Positions 1 through 64,000 of a stretch of 64,000 bases of DNA are shown piece by piece. Each line of letters opens with the position of its first letter. Position 1 is the first letter of the stretch. This stretch comes from Siphonodentalium dalli (taxonomy: Eukaryota; Mollusca; Scaphopoda; Gadilida; Siphonodentaliidae): positions 193,012,369 to 193,076,368 of the forward strand of contig CP136061.1 in NCBI GenBank assembly GCA_032622095.1, given 5' to 3'. The notes beneath the pieces were generated by a model that had not been told where the DNA came from, searched no databases, and saw nothing but the letters and a program-made list of their open reading frames with translations. The translations under genes and the position numbers were made by a program.

Positions 1-586
1 ACTGTTTGATCCATTTTGCAGATGAAGTAAAAACTCATGGTTATTTGGATCAATTTTCAGCCTTCCCATTTGAGAACTCTATGCAACAGATTAAACGTAA
101 ACTACGCAAATCGAACCACTCCATTCAACAGATTGTCAACAGAACTTTAGAGAACTGCCACTCTCCATTGAACTTAATTACTGTTAACTCTTTTGTTGAA
201 CCCAAACTGTTACATATCCACACAAATGGGCCTATTCCTGAAATTGTTAGAGGAACACACATACTGCAGTTTGAAAGTGTTGAATTATCTCATTTGTATT
301 TATCAAAGAAGGTTGGAGATAACTGTGTCAGAATTGATGAAGAAATAGCAATTGTTCGTAACATTCTGTCAACAGATGATGGGCTTTTTGTTGTTTATAG
401 TGTGTTTGAGAAACAAGAAGATTTTTTTTCATTTATCCAACAGCTTCGAGTAATATAGATATTTTCCTTGTTTCAAAGATCAAGTCAGGTATATCATGTG
501 CTCATATAGATAACATTTCTCATAAATATGTGTTGTTACCTCATGGTGAAAAATTTCTTGCCATATCTCTTTTACATCAACCATAG
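1..586 (+). pseudogene. C-terminal part of a transposase-domain protein, frameshifted
   Basis: The sequence is open from the window edge to a stop at 456-458. It carries the block LIHFADEVKTHGYLDQFSAF followed by PFEN, which I associate with the large transposase-domain proteins of invertebrate CACTA/tnp2-like (DUF4218-like) DNA transposons. After a run of eight T (422-429) the expected family ending continues in another frame, from about 438 (ASSNIDIF...) to a TAG at 584-586, with conserved-looking KYVLLP and LLHQP ends. One frame change at the T run therefore separates the two parts. It could be a decaying copy, a sequencing indel or slippage. The 5' part lies outside the window. Family assignment is from memory of the motif and is moderately sure; the frame change is read directly. 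Confidence 0.6.
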
Positions 587-692
587 AATATCAGAGTATC
601 ACCATTTAATAATTAGGCTACAGTTAATTAATTATACTTTTAGCATTATTCTAAATTCTCAGACCTAAATGTGGAATGAGATTAATTGTTAA

Positions 693-1116
693 AGGTATTC
701 AATCTGATTAAGCACACCTAAATTACTATTTATTTGGCTTCGGGGGTACAAAATATTTGATTCGAGTCTAGGAACCCACCCTTCAAAGCTCAGAGTGATC
801 AGATATCAATTTTTGAAATGTGATTATTTTTGGAGATGTGGGCCGCTGACGCTGTCTTCCACATCTCAAACGGACAAATTACGGACAATTTGAGGATGTA
901 AAATGGATAACTCTAAAATCAAGTGGTTGTTATTGTTAATAATAACCACTTGATTTTAGAGTTATCTATCTTACACCCGCAATTTGTCCGTTTGAGACGC
1001 GGAAGTGGCCCACATCTCCAAAAATTATCTCATTTCAAAAATCGATATCTGATCCCTCTGAGCTTAGAAAGCCAAAGAAATAGTAATTTAGGAGCATCTA
1101 ATCGGATTGAGTACCT
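693..1116. mobile_element. T1 foldback MITE, TTAA-flanked
   Basis: The element starts AGGTATTCAATC and ends GATTGAGTACCT, with TTAA on both sides (689-692 and 1117-1120). Almost the whole element folds on itself; the centre is a near-perfect palindrome around 905-970 containing ACTCTAAAATCAAGTGG and its complement. No coding capacity. TTAA duplications are typical of piggyBac-type mobilisation. Confidence 0.85.
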
Positions 1117-1423
1117 TTAATTAATTAGTTGCCATGGGAATTCCAGGAATTTTTTTAATTTGAATAAATTGTGGTCAGTCTATTGTGAAATATGAATGTA
1201 CTGTTATGTACATGTATTTAAAACGTAGACCTACATGTAGTCCTTGTGAATAGGGATATAGACGAAGATAACCTCCTCTACTGTACAGTCTCTATCTTGG
1301 AATGAATAAAATGTGTTTTATTCCCAACTGTATCGTATCAACTGACTTATCACAGTTTTTGTATTCTATTACTATCATTGACCAATAGGCAATAATCAAT
1401 GAAATGAGTAATTATTTGCTTAA

Positions 1424-1667
1424 CCCTTTACCCAACAGAAGGGCCCTGTGCCAATGCATTCTCTTATATATGCGAGTCGACCATAGGTCGACTCGCATAT
1501 ATAAGAGAATGCATTGGCACAGGGCATAACTGTATCTATCACAATGTGGTCAAGGAGCCGGTTCCAATGATATGCATATTTGTATGGTTCTATTGAGACA
1601 GACCGAAGATATTTTAGGCTGTTGAAGCTTTATTTGGCCGGTTTTGGCCGGTTTGTTGGGTAAAGGG
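1424..1667. mobile_element. T2 MITE with perfect internal hairpin
   Basis: Ends are CCCTTTACCCAACA and its complement TGTTGGGTAAAGGG, flanked by TTAA at 1420-1423 and 1668-1671. A perfect palindrome of about 84 bp (1443-1526) contains GCCAATGCATTCTCTTATA, the signature shared by every T2 copy or fragment in the window. Confidence 0.8.
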
Positions 1668-1869
1668 TTAAAGAAATGAAATAAGCCATATAATGCTAAA
1701 AGTATCATTATTTATCTTTGTCTTTGACCTTACTCTCGTGTCTTGAATAAAGTGGCCTGCATGCTTATTAATGATTTAAAGATGTTCCACCCTGCACAAA
1801 GCTTCTTCAATTCTGCATGTTTATTAATTTTCACTTGTTTGAACCACAGTTGTTGGAAATCCCGAAAAA

Positions 1870-1929
1870 CAGATATCTCCACCCCTACTTAGTTTATGAT
1901 TATATGCTAAGTAGGGGTGGGGATATCTG
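1870..1929. repeat. Short hairpin
   Basis: The arms CAGATATCTCCACCCCTACT and its near-exact complement enclose a short AT loop. It may be the core of a small foldback element; outer ends were not resolved. Confidence 0.55.
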
Positions 1930-2135
1930 CACTGATTTACCTACAAAGTAAAAAGTTAGTAATCCAAAAACTACTTTATTCGGTTGAGATAACACAAAGA
2001 AATCATTGCATGAATGTACTAGTATATAGCCTACTAGTAAGAAATTCCTGCTTAAAAAGCTACATATAACTGGTATGCATGTGGTACATGTATACTTGTT
2101 ACATAATGCTATATTACAATGTACTTGCTGATATA

Positions 2136-2240
2136 CAGTAATGCCCTAAGTAATCGACTCCTTAACCACAGCAGAATTATGGGTAACTTTTCAGGATTTA
2201 GTCAGAAATATGGCTTGTTGCCATTCATCGGAAAGTGTTC
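2136..2240. repeat. Single arm of the CAGTAATGCCC foldback element
   Basis: This stretch is a direct, slightly diverged copy of the left arm of the palindromic element at 2378-2590. It suggests a partial duplication or a half-deleted second copy. Confidence 0.6.
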
Positions 2241-2377
2241 AGTGAGAGTATTAAAGTATATGAAATCCCTGGTCAGTTTGAACTTTCCATCATGCACTCA
2301 TATTCCGGACTGCTTTTTTTGAGACACGGGAGTACCAGCCTAAAAAAAATTTCAGCCTAAAGGGCTTAATGAGTATA

Positions 2378-2590
2378 CAGTAATGCCCTAATTAATCAAC
2401 TCCATAACCACAGCATAATTATGAGTAACTTTTCAGGATTTAGTCGGAAATATGGCTTGTTGCCATTCATCGGAAAGCTCTCGCCGAGAGCTTTCCGATG
2501 AATGGCAACAAGCCATATTTCCGACTAAACCCTGAAAAGTTACCCATAATTCTACTGTGGTTATGGAGTCGATTAATTAGGGCATTACTG
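2378..2590. mobile_element. Palindromic MITE, TA-flanked
   Basis: The element is a near-perfect 213-bp palindrome. It begins CAGTAATGCCC and ends GGGCATTACTG, is flanked by TA on both sides, and turns at CTCTCGCCGAGAG near 2485. CAGT-like ends and a TA target suggest a Tc1/mariner-type non-autonomous element. Confidence 0.75.
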
Positions 2591-2772
2591 TATATATATA
2601 TGTCTAATTCTAGTTTCTTCCCACAATTATTAGTTCAACCTGCCATATTCAAAGATATTCTCATGCCATACAAGGTACATTGTCAAGAAATATCTACATA
2701 TTGAAACCGAAATCATTTCAGTAAATTCATGTTCAGCACCACAGGTTACTAGAAACACTTTTCAGAGTTTAA

Positions 2773-3147
2773 AGGTGCTCAATCCGATCAGATGCTCCTA
2801 AATTACCATTTCTTTGGCTTCGGGAGTAAAAAATATTTGATTCAAGTCGAGGAACCCACTCATCAAAGCTCAGAGTGATTAGATATTGATGTTTGAAAAT
2901 TGCTGTTTCTATTGTTTGACGACCAGATCTTTTCCAGGGCCACTAGCTCAAACAGACAAATTGCAGTTGTAAGATGGATAACTTGAAAATCAAGTGGTTT
3001 CTATTAACAATAATAGCAAATTACAAACATCAATATCTAATCACTCTGAGCTTTGATGGGTGGGTTCCTCGAATCGAATCAAATATTTTTTTATCCCCGA
3101 ATCCAAAGAAATAGTAATTTCGGAGCGTCTGATCGGATTGAGTACCT
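2773..3147. mobile_element. T1 foldback MITE, short copy
   Basis: Starts AGGTGCTCAATCCGATCAG, ends CTGATCGGATTGAGTACCT, TTAA at 2769-2772 and 3148-3151. At 375 bp it is shorter than most copies, with the central palindrome partly lost. Confidence 0.85.
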
Positions 3148-3327
3148 TTAAAACTCTGTTCAAAAAGTTTCTATTTTTTACAAGCATTGCAACATCAAAC
3201 ATTGTACCATGAATCACATGAATAATGGTGTAAGGTATATCACAATAATTCTAGGAAGCAAATTGGAATAGAAGTATAGAATTATAGATATATTTTTTTC
3301 GAATACTAGTCATTAGTTTTATTTTTT

Positions 3328-3890
3328 GTTCTGGAGAGTGACAGTTGCTCTATTCTGTCAGTTGTTGCACTGGCACTTGTTGAATTGAGTCTTGTCAATT
3401 TATTATGTTTTCTTGAGTGACGTGATAGTCGCTCTCTTTCATGTCAATGCAGTTCTGGAGTGACGTGATAGTCGCTCTATTTGGTCAGATGTTGCACTGC
3501 GACTAGTGCAGGTATGGCAATTGTTTCATTAAGTTTTTGTCAATTTATTATGTTTTCTTGAGTGACGTGATAGTCGCTCTCTTTTATGTCAATGCAGTTC
3601 TGGAGTGACGTGATAGTCGCTCTATTTGGTCAGATGTTGCACTGCGACTAGTGCAGGTATGGCAATTGTTCAATTGAGTTTTTGTCAATTTATTATGTTT
3701 TCTTGAGTGACGTGATAGTCGCTCTCTTTCATGTCAATGCAGTTCTGGAGTGACGTGATAGTCGCTCTATTTGTCAGAAATTGCACTGCCACTAGTGCAG
3801 GTATGGCAATTGTTTAATTGAGACTTCTCAATTTATTATGTTTTCTTGAGTGATAGTCGCTCTCTTTCATGTCAATGCATTTCTGCACTG
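3328..3890. repeat. Minisatellite, unit about 145 bp
   Basis: The phrase TTCTGGAGTGACGTGATAG recurs at 3453, 3598 and 3743 (period 145), with diverged units at 3328 and 3881. Each unit carries two copies of GAGTGACGTGATAGTCGCTCT-like sequence, so it was built from a shorter repeat. Confidence 0.85.
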
Positions 3891-4613
3891 ATAATGACAC
3901 TGGTGCTCGTGTTCATTCGGAACCCATGCTGATGGTGATATTTTTGGGTGGACACCCAGAATGTGGGCCGGACATTGGCCATGTTGAATTTTGTTTTGCT
4001 TCACTACCAAAGCAGTGATAGGTGTTAATTAAGTCTAATCTGGATTCATCATGTGCAACAAGATAAGCAATTCGCCAGGCATATTATGGGCACATAAATC
4101 ATGTGCATACTAATATCAATATTCTCATGATATAGTTGGATAAAATATAGACAAGGATCTCCAATGACTGAATGAGTCCTCAGTTTATTTACATACAAAT
4201 TGTAAAGGTACTTATGCACCAAGCCATGCATATTACTAAGATTACTAGAGGACCGGATATAATTAACTGGACAAGTTTTGTAAATTTCTCTATAGACTTT
4301 AGACAAGTTGAAAATTTTATATAACAAATTATGTGATGACATAATGTGTTATTTTGCATAACCTGTAGGCGAATGACCTGATCATTCTGAAATGTTATGC
4401 ACCTAGACAATGATGTTAATTATCATTTAAATTGACATGCTTTTTCATCAGGCCTTTAACTTAAATAAAATTCAAGTCAGAAAAGAGTGTTGCCAAAATA
4501 TGGATTTGTTCTGAAATTAGTGATGATGAAGGCATGATTTCTTCATGAATTTGAATACGAATGTAAAACTTCAGAATGTTTTCATTTGAGCAGATGAAAA
4601 ATCAGTTTGTTAA
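3891..4613. other. No gene seen; weak repeat similarity
   Basis: No convincing exon on either strand. About 4170-4300 resembles the arms of the foldback element near 10.4-10.8 kb (GTCCTCAGTTTAT and GGACAAGTTTTGTAAAT), so it is probably a decayed relative. Confidence 0.4.
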
Positions 4614-4867
4614 ACATTTCATGACTGGAGCTTCCTCAAATTCATGAAAACCCTGTGCCAATGCATTCTCTTATGTTTGCCAGCCTCCCATAGGGAGCCT
4701 CGCACATATAAGAGAATGCATTGGCCTAACAATATTTACCTTGACCTTGTAAGCTAGTGAATTTTCTTATGTATGCAAAGCTACCTATGGGAGACTGGCA
4801 AATATAAGAGAATGCACTGGCACAGGGGTTTTAATGCTGCACCAGCACAGTTCCCATCATGAAAGGG
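4614..4867. mobile_element. T2 MITE copy
   Basis: TTAA lies at 4610-4613 and 4868-4871. The interior has two T2 hairpins built on CAATGCATTCTCTTAT. The right end CATCATGAAAGGG matches the family; the left end is diverged. Confidence 0.7.
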
Positions 4868-5067
4868 TTAAGGTTTCTTGAAGCAGCTAGAAATGTTAGA
4901 AGGGGAAAATTAAAAAAATTCTGGAACACTGTGTCAGTAGTATGCCAAATTAAAGTATTAAAGGCCTGATTGGAATTCTCATTTTTCAAGTTTATTCAGT
5001 TCCATTAAATTTGTTTTTCACACTATTTGGTATCTTTATTTCTTGAATAAGACATTTAATAATATTT

Positions 5068-5712
5068 TTAGCTCAACTTTACTTTGTAAAGTTTGAGCTA
5101 TTGCCATGGCTTGGTATCCGTCGTGCGTGTGTTTGTGCGTGTGTGTGTGCGTGATTCGTCAACAATTTCCTTTAGCACGGGCTACAGTTCGTACCTTTGG
5201 TCCGATTATTATGAAATTTGTCATGGATGTTGACATTGACATGTAGATGGGAACGAGTCATTTTGGGGTCATTCGGAAAAGAAACATGGCCGCCAGCGGC
5301 CATCTTGGATTTCAAAATTCAATCCATTAGCACGGGCTACAGGCCGTACTGTTCGTCTTATTGTCATGAAATTTGTCATGGATGTTAATATTGACATGTA
5401 GATGGGAACGAGTAATTTTTGTGTTATTCAGCATTAAAACATGGCTGCCAGCAGCCATCTTGGATTCTACTCTTTGAATGACTAAAGCTATCAAATGTTT
5501 TTGAATTGTTGGAAAACATAGCCGCCAGCAACCATCTTAGATTTAACTTTTATATACATGTATATATATATCTCTTCATGTTGATAAACTAGTAAATTAG
5601 ACATTCGACTTTCCACATTCCTAATCACTCCATCGACAATAACACATTAAATTATTCCCTTTCCAAGTTGAGCTACAGTGTCATTGACACTTTCATTTTA
5701 TGGCCTATGGAG
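5068..5712 (+). repeat. Degenerate dispersed repeat starting with an AGCTCAAC palindrome
   Basis: It opens with a small palindrome (AGCTCAAC...TTTGAGCT), then a GTGTGTGCG-rich stretch. Repeated blocks follow containing AGCACGGGCTACAG, TGGATGTTGACATTGACATG and GGCCATCTTGGATT. It closes near GTGTCATTGACACTTTCAT. The same family lies inverted at 63337-64000. Confidence 0.7.
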
Positions 5713-6788
5713 AGTTTGGATCAAAATCTGTTTGAATGGGGTCCACCATTAAAAAAGGGGGGTATGTCAGGTTGGAACTTTGCAACAATTAGGAAAGCTT
5801 GAGTTATCAGTTGTAAAATTCCAACATGCGCAAAGGAATTTTACGAACTTGGGAATGTGTTGCTTCAGTTGGGAGGGAGCAGACTATGGACTATGTGGGG
5901 TGGAGGGATCAGGACCAAATTTCAAGATGGACACCCCTCTGCTCAACGGAGACCCTCTAGGCTATGTCCCTCTTTAGGACTACTTGATTTTAAGTGAATT
6001 TGACAAGTACGATAATGGTCTTCCGAGTCCCAGTCTTATGATAATTACATGTACCCTGTAACTACTAGAACTAATTATTCATTACTTAACTAAAGAAACT
6101 AATCCAAGAAATCTAAGTGACAAGTCGGGTAAGGATTGTTTCTAATCATATAATTTTACCTACTCTCCAGTGCCTAATAATAGTGATGGCCTAATATAGT
6201 GATCATGTGATTTTTGGATGAATTTTGCCAAATACTTTGCCAGAAATAATAATAGTGCAGACACTATTAACAAATATTGCACTATTATTAGGCACATGAG
6301 AATAATTACTCTCATGTTCAATTATTATTTAGCAAACAGATTTTTGGATTTTGGTGATTGCTCGAACAATTCTACAAGCCTGTATATAGTATAGCCATTC
6401 TGATGATCCCAATTATTAATTAAACAAGCACTTTACAATGTGACCAAATTTTCATATGCAAGACAATAACAAACAATTCTTCATTCCAACAAAATTAGCC
6501 ATGATAATTAGAAATGCCAAGGCACATGCAAAATCTATAATGACACAGCATTAAATTTGCAGTGGGAAATTTTTCCTAATTTTAGGGCTGCATTGTTTGT
6601 AAAGCCAGTTTTGGCTTGGGTATTCCTGTTTTTATACTTTTATGAATTTTCTAACCCTGGTTAGCAAACCTTAGTGCAACTTTTCAATGTAAAGTCATGC
6701 TCCCCTTCTTCCAACTTTCCATTATAAAACATTCATAATTGTAACTGGAATTTCATAATAATGAAATCACTGTTTAAATACATGTAGA
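5713..6788. other. No gene seen upstream of the DUF4806 exon
   Basis: Short open frames only. An inverted pair GTGCCTAATAATAGTG (about 6170) and CACTATTATTAGGCAC (about 6285) suggests a small decayed foldback element. No TATA-like promoter could be assigned. Confidence 0.4.
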
Positions 6789-7023
6789 ATGTGTGTTGCA
6801 TATAATATTCTCAAATCTGTAATTCCAGACAAATACAGCGTAGTTGAGTTTGTGAATGAGAAAACTAAAGATGGAAAAAAGGTGGTAGACCTTGTGTCAT
6901 CAAGATGGCTTGATCAAGGTTCTGTCTTCTGGCCACCACGGAAAACACAGAAAAAAGCAAAGAAACATGCTCCAATGGAATCAAATTGGACTTCACACGA
7001 GGTGAAAGTCATGTATTCAACAG
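6789..7023 (+). CDS. DUF4806 gene, N-terminal exon
   Basis: Encodes the opening SVVEF block, the hydrophobic/aromatic SRWLDQGSVFWPP segment and a basic RKTQKKAKKH patch. It ends in phase 1 at a GTACTG donor. Both a start at 6789 and an acceptor after AATTCCAG (exon from 6829) are possible. The acceptor tract is weak and no upstream exon could be identified, which slightly favours the ATG. Confidence 0.7.
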
Positions 7024-10000
7024 GTACTGGTAACCAACAAATACCTGTAATATCAGAATTGCGCAGTTCTAGGCTTGAAACATAAATACATGTACAAGTT
7101 ATAGGGAATGAACTAAATTCTGCTTTTATTTACTTGTCTCAAATATAATTTCTAGTGACTGTTTTGATTTTTGCCCAAAAAAATGTTTGGGAGAGAGGTA
7201 GCAGAAATCCAGTATCTTTCTATATGCAACTTTCATTCTTACAGAACATCAGGCCTAAACAAAATAGTGATGTTTTTTTAGGCCTCATTGTAATTATATT
7301 TCTTCAACCTGCAGAGAAGGATCCAGAGATGTTTTGATACCTGTTACAGGTTTGGGCGCCCAAACTCTGGAGACCCAAATGTCCCCAAATTCCAAGTTGA
7401 TAGTATTTATTCAAGTTGGATTTTCCATATTTTCAAGGAATTGTTCTATAATTCAACAACATGTAATGCAAATCATCAACCTGCAGATGATATTATATGT
7501 TATTAATTGGTTGTTTCCATATTGGCCGAGGTCTGTCGTATTGGCCTGAGGCCGCAGGCCGAAGGCCAATATGACAGACCTCGGCCTCATAACTCGGCCA
7601 ATATGGAAACAACCAATTAATAAGTATTTTATTAATTAGCGATGGAGTATTGTGTTGTTCCACAGGAAGACAATATTAACATAAATGTATCGTGTTTATT
7701 AAAGTAACAATTATTCAAAATTTGCAGCAAATTTTATTCTTGTGAACTTTGGGAACTCTGTGGGGAACTTGTGGTAGCGACTTCACAATATTGTCTCTTT
7801 CTACTTGGCGTTATATTTATATGTATTGTTCCTCCGTGTTCTCTTGCCCAATCTTGGAATAGTTTCATGATAAAAGCTAGTACGGATTGCCAATTACCGG
7901 AGAGTTTCACCTGTTAACGTCGCAATCGCGTATGACGTAATTTACGTTACCTTGACTTATTGGCCGCGTTTTTTACTTATTGGCCGACTTTTTGTTACTT
8001 ATTGGCCGCGTTTTCAACTTATTGGCCGACTTTGTGTTACTTATGACGTGGGCAGCGTTTTACTTATTACGGCCGATAACGCGTAGCTAATTAATAAAGT
8101 CCATTATATAGAGCCTTTATTTGCACAATCAATTGTCCAGTACTGAATTTTTTAACATCCAAATTTATATGGGGACATACTCAAATACAGAACAGGTGTC
8201 CCCAAAAATTCTCTGGATCCTTCCCTGCCTACCTGTTTACATTTATACTACCTATATATTCAATACAAATCTTGATTAAAACAATGCATTTTCACACTTT
8301 CAGTCGATTTCGATAAAGCATGTCAAAAAATCAACATGGCGATGACAATGGCAGTTGTTGCTAGTGATGTAGAAGAAGTCCCGACCAAAAGGCAAAGGTT
8401 AGTAATCATTTTATATTGAGCTAGTTGCAATGTTTTGTATATAAGTTTGATACCTATCAACATTCATTTGGCTAATTTATATTCAAAAGACAAATTCTGA
8501 AAAAAAATTATTTTCACAGAAATTAATTCATCAACATAGTCTGGATATGAATAAATGTTCTCAAACAAAAAAACAAGTCTTTCAAACTATTATAGCACTA
8601 GATTAAAAATAACCACAACACATTTTAAGAAAAGTGTACATCGTAATTTTTTTTTAATTTTCTGCTATGAAAGCCATCATCTAATTAATCATGTTTCTTA
8701 TGGCAAGCCGTTTTCACATTTTCGATTTATTTGGATATTATGGGTGGCGGGATGGGGTGGTGGGTGGGTACTACCTATATACTATGGGTGGCGGGATGGG
8801 GTGGTTGGTGGGTACTACCTATATACGAGCGCCTGCTTAAGTCCAAATACCACATAATTATGAATTCGGCGAGGAATTGTACTTAAGTGAAAATGAATTA
8901 CACTTAAGTGCAAATACTGATATTTCATCTATTTGGAGTCCAATTCCTCGCAATTCTGTCATAACGAAATAAACCCATAAAATAATCTCAACTGAAATTC
9001 TTGTAAACACAATATAAACGAAACTGCATGTAGCCTATGCGTTGTCAAATAACAATTGAATCAAATCGTGAATTAATGTTACTTCATTCAACGATTCATG
9101 CATGCAGAAACTAAGCTTTTATTAAGATGCCAATGCGGGTTCGAACCATGTTCAATGATGCCGAAAACAAGCCACGTGGCAAAAGGGACGCAATTGTATG
9201 GAGTTTGACTGTCAATCAAGACTTGCAGGAATATAGTATACTGTTACAAAGAAGGGGACTATCGTTTTAAACCAGATGAATTGGACTTAAGTCCAATTTG
9301 CTATTTGGACTTAAGTCCAATTCATTTGGACTTAAGTCCAAATGAATTGGACTTAAGTCCAAATCAATTCACTAATTGGACTTAAGTCAAATTATTTGGA
9401 CTTAAGTCCAATTAATGAAATGATTTGGACTTAAGTCCAAATAGCGAATTTGACTTAAGTCCAAATACCAAATATGGAGTTTGACTGTCAATCAAGACTT
9501 GCAGGAATATACCATTTACAAAGAAGGGGACTATCGTTTTAAACCAGATGAATTGGACTTAAGTCCAAATGAATTGGACTTTAAGTCCAAATCAATTCAC
9601 TAATTGGACTTAAGTCCAATTATTTAGACTTAAGGCCAATGATTTGGACTTAAGTCCAATTAGTGAATTGATTTGGACTTAAGTCCAAATGATTCGGACT
9701 TAAGTCCAATTATTTGGACTTAAGTCCAATTAATTTGACTTAAGTCTAAATAAATCAAAAATGTGAAAACGGCTTGCCATAGTTTCCTAGTACATTTAGC
9801 TACATCACTATTTTATTTCACATTTATGCAATAATTTATTTGTTAAACGATCTGAAAGACTAAAGTAAATATCACCAAATTTTGAGGTGTGTTTCTGGTT
9901 ATTACAGGTTGTTCCAGTCAGATGTTGAGCCTGTAGTTTCGAATCCTTTCTCAGGACACCAACAGACCCAAGCTCGGACTCAAATAGCTGAGCCAGCTCT

Positions 10001-13000
10001 TCCCTCCCTCCGATTTGATCGATTGACTGAGAGAGGTATTATCAATTATTTTCAGCAAGTTAGAAAATTAGACCGAGTTAGATGAAATAAATAGAGGATA
10101 ACTTGTGTTTATCAGTGGATACCAAAAATTATGTCATGAGGGTGTGTGACAAATGTTTCAAAAATACTGGATATTCTTTATATTATACGCTTTTCCATTG
10201 ATATTAATAATGTTCTCACATGTCATCACCTTCAATCGATGAATTGAACTTGAAGAATAACTCTAATGATCTGTGGGAATATCCCGATAACGTAACCTTT
10301 GACTTTTGACTTGTTTACATTACTAGTATGTATGCTATGTACACCAAATAAATTTTTGTGACTATTGCTTTCTATTGAACCATTTTGTAAATTTCGGTAT
10401 AAACTGAGGACTCAAAGATTCTCTATATCCCCTTCTGTGGGATATATATAGAATATCCATATAGTTTGACTAGATATAAGGTTTATTTTCGCGAGTATGA
10501 TTCAGCAAATGGGGGCCGAGGTTTAGCGAGGTTCCCCATTTGCTGAATTATATGAGCAAATTAAACCTAGTACATGTATCTCGTCAAACATTATGGGTAA
10601 TATTTTTATCCATCGCCATTGTTGAGCGTGTAATAAATAAAGGATCTACAACAAGTCCCCAGTTTATAGCGGAATTTACAAAACAAGTCCTGTAAATTAG
10701 GTCTGGACCGAGCCTTTGGCAAGGTTCAGACCTAATTTATTGGACGAGTTTTGTAAATTATTTTATGTACTGAGGACGAGTTATAGATTGTATTTATTAC
10801 ATGATCCAAAATCTCAAAAAACATACTTAAATCGACAAATAGGACGCGAAACTGAGATCGGTTCTGTAAGGCATGCGATGATGATGCATTGAAAATGAGT
10901 TTGTTGGCACACTTTGCTGTATTCAGTTGTATACACATACATTTGTTGCTATACATTACACTCAGTTTGCAGAAATATCATACTTATTTGTTTACTTTGT
11001 CTAAATACACATAAATGGCATTATGTAATTTATTGTAGCCAGTAGCCAGATATTAAAATTTGGACTCTTGCAATTCCCTATTTTTTCACAGCTTTGATGA
11101 TCAAGATCGTAGAGGGCCAGGAGGAAGCAAAGCGAAGAGAGAAAGAAATACTCTCGGCACTGACAGCTATAATGTCAAAGTTGACAGAGAATGAGCAGGT
11201 GAGTCAGAGCCCAAGTTTCCTTCACCATGCCAAATAGTGATACCCTAGTTGTTTCAACTCAAGATTCCTTTTATTGCATCAATGACACTCATCACTATAA
11301 TAATACAAGCGCCTTGTGTGCAAAATAAGGATCATTATAACCCCTAAAATTACTGGTTTCTTTCAACGTTTCTATGAAATACATTAATACATTCTTAATA
11401 CATTCTCTTGTATATGTGAGTCTCCATAGGCATCCTCGCATATGTAAGAGAATACATTGGCCTAACAATATTTAACTTGACCTTATAAGCCAGTGCATTC
11501 CCTTATATATGCGAGTCTCCCTATAGATAGTGTACAACATTATGTTCTGTATTTTAATTTCAGGCAACGACAGCACCACCAATGAATTTACCTCTTCCTG
11601 CAAACTCAATCGAAGAGCTGCAAAATATTGAAGACAGCCTGTCTTCTCATCGGGCAGAGGAGAGTCTGGTGAGTCAAATTTAAATCCTTTTTTTTCACAC
11701 TATCTCACAATACTTACTCTCAGCTGCCTAATAATGCTGTCAGCACCATTATTAATTTTATAGAAAATTGCCAATGATCACTATTTGATATTGGGGCATA
11801 GAGTGAAATGTCATCACAATTATCAACTTCACCCTAAATTCTAACCTATCATGATTATTGGGCACTTGAGAATACAGCTACTAACTTGTATTCCTTTTAG
11901 TCTTTCATCATGCACTGTCCCCAGACAATACAATACATGTATCTAATAGGATATGTTCTCTTAATGTGGTATTGAATTGTAAAATATATGTGTCAATGTC
12001 TGTCATAACATTATAATTACAACTACGGTACTTTGTTTTTTTTTAATGCGGGCATTTGGTTGGTCAATAGGCTAGCAGGCAACTTGATCTATCAGTGCAT
12101 AGATGTTGTAGTGGACGAGTCACATCGCATATTGACAGAAAAATGGGCGAGTCTGTCGCCCCACTTATGTTACCAGATGATGCAAAAGCACAGAACAAGG
12201 ATTTCCATGATGAATTCCATGGATAATTTGATTGGGGAAAAACATCCTCAGTCTCACTGGTACTGTCCCACATTATTTGAGCGTTTCCAAAGGGAATGCA
12301 GAGAACTGTTTTCAAAACCAGGTTGGGTAGCTTAGTTATATTTATTTGTTTAAACTTTTCCAGGTGGCTCGTTATGCATTTATTGGCGGAAAAGACGAGA
12401 GGGAAATCATATACAAGATGATGGGAGCAACTATGGGGAAGAATTTGGCCTCACAGCTAAATTTAACAGGAATGGGGTCAAAAAATAAGACACCATTCTC
12501 AAAGTTTGACAGGATCCTTACCACAATGAAAAGTGAGTTGCATTTTATTTTTCTATTTTGTTTACTTTTTATGTTTACCCATACCATGTATGGTAAACAT
12601 AGTGTCGTTGTCCGGATTGACCACTCGTCGTTCGTCCGTCCGTCCGTCCGTCCGTCTGTCCGTCCGTAGACACTTCACGTGTAATGCGATAACTCAAACA
12701 TTTTCTATCCAATCAGAAGCAAATTTTGTATATGGGTATATCAACCCAAAATACAGATCGAGTTCGAATTTGGGTTTGATCCGAGTTTTTGTTACAGAGT
12801 TATGGCCCTTTTTCTACTTAAAATTCACACATTCTGCCATAACTCAAACATTTTTTATCTGATTGGAACCAAATTTGGTATGTGAGTTTCACACAGCCCA
12901 AAATACAGATCTAGTTCGAATATGGGTTTGATCCGATTTATTTTAAAGGAGTTATGACCCTTTTTCGAAGAAAAAAATTTTATTTAAAAAAATAATTATT

Positions 13001-16000
13001 TTTAACTTTTATAATAATAATAAAAAAAATGTCATTGACATTGTCATTTGTTTTCATTTAGATATTGATGATTATGATACAAGTTGATAAAAAGATTTCC
13101 AATGTGTCCCTTTAATTTTTTTAAATAATTAAAAACAATTATAACCATTATAACTCTGCCAAGGGTACCCCGAATCACCACACCAAATTTGATTAAATCG
13201 GTCATTTGGACTACTTACTAGTAGCTATTGATAAAGCTATATTATTTTCTGATGTCTCTTATGCCAATGTGCAAATAATCTGATAAAGAAGCCTGTGGTA
13301 TCTAATTTAAAATAAAGATTCAACAATAAACATCACATGATATTAATAGTAGACTTGGACATCTGTGCTGCAGAGTTATATCTTCAGATGGTCTGATATC
13401 ATTATAATTGTTATTGGTTTAATAGAGGTCAGTGTTCAACATAAACAATTCCTGTGATTTTTTGACAGCTGTGCTATATAATTGATATTAATGGGTCAGT
13501 GGTGAGGTTGCTTATCTGTATACTAGGACACATTATTATTGTAAACTTAAATTGGACTCTCTTAACCCAAGTATTCCATGTCCAGGGCACACCTACACAT
13601 TTAACCCACGGACTTGCTGGCTGTGGCGGTTTAGCATTACAGATCCTGTACCAGTGCATTCTCTTATATAAATGCTAGTGACCCATAAATTCCAATAATT
13701 TGTGTTATGTACATTTGTCTATAATAGTACATAACAGTATACTCTATAATTCAACACCAAAACTCTCATTTATCCGATCATATTAAATTTTTATCGCCAA
13801 GGGATGGGTTAACATCTGCCGATCGTGATCGGCCTCTCGTTATATAATTCCAGATCTATTTTTCTCTCTTATTTTCCTCGATTTTCATTGCACATGTCCT
13901 ATCAATGACTTAGTTACTTAATTGTTGCTGGTATTTCTCGATAAAGATCTATGTAAGTGGCCGAGTCACATATGAGTTCGGGAAGGGTTAATATTCCATG
14001 AGTCGAGTGTCTCCGGGGCGAATTCAGAGTGTTTATGGTGGTTTCTTGGTTACGATCCTTTCTCAGTGTGTTCTCTTCAAAATAAAAACTGATAGCTTTG
14101 TTACAATTTTTTATAATAAAAGATGCCAAATGAAAGTGGTCTGAAGCAAATCGATTTCAGGTGCACCCCAATTTGTTTTTCTTAAATTAGTTGGAAGTCT
14201 TTGCCTGGCCACATGGGGGAGGGCAGGAGACACACCGGGCAATGGTTTGGTCAGTGTGAGAAAATTTTGAAATCTGAACATGATGGAAATTGCAAAATTC
14301 TAGCATCTAGACTATCCTCAATCTTTCCATTGATGGGAAATATCCAACCTAACACAGACGCTGAGGTTGGATAATTTCAGAAAATCTCCAACCCTTGTCA
14401 GTCCAAGATTTTGAAGAAAAAAACTATGAAAATATGCAAAGGTTGGTCTAAATACAGCAAATTCCCCATCAATAAATTGTTGGAAAATCAAACTACGAGA
14501 ACAATTTCAACCTGTTGTTGAAATTTTCCAGATATGAACTTTCCAACTGTATAATTCTGATTAAAGTGCATTCATACTGCTTAATATGTAACACATGTAT
14601 AGCCAATAGCCAGTTGTTACATGTAGTTCTCACACCTGTGGTACTATTATTCCCCTTGTAACTGTTATGTATCTTGTTATTTGTTTGAAATGTTGTGTTT
14701 TTTTAAAGGAAGGGAGAATGATTTCTAAAGCAAAATCTAAAATAATGTCATTGGTATTACCGTAATAAAATGCATCTCTTCAAAACCTGTGAATATTGTG
14801 GCTGTTATTTATCTGCCACAGGTATAGACGAATATCTCCTACCTATAGTTTTATTGGGAAATTATTCATGGTCACATTATTTTCAAAAACGAACTACTAG
14901 TAAGACCAAATTTACATCATTTTATCATATAGCAGCGATAACAGACCATATCTTAACATGTAGATCATTCTCCATATGCCTCATATTTGGAAGTCAGTAG
15001 GTATGACATACCGGTACCTGTTAATGCATGATGAGTTTGGTCAGAATAACTTTACTGTCTATAAAGCACTACACCCTTGGTTGATAGTAACATGATAGTA
15101 ACACAAATTTGGCTCATGCTTGGTTACTTGTCATTGCCATGGTAACCACAATGACATTTTAGCATTGATAGACACGTTTCCAGTACTTGCCAACCATGTA
15201 TAATGATAATCAGTATTTAACATCCTTCAATATTCTTGTTTCATAATTAGATTTTTATTCACCCAGAATGCATAATTTTGAAGTATTGAACCACCCCCAT
15301 ATTGAACCACCATGTCCATCCTTCTGTCCGGCCGCTCATATATCTCAACCATGGGTTATAGGATCTCATTGAAATTTGTTATGCAGGTTTGTCATTGGGA
15401 TGGCTTTCAAATTAGGGTTCATTGACGTTCACATTTTGCATCTTTGTTTATCTGAAAATGTTTGATTTCCGTCCGTCGTTTGTTAGAATTGTCAGGTAAT
15501 TTGTTCGTTCATCACATATCTTTTCACAATTACTTTCAATTTTCACCATGGGGGTATCCCAGAACCCATGGTGCAACCTCTTGTTTTGCAGTCTTTCTAG
15601 GCCAAAAATGAGATACACTTCTATGTTCTTATTTTAGAAGGTGTTAGGCAGACAAAAAAAGGAAAACACATGGAAGACTCTGTGTTCAACAGCTTGGTGG
15701 GGAGGTGGCTGAGGAATGCCGAAGACAGGATGTGTCCAAGGAAAAGGGTGTCAGTTCACGTATGTATTCTGTAATCTATTTAGGAGATAAAGATACATTA
15801 GAGTGGGATATTCGAGATTTGGACATCCACAAATTGTTTTCATGATCAAATCCCTGAATATCCAATGAATTTGGGTACATTTATCTCCATTGTACATAAT
15901 ACAGTTTAGTACAAATTTGGAAAGTAATTCCACAAAAATAACTTATTATCAGGGTTTCCGCCTGGGGGATATTAATGAGTCCGTATTGGGGAAACACATA

Positions 16001-19000
16001 ACGCGACGGGACGACCATGGTTCGTCCGGGCGAAAATTTTGTTATTTGACACTGAAAAGTAGTAATTTCCTTGCACCTAAGTGTCCCACAAAGCACCCGA
16101 AAGCTACGTATATTATGCAAGTCAATCATTTCCGTGGGTGCATTAATTCTGTTGATGGTATCCAGATAAGTAATCAATTAATTACGCATGTAAGACTGCC
16201 GTCTGATTGAAGACTATATACAGGGTTCGCACAGGTGCTTAAAGTCATTAAAAGTGCTTGAATTTGATTTTCTATTTTCAAGGCCCTTAAAAGTGCTTAA
16301 ATTCTCACCCTAATACCACTCAGGTCATTAAAAGTGCTTAAATTCTGGTATAAGACCGGGCCTGGGGAATAAACAACAAGGCATGGGCGGTCTTATACCT
16401 AGAAAACTGTTAACATCGCCGATATGATCGTAAAAATCGAACGGAACATTGCGGCGGAAGTGAGGGAGACATCGCGTAATCGCTAAAAATAGCATCGTTT
16501 CCGATACGTACGATTTTTCAATAGTACGAAACTGTGTGCTCTCCGCAAAGCATATGTAAGCTTCGCTCTGATTGGAGGGAAAATTTACACCAGCCAATCA
16601 TGTAAGTTAATAGAAAATTTAACCGGCTGAACAAATAAATATGCCGGGAAAGTGCAAGTTCAATGTCGAATGGTGTAAACAAACAAAGTATAAGCAGTGG
16701 TTGTCGCCCGATCAAGACATTCATTCGGCAAAATGCGTAATATGCGCGAAAACGTTCACAATAGCCGGTATGGGCGAGGCGGCCCTGAAAAGCCACATTT
16801 TGTCGAAAAGACACATGATCGACTGGAGTCAAAAGTCGAATGACATTTCAGTGTTTATGAACAATGCGACGAATGTCACGCCCACAACGTCCACAAACTT
16901 CACATCGACATCAGTTTCATCCACATCCAGAGGCCCAACAGTGACACCATTTGTGAGAACAGAGGAAGTGGTCAAATCTGAAATCTTATGGACGATGAAA
17001 GTTGTTGAGTCACATTATAGCTACAACAGTTCGACACACACCGCAGAACTGTTTGCGAAGGTGTTTCCCGACTCCAACATAGCAAAATCGTTTTCATGTG
17101 GCGATCGCAAAACGACATATCTCACCAATATACATGTAGAGGGGGTATATACATGTAGAGGGGGTATATACATGTAGAGGGGGTATATATGTAGAGGTGG
17201 TATATACATGTAGAGTGGAATATACATGTAGAGGTGGTATATACATGTAGAGGGGGTATATATATGTAAAGGTGGTATATACATGTAGAGTGGGAATATG
17301 TTAAAAGAGTGCTTGAAAAGTCATTAAAAGGTCATTAAAAAGGTGCTTAAAAGTGCTTAAATTTAGTTTTTGGGAACCTGTATGAACTCTGTATATATAA
17401 ATGAACAAGCTATGAGTTTGTGTTTACAAATTTATACAATAAGATTCCGACAGGTATAATGAATCTAAACACTACAAAGCATCTATGCAATCACCAATAA
17501 TACATAGCAAGGAGAATTGAATAAAGTATTTCCTAGAATTTCAAGTAGCTTCTGTGAAAATGAAACTGACAGGATATATGCTGTCAATTGTAAAACTATT
17601 GTGCGCTGTGATGTCATACTGCAGGGTTTGTCTGCAGGAGATATTTATAGCGGCGGAATACGAATGGTAGCGACATCTTTCACTCGGAACGCGAGGCTTG
17701 TTCAATAGTCTCTATTAGTCCATAAACTGACGACCACAATTGCTTATTATGCGTATATTGCCATGCATAGTCAACAAAATCCCAAAGTGATTTATTTCAC
17801 AATAATACGGAACCTGTCCCGAAATCAGTCTTTATAGCCAGAATTCATAGTGACAAGTTAACAAGACCATTCATTTGAACCACATTACATACATAGAGGA
17901 TAAAGACAAACACATACCCCTCCCCAAATATGGAGATAAAGTAAAAGTACGGTAAATAATAGTTGCGTTGTCCTGCCTGGGTCCCCAAGCACAATCAACG
18001 ATCCACATTTTCACATTTCCCTCCAAAATTATATTTTATAACACGTTGGCTAAAACTGTTCTATAGCTGCATGAACTCTGCAGAGGGACCCATTAATTAT
18101 ACAGTACGATAGCACGGGATCTCGGAGCATGAGTAGTTTCATCCATGAAAATCCTGTGCATAAAAATGTCTCGACTCAGAAATTTGGCGTTCTTTGATCA
18201 AATTATGTAAACGTACGATGTCACGGGATCTTCGAGCATGAGTAGTTTCATACCGTGCACAAAAATATCCGTACTCAGACAGCAGTCCGGCATTCTTTGA
18301 TGTTACCGCGACATGTATTACGCTGTATCTAACGTCGCTATTTGACCCGCTTTTTCACCAGTATTCTGTTTAACTCCCGTTGCAGCCGGATTTTTGTTAC
18401 GACATATTGCTACTGACTTTTGGTATATCTATGAACCAAACAGATCATCTGCGAGGGGAATGAGGCCGTCCTACGGACCCTGAGCCGTACTAACGGAAAC
18501 CCTGTTATTATGGACATTACATTAACCCTTTTATGATGGGGGCTGTGCTGGTGCAGCATTAAAGATCCTGTGCCAGCACATTCTCTTATATCTTATATAT
18601 ATATGACTGGAGCTTCCTGAAATTTTTCGAAAAACCTGTGTCAATGAATTCTCTTATATAAGCAAGAGTCTCCAATAGGGAGCCTCACATATAAGAGAAA
18701 AGCACTGGCTTACACATTAAAGGTAAATATTGTTAGGCCAATGTATTCTCATATATATGCAAGGCTCCCTATGGCAGGCTGACATATATAAGAGAATACA
18801 TTGGCACAGGGTTTTCAAAAAAGTTCAGGAAGCTCCAGTCATTGAAGGGTTAAGATATGAGGCCAATGTATTCACTTATATATGCAAGGCACCCTGTGGC
18901 AGGCTCACATATATAAGAGAATACATTGGCACAGGGTTTTCGAAAAAGTTCAGGAAGCTCCAGTCATTGAAGGGTTAAGATATGATTTTCTGGTGCATAA

Positions 19001-19757
19001 ATTATCTGGGTATGTCCATGTGTTACTCAAAACAGCTCCAAAACACCTTCCTGTCGATGAAGACTCTCAACAACTTAAAGAATTTAGAGATTACAGAAAA
19101 TTATATTAGCAATCATTTTAATAATAATTGACGCAATGATATAGCGCATATATTGTAATGCTGCTTTTGTAGTTTAGTTCAAAGTTTGAAGGTAATTGCA
19201 TGATAATAACTTTTTATGGGCATTACATTGAGATGTCCTTCTCCGGTGCATCTATCACTTCTATAATCTATATATACACCAATATTCTTGGAGATGTGCA
19301 TCTAGATTTCCCATATGCATCATTCAGGCATCTAGATTTCCCATATTAACCATATGCATACATTGATATATTTAAACCCACTTAATTTTCTATAGTATTT
19401 CGCCATTAACACTTCCACGACTTGATCTTCCTGAAATTTCCGAAAACCTGTGCCAATGCATTCTCTTATATATGCGAGTCTCCCAGGGAGTCCCGCATTT
19501 ATATAAGAGAATACATTTGCCTAACATGACGATTTATGTTTGTGATTCGGCCCAAATCTCCCTCTACAATGTAATTACATCAGGAATTAAAAATTATTCC
19601 TTAAATAGATTTCTCTGATTCAATTCCATTGGAAGGTGCATCACTTGAAGTTATTATGTCAAATTATATTATAAACATCCCTTTCCCAATATTCTCATTC
19701 ACTATCTCTAATTTTTTACAGCATGTCATCAACGATGAGGCTGAGTCCACAGATTAG
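6789..19757 (+). CDS. DUF4806-family protein, eight coding exons
   Basis: Exons are 6789-7023 (or from an acceptor at 6829), 8304-8397, 9908-10035, 11092-11198, 11564-11668, 12364-12532, 15638-15759 and 19722-19757. Every junction is GT-AG and every split codon closes, giving about 331 aa. The N-terminus (KYSVVEFVNEK, then SRWLDQG and WPP) matches the start typical of DUF4806 proteins. A Lys/Arg/Glu-rich segment follows (EEAKRREKEI). The C-terminal third is the domain itself: LPANSIEELQNIEDSL, then KNLASQLNLTGMGSKNKTPF, then WLRNAEDRM. The domain's function is unknown. ATG 6789 has an in-frame stop upstream and could start the protein; otherwise exon 1 begins at the 6829 acceptor after an unseen exon. 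Most introns contain transposons. It may be a host gene or the second gene of a DNA transposon whose transposase ends at 586. Confidence 0.82.
7312..8228. mobile_element. MITE with GCAGRGAAGGATCCAGAGA ends
   Basis: Terminal inverted repeats lie at 7312-7330 and 8210-8228. The interior has a long palindrome (about 7500-7622) with CATATTGGCCGAG arms, then several repeats of ACTTATTGGCCG (7965-8095). It fills most of intron 1 of the DUF4806 gene. No clear target duplication. Confidence 0.65.
8701..9779. mobile_element. TIR element filled with GGACTTAAGTCC palindromes
   Basis: Ends are about 35 bp, starting TGGCAAGCCGTTTTCACATT, nearly identical in inverted orientation and flanked by TA. Inside are a duplicated GGTGGCGGGATGGGGTGG block (about 8740-8825) and about 17 copies, some imperfect, of the palindrome TTGGACTTAAGTCCAA between 9285 and 9755. 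A unique segment (GAGTTTGACTGTCAATC..., about 9200 and 9475) occurs twice. It occupies most of intron 2 of the DUF4806 gene. Confidence 0.8.
10383..10760. mobile_element. Compound foldback element
   Basis: Outer arms TTTTGTAAATTTCGGTATAA (10383) and their complement (10655-10684) enclose a hairpin ATTCAGCAAATGGGG...CCCCATTTGCTGAAT near 10500-10550. A second hairpin (about 10675-10759, arms TAAATTAGGTCTG) is directly attached. No coding potential. Confidence 0.6.
11380..11530. mobile_element. T2 fragment
   Basis: Contains two diverged T2 hairpin halves with ATTCTCTTGTATATG and GCATTCCCTTATATATGCG; ends are lost. Lies in intron 4 of the DUF4806 gene. Confidence 0.6.
12040..12335. other. Unexplained stretch open on both strands
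   Basis: Open for 100 codons on plus (12033-12335) and 83 on minus (12064-12315) within intron 5 of the DUF4806 gene. It is less AT-rich than its surroundings. Neither translation is recognised. It could be a transposon coding remnant or an alternative exon; no supporting splice phase was found. Confidence 0.3.
12364..12532 (+). CDS. DUF4806 gene, core-domain exon
   Basis: Reads VARYAFIGGKDEREIIYKMM followed by GATMGKNLASQLNLTGMG and a KTPFSKFDRILTTMK tail. This pattern (glycine-lysine, helical block, NELA/NLAS-x-LN-TG, then PF) is the diagnostic centre of DUF4806. It enters in phase 0 and leaves in phase 1 at GTGAGT; the reading frame is also open past the donor, which is not coding. Confidence 0.8.
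12570..13070 (+). repeat. Degenerate repeat with GTCC microsatellite
   Basis: Starts with a palindrome around ACCATACCATGTATGGT, has a (GTCC)n run near 12633-12665, then two related blocks of ATAACTCAAACATTTT. It ends near GTCATTGACATTGTCAT. The layout parallels the repeat at 5068-5712. Confidence 0.6.
13071..15637. other. Rest of DUF4806 intron 6
   Basis: No exon found. Contains a T2 fragment near 13580-13680 (ACCAGTGCATTCTCTTATA) and a degenerate dispersed repeat at about 15270-15590 (GGCCGCTCATATATCTCAACC, ending in a CCATGG palindrome region). The rest is unassigned AT-rich sequence. Confidence 0.5.
15638..15759 (+). CDS. DUF4806 gene, C-terminal domain exon
   Basis: Joins in phase to the exon ending at 12532, about 3.1 kb upstream. 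It encodes SVFNSLVGRWLRNAEDRM, the closing W-L-x-x-A-x-D-R signature of the domain. It ends in phase 0 before GTATGT. Confidence 0.75.
16641..17131 (+). pseudogene. BED-type zinc-finger transposase, N-terminal fragment
   Basis: Starts MPGKCKFNVEW and contains CVICAKTFTIAGMGEAALKS, then HILSKRH: a C-x2-C...H-x5-H finger of the kind found in hAT-like and related transposases. A Ser/Thr-rich linker follows, then VVKSEILWTMKVVESHYSYN and LFAKVFPDSNIAKSF, a block I know from full-length relatives in fish and invertebrates. After TTYLTNI the frame runs into tandem repeats, so the catalytic region is missing. The true coding part is about 163 codons; a further 15 codons are repeat-encoded. Confidence 0.7.
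17132..17296. repeat. Tandem repeat TACATGTAGAGGGGGTATA
   Basis: About nine copies of an 18-20 bp unit, with variants AGGTGG and AGTGGAA, sit exactly where the BED-finger reading frame breaks off. Confidence 0.85.
18536..18974. mobile_element. T2 cluster with tandem duplication
   Basis: Opens CCCTTTTATGATGGG after TTAA (18532-18535). Several T2 hairpins follow. The right-hand unit (GGCCAATGTATTC...AGTCATTGAAGGG, about 125 bp) is repeated in tandem, so two TTAA ends occur, at 18850-18853 and 18975-18978. Confidence 0.7.
19430..19530. mobile_element. T2 fragment
   Basis: One hairpin with GCCAATGCATTCTCTTATA and its complement; both outer ends truncated. It lies about 190 bp upstream of the last DUF4806 exon. 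Confidence 0.65.
19722..19757 (+). CDS. DUF4806 gene, terminal exon
   Basis: After the acceptor ATTTTTTACAG the exon gives HVINDEAESTD and a TAG stop, in phase with the exon ending at 15759. The 4-kb intron before it is almost entirely transposon sequence. The exon is short, so the assignment rests on phase, a good acceptor and the poly(A) signal 350 bp downstream. Confidence 0.65.
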   Translation, partial: HVINDEAESTD

Positions 19758-20105
19758 AGAAAGGATATCTACTCTCAGGATCCAAATAATCATACATGTA
19801 TGATTATGAATTTTGTGCATAAAATCCACCCTATATGATCCTTATGTGTGTCTATATGTTTACTTAATTTTAATCACCGGAATGAATGTGTGCCATGATA
19901 TGCAAAACATTCTGCCAAAAAATTGACAAATTTCTCTTGTAACAATGCATATATCTTCACTCCCTACATGTAGCATTGATAATCACTGATTAGTTATATT
20001 AGCCCATCTGACAACAATCTGGGGGGAGGGGGTCCACCCTGTACTATTATTTGGATCCTGAGAGTAATTAAGGTATAGTTATGACTTGTGTTGTATTAAA
20101 ACATG

Positions 20106-20111
20106 AATAAA
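20106..20111 (+). terminator. Poly(A) signal of the DUF4806 gene
   Basis: AATAAA, 349 bp after the TAG stop, followed by a GT-rich/T-rich stretch (TATTTGTTGTTTTC). Confidence 0.5.
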
Positions 20112-20603
20112 TGGTGCTTGAAGATAAAATATTTGTTGTTTTCATTCACTGAAATTTCCTGAACGCAATGTTCGGTATGTACATATTCCAGTCCCAGTAT
20201 TGCAATATTGTCTTTATAACACTCTATGATCACAGTACACTGATCATTCCTATAAATAAATGAAAATACCACTTACTTGCAATATCCTATAATGCTATTG
20301 AGCCTCAATTACAATGAACTTTTGAAGTTAGTACTGAATTCAAACACAGAATAATTACACCAATTTGAGATGACACAGTTTGGACTTTAATAATTATGAA
20401 ATCATAAATAAGAAAAACTCTATAATCACTTGATTGAACTTGTGCCGTGAAATGTTTCATAAAAGAGGCAGGGATGTTCTACAAACATGAGAGCGCATTA
20501 ACTGCTTTACAAAATAGTCCCTGCCTGCCACTAATGATTTATTTCATGTCACCAGTTGAATCAATTGGTTTATCAGAAATCTGATTAATACCATCATTAT
20601 ACC

Positions 20604-21163
20604 CACGGGGTAGGAACTGCTCCATGAGAAAAGATCCTCTTGTGATTTTCGGTCCAGTTCACTATCGATCCGTGTCCAGTTTACTTGCGAGTTTTTTGTA
20701 CTTGGTCCAAAACAGACGTGCTTTACATCATGTACCAAAACTACCGTATCGCAATTACAATTAGCGATTAAATTCAAACAAAAGTGAGTCTAATGTGAAG
20801 TTTTAGTTCAAACATGTGTGCACACTATTTTACCAAAAATCTGTTGCATAGATATGTTCGGGTAGTGAACGGATCTTATCAATGGTGAACTGGGACACAT
20901 CACTAGTGAACTGGAACATTTCTTAAAATGGATAAATTCTACTACTCCACATTTACTTAACAATTTCCAACTAGTATGTCTTGATAGCTGCATGAGGTAG
21001 CTGGTAAGGTATATACAACAAATGAACTACATATATATCTATGTTGCGTAAAACTTGCGTAATTTATCATGGGAAAATCCCCAGCGACTTTGACCAGATC
21101 GGATAAGAACTGGACCGAAGATCGGAAGAGGTATCAGCCTCGCGGTGCAGTTCCTACCCTGTG
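20604..21163. mobile_element. MITE with CACRGGGTAGGAACTGC ends
   Basis: The inverted ends CACGGGGTAGGAACTGC and GCAGTTCCTACCCTGTG are 560 bp apart. Subterminal GGTCCAGTTC / GAACTGGACC also pair. No coding potential. Confidence 0.65.
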
Positions 21164-21966
21164 ATACCCATGACGCATAACTTTTGATTGTTTGGGGACC
21201 TATCGGGTCAGTGTCGGGTTAACGGTATCGGTCCGACACTGTCGGGTCGGTCCCGGTCCAGCGTGCAAATTGGCACCGGATCGATGCCGGTATACCGGTA
21301 TGGGCCGGCATCGGTGAGCGGTGTTGAACCGATACCGAACCGATACCGTGTTGTTTGTTGGGTTATTTCGTGGCCACGATTTAGTATTTCGTGTTAAAAA
21401 AATTCGCATGTCCTAAACCAGCCACCGTATGTTTGTGTTGAGGTACCGATGTTTTTTTTTGTGTGTGCTTAAGTTTCATCTGGTTTGTACTGCGAAGTCT
21501 ACAGTTTTCAATGGAAGGGGAATAACTCTATATCTTAGTTTGAATTCTGTTGCATTCTGGGAGCGAGGCGGGGGAAATGTTTCTATGATTTCAGCTATTA
21601 TATATTACACCTTCTGAGACACAGCAGCTCCAAATGTTGATGAATTATAATATTTTAATATAATATTTTATGTCATAGATTGTTATTAAAACCGTATATC
21701 AAGGCACTATAAAAAATATAATCTGGGGGTTAGAAAATTAAGTGGGCCTTTAAATTAATGAATCTGTATAATTCCATTTGTGAAGAAGTGATGTCCGTAT
21801 TTAAAACAGTTTCATATATTTATCGAACTTGACCGATAAGTAGATTCAATTTGAGATTAGAACATTAAAGGTGGCTGTAACTAGCAACAGCAGTTTCAAC
21901 AAATATACAACACGTGTTTTGATCTCCAAATCACTACCTCTATTTTTTCATTAAACATATGTCTTT
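21164..21966. other. Intergenic, GC-rich island plus repeat fragment
   Basis: About 21190-21365 is unusually GC-rich, with repeated CGGGTC, ACCGGT and CCGATACCG words. About 21500-21755 is a fragment of the repeat also at 25422-25680 (CAATGGAAGGGGAATAACTC, and GGGCCTTTAAAT near 21745). No GRAMD4 5' exon could be recognised. Confidence 0.45.
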
Positions 21967-21979
21967 TCATATCTCTTTT

Positions 21980-22297
21980 TGTGGGCCTCGGTGGCTCAAT
22001 CGGTTAGGGGTACAACTCCAAGCCATTTCGCCCTCCAGCGCTGGCGATAAGGGTTCAAATCCACATGTTTCCATCGTGGACTTTGTAACTCTAAATCGTT
22101 ATCTGGTGGAGTTACCAGTTACTCGCCGATGGCTGGTGGTTTGCCGCACATGGTTGATGAGTTTATCAGCCATTGAAATCACTGTTAGATTAGTCGCAAG
22201 TGTGCGGATTTCCTCCACCACTAAAACTGGCAATGTCGTGATATGGCCTTAGTTGCTAAAGCGACAATAAATCCCAATCAATCAATCAATCAATCAA
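21980..22297 (+). mobile_element. tRNA-derived SINE with 13-bp target duplication
   Basis: The head has polymerase III boxes: A-box TGGCTCAATCGG near 21992 and B-box GGGTTCAAATCC near 22050. A middle part follows with GATTTCCTCCACCA, of the kind seen in mollusc SINEs. The tail is (AATC)n. TCATATCTCTTTT flanks both sides (21967-21979 and 22298-22310). The 3' copy directly precedes CAG of a splice acceptor. Confidence 0.85.
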
Positions 22298-22313
22298 TCA
22301 TATCTCTTTTCAG

Positions 22314-22348
22314 TGGTTGGAACATCACTTTCAACTTCTTGGACGGAG
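22314..22348 (+). CDS. GRAMD4: Putative GRAMD4-like exon directly after a SINE
   Basis: Bounded by TCTCTTTTCAG and GTGAGG. Read with two carry-in bases it gives VGTSLSTSWTE and joins in phase to ESEDKDMGV of the next exon. It is short and not in a conserved part, so it could be skipped or spurious. Confidence 0.5.
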
Positions 22349-25300
22349 GTGAGGAAACGCAGGTTAGAATCTCAATTCAGCCCAAACGAGATATGGCGAA
22401 ATGACGTCTTTCGCGCCCAATGCGGCTGATATATGGCGCAATAACTGGATTTCGCGCCCAATGCGACTGAGATATGGCGCAATAACTGGCTTTCGCGCCC
22501 AACGCGACTGAGATATGGTGAAATAAATGGCGTTCGCGCCCAAATGCGGCTGTTGATTCGTGCCCAATGCGTCAGTTGCCTGATAGCATGCAAATTAGTC
22601 CTCGCCTTAAACATCTTGATATTTATTGATATTTGACGGATAGCGAATATGAAGCAATCACATTTGAAGCAATCATGCTGAGTCAGTGCCTCCATGAATC
22701 TGATATAGATTAATATAATGATCATCTATACCAGCCCAGAGTCTTGGGCATATCGATCTTACTCGTAAAAAGTCGTTTATGGTTTCCAATAACGTATACT
22801 ACTCAGTTTTATTGAAAATTCAAACCTGGAGGCAGTAATGCAGTTCGTGTATATGATGTAGAGATGCATGATGTTCAAAAAAGTTTTCCTTTGATCAACA
22901 ATTACGAGAGCAACATAATTAGAACCAATTATTGAATGTCTATTAAAGGGGTACTGTACACAGAGATAGGCGATTTTTTTATTTACTCCCATTGAAATAA
23001 CTTTCAAGTTAGATTGTGTTCGTGTTATATGAGTTTCGTATAAACCTAATTTAGCGAAGAAAATATTGATCTTGGAAACAAAAATATTACGATTTCAAAC
23101 TACGCGCCATGGTTTGACCTTCACCGGAGAAGACGCAGGTCGCAGGAAGAACCGGAAGTTCATTGCTCACAGTTTCGATTAATGCCTTAAATCTCTTCCA
23201 TCGAACAATCTCACTCCCTATAAAAATACTTGACGCTTTATGACTATTGTTTCTTTCTCCTTTTTTTCCGAATCGGTTGTAACGGGCCTTCCTTTTTCAG
23301 GTAACATGTTTTGTTTGCAACTCAATAATGTTCGCGAACGGCCGTCGATAAAAGACACGCAACAGCTGCGATTTCAAGAACGGTAACTCGTAATGGCATA
23401 ATTCTCCATTTTATGACTCCAGCCATCATAAATTATTTTATATTAAATAATTCAATGTTACTTTTACGATAGCCTGTTAACCGGAACTTTTTCAGTAGAC
23501 ATCGTCGACTCGAATTAGTTATTTTATAATATAATATTCATATTAGATCGCTATTGTCACCGGGAATTTATTGAAATTGGGGTACAGTACCCCTTTAAGC
23601 TGTTAATTTGACCACAATACGACGTGTGTTGCTTTTGCAGGAGTCAGAAGATAAAGACATGGGCGTGTCGGATAAATTCAATTTGGTTCTGCATGTAGCG
23701 AGAAAAGCACAGGTTAGTTTGCTATATCACATGAAACCCCTATTAATTATATCATTGAAAAAAAAATCGTTACTCGAGCCAATTTGGGAGGCTAAAGGTA
23801 CTCAACCCGTAAAGAGGGTCCCCATCTCAACAGATTACAACAACAACAATCCGATCGGAGGGTCCTATATTACTATTTCTTTGGCTTTGGGGGTAAAAAA
23901 TATTTGATTCGAGTCGAGGAACCCATCAAACAAAGCTCAGAGTTATTAGATATTGATTTTTTAAATTTGTTATAAACTCGAGATCAGTACTACTAACTGC
24001 CGTAATCTGCTCTGGATGTGTTCTCCAAATCTATTCAAACAGACAAGGATGGATAACTCTAAAATCAAGTGGTAATTTTAACTCAATTTTGACTGAGTTC
24101 TGGGCCAGATAGTATTCCCGATAATGAAAAATAATAGATTTCTAAAATCGATATCTAACAAATCTGAGCTTTGATGGGTGACTTCCTCGACTCGAATCAA
24201 ATATTTTTGACCCCCGAAGCCATTGAAATAGTAATTGAGAGGAGTTTTATCGGGTTGAGTACCTTTAATCTATAGCTGGGCAAGTTCGTCAGTTTGAAAA
24301 CTGTTAAAATCCTTGAATTGTTGAAATATCAGTCTAAGCAACATGTGGAGTCACACCGATAGTGTCTAAATTAATGCGTACTCTGTGATTTCGACTATAA
24401 ATCATGTGGGATAGTGAAGGAGAGAACTGTTGACATACTGGTTTACGGTTGTCGCACGAGAGCAAATTCCGACGATAGGTTCGTTCTTCTTACCTGGTAT
24501 TATTGCGAGTGTAAATACAAATATATAGATATATAATACGATATATCACGCACTTGTCGACACACTGTCATCCCGATAAGGACTGCATTTCTGTCAGAAA
24601 AACTACCAAAAAAAGAACATCCTCATTTGGTTTTTGTCAACTGATTGTTTGTATTCATACTTTACGCTCAATACAAACGTTTCGTAAACGAAATATAGAA
24701 ACACAAATAGAAAGTTCAAATATGGAATATTTGTTTTAATATTTAGAGCATTATTATTTCTATATTTTAGAATACTCTGGGTGCTGCAGCTGATGCATTG
24801 GAAAAGATAAAAAGGTAAGAAGAATGCTTTCATTAAAACCAAATCACTATCAGATAGGGGATATACTATATCAGTTATTTTTCCATAATTGGATACATGC
24901 ATGTAGTGTCCATTATAGTTCTATAGTTTTCGACTTGTTTTACCAGAGTTCTTACTTTGACCTTTTTTCAAGTTTCAGATTCTTCATAAGTTTGACATAA
25001 GCACTGATGTGTGTTATGATGTATTCAATCAAAGACAGGATCTTTACGTTGAATAGGACTTTTTGAAACTAGTAATAGTATTGGTAACAATTGTTGCTAT
25101 GTCCCTCACTATAACATTGTACTATTTCATCCAAAAAAGGTAACACGTGCACGTATCATTTATATTGAATTCTGGAACATTTAGATTCGTTCTAGGTGCT
25201 TGTATATAGCCGAAATATAATAGCAAGAGATCCAAGATGCACGTGGGATGGGTTAAATTGGGTTTCAACGATTTATTTGTGCTCTCTTTCGGTTGCAGCC

Positions 25301-28300
25301 TTTTGACGTGGCGATACTCCCCAGCGACGAAAAAACTGTTCATATCTATACTTATTGGCTGTGTGATGACGTGCATTTTCGACATTTCGTCTTTGTGCTG
25401 TGCAGCTGGTAAGTAAATACATTTAAAGGCCCAGATAATTTTTGAACCCTCAGATAATTTTATATAACATATATGTCATATTATATACCATTTGAAAGAG
25501 GAAACTCCAAAACATTGTATTATCAACTTATTCGGTGTAATAAACTTGTTGTTTTTGTTGAGATATCGACTTGGGATCTGTAATTAAGTTTCATTATTTT
25601 CAATGGAAGGGGAATAACTCTATATCTTAAAATATAGAGTTATTCCCCTTCCATTGAAAATTCATCTTTAGTTTGAAATCTGTTGCATTCTGGGAGTATA
25701 AAAGGAGATGGTCCCATAAATGGCCGGATTTAGTGTACAGTCTCCCATTAAGGAGTAAATGTTTACAATTGTGAATAGTTCCGATGTTGTGTTTTCTGAA
25801 ACGGTTCGATCAACATGTCTTGAATTTTCCATTATAGTAATCGTAGAACTACATTCTTTCAATTCATGGGAAAAGTGCCTGTGTAATTACTTATCATTTG
25901 CCCCCCTGAAATAAGTACCTAGTGTGTCTTTAGTCGATTCAGGCATCTAATGTGTATGATTTGTGCCATTGTGTTGATTGTATATGCAGTGGAGTGATAT
26001 TCCCGCTTAAAATTAACCATCTCGCTATCCCCCCCCCCCCACCCGTAAAACTGACACGGGCGGTGTTCGTTGCAGAAATATTTATATTTGTTAAAATCGC
26101 CATTAACAGAAGGAACACCAAAATATATACAGTTCCGCTCATATGCCAAATATAATCAGCGCGTAAATAATATATTGTCGTCAAGACGTACGATGGTGTA
26201 CGTAAACAAGAGACTGCTCATGTTACAGAAGTTGTGCTTCTGTTTACATAACACATCACAATTCTATTGGTTAACCACACAAAACTGATATAAACGCTCT
26301 TTATTATTTCCATATCAGGAAAACAGTAACAAATAATGCTCTTTATGTTTACCGTATCCGAATCTAAACAAAAGCCAGGAAACGTAACGTTTTTTTGCAT
26401 TTGTTTACATAACAAAGGGGAAGAAATTGACAATAACATACTGTTTATGCCATATTTCGGATTGGCATAAGAACAAGGTCTGTCTATATCTTACTATTCC
26501 TTCTGTTTATGGCGAGTTTTGATGGAGGTGAATATTTTAACAGCATATCCACCGCCAACGCCACCCGTATCTTTAAACCACATGTTTGTCTTACAATACT
26601 CCTACCCTACAGACTGCATGACGTGTTTGTTTTACAATACTCCTACCCTACAGACTACATTACGTGTTTGGCTTACAATACTCCTACCCTACATACTACA
26701 TTACGTGTTTGTCTTACAATACTTCTACCCTACAGACTACATTACGTGTTTGTCTTACAATACTTCTACCCTACAGACTACATTACGTGTTTGTCTTACA
26801 ATACTCCTACCCTACAAACTACATTACGTGTTTCTCTAAGACTCGGTTCGCTGTGTCCACAAAACTAACGTGAAACCAGGAAAGTTCTGTATATAATCTT
26901 ATTTTCTTCCAGGTTTATATCTGTGTATTCAAGTATTTGTGATCGACTACTTCTACAGACGATATCCCAGGCTGAGGGAGAAATATGACGGAGCACATAT
27001 CATGTGGAAAAACCTACCCACGGATTCACAGTACGAAAAACGATTCCACCAGCGGGAGATAGACAAAGTGAGGAGTGCTTTATATAACCACTAAGTTTAG
27101 ACTATGTTATAGCCAGGCCCATGCAGATACACCTAAGGTTGCAGTACATAATTTCACGGGCTGTAGGAGGTCTGAAAAATAGAAAAATAAGTATCTGGGG
27201 GGCATAACAGCCAGTGTAGCCTGTGTTAAATGTGTATTTACTGGTTTGAAGGTTTAATTATTTTACAAAACTGGGAAAGTTCTCAAAAAAGTTAAAAATT
27301 TAGAAACGCAACAGATTTTCGTATTCAGTGGAGGCCAACTCTGTGTTATTGGTTACATGCAGGAAAATAGCCCGATATCTCTCCCCTGAATTCGGTCATC
27401 TGGGCTCGCAAGACATTTTTTTCAAATTGATACAATAACTTTTTTTATATTTCATATATTTCTCAGCTCTATCATAGCTTTATCAGGTGGAAGAAGCTTA
27501 TTTACTGACATTCGCTCTATCATGGTCTGTTTTTGGGTTGAAAATGGTCAATTTGAGTAAAACAAATGGGTAAAATTGAACGTTTTGTGTGTGCTAACCA
27601 AGGGGCATAATTTAATAACAAACTGTACGAAGACAAATGCTTACACATAAAATTTAACATGCTTGGTGGGACCTATGCCAAAAGATACTAGCTCAGCATT
27701 GATTTGAAGTACATTACCCCCTCCCAGGTTGGCAAAATTGCTGGAAATCGTGTACTGCCTAAGAGAGTAGTGTAACGAAGGTCACGCGAGTCGGGTCCGC
27801 ATGGGGGCAGAAAGTAACTAGTTAATGACTCTATGCATGATACTTATATTTGGTCGTGGCTCCTGGTCTAAGAACCACGTATAGTTCACACTTTACAATG
27901 TTTCACAGATTGAATGTAACAAAATTGTGTTGGTTGAAAAGTGTTGAACCTCCCCATGTAAATTCACATCCCTGCTTCATTCTACGCTCCTGTTTTGTGC
28001 AGTCTCTTTTCTCAATTTTAGCATATTGTAGCGAGAACAGCGTCGGGACTCGCGGAAAAAGGAAGTGATGTCACAGGGGACGACAAATCGTTTTGTGAAC
28101 TATTTTCACTGCCGCTTGCTGAGGCTCCATTATCGGGTTCGTATATAGAACATAATTATTGCGCTACCATTGCTGTTGGAAATTCCCAATCTAATGCCCC
28201 ACATGTCGTTCAAAATTTTCCAACTGATGATCATTTCAGTCTAAAACTTTGACTGAATGTAGAAAATATTCGAATCTTGGCTCCAAAAAATCTAATTATA

Positions 28301-31300
28301 CACTAGATATTAATTGGTGGGAAAAGTAACCCTTTCTACTAAAGGGATGCTCCCATTCTGTTATAAAAGCCTACATTGGAATGGTCTATTCTTCATCTTG
28401 AAGAGTTTTCATGAAAAATAAGCAGACAACTGATGATAAAAGTGCAGGAGGAGTTCAATTTATTGGAGGGAAATGTAATAACTACTCATCAATGAGTATT
28501 TAATGTAGAAATGGTTAAACTATCTGAACAACCTCAGCCTATTGTCGAACTGAATTGTCAGCTGCTCAAAGTCAGGCTTAAAATATTGAGGGCCTGTTTC
28601 CCTTTTCAGAATGTCCATGCATGTATGTGAACCACCACGTGTATTTTATTCAATTCAGGTTGGAATGGCGGCCGCCGATGTACATTAATTAACAGAGACA
28701 AGTCCATCACAGCAGCGTTCAAGAACGGCAAGCTCTACCTAACCAGAAGGTCCGTATTACCTATCCTTATTTAATAAAGCTCTATATATTAAAGCTCTAC
28801 CTAACCAGAAGGTCCGTATTACCTATCCTTATTTAATAAAGCTCTATATATTAAAGCTCTACCTAACCAGAAGGTCCGTATTACCTATCCTTATTTAATA
28901 AAGCTTTATATATTAAAGCTCTACCTAACCAGAAGGTCCGTATTACCTATCCTTATTTAATAAAGCTCTATATATTAAAGGGGTACCGTACGCCAAATGT
29001 TGTTGTTGGTTTCTATAGTCTCCGAGTCGGAGAATAAGGTAACAATTTTTTCATTATTTGAAAGTCTGTTGAGTACGAAGTAGTGTTACGGATGACAAAT
29101 TTACCGGAATGCAAAAATACAAATTGTCGTTGTCGAGTAATTTTTGTACAGTTTTCAACCAAATGAATCAAATAAAAGTTATATTATAGGCATACTAGTC
29201 CCATATAATCATTTAAGTTATTGTATCGTCGCTAGTCAGTGAGTGGCTTGAGTGTTCTCCCCGTATATATCATCATAATATTTTAAGCGATCGTGTGTGC
29301 GATCGGTTTAACAATCCAGTATCCCTCAATTACTTTGTTTGATTACGGAAATTCGTAATTTAAAGGTACTCAACCCGATAAAACTCCTCTCAATTACTAT
29401 TTCAATGGCTTCGGGGGTCAAAAATATTTGATTCGAGTCGAGGAAGTCACCCACCAAAGCTCAGATTTGTTAGATATCGATTTTAGAAATCTATTATTTT
29501 TCATTATCGGGAATACTATCTGGCCCAGAACTCAGTCAAAATTGCGTTAAAATTACCACTTGATTTTAGAGTTATTCATCCTTGTCTGTTTGAATAGATT
29601 TGGAGTACACATCCAGAGCAGATTACGGCAGTTATTAGTACTGATCTCGAGAACATAACAAATTTGAAAAATCAATATCTAATAACTCTGAGCTTTGTTT
29701 GATGGGTTCCTCGACTCGAATAAAATATTTTTCACCCCAAAGCCAAAGAAATAGTAATATAGGACCCTCTGATCGGATTGTTGTTGTTGGAATCTGTTGA
29801 GATGGGGACCCTCTTTACGGGTTGAGTACCTTTAATTGGCGCCATTTTATGTCTCCAGTCATAAATTCAATTTATATCAAATTATTAACTTTTCAATTAT
29901 TAAATTTTAAGATAGCCTGTTAACCTGAGCGTTTACAGAATACATCTACGACTCAAATTACTTATGTTTCTATATATTATCGATATTAGATCGTTGTTGT
30001 CACCGGAAATTTAATGAAAATGACGTACAGTACCCCTTTAAAGCTCTACATAACCAGAAGGTCCGTATTGCATATCCTTATTAAATAAAGCTCTATATAT
30101 TAAAGCTCTATATACCTGTACCAGTAGTTCGGTATTCCCTGTACGTATTATAAAGTTATACCTATAACAGTTGTTCGGTATTCCATATATATAAGTATTA
30201 TAAAGTTCTACATACCATTATTTCGGCATTTCCTATAAGTATTATACAGTTCACGCTCAGTGAAGCAAGCACATTTGAAGCAATACAATGCACACTCATA
30301 CTGAGTCCGTGTCTCCATAAATCTGATATTACATGTGTGTGTATACCAGTAGATCGGTATTGCCAATAGTATTATAACGTTCAACAGTTCAACCTGTAAC
30401 CAGAACGTCCGTACTTCGTAAAGGCTATTTGCCAGTCCGTTTTTATTAGAGAGCTATTTATCACATAATTAACCCACAAAACCAGCTTCATAATTATTGG
30501 TAAGACACACGTGTAATATTAGCGCGTGCGATGACGTCACGCCATTATTTAAATCAACCTCGTCCACTAAATTCTATTTGAGCCTCGGTAAACCTTGGCT
30601 CAAATCGAATTTAGTGAACTCGGTTGATAAATTCCGTATAAAATAGAAAATCATGTGAGATCCTCTATATGCCTGGAGTTCCGGACCGAAGATGCTGGCA
30701 TCCAGAGATCACAGGCCCGGGACACCAACTCCAAGACTGCCTCCTGTTCCATGAAGAGTGGGAAGGGGCCTCCCAAGAAGAAGACGCCTACCAGAAAAAG
30801 AAGGGACGCCGCCAGACGGGCGAAATGGAAGAAGAAGAAGGGGATGACTGTTGATCTGACAGTCATCCCCTCCCCGTGTGGTTCAGCCGACGTCCAGTGT
30901 CACAGCGGAAGGTCGGAGTTGTCTGAGAGACGTCCAGACGACCCGACCTGCATGGAGACAGGCGACATCGCACGGGCTAGCAGGGACTCCGTTGATCTGC
31001 CGGAGGTCCCTGCTGTCGTCACGAAGTCAGGCGGAGACAGGGACGCGGATACCACCCCCGATGTCCCTGCCGCCAGCTTCGACGTGGAGATGGAAACACC
31101 ACCCAGCCATTCTCCACAAGGGGCGGAATCTACCATCACCGCCCCTCCGACGCCGAGGTATGAAGAGAGGCCGGCGTCGTCCATCACCAAAGAACGAATG
31201 GAAAAAGAACGAGAAAGGATCAAGACAGCGATTGTAACACACCACGCAGCAGGAACGACTTACCATCTCACCAAATACGAATTCTTCCTGCTGCGTGATC

Positions 31301-34300
31301 GCCAGCTCTACTTGCATCGAGATAAAACTGAGAGAACATCTGGGACAGTAACAGTCAATCCAACACAGACATATGGCAAGTTCAAACTAGCCTATTCAAA
31401 GCATCCACGACCACCAGAAAAAAGAAAATGATCACCACAAAGAATCTCTAAATTGCTATCTTTTTTTCATTTTTTTATTCTGATTTCTCCAATAAAAGCA
31501 ATATCATGAGGGATTAAGGAAAGGGCCCTTCGGCCCTTTCGACAATCCCGGGGCTATATAGCTACCCCAAACAACCCAATTAAAAAAAAAAAATCCTCTA
31601 TTTATTATATAAAAGAAGTCCATATGTTACTTATATCGTCAAGATCCATCAGAATGTCCGCATTGCTTATACATGAAAATAAAGAAAGTCCGTATCAATT
31701 ATGTGTTGAACGTTGAAAGCAGTTTATATGTACATGTGGGTGGAATAATTCACCAAGTTTGTCTGACCAATGCAAATGATAGCTTCCGACATCTTGGCCT
31801 TCTTCAGCAATGATTTATTCATTTGTTGACATGTTCTTTGTCTATTACAGGTAAAACTTTCTATCACTAAATTCAGCAAGTCGTTTTGAGGAAAATAACA
31901 TATGTATATATATATAGTACTTGTATTCGTTATAGATAGATTTTTTATTGCTTGTTTATTGGCAAAGCCAACAGTTAAGTTAGAACATGCAATAACATAT
32001 ATACATACTATATACACAAGGCACCCATAACATATAAGTCATACCAATAGCAATATATACACAGCATACACAATCACATATTATCATATTGTAATGTTGT
32101 AACCTTTTTGTGATAATTTTATAAATATGCTTACTCTTTTAAGAAGGCTCTTTTCAGAAGGCTCAAATATTCAATTGACAGTAAACAATGACATTTATTT
32201 CTGTTAGGATTCTCCCAGTAATATTTGTTGATGTAAGTTTTGCGTAAATCTTGTAACTTTTGATCATAAAGTGATATTCGTCGCAAGGACTGTTTTCACA
32301 TAAAACACTCCGTAAGTTGTCTGTAGAATTTATTGTTTCTTTTGTCCATCTATTTTTTTCTTCTGGTAATTTATGATTAGTTGTTCTGCTTTTCAATAGG
32401 TAGTTAGACAAATGAGATGGCAAATAAACTAAATAGCGACTCATTTTTATGGACTGCTTTAGGTCTCTGACCCCCATGCATCACACGATAATGCATGTTG
32501 TGTAATTACTACAGCGTGGGTTTAAATTGATGCTTGCCGATCGTAAATCCCTTTAAATACCAATGTTGCGCCAGAAGATACAACATGCGAATGACAACCG
32601 TAAGAGCGAGATACTGACACCTATATATAGTACGATTGTGAACTTTTTAGTCCATAAATCACAATAATATAAAGATATATAAACCTCGGCCAATAATTGT
32701 GTCTTTAAATTCCAGTTTTCTGTGTTTCGAGCGGTCTAAAACACCATCGACGAAAAACGTAACCATACCATTATCTGACATAAGGAAATGCGAGAAGGTA
32801 TGTACTTTAATGTTATTCAAATATCAATATCATTCTATTTGGAACAAACCATTCTACTTTAATTCCACATTATTTCACACATATTCCCATGGTGTCTTCG
32901 AATCCACGGCCCTGTTCGTGCTATAACGAGAAAACCAGGGGTGTATACGATAAAAGATAAAAATAGTAATTTACAAGATGGTAAACATTAAAGGTATCCA
33001 ATCCGATTCGATGGTCCCATCTCATCAGATTCCAACAACAATAACAAATATTTTTGAAATGCCGCTTCAGTTATCAGAATCGATTAATTGCCCAAACATA
33101 ATGCTAACCACAGTCAACTATAGTATAAACTTGCCCAAAAACCTGTTATTTATCAACATTTCGTTCAAATATCTGACACAAAAAAAGTCACTTGATTTTA
33201 GAGTTATCCATCTTCATCCGCTTTTGGTCCGAGACCGTCTTCTTGTCGATTGTTTACTGGGCCACTAATAATTATCGGTGGTGAAAAATAATAAAATAAA
33301 ATAATTAAACAAATCGATACCTGATCACTCAGCTTTGATTGGTGGATTCCTCAACTCGAATCAAATATTTTTTACCCCCGAAGCCAAGGAAATAGTAATT
33401 TGCTAGCGTTAATTCGGATTATGGATATTTAAGTCAATGGTTTATAGCACTAGGCCGCTTCTATTGATAGTGTGTGGAGGAAAAGTATTACTAATAAGAA
33501 TCCAACCGTAAGAAAGCACATGTCACATGTAGTATTTTAGTACACGAATCTACGAAAGTGCATTATGGTCATCTGAAACACCACTGCACCCCCAAATATA
33601 CAAATACACAATTCGTTTATTTTATTTATTACGACTTGTAAATTTTTCTACCAGTCGTTATAACGACTTTTACAACTTATTATAACGAGTTGCCGGAATT
33701 AAGTCGTTATAATGACTTGCAAGTTGTAATAACGAGTTGTTTGCAGTCGTTATAACGTATTGGAGGTCGTTATAACGAGTTGATGGAAGTCAAGTCGTTA
33801 TAACGAATTGTGTATTTATATATTTGGAGGTGCGTTGGTGCTTCGGATAGCCCTAATGCGCTTTCGTTCGAATTAGTTCTCTGCGATTCGAACAGCAAAC
33901 ACTGGGAACGAACGGGCAAATATAACGTTACAGTGTTCCTGTTTGTTCTCGCTGTTCGGTTTTGGTAACACTGCGTTTTGCAAGCAACCATAAGACGTTA
34001 TTATATAAGTTTTCCATGTATTCAAATCGGCAGATGAAGTCTGACACACCACCATGCATATAGCAGCCTGTAGCGTTTAGCCATGCACTATTGCGATACT
34101 TTATGTATTTAGTCAAACACTCAATATGGAATTATAGTACTCTGTTGAAAAAAAATGTCGAAGCTACTGTCCCGAAAATTAGCAACATCATAATACGAAA
34201 GCATTTAATGGCGAAAATATAGCTAAGGCAGCCGTGCGGTTAATGTATATGTATAACGGTATTCATTTTTGCATTATCTGGCGAATAGTCGAAACAGTAT

Positions 34301-37022
34301 GTCAGCGTGTAGTGTTACCAATTAACACATGGAAGCGAAAAAATTTACATATCAAACAAAGGCTGCCACTGGCAAATTTGGTTGGCATTTTTTTCAGACG
34401 GCAATCTACTTAAGTAATGCACGTGCGCGGCCGTTTACTATACGAACAGTAAGATTTCTGTAAGTCCATAAGTTAGGCTAGAACTGACATTACAATTTGC
34501 AAGACATTACACTATTAGAAAATGTCCATCCTCAAACGGTACAAAGTTCCGGAAATTTTCTACCGGCACACAGTCCCGTAAACTAAAGGAACATTTACCA
34601 GTGTCTTTACGGCCCTATATATGTCCCGTATGAATACAGAACTTGGTTCCATATATAGTGGTACAAAACATATGGCCGCAATGAAATGGTACAATTTTTC
34701 CATAACCCTTACGGTAGGTAATGCCGGCAGAAATGTTCCGGAACTTTGTACCGTTTGAGAACGGAATTACTTTAACAGTGTAGACTTCAAGTTTCTGAGA
34801 AGAATCAATCGAGCATTCATTCGTGACATTTCATGTATTTACTACGCGATGCATGCAACAATTGAATACACATACTCTACAAGAAAACCATAGTCAGAAA
34901 CAAATGGTAACGCCCTCATGATCATAATATTAGGCATATACATAAATTATAATATAAAATATATTGATTTCATGAATGCACCAACTCAGTATTCCGTTAA
35001 AACAACTAATACTCCAAATTATTAGAACAACTACGGCACAATATTATCATTGCTGCTGGTTTCTCATTCACCACACCAAAATGCCTCTAAATGTGGACCA
35101 ACAATATACTAATCGGATTAAATACAGACCCGATACTTCGCAATACGACTTTTAGTCTATATTCAAACTGAGACACTTCATCGGCAATGTTAGCTGTTAT
35201 ATTAAGCATTGTGTTCCCGCAATAAAATATTCAATAGTGGCCCAGCCATTGTTCACACATAAATAGCAATTAACGGGGTCATAAAAGTTACATACTGAAA
35301 CAATGAGAGATCCGCGAATATACATCCGCGAATACATACATCCTGCAAAAAGTCTAACTGGTACGCAATATAGCGAGTACATTTTAAATCACATTCCCTA
35401 AAATAACTCGCATCGTGTGAAAACCAAAATATTTTGTTATGCGAGATATCCCCGTAGCTCCATTGACACGGCGAGATCATCGTAGCAGTAAACACCCATA
35501 GGGCGTAATAATGCCTAAATGTATCAATGTGCATTTGATTTTGCCAGGATTTGCATGTCTTAGGCGCATGGTACGAGATGTGCAATATACATGTACATGC
35601 AATCATTGATTTTCCAGGCCAAACCCTACGCATGGGTTCCTGGAGCTGGGATGTCGATCGAAATTGCTATGTCGGGGAGTGATAAGGTTTGTTATACGAG
35701 CGAATTAACCCTTTCTGTGCTAAATATCCATTGACGAGTAGTTCCCATAGGAAATTTCAGATAATTAGTTTAACAAACGGCCATAGTTAAACTTACTATC
35801 GAATCTACCACCACTGAAAAGGAATCCTTCTGCGCTTGTATCATCATTCTATTGCAGACTGGAGATACATGTTGTGGTTTGAGTCCGTACATTTTTATTC
35901 ATTTAATTGATTCTTCCATCGGTTATAAAAGAATACATTGGAATGGTCTATTATTCATACGGATGGGTGTTAAGGATATATTAGCAGGCGACAGACAGAT
36001 ATAAAGTGCAGAGGGAATCATATTAATTGGTGGGAAACGTTAAAAAAAACGGCCAAAGAACCTTTGTTGAACTTATTATCTGAACATTTCATAAGGGATA
36101 GCTACACTCGTCCAATTACTATTTAGTGAAAAAAGTGTTAAATATTAATTGCATTAGTTATCGATAATAAATTATTAAAATTTAACAATATGTAATAGTT
36201 ATACAGTAACACATGAAGTAACCCCGGGTTTGACAAACTGATAAAGGTAAAAGTACTGTTGTATAATACAGTTTTACAATTCTTCAAGCTATCTGCTCTG
36301 GCAGATATCTTTAGAATAGACATTTCTTTCTCGTTAATTGGGGAATTCCACGTTGTAAAGAAAGAGTATTGTTTTTTCCTCTCCTTGGAATTCGTTCATC
36401 AATCACTTGGTGAAGACGTGCATCGCGATTGTGATTGTATAGACATGTCTTAAGTAAGGGTTAGAGCACAAGCATTGTTCTTTACCAGAATCAATCGAGT
36501 CGAAGACGAGATTTATTCTGGTAAAGAACTATTTTCGTGCTCTGACCGACTTAGAGCACAATTGATCACACATAATGCAATCAACTGGAAATGTGCCTGA
36601 GCGTACGTGTTTTGACCACGACGCACAATCCGTGCGCTGGCCGCGACGGGACACAACAGCCGGTTAACCACCCCATGCAACAACGTGATTAACATGCACT
36701 GATCGACGTTGAATGTGAATAGATATGTCCGAAACAACACGGACTGGCCCTACTTTAAAGCACCCGTGCGATTTGTCTGTTATGAGTTGGGATAATCACC
36801 GAACTATTCCTTCGCCAGCATTGGGAATTGGTGTGCTTTTCCAAAAATCAGGGAACGATTGTAATATGGGATTGTGCTCTAAAGTGATTTATTTCTTTTT
36901 CTTTACAGACATATATGTTTGCTGCACTTATTAACAGGGACGAAGCCTTCGACGGTATTATCCAAGCGGGGCGAAAGACAAACCTACAATGGGCCGATCC
37001 AGAATTATCTCATGCGAGTTAA
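22314..37022 (+). CDS. GRAMD4: GRAMD4-like protein, C-terminal ten exons
   Basis: Exons: 22314-22348, 23641-23712, 24771-24814, 25299-25408, 26913-27067, 28022-28136, 28659-28749, 32716-32797, 35618-35686, 36909-37022 (TAA). All junctions are GT-AG and in phase; about 295 residues are visible. In order they give: VLHVARKAQ-NTLGAAADALEKIK, as in the segment before the GRAMD4 membrane region; a hydrophobic hairpin-like stretch (about 63-104); YPRLREKYDGAHIMWKNLPTD, very like vertebrate GRAMD4; and a GRAM domain (about 160-280). The vertebrate protein is a membrane-associated death-promoting factor acting at mitochondria/ER. GRAM domains bind membrane lipids or proteins. The N-terminal half is missing and may lie upstream of the window, in which case the DUF4806 unit would sit in one of its introns. 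The 22314 exon is less certain. Confidence 0.88.
22372..22580. repeat. 41-bp minisatellite
   Basis: GCGCCCAATGCG recurs at 22413, 22454, 22495 and 22536 (period 41), with partial units at both edges. It lies just inside the intron after the 22314 exon. Confidence 0.8.
22947..23594. mobile_element. T3 element, TTAA-flanked
   Basis: Ends AGGGGTACTGTAC and GTACAGTACCCCT with TTAA at 22943-22946 and 23595-23598. 648 bp, non-coding. Its right end lies 46 bp upstream of the 23641 exon. A second copy is at 28979-30037. Confidence 0.8.
23796..24264. mobile_element. T1 MITE, long asymmetric subtype
   Basis: Left end AGGTACTCAACCCG followed by TAAAGAGGGTCCCCATCTC; right end CGGGTTGAGTACCT followed by TTAA (24265-24268). 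The left target copy is altered to CTAA. Its two arms differ, unlike the symmetrical short subtype. Confidence 0.8.
25299..27067 (+). CDS. GRAMD4: GRAMD4-like membrane-segment exons
   Basis: Two exons (25299-25408 and 26913-27067). The first encodes LLTWRYSPATKKLFISILIG and a Cys-rich hydrophobic run; the second completes it with GLYLCIQVFVIDYFYRR and continues PRLREKYDGAHIMWKNLP. The hydrophobic stretch is long enough for two membrane passes or a re-entrant loop. Sequence and order agree with vertebrate GRAMD4. Confidence 0.85.
25422..25745. mobile_element. Foldback-containing repeat cluster in intron 4
   Basis: Begins TTTAAAGGCCCAGATAA. Includes a near-perfect 64-bp palindrome at 25597-25660 (CAATGGAAGGGGAATAACTC and complement). 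It runs into GTATAAAAGGAGATGGTCCC, the arm of the element that also hosts the LINE at 37.7-42.1 kb. Exact borders unresolved. Confidence 0.55.
25746..26575. other. Intron sequence without recognised features
   Basis: A C-run at about 26030-26040 and short chance frames on both strands. No conserved coding signal or paired ends seen. Confidence 0.45.
26580..26838. repeat. 41-bp minisatellite
   Basis: Six copies of a unit with TGTTTGTCTTACAATACTCC and CTACCCTACAGACTACATTA. The unit length is not a multiple of three and it lacks stops, so all plus frames are open here; this is not a gene. It ends about 75 bp before the 26913 exon. Confidence 0.9.
27068..28021. other. Intron 5 of the GRAMD4-like gene
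   Basis: No element with clear ends or exon seen. The acceptor at its end is TCAATTTTAG. Confidence 0.5.
28022..37022 (+). CDS. GRAMD4: GRAMD4-like GRAM-domain exons
   Basis: Five exons encode the GRAM fold: FCELFSLPLAEAPLSGW, then GGRRCTLINRDKSITAAF with NGKLYLT, then SFLCFERSK with NVTIPLSDIRKCEK, then AKPYAWVPGAGMSIEIAMSG, and last TYMFAALINRDEAFDGII. The Phe-Leu-Cys-Phe strand and the INRDEAF helix are hallmark positions. The protein ends DPELSHAS. Introns here are large (up to 4 kb) and transposon-rich. Confidence 0.88.
28320..28520. repeat. Dispersed repeat R, copy 1
   Basis: Contains AACCCTTTCTACTAAAGGG and ATTGGAATGGTCTATT followed by a GATAAAAGTGCAG segment. Related copies lie at 35705-36130 and about 42940-43160. 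Borders unresolved. Confidence 0.5.
28731..28978 (+). repeat. Tandem 62-bp array duplicating an exon end and its splice donor
   Basis: Four copies with essentially one substitution. Copy 1 is the last 19 bases of the 28659-28749 exon (AGCTCTACCTAACCAGAAG) plus 43 bases of intron, beginning GTCCGT. Copies 2-4 repeat both. Each therefore presents the same AAG|GTCCGT donor. The array is interrupted by the T3 element at 28979 and decayed copies continue after it. Confidence 0.92.
28979..30037. mobile_element. T3 element containing a nested T1 MITE
   Basis: Ends AGGGGTACCGTACG and CGTACAGTACCCCT, TTAA at 28975-28978 and 30038-30041. The extra length over the other T3 copy comes largely from T1 inserted at 29364. 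It sits inside the 62-bp array. Confidence 0.85.
29364..29831. mobile_element. T1 MITE nested in T3
   Basis: AGGTACTCAACCCG to CGGGTTGAGTACCT, TTAA at 29360-29363 and 29832-29835. It is the long subtype in the opposite orientation to the copy at 23796. Confidence 0.87.
30042..30440 (+). repeat. Decayed continuation of the 62-bp array
   Basis: One fairly good unit (AGCTCTACATAACCAGAAGG, then TCCGTATTGC) is followed by progressively diverged ones with CCAGTAGTTCGGTATTCC, AACAGTTGTTCGGTATTCC and AACCAGAACGTCCGTA. Weak echoes (AAGTCCGTATC) recur to about 31700. Confidence 0.7.
30554..30624. repeat. Hairpin
   Basis: Arms TCCACTAAATTCTATTTGAGC and an imperfect complement around CTCGGTAAACCTT. Similar in style to the hairpins at 10.5-10.7 kb. 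Confidence 0.6.
30655..31431 (+). CDS. Unidentified basic protein fragment in the retroposed sequence
   Basis: Open for 258 codons with the first ATG just upstream of the inserted body, so the true protein probably began further 5' in the parent. It has a Lys/Arg-rich stretch (PPKKKTPTRKRRDAARRAKW, about residues 39-60), a Pro/Ser/Thr-rich acidic middle, and a C-terminal part with RIKTAIVTHHAAGTTYHLTK. It ends PRPPEKRK just before the 3' region. This could be a nucleic-acid-binding ORF1 of a LINE, but I do not recognise the family. No intron signals occur inside it. Confidence 0.5.
   Translation: MRSSICLEFRTEDAGIQRSQARDTNSKTASCSMKSGKGPPKKKTPTRKRRDAARRAKWKKKKGMTVDLTVIPSPCGSADVQCHSGRSELSERRPDDPTCMETGDIARASRDSVDLPEVPAVVTKSGGDRDADTTPDVPAASFDVEMETPPSHSPQGAESTITAPPTPRYEERPASSITKERMEKERERIKTAIVTHHAAGTTYHLTKYEFFLLRDRQLYLHRDKTERTSGTVTVNPTQTYGKFKLAYSKHPRPPEKRK
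30669..31592 (+). mobile_element. Retroposed GC-rich sequence with poly(A) and target duplication
   Basis: ATCCTCTAT flanks it at 30660-30668 and 31593-31601, and it ends in an A-run. Base composition is far more GC-rich than the surroundings up to about 31430. Near the 3' end a hairpin AAAGGGCCCTTCGGCCCTTT is followed by CGACAATCCCGGGG. Probably a 5'-truncated non-LTR element or a processed copy. Confidence 0.8.
31602..32715. other. Intron 7 remainder before the 32716 exon
   Basis: AT-rich. Weak traces of the 62-bp array to about 31700; otherwise no recognised element or exon. Confidence 0.45.
32992..33428. mobile_element. T1 MITE, diverged
   Basis: Begins AGGTATCCAATCCGATTCG after TTAA (32988-32991). 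The right end is degraded (CGGATTATGGATAT before TTAA at 33429-33432). It lies 194 bp inside the intron after the 32716-32797 exon. Confidence 0.75.
33579..33840. mobile_element. TIR element filled with TCGTTATAACGA palindromes
   Basis: Ends of about 39 bp (CACCACTGCACCCCCAAATA onward) recur inverted with few mismatches. The interior is seven copies, some imperfect, of the 12-bp palindrome TCGTTATAACGA separated by short spacers. Confidence 0.75.
33841..34509. other. Intron sequence, nothing recognised
   Basis: No exon or paired ends seen in this part of intron 8 of the GRAMD4-like gene. Confidence 0.45.
34510..34780. mobile_element. MITE with CACTRTTA ends, TA-flanked
   Basis: Inverted ends of about 50 bp share TCAAACGGTACAAAGTTCCG; flanking TA at 34508-34509 and 34781-34782. 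Tc1/mariner-like target. Confidence 0.75.
34783..35617. other. Remainder of intron 8
   Basis: No element or exon recognised. Short frames open on the minus strand (35253-35633) overlap the plus-strand exon at 35618 and look like chance. Confidence 0.45.
35705..36130. repeat. Dispersed repeat R, copy 2
   Basis: Opens TTAACCCTTTCTGTGCTAAA and contains ATTGGAATGGTCTATTATTC and TTGAACTTATTATCTGAAC, shared with the copy near 43 kb. The CCCTTT opening after TTAA resembles T2 ends. Confidence 0.55.
36461..36882. mobile_element. MITE ending 25 bp before the last GRAMD4-like exon
   Basis: Inverted ends TTAGAGCACAA and TTGTGCTCTAA. An internal hairpin TTCTTTACCAGAAT...ATTCTGGTAAAGAA lies at about 36479-36529, and another TTAGAGCACAA occurs near 36549. 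Only the T-rich acceptor tract separates its right end from the exon at 36909. Confidence 0.6.
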
Positions 37023-37700
37023 TAGCCATGTTCAGTTACACGTACATGTATCTTGCATCGTGTGTTGCTATTGCCAGCAAAAATAACGTTGTTCACGTGA
37101 CTACTGCAGCTACACGTTTTCAGCACACGGTATAATGTTTTGTATCCATCGTGTAAGGAAAATTGTAGCAAAGTGGAATTATGTGTTCTTCCAATAACCG
37201 AGGAGATGCTCAATGAGCAGTGACCATGCACCATGTGACCACCATGCGACCAATGGGACGATATATACGATTTACCAAACTGACCTTACCCGTGACCGAA
37301 GTGTAGATCGATACTTGTCACACTGAATGCGGATTTCGCTTACACGTTTTACTATAAATACACCGTAATAGTAGCCTTATTTCTATAAATGTGTATAATG
37401 TTTGACGCCATCAAATGAGGTGAATTCTCCCGCTACAGCTAACACTTCTATATAGCAATACCGTTGCAATGCACATGTACGTTGTAATCCGTGTAACTGA
37501 ACCTGGCTGTTGTATGACTTTAGGGAGGTTGGGTGTTGATTTTTTCAACTAACAAGGGCTACTGTTAGACTCGTCCCTGACTCATATGTGAAACACTACG
37601 ACACTATCGCTCTGTGACGTGCCCTCCCATAATAACGACGTCCAAAGCAGAGCGATGGCAAGGTTTAATAGTCCGGGGACCAGTCAAGGCTACTGTACAC
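37023..37700. other. 3' flank of the GRAMD4-like gene
   Basis: No AATAAA in the first 600 bp after the stop. The first occurs near 37758, inside the repeat that hosts the LINE. The poly(A) site is therefore unclear. Confidence 0.4.
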
Positions 37701-38077
37701 TAAATCCGGCCATTTATGGGACCATCTCCTTTTATACTCAACAGAATATATGCAACAAATAAATAAATAGTTTTGGTTATTCAAACCAAATCATCATCAT
37801 TACATACATGTTTGCATACATGTCACCATCCGAACATCACCTGTACATATGTTTTTCATTATTTTTGCATGTTGTTCTCATGTTTTTGCAAGTCCTATTC
37901 ACCTATTGCTATCTCACCAACACCAACTGTTACTCCTTATTTTCAAATCTCCACAGTTGCACTTCATCCGGCGTCAGTGAGTCTCTTTGTGCCCATATAT
38001 CTCACCTCTTGTCATTATGCAGGAACAAAATCACCCACGGCCGCGCGATGTTGTTCTTTGGTGTGCCCGGCAAATAA

Positions 38078-40099
38078 ATGGGTACGTCAGCTATACAGCA
38101 TCGCACGGCCACGGGACTTTTTGATATAAATAAGAAACTAATTTGGCCGTCACAGAGCAAGCATAAACAGAGACATACCACTTTAAGAGGTGTGAGCATA
38201 CGACTTCCATTAATCTTATTGGTTATTTCCATTCTACTTGTGCTGTCCGGTACGGTCCATCCCAACCCAGGCCCAACACATATCGACGGTGCAAGGAATG
38301 TCAATCGAAACAACAAATCAAATAGCCACGATCTGGGCACCCTGACATTATACCATGAAAATATTCGAAGTATTAGAAATAAACTCGACAAAGTAAAAGA
38401 TCTTATCAGTGAATATGATGTTCTATGTTTTACCGAAACACATCTTGATGTCACATACCCCTCTGAAAATTTACTAATAGATGGCTTCAGAACCCCCATC
38501 CGAGAAGATCGTGATCAATATGGCGGTGGTATATGCATATATTTTCCAGAACACTTAGTATACTCCCGTCGGGATGTCCTAGAATTCGATTCGTCCATAA
38601 TGTGGTTCGACATCCACTCGGCAAGATGTCATATCATCTTGGCATTATCATACCGGTCCGATGCGTTATGTGCTACAAATTACTGGAATCTTTTCGACAA
38701 CGCAATTCATGAAGCTCTGGAAATTACACCAAATATGGTCATGCTTGGTGACTTTAACTCTAATATGTTGGACCCCAATTCCAAACTAAGCACAATTATT
38801 GATTATTACTCCATTAGAAATGTGATTAAAACTCCAACAAGAGTTACCGAAGACTCTCAGACCTTACTTGACCCAATTCTTGTATGTGGAGATCTAAGTG
38901 TCCGTGATGCAGATATTATAGACTTCGAAGTATCAGATCACTATGGTGTCTATGCGGCTCTTTCTTACGACAACTCTGCCACCCCATCCTTCCAAAGAAC
39001 TATTTGGAACTACAAACACGCCGACTTCAGTAGGGCTACCTCCTTAATAAATGATATAAATTGGGATAGTCTCCTCCGACCAACGGCGGACGTTGACACA
39101 GCTGTAGCAGTATTTTATGATAAATTCCTTGAAATTATGCACGAAACCATCCCGACCTCGACAGTCACTATTCGAACTAAAGACAAAATCTGGTTCAACT
39201 CAGAAATTCGTCGCGAGCTACGGAAACGCAATAGATTCAGATCGATTGCACTCAAACGTAGTACCGATCTAAACTGGAAAAAATACAAAAAATCACGAAA
39301 TAGAGTAAACAACATGAAAAAACATGAGAAAGCAAAATTCGAAGAACATCTCGATGAAAGAATTAATGACTCGCCATCATCTAGAGATTTTTGGCAAATC
39401 ATCAATTACCTTTTGAATAAGAAGAAAACAAACAAAATACCACCACTTTATTCGGCTAACGGCGAAGTCATAGCAAATGGAGTTTCATACGCCAGCAATG
39501 ACATCGATAAAGCTAGACTTCTGAACGCAAACTTTATCCAAAATTCATCTATAAACGATAAAGGACATCAACTACCAGATTTTCCTCTCAGGTGCGGCAA
39601 TAAACTCACTGATATTCCCATTTCACACGCAGATATTGTTACAGTAATCGAAAACCTCAAAACAAATAAAGCTCAGGGCTACGATGGAATTAATGCTAAA
39701 ATGTTGAAAGGAACGGCAACTGCTGTTGCCACTCCGCTTCTATTACTCTTCAAGAAATCGCTAAATATGGGCAAATTTTCGTCGAACTGGAAGAAAGCTA
39801 ACGTAATACCTATATTTAAAAAAGGAGATCCCGCGGACTGTTTAAATTATCGCCCAATTTCACTTCTTCCTATCCTTGGAAAAGTTTTCGAAAAAACGGT
39901 ACTCAAATATATTAATGTATTCTTCGACGAGAACTGCCTCCTATATCGACACCAATCCGGCTTTACTGAAGGACATAATACAACATATCAACTTCTGGAT
40001 ATGTATCATAACTTATGTCAGAGCCTCGACAACAACTTGCACACCTGTGCTATTTTTTGTGATATCTCAAAGGCGTTCGAGAGGGTCTGCATGGCATAA
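38078..40099 (+). CDS. LINE polyprotein, endonuclease and first part of reverse transcriptase
   Basis: Starts MGTSAIQH. A hydrophobic stretch (about 43-57, LPLILLVISILLVLS) leads into GTVHPNPGP (58-66), the position and ending of 2A-like sequences reported in such elements. It lacks the usual Asp and Glu, so cleavage is doubtful. An apurinic-like endonuclease follows (YHENIRSIRNKLDKV, CFTETHLD, MLGDFNSN, SDHYGVYA). Then come the reverse transcriptase start (NKAQGYDGIN, NWKKANVIPIFKKGD, NYRPISLLP) and CDISKAF. The normal next residues (WHKG) are displaced by an extra TGCA at 40088-40091, so this frame stops at 40097-40099. The element would copy its RNA at nicked chromosomal targets. Confidence 0.9.
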   Translation: MGTSAIQHRTATGLFDINKKLIWPSQSKHKQRHTTLRGVSIRLPLILLVISILLVLSGTVHPNPGPTHIDGARNVNRNNKSNSHDLGTLTLYHENIRSIRNKLDKVKDLISEYDVLCFTETHLDVTYPSENLLIDGFRTPIREDRDQYGGGICIYFPEHLVYSRRDVLEFDSSIMWFDIHSARCHIILALSYRSDALCATNYWNLFDNAIHEALEITPNMVMLGDFNSNMLDPNSKLSTIIDYYSIRNVIKTPTRVTEDSQTLLDPILVCGDLSVRDADIIDFEVSDHYGVYAALSYDNSATPSFQRTIWNYKHADFSRATSLINDINWDSLLRPTADVDTAVAVFYDKFLEIMHETIPTSTVTIRTKDKIWFNSEIRRELRKRNRFRSIALKRSTDLNWKKYKKSRNRVNNMKKHEKAKFEEHLDERINDSPSSRDFWQIINYLLNKKKTNKIPPLYSANGEVIANGVSYASNDIDKARLLNANFIQNSSINDKGHQLPDFPLRCGNKLTDIPISHADIVTVIENLKTNKAQGYDGINAKMLKGTATAVATPLLLLFKKSLNMGKFSSNWKKANVIPIFKKGDPADCLNYRPISLLPILGKVFEKTVLKYINVFFDENCLLYRHQSGFTEGHNTTYQLLDMYHNLCQSLDNNLHTCAIFCDISKAFERVCMA

Positions 40100-41495
40100 G
40101 GGTTTGATACATAAATTAGACAAGTACGGAATTTCTGGTCAGCTGTCCATTTGGTTGGAGGACTATCTTTTTAACAGACAACAAAGAGTCTTGGTGAATA
40201 ATACATACTCCGAGTTCGAATTGGTCCCCGCTGGAGTGCCTCAAGGGTCAATACTCGGACCTCTTCTGTTCCTATCCTACATAAATGATCTCCCGGATAA
40301 CCTTATCTCAACAACTAGAATGTACGCCGACGACACATGCATTATCGCATCTCATTACGACCTGACCATCCTTGAATTCGATCTAAATCAAGACCTAGAA
40401 TCAATATCAAATTGGGCGCGCAAATGGCTGGTAAATTTCAATCCATCGAAAACCAAAGCAATATCTTTCTCGTTATCGGGCAAACAAACGAACCCCACAC
40501 TTATATTCCAAGACCGAAACATCTCTTTCGAAACGTCACATGCACACCTCGGTGTTGAAATTCAATCAAATTTAGACTGGAACGATCACATTAATAATAT
40601 AATTAAAAGAGTTTCGTCCCGCATCTCACAACTAAGAAGATTCAAATACAGCTTAAGTGCAAACACGTTAGAAAAAATTTACAAAACTTACGTTCAGCCA
40701 ATAATGGATTATGCAGATGTAGTTTGGGACTGTGCACCACAATACTGGATGGACAAACTTGAACGTATACACGTGGACGCCGCCAGAATAGTGACCGGGT
40801 TAACCCGCTCTGTCTCCAATACAAATGTTTTACTCGAAGTGGGGTGGTCCAACCTTAGGGAGCGCAGGGAGAAACACCACCTACAAACACTTTTTAAAAT
40901 AACTAACGAAGAAACTCCAGAATATCTCACCCTTCTTCTACCAGCCCGGGCGGCACATGTATCAAACAACCGGTACAACTTTAGACAACCGCGTTTTTTC
41001 TACTCGTACCGCTGGACAACAGCACATTACAGGAAATCATTCTTCCTAAACACAACTCATGAGTGGAATAAGCTCCCTTCGTTTGTCATAGATTCTGAAA
41101 ATATATCCGATTTTAAAACTCACCTAAACATAATCGCCCCTGCTCCAAAACCCTATCCACTTTATAGAACAGGTCATCGGAATGTTAGTGTCAACCATTG
41201 TAAACTCCGAAACTATTGTAGCGACTTAAAGAGTGACATGCAAAATAATCACATAGCTGATAGTCCTAATTGTCAATGTGGTTTTCCGAAGGAGGATGCT
41301 AGTCATTTCTTCTTCCACTGTCCATTGTTCACCAATCAGAGAAGAATATTTTACCACAAACTTGAAACAAATAACTTTCATATAGAAAATATTAAGCATC
41401 TTCTCTGTGGAATCTCTGAAAATGACCACAGAAGAAATATATTGCTATTTCATATTACACAGTCCTACATTAATGCAACTAAACGTTTTGGGTAA
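40092..41495 (+). CDS. LINE polyprotein, rest of reverse transcriptase and C-terminus
   Basis: Continues the same protein in the next frame, from WHKGLIHKLDKYGISGQ. It includes GVPQGSILGPLLF and the catalytic YADD (codons 40323-40334). A thumb and C-terminal region follow, with LDWNDHINNIIKRVSSRISQ and a Cys/His motif (CQCGFPKEDASHFFFHC). It ends NATKRFG. The open frame begins further upstream (39876), but that part overlaps the other frame and is not homologous. Together the two pieces would be about 1,137 residues. Confidence 0.9.
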   Translation, partial: WHKGLIHKLDKYGISGQLSIWLEDYLFNRQQRVLVNNTYSEFELVPAGVPQGSILGPLLFLSYINDLPDNLISTTRMYADDTCIIASHYDLTILEFDLNQDLESISNWARKWLVNFNPSKTKAISFSLSGKQTNPTLIFQDRNISFETSHAHLGVEIQSNLDWNDHINNIIKRVSSRISQLRRFKYSLSANTLEKIYKTYVQPIMDYADVVWDCAPQYWMDKLERIHVDAARIVTGLTRSVSNTNVLLEVGWSNLRERREKHHLQTLFKITNEETPEYLTLLLPARAAHVSNNRYNFRQPRFFYSYRWTTAHYRKSFFLNTTHEWNKLPSFVIDSENISDFKTHLNIIAPAPKPYPLYRTGHRNVSVNHCKLRNYCSDLKSDMQNNHIADSPNCQCGFPKEDASHFFFHCPLFTNQRRIFYHKLETNNFHIENIKHLLCGISENDHRRNILLFHITQSYINATKRFG

Positions 41496-42085
41496 CTTCG
41501 ATCATATATTTTTCTCTGTTATGTCAACCTGTCATTGAAAACAATTAAAAATTTAAATGCCCGGCCTTTTTAGACACAACTTATGACAACGTGAGGGTAA
41601 AACTGGACACAATAAAACTCCACTCATAGCACACTCTGTACAAATATTCACATCTGTTTCCCTGCTTAAACATTCACAATTTCATCCTGCCATCTTGTTT
41701 AAATGTTATGTTATACCTTTTGTGCGGGAGAGGGGCGTCACTAAGTTGACAAAACTTGTGTCCCAATCCCCATGTATATAATTGATATACAATAAAATAT
41801 GTTTAAATCAAAATCAAAAATCAACAAATAAATAAATTTGAGCCATGGATTAGTGCAAAATACACTCATGTGCTCTATGAACGATGCAAACGACATGATA
41901 TTTATAATGAAAATGAATTTATGACTCCAGCCATTTGTTTATTCTGATTATAATTACCATGTTGTTTGCATCGTCCACAGAGCACATCAGTGTATTTTGC
42001 ACTAACCCATGGCTCAAATTCATTCATTTATTGTATATATTCTGTTGAGTATAAAAGGAGATGGTCACACGAATGACCGGATTTA

Positions 42086-44200
42086 AAATATTTTGTTTAC
42101 CACAAACATGTATTCATGGTTTCCTGACTATTTCTATAACGTCTATAATATTTAAAGTGATGCGAAACACCCAGATAGGGTGACCAAATAGAAATGGAGG
42201 ATAATCTTGCTCAAAGTAGTTATTTTTACAAATATTAAATCCAAACTAACAAAGCACACATCCATTATTATATATTAATTAAATTCAGTGACTCTCGGGG
42301 GCGAAATCATTTTCATTACTTTATCGCCGATAGTTGCGTCCCAAATCGAGAAGTAAATATTTACAAATGAGTGGAGTTCATATGATGTTTTCTATGGAGT
42401 GGTACGGTCGATTTGCTTGAGATTTTCGGCGATGTAGTAGAATGGTTCATTCCTCCAGTTGGCATACTGCCTGAATACTAACTAAACAGTTTAACAAACC
42501 CGAACAAATCCATAGTATGTCTTTAATATAACATTTTCGAGTCGAGGTCAAAACTCTATCTGTCAAAAATCCTTTTTTTGGCCAATCATTTATTATACTG
42601 TAATATCGAAAGTTTTAGAGGGACAGTAGTTATTGTTCGAAATATAACGAAACCTCCCGAAAATGTCGGATGATCTTCGTCGGTTTTCAGCTTTTCTAAA
42701 CGTGAAATTGAGATCCGCAATTCACGAATATTCCCGACGGCAATGAATATTGGTTTAGTGAATAAAACAATCCCATTATTGCAATGTCTGAACAATGTGG
42801 GTGTTACATGTTATTACATATTTATTTACAAATTTAAGCAGTTTGTGGCGCTGAATTGAGTTATATATACCTTTGTTGTTGTCGTCCTATACAGGATGAA
42901 ACCATGAATACATCTAATAATCCCTTCTTTGCAAAACTGATTCTTCGACAAAGTTATATAAATATCAATCGGAATGGTCTATTATTCATTGGGATGGCTG
43001 TTCAGGAAAAATTAGCAAACGACAAACGATGAAAAGATAATAAAAGTGTGTAAGGATTCCTATTCATTGGTGGGAAATGTTCAGATAAGAAGTTGATAGC
43101 CAGTGTTGAACTTATTATCTGAACTTTTCCCAGAAAACTATTCGTGAATGATTATTTAGTAAAGAAAAGATTAACCTGTCATAACGTCGTCACAAATTCA
43201 CATGTAGCGCCTCACAATCCGAGCATTCTCGTGTTTTAGTTTTACAATGCAATTGCTTCGTTGGGGGAAAAAACCTTTGAAACATCTGCAATTGATTCTA
43301 TTACACAACTCATTACCCAACCTACCCTATATGGACATATCTTGCTGTGTTTTAATTCATATGAGTCCAGTTGTCGGTACTATAAATTTCCACACATTAC
43401 ACGACGGACACAAACATCGAAACTAATCGCCAACAATTCTAGATCATTCTATACACGCGAGGCCTTAAAATATGGTTCTGGGCATTTGCAAAATGAGGTC
43501 CACTCTCATGAGTATCTTTGTTATCAAATTAACAGTTTCTTTTTTAGATTCTTTAGAAACATCTTTTGGAAGTTTCTTTTTCTTTTTAATTTCTCCAGTT
43601 CCCTATATATATATCCCCAAATTGACAGACGACACAATGTATAATCGATGCACCCAACATGATACTGACATAGGTATATTGTGGGGAGGCTGATCCTGGG
43701 ATTATGCCCTTTCCTTAACCCCTTCAATGGAGGCCCACAAGTAACTTAAATCTGTTTCTAGGTATCCCATAGCAGATGAGGCCTTGTATAATGAGGTATA
43801 CGGATGATGGATTTTCTGACGCTAGCCTGCTGCGTGGTGTAGCATTAAATAAATGTACCCTCTGTGGACCTCATTCTGCAATGTCCAGCACCATATTTTG
43901 AAGCATGACTTGTATTTTACACGTTTACATATTTATAGTACTGACCCCTGCGTCGGCATGGTGTCGACATGCACCCAACACCCGGTCAGCATTATATATA
44001 TATATATTATATACATCAATATATTTAGTTGCATCATCATCACCAAATGGAATATGAAAATAAATAACTCGAAGCGACAACATCTTCATTCTTCCAAATG
44101 TTCACAAAGAGGAGAAACTATACAATTAAACAGTAACACTGACTTGCATGGAATGATCAAGTTTATCACGGGCCTGACACGTGAGAGCAAAATCTATTAA
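42086..44200. other. Intergenic, repeat remnants only
   Basis: About 42940-43160 is repeat R copy 3 (CGGAATGGTCTATTATTCATT, TTGAACTTATTATCTGAAC). About 43730-43900 resembles the hairpin element at 46268-46455 (CCTCTGTGGACCTCATTCTGC). Open frames here show no conserved content. Confidence 0.5.
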
Positions 44201-44669
44201 AGGTACTCAATCCGATCAGACGCTCCTAAATTACTAGATCTTTGACTTCGGGGGTAAAACATATTTGATTCGAGTCGAGGAACCCACCCATCAAAGCTCA
44301 GAGTGATTAGATATCGATGTTTGAAGTTTGTTAATTTTTGGAGATCTGGGCCAAAACTACTACAGATCCACGAGATCAAACGGACAAATTGCGGTTGTAA
44401 GATTGATAACTCTAAAATCAAGTGGTTACTATTAACAATAATAACCACTTGATTTTAGAGTTATCCATCTTACAACCGCAATTTGTCAGTTTGAGCTCGT
44501 GGATCTGTAGAAGTTTTGGCACAGATCTCCAATAATTAACAAACTTCAAACATCGATATCTAATCACTCTGAGCTTTGATGGGTGGGTTCCTCGACTCGA
44601 ATAATATATTTGTTACCCCCGAAGCCAAAGAAATAGTAATTTAGGAGCGTCTGATCGGATTGAGTACCT
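44201..44669. mobile_element. T1 MITE, symmetrical and well preserved
   Basis: AGGTACTCAATCCGATCAGA to its complement, TTAA at 44197-44200 and 44670-44673. The arms pair along almost the full 469 bp, with the turn near ACTATTAACAATAATA at about 44430. Confidence 0.9.
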
Positions 44670-46100
44670 TTAATGTGTGATTTTGTGTCACCCCAATAAT
44701 GGCAAAAAAGTATGACACGGGATAGGATAATACTGGTAAGATAAAATAATTTTATTGGATAGAACATACATATACGAATAGTACAATGCGTTAGAATTAT
44801 GTTGTACAGGGCCGGTGACCTATATGTCATAATTTGCTCCAAATTATAGCGGATCACGCCTTACAGTTTCAGTATACGTTTTTTCCTCTATATTTTCCAA
44901 AGGAAATGATAAGCTATCCCAATAACTCATCCCTGATATACTACAAAAAGATGTGTATAGACAGGGGATCGCGAAAAATTTCAAATAATACAAGGTCCGG
45001 GTGGGTGGGTGTTATCTGAGCACTGATCGCAGATTTTTCCAATGCCATGCAGTTCTATGTAAGTTTTTTTTTCAAAATCCACGTTTAAAGACAAATTAAT
45101 TCTTTAAATCTTCAGACTTATAAAATGGACCAAGATAGAGCATAAATCAAGAGAAAGGGGCTCCTAGTTTAAATATTTACCCAATATTTTTTATAACACA
45201 ATATCATGGGATGAGTACCGCTTCTTACGAGGAAAAATTGGCTCTGAAAATAAAATCAGTTAGTTCTTACAGGTTTTCATTGTTGTTTTTGACCCATATG
45301 ATGCCAATATGACAACTCATTTAATTCTTCTGGTGCTTTAAATGGTATGACTATTGAAAAGATATGCATATTTCTTGTCTTATTTCGGCCAATTTGGCCG
45401 TTTACTTCATGTCTGTTTTTCATCTGACGTGTGTGTCGAATAAATGATGTGGAGGATTTATGTAAATGTTAGCCCAAACTACATTTCCAAGTAACGATGG
45501 TTTTGTTGTTTATTTTGAGGAATAATACCGCGTCAGATGAATTCAGCCCAAATATGTTAACAGTTGTCGTGTAAAACATTCGGCAGTAGGTTAGCGTTAT
45601 TTAGTATTTGTGGATGTCCTTTAACATGGGGAAAATAGACTACTGCGCTTGAACGAGCATGTGAATTTGTCGCTTTTAATGTATAGCAACTTGATAATCA
45701 ATAACAGAGGCATTCTCTGTCAAATATGGTCGCTCTTGTTACGGTATTAATTGCGGTACTTTCTAAAGTAAACTACGCGTAAACGGATACATACGGTAAA
45801 TTATAGAAGGTGCCGGAATCGGCCTAATCGCCCCAGGGCCAACTCGCCCCAGTCGACGTGTGTCAATTCGGTACCTACTATAACATGTACCCGAGGATGA
45901 GTCCGGCTCGGAATAAAATATGTATACGGGTGTTATATAGCGTTTTGTCCGTTGTTTCTCAATGAATATTATTGAAATTTGGTTAATATGTCCGGGCTGG
46001 GACATGGAATACAACAACGTTTGAATTGTTTTTAAATTTACAAATTTGTTGATTTTATTAATATTTTTTTTCGTTCTGAAAACACACTATAAAGTGTATA
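44670..46100. other. Intergenic, no gene recognised
   Basis: No exon-like signal or paired ends found. A Cys-poor minus-strand frame at 45763-46017 has no recognisable content. Confidence 0.45.
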
Positions 46101-46831
46101 CAGGGATTTTTCTGCCTATTTTGGGAATGGATCCGGGTCCCTTCGAATTGGGAAAAATGTGTCTTTACAGACCAAAATTGGGAATTTTCCATGTTTTAGA
46201 AAAATTCAATTAATCACTGTTACACACAAGTAAATAGTACTAATACCGTAATTGTCTGTGTATAACGCGACTTAAACACAGGCAAGCCTTGAAATAGTGT
46301 GTCTGTCATTTGCAAATGAGGTCCCCAGAGGGTGAATTTAGTGATGCGGGGTAGCATCACCAAATTCACCCTCTGTGAACCTCATTCTGCTGAGGTATAA
46401 GCAGAATGGGACCTCATTCTGCAAATGACAGACATCCTATTTCAAGGCTTGAACGCAGGTAACTCAAAGATGGAGTAAAATCCCAGCCCATTGACGTCCA
46501 TTTCTCAGCCTCAGGTAAGTTAAAAATTCACAGATAACAACGGCAGGATTAAAGCCATCCACCATGTTATACTAATAGTTAGGTCGCCGCGTGTACATTA
46601 TACGACGCAGGCCCCCGATGTCGCTGATTTAATATGGGGTTTCAGTCGTTTATCGATCGACTGAGTGTACAAAACGTCGGAAAAAAATTATAATTATTCA
46701 ATAAACCCGATGATATTATATACCTGCCTGCAATTGGGAATTTGGTGGTTGAAAATTGGGAATAAAGGTGCCTTTTTCCCATTGGGAATGGGGCCGAATA
46801 CCGGACCCTAAGGACACCTAAAAAATCCCTG
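46101..46831. mobile_element. Non-autonomous TIR element, hAT-like ends
   Basis: CAGGGATTTTTCTGCCTA at the left and TAGGACACCTAAAAAATCCC then TG-end at the right form inverted ends. The flanks GTGTATA and GTATATA suggest a 7-8 bp duplication. Subterminal TTGGGAAT words repeat near both ends. A compound hairpin (about 46280-46455, TGTCATTTGCAAATGAGGTC and complement) is nested inside. Confidence 0.65.
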
Positions 46832-46844
46832 GTATATAATATAA

Positions 46845-47143
46845 TAACGAACACGAGATATACATAATTTATAAACTGTTAACAAAAGATATCAAATTCA
46901 ATACATGACAAAGATGACTCAGTGGAGTTTATAAAGTGAACATAAAAACATTGAGGTAAGAATCTTTTTAAGGGATGCAACTTTATTTAATGATAATAAA
47001 CACATAAATTAAAATAACAAACATGAGACATACATAATTTATAAACTGTTAACAAAAGATATCAAACTCAATACATGACAAAGATGACTCAGTGAAGTTT
47101 ATAAAGTGAACAAGAAAATATTAAGGTAAGAATCTTTTTAAGC
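46845..47143. repeat. Direct repeat, about 128 bp, two copies
   Basis: ACATAATTTATAAACTGTTA through AAGGTAAGAATCTTTTTAAG occurs at 46845-46972 and 47017-47143 with few differences, separated by a short AT-rich spacer. Confidence 0.8.
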
Positions 47144-49140
47144 ATTACCAAACCGTTTAGCACAGACCACAGTCCACTTCACTCATCCGATCATCACCAA
47201 ACTTCACATTTATCTTGATATTGATCTATCAGATGAGAGCTATCAAATATTTTTTTAATTTCATAGGAAAAAATGGTCGCCAGCGGCCATATTGCATTTA
47301 CGTTATATGTTATCGCGTTATGTTGATAACTTGATATCTAGTATTACTTAGAAATTTCACCTTTACAGATTCATAATTGCTCCATTGACTGTAACAGATG
47401 AAATTATTCCCCTCTTCGGATAGAGTGTCACTGAAACTTTATTTTGTCAGACTGTCTGTATAATCACTGGCAATATTCTGTAATAAGATGTAGCACTATT
47501 TTTTTTATATTTACACACAGTGCTGTTTTTATACACCAATTCTAATCCCCCCTAGATCATCATGTGATCGACCATACAACTTCTGTCCTCAAGCTAGATT
47601 ATACTTATGACATTTAATGGCATGTTTCTAACATCGAGGGTTAGATATGCTTGAGAAACCACCACTCTTTAATTCACACCAAGTTCTCAGCTGTCATGAA
47701 CCCATAGCCATGATATATGGTTTATTTTATGTATACTAGTAATATAGTTATTTTCAGTATCTTTATATACCAGTACTGTGTATAACAATGCATATAAATT
47801 AATCAATGTATACATGTATATTGATTCAACGGATTCAGTGGTTTTGTCCATCAGTCTATCAAATTTGCGGGGAAAACATGGCCACAAGCAGTACACCCTG
47901 CTAAATTTCGAATTTGAATCAATTGGCGCACACTGCAGCCAGCTTTTATTGGAGAACTTTTTCTCATGTGGATATTTTGGGTCACCGCTAGATGTAAGCC
48001 ATATTTTGTTCTCAAACTGTCCTTGTGAAGACATCACTGCCAGCGGTGATCTTCAATTTTACTATTTTTATGGCTAAATAATTTGGTTGATCCTACAGAC
48101 GACACCCCTTGTCCGATCGTCACCAGATTCCACAATGATCTTCTGGATAACCAGCGTGAGAGTAATCTAATTTTCCCGAATTTCGTTAAAAAACATTACC
48201 ACAGGCAGCAATTTGGTATCTTACTCTTTGATCCTCTTTTGCATGACTGAATTGCTTAGCAACTGTACAGACATATCCCTCATCTGATAGTCACCAAACT
48301 TCATATTGATCTTCGGGCTGACAACTAGATGGGAGCTATCGAATGCTTTGAATTTTTTTGGAAAACATTGTCGCCAGCAGTCATCTTCTATTTTGGTTTT
48401 TATATACATGTATATCTCTTCATGCGGATAGCCAGTATTACGTAGGTACTTCAACTTTCCGCATTCCTGTCATCATTTGAAATATAAAAATTTACCTGAT
48501 ACATGCACCCTTCAAAATTTGTTTCGTCGTATCTATTTTAATTACCCGCATGGTAATATTGATACAGATATATTTGTCAAACATTTCTTTGTACAATATA
48601 CAGGTATTTAGTTTGTAACTAAATCTAGAAATATATAATAGTAGCTGGTGGACCCGACTTCGTCCGGGGATGTTCCCCTCTGATTTTCGGAGAATTGCGC
48701 GATTTAACCTTGAATTGACTATTTTAAAGGTGAATGTCATGTCGGGGTCACGATTTGACCCGTCCAAAACACTCCCCGGACAAAAGTCACGACAAAAGTA
48801 CCCGTCGAAATCCGCCCGGCTTTACCCGATTTGACCTTGAATTGACAATTTTGAATGTCAAGATCAGGTCAGGGTCATGATTTGACCCACCGAAACACTC
48901 CTGGGACAAAAGTAACAGTAGGTATCAAATTTCGTTGAAATACTTCCGTTTTACCAGATTTGACCTTGAATTGATCTTTTTGAATGTCAAAGTCAGGTCG
49001 AGATCAAGATTTGACCCGTCCAAAATACTCCCTGGAAATAATTTCCCCTAGGTATCAAATTTCGTCAAATCTGTCAGGCAGTTTTCCCGGCCATAGCTAA
49101 CAGACAAACAGACAGACAAATGTCCAAAATATATATTAGA
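47144..49140. repeat. Degenerate dispersed repeats
   Basis: 47160-47460 and 48080-48480 share CATCCGATCATCACCAAACTTC-like and GTCGCCAGCGGCCAT-like words with the 5068 and 63337 family. 48640-49140 is a different repeat with tandem blocks ATTTGACCTTGAATTGAC and GTCCGGGG / CCCGGAC words. Frames here are not genes. Confidence 0.55.
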
Positions 49141-49853
49141 CTAGCTGATGTACTCGACTTCGTTCGGGCTAGTTAGGGATTTTTTTGTGATCGCCTCCAT
49201 CTGGACAGTACCCAGTATATACAGCGTCTGGCCAAACTATTGTTCAATTGGTCCAGAAACATGCCTATATCAGCACGTTCGAGAACATGGTCCCACGTGA
49301 AATTGGACCCGTCCATATTGCTCCCGGGATCGAAGTAGTCCTACACACACATTTTTAGTCGGATCGGTCAAGGTCCAGAAACATGTCTATGAGCGAGGTC
49401 AAGTTGACACGTTAAATACCAAATTCGAGCAGTGTTAGAGTCTATAACACATACACACATGCATTCATGCATACACACATACATACATACAGACAGGTGT
49501 TTCAAAATGTATAATCGATAGCTACAACAATTATATGGTAGATAGTTCACGGCCGACCTGATGCATGCATCTTAGTTTTCTTGTTGCATTATGTTCATCC
49601 TTGCACAGCTGGGACCTTGGATTTATGGCATGAAGTAAAGGGGCGTGTATATTGGTACGGCGCATAAGGGTAGTGCAGTGTGGGGACCAATTGGTTATCT
49701 AGCCTGGGCTCTATAGTCACATTGTGAAAGAATACCCTATGGTTATGGATGCATGCTGAATCTTATTTGACAAGTTTAATTGACAAGTGTTTTGTTATTT
49801 TCTGAGATTTATGGGGCTTACACGATTGGCATTCCACTCGCATGGTTATTTAA
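49141..49853. other. Intergenic, no gene recognised
   Basis: 49141-49560 begins AGCTGATGTACTCGACTTCG, like the repeat at 48640, and has an ACATACATACATAC-type run. Nothing else recognised. Confidence 0.45.
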
Positions 49854-50334
49854 AGGTACTCAATCCGAACAGAGGGTCCCCATCTCAACAGATTCCAACA
49901 ACAACAATCCGATCAGAGGGTCCTATATTACTATTTCTTTGGCTTTGGGGGTAAACAATATTTGATTCGAGTCGAGGAACCCACCAAACGAAGCTCAGAG
50001 TTATTAGATATTGATTTTTGAAATTTGTTGTTTACTCGAGATGAGTACTAATAATTGCCTTCAACTGCCGTAATATGCTCGGGATGTCTACACAAAAATC
50101 TATTCAAACAGACAAGGATGGATAACTCTAAAATCAAGTGGTAATAATAACGCAATTTTGACTGAGTTCTGGGCCAGAAAGTATTCCCGATAATGAAAAA
50201 TAATAGATTTCTAAAATCGATATCTAACAAATCTGAGCTTTGATGGGTGACTTCCTCGACTCGAATCAAATATTTTTGACCCCCGAAGCCATTGAAATAG
50301 TAATTGAGAGGAGTTTTTATCGGATTGAGTACCT
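49854..50334. mobile_element. T1 MITE, long subtype, 120 bp past the phosphatase stop
   Basis: AGGTACTCAATCCGAACAG to CGGATTGAGTACCT, TTAA at 49850-49853 and 50335-50338. It lies just downstream of the minus-strand gene ending at 50454, so it may be within its 3' UTR or limit it. Confidence 0.87.
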
Positions 50335-50453
50335 TTAAAACATTGCACACCATTTGTCTGCATTATCCTGCTATTTTCACAATTTTTCATCAAACTGTTT
50401 GGGTGGTTTAGATAAGATATGTGATACATGTTCTCTGAAATTGACAACGCAGG

Positions 50454-50626
50454 TCACAGCTCTTCTTTTAGTGTTCCCGTCGTGGTTTCATTAAGCACGG
50501 TCTGATACATAGAAAGTATATCTGTGTTCTTCTCTGTAATTCCGAAACCCAATCGTTCCAATTTATCTAGAGCCCAGTGCAGATCTTTGTTGTATTGCAC
50601 AGCCACTGCGAGAACTGTGATGTAAG
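50454..50626 (-). CDS. DUF442-like gene, last exon
   Basis: After TATATTTTCAG it continues AYITVLAVAVQYNKDLHWAL, the helix after the P-loop, then LERLGFGITEKNTDI and a TLKEEL C-terminus. Confidence 0.85.
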
Positions 50627-53600
50627 CTGAAAATATATATTCATCATACATTATACACTCTAAAACAACCAATATAATTATAGTTTTTAATTAAAGATGC
50701 AAAATCGGATTTAAGGACTCTAAATTACTATTTCTTCGGCTAGCTTCGGGGTAAAAACATATTCAGAGTTAACAAATTTCGATTTTTGAAAAGTTATTTT
50801 TCACCACCTCGAATATTTAGCGGCCTAATAAAAATTCCGTTGACCTCTTCCAGAAATAGTACAGACATGAGCGGATGTCGTTTCGAGAGGTCATATAAGG
50901 TCGCGACTCGCTGAACTATCAGTGGCGATCGTCAATTACATAATTAATTTTGGAATATGAGACGATAATTTTTTTTGTCAAGGTTTTATTAATGCAAATA
51001 GACATGTTATGGGCCATGCACCATGGACGCTGGTTACACGAGGGAATTCTATGTCTTTAAATTTGTGGTATCGTCAGAGTCGTTATCTCGTGGGAATCCG
51101 GATTCAGAATCCAAAGCCGATTACGGGGGCGGGGCTAATTCCCGATTCTAGGTCAGATTTTGAAATCCACGTGGTCTTCGAAACTATGTTTAATGTTCTC
51201 CCAGCGTCAAACATGGCTCATGCATTTGACACAAGTATCATTATTTTGTATCTTATATTTATAAAGTTCACGTTTGTTGTGAAAGTCATGCTTTTCTTCT
51301 ATGCGTATATACACGGCACATAATTTGCTGCCAATCAGACTTAATCGCATCTTTTTTTTTCAAGTTAAAGTGTGTTTATTGGTGAGGGCAAGCATTTAAT
51401 TCTAACAGCTCTAGGCCTCCTGAATCAAATTCCGAAGATGTTGTGAAGAACACACGAAACTTGTCAGTTGCACAGGGACGTGACGACAGGGGTTGGTTGG
51501 GTGTCTCGACCCCCCCCCAAACTTTGGTAAAATTTGCTTAGCTGTGCAGTCATTCATACGTGAGGAAAAATCAGGATTATTTTGACTAACTGTTCCAAAT
51601 AATGATACGTACATGCCAGCAAACACAACAAACAAACCCGATTTTAAATAAATACATATACAAACTTATGACTAACTCGGGAGAGGGGGTGACCGGTGAT
51701 CTGTATATATGTTCAACTTGTTTTGGTAGTCATGTTGCTTTGCCATTACTAATTATTTATTTTTTCAGTGTAATAACATATGGGTACCCTTCAGTGGGTC
51801 AGCACTTGTCCTCCAACCCCATTGTATGTATAAACAAATGTATGTGTTATATAGCATGTGCTATTGAAATTTGACAAATATTTGAAATAAATATGTTTAA
51901 ACTAAACTTTGGTACATTTCCAGCATTTGGAAATTTCATGCATGACACAACATTAGTTGGGCATTAATTTGACACCATATTTATAGCTTGGAATTGTTCT
52001 CATTGTTTGATTTTTTCAACCAGTAAAAGTTGGTAATTTCCCAATCTTAGTGTGTGTCAGGTTGGCTATTTCCTAGGGGTGCAAATGGAATTCTGCGAAG
52101 TGAGATTGATGTTTGGTTCAATGGGGGGGGGGGGGGTGCAGTTGGCCGGAAATTTGAGGAAACCTCTAGCCACGTCCCTAGAACTTGTACGTGTGGGTAC
52201 TTAATCAATAAATTGACTGACATTTCCACTATATAGTCCTGAGATCCTAGAATAAGCTTTACATTTTTGTTTGTGCGATTGGGAGATGCAGTTCACCTGC
52301 GATCACAAGACCACAACATTAGCTTCATGAGCAAAGCTTTATTTTCCAACTAATGTATACAGCACGTTGGCCACAAAAATGCCTGCGTTTGTTGTCTATA
52401 CAGAGACTATTGTGCAAAACGACTGCATTTAACGAAACAAAACATTTTAAACATGAAATTGCTATAAGACTAGATAGTACATACGTGTATCTGATAATCC
52501 ATCGATATCATATAATCCTACTATTTCTTGAAGAAGAAGAAACATTATAATAACGAAAACAGCAGAAGACATATCCATGCAGGTTCACATGAATTCGGTC
52601 AATGGTGACGTATCCGTCGAATTCGAAATCGACATGCGTTCGGGCGGTATTTTATGGATGGAATTATGAAATGGACATATGAAAGTGACAATAAAATCGA
52701 CAATTATTTGCTTCGCCATCAACCGAAGTGCTCCCCCCGCGTTACTATCAATAGCGTTATTATTTGGCTAATTTCAGTAATATTCTCCCAGTTTACATTC
52801 GATAAAACAAATTTGTCTCCGCATTTCAAATTCTGTGATATAGATCGTTTATATTCTGCAATAATTTGTACACAAGAGACGGATTCTTATGTTTTATTGT
52901 GTTTTTAAACTCCGAGGTGGCGAAATCGCGGTTTGTTTACATTACGAACATTTGAGTCCGTAATCGGAATCCGAATTTGGATTACCACGAGATTGAGATT
53001 ACGGTCTGTTCGTTTACTGATTCTGCCAATTTCTGGTCTGTTCGTTTACCGAACCAAGTCGTACGGGGTCTAATCTGTAATCTGAATCCAGATTCTGAAT
53101 CCGGATTCCCACGAGATAACGACTCAGGCTTACCTGCTCTTTTCCCGCTGGCACAATGCACGAGTACAGGTCCCTTGTTTCCTATATCCAGAAGAGCGGA
53201 TCGCATTCTCATGAACATCTCGCCACCATACTCTCCATCTGATGCTGGAATGCATATTAAAGGATAATACATTATTGTGTTCAAAATAAACTATCAGAAA
53301 AAAATAATGAAGGAACGCTTTCTGTTTACATTATGACATGCAATGACCAGTCTCTTTGAAAAAGCCCGAAACTCCTAACGGATGCACGTCTCTAGATGTG
53401 TCAATTATATTTCATTTCTACGACGACGCGGCATTCCCAACATGACGTAATACCCCGTTTCCAAATATGGAGTGAATTCCTGGCGTTGTACAGGTTTGTG
53501 AGAATCGTAGTATTTAGAAATAGTTATAAATACAACAATTAAGATGTGAGAGAATAATCAGTCATGAATATCGTTGACTGATAAAACTCGAAGATGATGT

Positions 53601-56600
53601 CTCCTATATTGCGATGAGTAAAATGAATTTTGGAAATATCGCCTGCATTAAGTTTTCCAACAATAGTTGAGTTTAACAATGCGTAGGAAAATTTTCAACA
53701 CGTCATTGACATCTGATCTGTGAAGTGATCTGTTATGCCATAACCAATGAAATTGCCCATAGTCTATGCCACTCTCCAATGAAATTGAGGAAATCCCTTC
53801 AATACAGAAACTAATTTTAATAGAGACATCTAGAAACGTACATCTGATATGAGTTTCGTCGGCTTTTCAAAGAGACTATATATGCAATGACATGCTCTAG
53901 CAATAGCTCTATATGACATCCGGGCGTACGATCGACCAAAGTGCTGTAAAGTCCCCCACCATGAGACCAAATCCTAAAAGGATGACAAATATCAGGTGAT
54001 TTTTGGAATATGTCCCTCCAATCAACACTGTATAATAACAACGAGGAAAAGCTTCAGAATTTTTTGCCCTGTAAGGGTCTGTTAAATTCCCACCAGCGGT
54101 CGTACGGACGACATGTCGCGGCGATTTTAAGGTCCAACGGCACTACAACCACGACGGAATTAAATTGCTTCTTTCTCATCTGGTGGTATATAGCCATTTC
54201 TTTCGTCGATGGTGGTTGGCGAACTACCAATGCTTACTGATATCTAACCACTTGCAAACATAATGCATGACAAAGTGTTCAATAATGTGTTAAATTACAA
54301 TAGCAATATGACTAAGAATTCGACCTTAAATGGTAAAATGTTGGGTGCACCTGTCGTCTCCAGTCCAATCGCAAGGCGATATGACTGTTGTATTTCCCAG
54401 GGATATTGTTGACACTATATCAATTTATTTCCTTTTGGGTATTTGTAGCTTATCCCGAGAACTCGCTCGTTCAACGTGGGTATCTTAATAACGATTCTAG
54501 CTGTACGTATGTGAATAACGTAGATGTTTCTCATATTAGTTGACCCACGAACATAATGCCGGCAGGCCGAAATTATGTGCGATATAAAAAACGAAATTTA
54601 TTCTGAAGTTTTCTGAAGATTTTTGTCGGACGCCTGTAATTTCCAACTGTTGAACATTTTGAGACCCCCAACCCCCTGTCGTCACGTCTCTGTTGGGTCT
54701 TGCCTATATATAGCCGGTGTAGTTATTCACTTAAATAACAATATGACCGAGGTGATTAACGAAATCAAGAAATGAGATGGCCGTGTTTTATAACAGTTGA
54801 TCCACATGCCAGTAGGGCGATGTTTTACTTGGAATTGCCAACTGACCTGACCCCCACCTGAGGCAGCTGGACATGACATTCCTGTAGTTTGATAATTTTC
54901 CATATGCAACACTCCCCTGAACAAGACTGAAATTTAACAAGGCTGGTAGATTATGTCACCCATGGACACCCACTCGCCTTAGTTACTTCCTTGTCAGGTA
55001 CTTTACCATGCGGTTCTTTTACGACCATTTCCGGAAACACATGGCAGCTATATAGGCGAGACACCGGGCATGTGAAATTTGTCATCACGAGGAAGCGGTT
55101 GATAGGCGAAAATAAGTGGCTCCACATTGAGCCACAACCACATCAATGCCGCCGCGACACGTCGCTGGTACGATAGCTGGTGGGAACATACCTTATACCC
55201 AAAGTCATCGTTATTAGGGCAAAATCCTTAAAGGTACCCAATCCGATCAGACGCTCCTAAATTACTATTTCTTTGGCTTCGGGGGTAAAAAATATTTGAT
55301 TCGAGTCGAGGAACCCACCCATCAAAGCTCAGAGTGATTATAGATATCGATTTTTGAAGTTTGCAATTTCTATTGAAAACTTGTGGACCAGAAGCACGTG
55401 GTCAAACGGAGGAAGATGCGAATGAAGATGGATAACTCTAAAATCAAGTGGCTATTATTACCACTTGATTTTAGAGTTATCCATCTTCATCCGCATTTTC
55501 GTCCGCTTGATCAAGTGCTTCTTGTCCACAAACAATGGAAATTGCAAACTTCAAAAATCGATTTTTAATCACCCTGAGCTTTGATAGGTGGGTTCCTCGA
55601 CTCGAATCAAATATTTTTTACCCCCGAAGCCAAATAAATAGTAATTTAGGAGCGTCTGATCGGATTGAGTACCTTTAAATTAATCTGAAAAAAATCACGA
55701 TATTATGACACGACCAGTGTGGCTCTAATATGTATAATATGTATGACATTACTTACACATGGGTATATGTTGGTACTCCAGGCCCGCATTTTTAACTGCT
55801 TCTTGCTCCTTTGTCTCGTTGTATCCAACTTCATCTCCGAATTCTAATGAGTTCCGAGATTCAAAATTCACGCCATCGTCACTGGAAACAAACTCTGTTG
55901 TTCGTGTTTGATTTATACGACTGTTCTCTAAATGCGCCAACGTCTGTGGAGTTCCGTCTTTTATATTAAGCAAGTTGATGGTCTCCTGACTAGGAACGCC
56001 GTCCGTTGTTACTCCCAGCCTTAAATTAACAATTGTTTTAAATCCAGCTTTGTTTATTGTCCAGATTTGCGAATATTCAAACTGCCCGGCAATGAACCAG
56101 TTTTTATATACCGGATGAGGTAGCCAGTAGTTATACCATTCGCGAGGATCCGCGTCGGGGATCATTAGTGTTTCTGGAACCGGCTCTCCAGTAACGAATG
56201 ATACTAGGGATTTTGCTTCATTTGAGTGGGTGAAATCGAGCCCCATGTACGATGTTTTTTCATAGAAGTCCCGAGAAGTGACATGTGGAATGAATGTTGA
56301 GTTTGTTTTGCTTTCATGTGCCAGATATAAAAGAGTTAAATACGATATGGTGTAGCCTCTATTGCAATGCAACAGTGCTGGCTTCTGTATCCGGTTGAGC
56401 TGTTCTCTTAGTTTCATCATCGTTTCGTGCGTCATCCATTTATGTTTTTCATGCAGTCCGAGAATGGTCACGTGTTGAATCCCAGCTCGATTCACGGCGG
56501 TATAACGTGCCTGAGCACTCGATGGCAGCCACGTATTGTTGCGTTCCTCGGCGTACGAATACAAAGATACGATGGATTTGAAACCGGCTTCTGCGGAATA

Positions 56601-56828
56601 TAGAATTTGTTTCTTGGTTAACCGACCAGCCACATGTAGATCGGATGCTATTGGCTTAGCCCACCAAGCTTTTTTCGGAGAGTTCAGCCCCGGTGGTCGA
56701 TCGGCTCTATGGATATGTGCTGGACCGACGTCAACATGTCCAAACGTAGCACCGACTAACACCAGACTAGCAAATGAGTTCATCATCAATAACCGTATAT
56801 TTTCCCGTTCAAGTTGTGGTTCAGACAT
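50454..56828 (-). CDS. Two-module DUF442-like phosphatase, three exons
   Basis: Exons in order: 56828-55757, 53244-53134, 50626-50454 (stop TGA). GT-AG junctions close in phase to give 451 aa. ATG 56828 has an in-frame TAA just upstream. A short hydrophobic run near 17-30 could be a signal or anchor. Module 1 (about 57-175: IASDLHVAGRLTKKQ, then FKSIVSLY) has an active-site-like HCNRGYTIS (Cys155) without the catalytic Arg. Module 2 (about 242-395: WFIAGQFEYSQIWTINKAGF, then KTIVNLR) has HCASGKR with Cys387 and Arg392, the CX4R form of the DUF442 / beta-lactamase-hydrolase-like phosphatase fold. About 60 polar residues are inserted between NLR and EQEAVKNAGL. Substrate unknown. One active and one inactive module suggests regulation or scaffolding. 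Confidence 0.88.
50690..50800. mobile_element. T1 remnant
   Basis: TTAAAGATGCAAAATCGGAT and CTAAATTACTATTTCTTCGG match one T1 arm; the other arm is missing. It lies in the last intron of the phosphatase gene. Confidence 0.6.
51078..53124. mobile_element. 2-kb element with perfect 34-bp inverted ends
   Basis: The ends (from AGTCGTTATCTCGTGGGAAT) are identical over 34 bp, at 51078-51111 and 53091-53124, flanked by CAG on both sides. The inside has subterminal GGATTC/GAATCC words, a G-run near 52127, and what looks like a truncated LINE 3' end (about 51700-51905, ending AATAAATATGTTTAAACTAA). No transposase recognised. It makes up most of intron 2 of the phosphatase gene. Confidence 0.8.
53134..53244 (-). 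CDS. DUF442-like gene, active-site exon
   Basis: Between TTCCAG and GTAAGC. Encodes SDGEYGGEMFMRMRSALLD followed by GPVLVHCASGKRA, carrying the catalytic Cys and Arg. Confidence 0.87.
53245..55231. other. Intron 1 of the phosphatase gene, unassigned part
   Basis: No exon or clear element in this stretch. Small frames on both strands lack recognisable content. Confidence 0.45.
55232..55674. mobile_element. T1 MITE, symmetrical
   Basis: AGGTACCCAATCCGATCAGA to complement, TTAA at 55228-55231 and 55675-55678. It lies 82 bp inside intron 1 from the first exon's donor. Confidence 0.88.
55757..56828 (-). CDS. DUF442-like gene, first exon (dead module and start of active module)
   Basis: Encodes residues 1-357: the N-terminal hydrophobic segment, the whole degenerate module, the linker (TGEPVPETLMIPDADPREW) and the start of the second module to EYQHIPM. 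The frame runs two codons past the GTAAGT donor by chance. An exon this large with no internal intron is notable beside the short later exons. Confidence 0.88.
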
Positions 56829-57039
56829 TTGTTAAACATTTTGAATTTAGCATTTACGAAAGCACTCATGTCCTCCTTCATCAGAAAGCTCCCGCACGGA
56901 CATATTTATCGTGTGCTGCATAATTATCCAAAGTCAAGACATAAACCTGTGAAAAGTAGATATGTTTACAATTATGTGGTATAATTTTAAACGGAAAAGC
57001 TAAGAGGTTGGATGAGAGATATATAAAGGGATATATGTC

Positions 57040-57090
57040 GAGAGAGAGAGAGAGAGAGGGAGAGAGAGAGAGAGAGAGATAGAAAAGAGA

Positions 57091-57142
<52 letters not shown>
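57040..57142. repeat. (GA)n microsatellite in the phosphatase gene's upstream region
   Basis: About 100 bp of GA repeats with small interruptions, 212-314 bp upstream of the minus-strand start codon. Confidence 0.9.
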
Positions 57143-57146
<4 letters not shown>

Positions 57147-57265
57147 AGATAACGTTACCTGAATATTATCTGTGCTATATTATCAAAAAAACTCCAGGTA
57201 ATCCCTAATTAACATGTTGTTAGTCGCACGACTGTTGTTCAGGAATCGTTTATCGTTTAGTATTG

Positions 57266-59042
57266 CACGCCCGATAACCCTATAGGCTGGTGGCTGTGGG
57301 TAGGCATATTGCTGTAGTGATATTGTGTGGCGGTTTTCACACGTGTGCTCAGACTTTGAGGGAAAACATAAATTCTGGAATCCACCCGGCGAGAACGCTT
57401 ATGGCAATAGATAGGACCATGACTGGTGTATTCACACAACATTTGTGATAGCCGTGTGCCTTTAGATATATTTTTTATTACTTAATTTGTCGAATTTTAC
57501 AACCTGTTTTTGTCGTTTATCAAAGAAACTACTTAATATAAATGGTAGAAATCTCGATATGTAGGCTTCATGTACACATGTCACTAGATGCACATTCCGT
57601 TGATACAATGAAACCAAACTCCACAATAAAAGACATATTTTTCGTGGAAAAATATCGATTTTCCTGCGTGTCATATCACAAATTTATGACAGGCATATTG
57701 CCTCCGCAGATAGGCTCATGGCAAAGCACAAACTTGTTATGATAGGCAAGTGGCATTGTTGAGGGGGTGAAGGAGAAGATCACTCGATCTTTTCGACCAT
57801 CCCGGGCGCTTCGCGCCCATCTACTCACTCACACAGCGCCCCTCAATTCAGTTAACGCCCCACACACATTTCTATTATTGCTCGTTGCTCCTGTTTATGT
57901 ATATGCGGCATAACTGGGTCATGGTCCAGGTCCACTATATGTATGCTCTGGCTATACAGGTTCTAGCGTACCCTAATTTTCGCACCTGACATTTCTCTGA
58001 GCCCAATGTATTTACCTATATTGATACCACATAAAATTATGTATAAATATTAGCTACATTTAGCATTGGCGGGACATTGAATTATTGTTAATAGCATCGT
58101 ATGCTGTTATTTATTTGTGTGCGGTTTATATTCCATAAACCGGCGAAGACATGAATCGTTCTGATCGAAGAGAAAAAAACAAATATATGAACGCCATTCT
58201 TTCGCAGAACGCCAAAAATAAAACCGGCTATAAATGGTAGCTCTATTATCTATATGTAGTGGACCATGACGTCGACTATTCAGCCTGAAAACTGCACAAA
58301 GCTGGCATGGCTCATTATTTTACATTAAAATATGCTGAATTATTTGGGCTATACTTTCCGCATTTTCAATTAAAACCCCATTTTGCAAGTTTGTCACAGT
58401 TAGAACGTTTTACATTACAACTGCCAGTATTTAGTTTTTGGAAATAAGTAGTGTATGTTTCCTGACTCATGGACGATGTGAATTTACAATACTGTGGATA
58501 ATATAGCATCACAAAAGCGTTTTTCTCAGACTAAACCACTATTGATCATTGTGCTACATGCGTATCTGTGTTTGCCATATGTCTATCCTCTCGGTGTTTG
58601 GCTATTCAATATGCCTACCACAAAATATTGACGGGACAGTATGTCAAATAGCTTTTTTTAACTGAAAAATGCATTATTTGAGTTCGCAGTCATGTTTGTA
58701 TTGTCACTGAGATACTATACCACATGTATCCACGAACATAACTGACAAATCGACATGCTGAGCAAATTTGGGAGTCTGTTTACTTTGAAAGTTTGAAAAA
58801 GTCGACAAAATCCGAGATATTTTGTCTTCAAACAACGTATTCTACAATGCCAAATTGTTAACAAGAAGTTCAACTTATAAATCAGACATTACTGCATCTG
58901 ACGTGATAGAACAATCTGACCTTTTACAGCGTATTTGATCAATTATAATCTAAAACATACCTTGGTTGCGAAACCCGCCACGCAATATCACTACAGCAAT
59001 ATGCCTACCCACAGCCACCAGCCTATAGGGTTATCGGGCGTG
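57266..59042. mobile_element. 1.8-kb TIR element with about 70-bp ends
   Basis: Ends beginning CACGCCCGATAACCCTATAG are nearly identical inverted copies (57266-57334 and 58974-59042), flanked by TATTG on both sides. No transposase. A segment near 57780 (TTTTCGACCATCCCGGGCG) resembles the 3' hairpin region of the retroposed sequence at 31.5 kb. Confidence 0.75.
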
Positions 59043-59047
59043 TATTG

Positions 59048-59505
59048 GTTATCACAAGAAAACTGACCTTTATATTAAACGCTTTATTCTCTGATACAAG
59101 ACACTTAAACAGCGTTAGTTAATTGGAATGATGAAATGAACACGTGCATGATCATTCACCGGATATATGGCTCGATAAACGGGATTGCATTTAGAAATGG
59201 GTTTTTAAAAAACCAAGAGGATTGACTTATGACATAATATTAATATATGTGAGGCTCGATAAATACCATATTGCAAAATGTATACATAATGAATATATGC
59301 TCGGGGCATTTACCGGTACAGTGTGTTACATAATACAATCGAAGTCATTGTCCCCACGCATCCATGTGTAATGGACCATTAACCGAACCCCTGACCATGA
59401 CCTTAATTTATAACAAACAACACAAGTTGCGGGATGGAGTCGCCAGCCTGAGGACGTCTTTAATTCACATTGTCATGCACCATATTATCAAATAAACTGT
59501 CTATC
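59048..59505. other. Unassigned intergenic stretch
   Basis: No coding or repeat signal recognised between two elements. Confidence 0.4.
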
Positions 59506-59509
59506 TTAA

Positions 59510-59981
59510 AGGTACTCAATCCGATAAAACTCCTCTCAATTACTATTTCAATGGCTTCGGGGGTCAAAAATATTTGATTCGAGTCGAGGAAGTCACCCAT
59601 CAAAGCTCAGATTTGTTAGATATCGATTTTAGAAATCTATTATTTGTCATTATCGGGAATACTTTCTGGCCCAGAACGCAGTCAAAATTGCGTTATTATT
59701 ACCACTTGATTTTAGAGTTATCCATCCTTGTCTGTTTGTATAGAGTTTTGGTGTACACATCTCGAGCAGGATACGAAATTGACGGCAATTATTGGTACTC
59801 ATCTCGAGAATTTCAAAAATCAATATCTAATAAATCTGAGCTTTGTTTGATCGGTTCCTCGACTCGAATCAAATTTTTTTTTATCCCCAAAGCCAAATAA
59901 ATAGTAATATAGGACCCTCTGATCGGATTGTTGTTGTTGGAATCTGTTGAGATGGGGACCCTCTGTTCGGATTGAGTACCT
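59510..59981. mobile_element. T1 MITE, long subtype
   Basis: AGGTACTCAATCCG to CGGATTGAGTACCT, TTAA at 59506-59509 and 59982-59985. Orientation is opposite to the copy at 49854. Confidence 0.88.
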
Positions 59982-59984
59982 TTA

Positions 59985-60835
59985 ACATTTTAATTCTTAT
60001 AGTTTAATTCTAACTTAACATTTTAATTCTAACTTAACATTTTAATTCTTATATTTTAATTCTATTTACATTCTATTTACATTCTATTTACATTCTATTT
60101 ACATTCTAGAAATATTCTAGAAACATTCTATTAACTCTAACTTAACATTTTAATTCTTATATTTTAATTCTAACTTTACATTTTAATTCTAACTTGATAT
60201 TTTATATTTTAATTCCAACATTAGACCTTTTTGTAGTAGATTTAAAATATTAAAATGAAACTATTAAGTAAGAATTGAAATATAAAGTTAGAGTTACAAT
60301 TAAAATATAAGAATTAAAATATTAAGTAAGAATTAAAATATGAAGTTATAATTAAAATATCAAGTTATAATTAAAATATCAAGTTAGAATTAAAATATAA
60401 GAATTAAAATGTTAAGTTATGATTAAAAAATTTAAGTATGAATTAAAAGATTAAGTTAGAGCTAATAGAATGATTTCTAGAATGATTCTAGAATGTTTCT
60501 AGAATGTTTCTAGAATGTAAATATAATGTAAATAGAATGTAAATAGAATTAAAATATAAGAATTAAAATGTTAAGTTAGAATTAAAATGTTAAGTTAGAA
60601 TTAAACTATAAGAATTAAAATGTTAAGTTATAATTAAAATTTTAAGTACGAATTAAAAGATTAAGTTAGAGCTAATAGAATGTTTCTAGAATGATTCTAG
60701 AATGATTCTAGAATGTAAATAGAATGTAAATAGAATGTAAATAGAATTAAAATATAAGAATTAAAATGTTAAGTTGGAATTAAAATATAAGAATTAAAAT
60801 GTTAAGTTATAATTAAAATGTGAAGTTAGGATTGT
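59985..60835. repeat. AT-rich array with inverted halves
   Basis: The left part (59985-60235) is built from TTTTAATTCTAACTTAACA, then TTTACATTCTA, then TTCTAGAA. The right part (60240-60835) is the complement, present twice, with (GAATGTAAATA)n and (TTCTAGAATG)n. The halves could form a very long hairpin. Confidence 0.85.
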
Positions 60836-60849
60836 GACCCTAATAACCC

Positions 60850-63230
60850 TCCATAATCGATTACGGGCCATTTGCATCACCTACACCCGAATATATTCGT
60901 TAAAAATAATTTAAACTGAGTTTTGGGGATTCTGCTAAACTGCTCCAGATAAATTATAGTGCTGAACGGGTTTTTGAACTGCTGAACTGGGGTGTAGGTC
61001 GGTCAAATCGTGTTCTTCCTGTATTTTCTTATAAACCATCGATAAAAGGTCATTTGCACAACATATATACCGACTATCCTCGTTAAAAATCGGTTAAACT
61101 GCATTCGGTGGATTCTGCTGAACTGTTCCCGGTAAAGTACTGAACGGGATTTTGATCTGCTGAACTGGGGTGGACGTAGGTCAAATGATTTTCACTCAAT
61201 GTATCTGGTTATGGTCCATCGATTACAAATAATTAATTTTGCATCACCCGAATATCTTCGTTAAAAATAAGTTAAAGATACTCAATCCGTAAAGAGGGTC
61301 CCCATCTCAACAGATTCCAATAACAACAATCCGATCAGAGGGTCCTATATTACTATTTCTTTGGCTTTGGGGGTAAAAAATATTTGATTCGAGTCGAGGA
61401 ACCTATCAAACAAAGCTCAGAGTTATTAGATATTGATTTTTGAAATTTGTTATTAACTCAAGATGAGTACTAATAACTGCCGTAATCTGCTCTGGATGTG
61501 TACTCCAAATCTATTCAAACAGACAAGGATGGATAACTCTAAAATCAAGTGGTAATTTTAACGCAATTTTGACCGAGTTCTGGGCCAGATAGTATTCCCG
61601 ATAATGAAAAATAATAGATTTCTAAAATCGATATCTAACAAATCTGAGCTTTGATGGGTGACTTCCTCGACTCGAATCAAATATTTTTGACCCCCGAAGC
61701 CATTGAAATAGTAATTGAGAGGAGTTTTATCGGATTGAGTACCTTTAAACTAAGTTTTGGAGATTCTGCTGAACTTCTCAAGATAAAGGGCTGAACGGGA
61801 TTTTGAATTGCTGAACTGGGGTGTAGGTCGGTCAAATCGTGTTTTATTCCTGTACTTCCTTATGGACCATCGATAAAAGATCATTTGCACAACATATTCC
61901 AGTCTATATTCGTTCAAAATCGGTTAAACCGCGTTCGGTGAATTCTGCTGAACTGTTCCCTGTAAAGTGCTGAACGGGATTTTGAACTGCGGTGGACGTC
62001 GGCCAGATGGTTTTCTCTCCATGTGGTTGGTTATGGCCCATCGATTACAAGTCATTTGCATCACCTACACCAGAATATCTTCGTTAAAAATCAGTTAAAC
62101 TGAGTTTTGGAGATTCTGTTGAACTGCTCCAGATAAAGTGCTGAACGGGTTTTTGAACTGCTGAACTGGGGTGTATAAGTCGGTCAAATCGTGTTTTATT
62201 CCTGTATTTTCTTATGGACCATCGACAAAAAGTCATTTGCACAACACATATTCCAGTCTGTATTCGTTAAAAGTCGGTTAATCTGAGTTTGGGAGAATCT
62301 GCTGAACTGTTCCCGATAAAGTGCTGAACGGGATTTTGAACTGCTCAAATGGGGTGGACGTCGGCCAAATGGTTTTCTCTCCATGTATCTGGTTATGGCA
62401 CATCGACTACAATTCATTTGCATAACATACACCCGAATATCTTCGTGAAAACTCGGTTAAACTATAGGTTGTGGAGAATCTGCTAAATTGTTCCCGATAA
62501 AGTACTTAATGGGATTTTGAACTGCTGAACTGTGGTGGACGTCTGCAAAATGGTTTTCTCTCCATGTATCTGGTTATGGCCCATCGATTACAAGTCATTT
62601 GCATCACATACAACCGAATATCTTCGTTAAAAATCGGTTAAACTGGGTTTTTGGAGATTCTGCTGAACTGCTCCAGATAAAGTGCTGAACGGGATTTTGA
62701 ACTGTTAAACTAGATTGCAGGTCGGTCAAATGGTGTTCTCACTATGTACTTAGTTAAGGCACATCGATCGTAAGTCATTTGCATAACCTTTACCCGACTA
62801 ACTTCATTACAATTTAGTTAAACTGCGTTCGGGGAATCGATGATCTGCTCGATATGAACTGCTGAACGGGATTTTGAACTGCTGAACTGGGGTAGACGTC
62901 GGTCAAATGAATTTCCCTCCTTGTATTTGGTTATGGCCCATCGATTACAAGTCATTTGCACAACCTAAACTCTACTGACTTCGTTATAATTGAGTTAAAC
63001 TGCGTTCGCGATAATCTGCGGAACTGCAGCCACCGTACTGCTGAATGGGCATGGCGGGTGGCCAAAATGTGTCCTCTTCCTGTATTGACATATAACACTT
63101 ATATTACGTGTCATTTACACAAACATACGACCAACTATAGACGTTATATTTTAGTTAAACTGAAATCGGGAAATCTGCTGATCAGCATTTCAAGTTAGGT
63201 GGTAACCTGCTGATCAGCAGCTGATTCATC
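60850..63230. repeat. Satellite, monomer about 180 bp
   Basis: Landmarks such as CCATCGATTACAAGTCATTT, CGTTAAAAATCGGTTAAACT and GCTGAACGGGATTTTGAACT recur every 169-182 bp (for example near 61035, 61217, 61868, 62037, 62218, 62400, 62579, 62760, 62937, after discounting one inserted T1). About a dozen diverged monomers; alternating variants hint at a dimeric higher order. Confidence 0.85.
61276..61744. mobile_element. T1 MITE inserted in the satellite
   Basis: AGATACTCAATCCG to CGGATTGAGTACCT, with TTAA at 61272-61275 and 61745-61748. It interrupts a satellite monomer inside the word GTTAAACT. Confidence 0.9.
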
Positions 63231-63336
63231 GTTTTAGGTACACCCTTCATCGATCATTGGAACCTTTACACTGGTATAGTCTATATTGGTATTTTAGTTA
63301 TTTCCCCCAGGGGCATGTGATCAAGGCTCTATAAAT

Positions 63337-64000
63337 GAAAGTGTCAATGACACTGTAGCTCAACTTAGGTAGGGGAATAATTTAATGGTTGACAGTAAAT
63401 GGAGTAATAGGAAAGGTGCTAATTGAAATGTCTAACCTGCGCCCAAGGATTTAGTGATGTAAAGAGTAAAATACAAGATGGCTGCTGGCGGCCATGTTTT
63501 TTGGCCAATTGACCGCAAAAGGACTCGTTCCCATCTACGTGTCATTGTTAACATCCATGACAAATTTTATGAAGATCTGACCAAAGCTATGACCAACAAA
63601 CTTCATGATGATCAGACGAACAGTACGACCTGTAGCCCGCGCCAATGGATTTAGTCATGCAAAGAGTAAAATCCAAGATAGCTGCTGGCGGCCATGTTTT
63701 TTGGCCGAACGACCCCAAAATCACTCGTTCCCATCTACATGTCATTATTAACATCCATGACAAATTTCATGATGATCAGACGAACAGTACGACCTGTAGC
63801 CCGAGCCAATGGATTGAATCTTGAAATCCAAAATGGCTGCCAGCGGCCATGTTTTTTGACCGAATGACCCCAAAATGACTCATTCCCATCTACATGTCAA
63901 TATTCATGACAAATTTCATAAAGATTAGACCAAGGTACAACCTGTAGCCCGCGCCAAAGGATTTAGTCATGCAAAGAGTAAAATCCAAGATGGCTGCTGG
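63337..64000 (-). repeat. Inverted copy of the AGCTCAAC/GGCCATCTTGG repeat, cut by the window end
   Basis: Begins GTGTCAATGACACTGTAGCT, the complement of the end of 5068-5712. Four blocks follow carrying AAGATGGCTGCTGGCGGCCA, GACTCGTTCCCATCTACGTG and CGAACAGTACGACCTGTAGC. The block period is near 175 bp. Confidence 0.75.

Follow-up and report, generated by a model that had tools for sequence, protein, structure and literature searches.

What follows for a gene when the end of one of its exons, splice donor included, is copied in tandem into the intron behind it, and how does such an array come about? This question is raised by a 62-bp tandem array at the end of a GRAM-domain exon in Siphonodentalium dalli, which we analysed within a stretch of 64,000 nucleotides (the window; positions are those of this stretch unless a contig is named). 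The array sets five donors, identical over nine bases, in one natural intron, with protein predicted from the first only. Because five donors are identical and one is predicted to be productive, the locus offers a clean natural test of the part that position alone plays in the choice between equal donors, and also of the burden that such an array imposes. We consider it moderately probable, taking the evidence jointly, that this is a minisatellite born at an exon boundary, in which donor 1 is productive and the array is a tolerated by-product.

The GRAM exons and their gene

Exon A (28659-28749, + strand, 91 bp) has an acceptor ending ...TTCAATTCAG/ and the donor AAG/GTCCGT (a slash marks the splice boundary), and ends in phase 2 (AG/), while exon B (32716-32797, + strand, 82 bp), with acceptor TTCCAG/ and donor AAG/GTATGT, enters in phase 2 and leaves in phase 0. 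The codon at their join is split, exon A giving two bases and exon B one, and the product reads ...FKNGKLYLTR-S-FLCFERSKTPSTKNVTIPLSDIRKCEK. A first-pass annotation had assigned exon A to a GRAM domain, and homology indeed identifies it as a real exon: joined in phase, exon A as the first part of the domain and exon B as its continuation match Pfam family PF02893 (GRAM) at 36.3 bits (E 5.4e-9) against a cut-off of 23.6, over a partial domain (profile positions 21-65 of 112). On its own, exon B reaches 17.6 bits, with an E-value that is optimistic because this exon was chosen by eye among many downstream frames. For exon A the shuffles are a fair test: when the residues of exon A were shuffled before joining, six of six products fell, to 15.1, 15.1, 15.3, 15.6, 16.0 and 16.9 bits. 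Exon A therefore contributes approximately 19 bits. No GRAM match was obtained when exon A was extended by a few intron-coded residues (best family GHD, E 0.15), continued into the array or joined to one unrelated peptide from the window. In the GRAM alignment approximately six extra residues are taken in exon A (query 7-57, 51 residues, on the 45 profile positions 21-65), exon B fills positions 39-65 one to one, and the YLT-RSF-LCF spacing at the junction is shared with two other GRAM loci in the genome (L013, YLS-INH-LCF; L012, YLT-THR-VIF).

How much of a gene surrounds these exons is less evident. Pfam scans of the + strand (three frames, stops read as X) recognised no third exon in 22000-37001 (5000-residue pieces) or, in smaller pieces, in 1-28652, 32800-38801 and 41500-63999; the large pieces alone cover 28653-32799, and 38802-41499, within a LINE, was left out. 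The only match above its family cut-off was the LINE endonuclease, and the next best was an MptE-like match at 61702-63999 (E 0.0013, 19 bits against a cut-off of 34.6). With no third exon recognised, we know this gene from two exons only, and it may be a remnant. We nonetheless regard it as unlikely that exon A is part of a gene that is dead or untranscribed, with the array no more than an intronic minisatellite within a relic. The recognition of two exons only, and of nothing above cut-off in the + strand scans apart from the LINE, would fit such a relic, but such scans have little power for short exons and easily miss exon-sized matches, exons A and B themselves having been missed, and both exons are open, in phase and equipped with acceptors and donors. 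A regular expression built on the C-terminal part of the GRAM domain hit once, near 47370, and we disbelieved this hit because a stop adjoins it. The LINE itself occupies 38078-41495 and carries endonuclease and reverse transcriptase in two overlapping frames. On the minus strand, an open frame of 359 codons (55749-56828) has a weak BLH_phosphatase match (E 0.0016, 19.2 bits, below the cut-off of 26.1).

The joined peptide gave no match outside this locus in the genome at E up to 10 (three candidates scored). Three of the four GRAM places in the genome were read, namely those on contigs C4 and C8 and one on C7; the C4 place presumably resembles WBP2 and the C7 place TBC1D9. The joined product also scores 27.3 bits against the Vps36 family (GLUE, PF11605), which is below its GRAM score. 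We judged a Vps36 identity unlikely, considering that no EAP30 match was found on contig C1 (against one strong match on C7 and four below cut-off on C5, in a search where weak exon matches can be missed) and that the weak matches point to C5, where five of eight PF11605 matches fall. Two weak Vps36-like sets, each of GLUE and EAP30, lie on C5 at 218.69-218.71 Mb and 220.25-220.27 Mb, approximately 1.56 Mb apart, and perhaps reflect a duplication or an unmerged haplotype. Sequence searches of the PDB returned no hits for exon A, and for an inexact first version of the join they returned ten chance hits (E 0.55-0.92).

Five identical donors and an in-frame stop

Tandem Repeats Finder (TRF) places the array at 28730-28980, with a period of 62, 4.0 copies and 98% matches. 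Comparison of the units resolved four of 62 bp, U1-U4 (28730-28977, + strand), of which U1 overlaps the end of exon A, and a single mismatch among them, a C-to-T change at unit position 53 of U3, so that U1, U2 and U4 are identical. The first-pass claim that four such units each hold the last 19 bases of the exon and the same donor is confirmed by both analyses: bases 28731-28749 of exon A recur in every unit and are followed by GTCCGT. A fifth 62-bp unit, U5 (30041-30102, + strand), lies further downstream and differs from U1 at four of 62 sites with its donor intact. The donor AAG/GTCCGT is thus found in four of four adjoining units and in U5, its GT beginning at 28750 (donor 1, 28750-28751, + strand), 28812, 28874, 28936 and 30061. 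All five units also hold AATAAA, at 28773-28778 in U1 (+ strand) and beginning at 28835, 28897, 28959 and 30084 in the others. As RNA, the exon plus array shows no unusual fold, 98 of 100 shuffles folding equally well or better, which makes a structural role for the array RNA unlikely, and Rfam yielded no matches at gathering score.

From positions -3 to +6 the donors of U1-U5 are identical in sequence and therefore equal in matrix score. On a donor matrix, AAG/GTCCGT reaches 5.08 bits (matrix maximum 12.6), with weak points at +3 C and +4 C, and ranks 13 (tied) of the 246 GTs between 28640 and 33000; across both strands of the window 4.9% of 7214 GT sites reach this score. The donor of exon B reaches 9.48 bits and ranks first of the 246, by which comparison the array donor is moderate to weak. 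We take donor 1 to be the one that makes protein, because its in-phase join with exon B gives the GRAM match; it would be the donor used in working mRNA, since only that join provides the GRAM reading frame and spacing.

What would the later donors produce? The first-pass annotation had predicted that each would lengthen the exon by 62 bases per unit and shift the frame. The lengths hold, and the effect was understated, as the added sequence brings in stops and truncation whatever the number of units. Translation of the extended exons shows an in-frame TAATAA (28772-28777, + strand) that is met with any later donor or with intron retention: exons of 153, 215 and 277 bases (one, two and three added units) all read ...LYLTRRSVLPILI and then TAATAA, and the extension to the U5 donor meets the same stops. 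An addition of three units (186 nt) returns to frame, but past the stops. Every longer form is therefore truncated, since TAATAA lies in frame within the first added unit. Messages from these donors would stop there after TRRSVLPILI and, by inference, would probably be removed by nonsense-mediated decay. The winner among equal donors depends on position and on bound factors, and Eperon and colleagues reportedly studied the choice between equal donors in vitro (work cited in PMC8724738). Some use of the later donors is to be expected, given that they match donor 1 at every base from -3 to +6.

A transposon within the array and a proposed order of events

Between U4 and U5 lies a DNA transposon of 1,059 bp (28979-30037) that splits the array and has TTAA at both ends (28975-28978 and 30038-30041). 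Its terminal inverted repeats match at 15 of 17 positions, and the inverted arms span 28975-28995 and 30021-30041. The same element is present at C3:88220931-88221996 (96%) and at C1:240719491-240720553 (95.8% over the first 385 bases), with TTAA at both ends of each, and a further member of the family is found on C2 (84%); by locus, TTAA stands at both ends of the window copy, L007 and L009, and was seen at one end only of L008. With inverted terminal repeats, TTAA at both ends and several copies, the element is a TTAA-target DNA transposon, which we take to be piggyBac-like and non-autonomous. Inside it is a shorter inverted-repeat element with TTAA-bearing ends (29360-29835, inverted repeat I4), of which 36 other places at 98-99% were found among the best 40 scored of 4732 candidates, indicating that it belongs to a young and abundant family.

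When the transposon was removed by script, the empty site read ...TATATATTAAAGCTCTACATAACC..., in register, and TRF then reported one run of 6.0 copies of 62. Since this site is continuous in register at period 62, U5 must formerly have adjoined U4. The same result bears on whether the number of units is an artefact of assembly, which we consider very improbable: four near-identical units, seen in an assembly rather than in reads, might invite this suspicion, but U5 lies in register past the transposon, so that a 62-bp array existed independently of U1-U4, and 248 bp is short relative to long reads. Having overlooked the transposon inside the array, the first-pass annotation misread the extent of the latter; its statement that decayed units continue for more than 1 kb is wrong as worded, 1,059 bp of the 1.45 kb after U4 being inserted transposon.

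Past the transposon, the array takes up again at 30041 and runs to about 30420, and approximately five older units appear, less certainly, to lie beyond U5. U6-U8 (30103-30248, + strand, approximately 46-51 bp each; TRF on the empty site, period 46, 75% matches) are without GT at the donor position. They are followed by an inserted dispersed repeat fragment of approximately 80 bp (30249-30329, approximately query 208-288) that matches dozens of places at 84-89% among the best 40 scored of 1289 candidates, and then by U9 and U10 (30330-30425, + strand). Scored against U1, U6 to U10 reach 41, 27, 29, 29 and 36, respectively, so that U6 and U10 exceed the maximum of 604 background windows (30) and U7-U9 do not. 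Their own shuffles reached these scores in 31 of 1000 cases for U7, 8 of 1000 for U8 and none of 1000 for U6, U9 and U10; U7-U9 are recognised by their place and by their similarity to U6, U7 matching it at 85% over 33 bases. Among the ten recognised units the donor is unchanged in five (U1-U5), GT is absent from four (U6-U9), and one (U10) has kept a GT, preceded by AAC, a poor exon end. U6, U7 and U9 share changes, which may mean that these few units descend from an older subfamily already lacking GT and did not decay independently.

Where did the array come from? A DNA search of the genome with the whole array found this locus only, in two pieces (two candidates), in a search that skips common words and from which very decayed copies could escape. 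A 24-mer allowed up to three mismatches gave five hits in 2.23 Gb, all at this locus, against 126 + 125 for the reversed control. The exon share of each unit codes for KLYLTR, part of the GRAM motif. Since KLYLTR fits this motif and neither search detected the array at another locus, we infer that the exon is the likely origin and that the array was probably seeded from it. We regard as exceedingly improbable the converse, in which a satellite already present invaded the exon and displaced its end; the older units do lie deeper in the intron, as that course would have it, but an array known from one locus and an exon end that fits the GRAM motif, unlike chance satellite, argue against it. Upstream of exon A, the best unit-like sequence scored 22 against a background maximum of 30 (604 windows). 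At 26583-26837, 1.8 kb upstream of exon A, is a separate array of a 41-bp unit (6.2 copies, 94%); its units each hold TCCTACCCTACAG/ACT, which by eye is acceptor-like, all three forward frames are mostly open, and the first approximately 40 bases before it match dozens of places elsewhere.

Given an origin in the exon, the following order of events appears plausible. Tandem duplication would have carried the last 19-20 coding bases of the GRAM exon, together with the donor and approximately 42 intron bases, into the intron; the units of an earlier wave (U6-U10) would have decayed, with donor GT mostly lost; the transposon would then have landed on TTAA at a unit junction, separating U5 from U1-U4; and U1-U4 would have been duplicated afresh or homogenised after the insertion. 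That U1-U4 differ at one site in one unit, against the four differences of U5, fits their being younger than U5 and postdating the insertion, on small numbers (four substitutions). The first-pass view of an old array recently homogenised beside the exon is thus upheld as to age, older units lying further on and the youngest adjoining the exon, and homogenisation fits, with recent duplication fitting equally. The transposon insertion serves as a relative time mark, which allows us to follow step by step how a minisatellite grew from the edge of an exon.

Known systems and possible roles

Among the matches listed, the nearest parallels in the literature are the papers on IFI6 and on AGGT duplication. 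In human IFI6 (6-16), the repeat units are 12 bp long, span the exon end and keep the frame, unlike the 62-bp units here, which break the frame and bring in a stop. Two downstream units of the IFI6 repeat act as donors, so that three mRNA species arise (PMC4526556), and the present locus is alike in that tandem units supply donors at an exon end. Indeed, the array crosses the exon end and carries a donor in every adjoining unit, as in minisatellites of the IFI6 kind; unlike IFI6, it is split by a transposon, and its donors beyond the first are candidate donors from sequence. Donor-supplying minisatellites are therefore already known as a kind, to which this array adds a frame-breaking unit. 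For ABCA7, an intronic VNTR that affects splicing is described (PMC5954066); both loci have an intronic tandem repeat with a possible effect on splicing, but a donor is present here in each of U1-U5, whereas we found no mention of donors in the ABCA7 units.

The gain of introns through tandem duplication of an AGGT segment is treated in a review (PMC3443670) and in a potato case (PMC4974935). Both that process and this locus have tandem copies of an AG/GT junction at an exon edge; here, in contrast, the copies lie inside an existing intron and their acceptor context is weak by eye. On the model in the review (PMC3443670), each unit, with its ...CCAGAAG/GTCCGT and hence an AG/GT junction per 62 bp, could act as a mini-intron or recursive splice point, removal from GT to the next AG taking 62 nt and restoring the same junction. 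We find this hardly credible, as the unit shows by eye neither a well-placed branch site nor a good polypyrimidine tract, splicing would first encounter a CAG three bases upstream, and nothing observed requires such a mechanism.

Might the array instead regulate its gene? Conceivably, the number of units could act as a working rheostat, setting the share of transcripts lost to donors 2-5 or to premature polyadenylation and hence the level of GRAM protein. Every 62-bp unit has both a donor and AATAAA, in-frame stops stand in the first added unit, and the transposon places a run of TGTTGTTGTTGG 34-45 bases past the last AATAAA that precedes it, an arrangement that might suit a poly(A) site, so that premature polyadenylation at the AATAAA copies is possible. 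There is also precedent, in another system, for control of mRNA abundance by a choice between two donors (PMC4222953). Nevertheless, the motifs of a seed unit are necessarily carried into all of its copies, and AATAAA is frequent throughout the window, with 74 occurrences on the + strand (1.16 per kb; GC 37%), and we consider such a rheostat quite unlikely. Copy number in minisatellites usually varies among individuals. A variable poison-donor array is, in our estimate, decidedly unlikely: in this reading every unit would pair a donor with a poly(A) hexamer downstream of an in-frame stop, and unit number, which can change by unequal crossing over, would tune the amount of functional GRAM protein. 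We favour the tolerated by-product, which would most likely cost some splicing efficiency and have no dedicated function.

A promoter scan, run with a bacterial consensus, gave no sites. A further, AT-rich array at 60242-60830 consists of mixed 11-, 19- and 33-bp units, of which the 33-bp unit is, by eye, approximately the reverse complement of that at 59982-60190.
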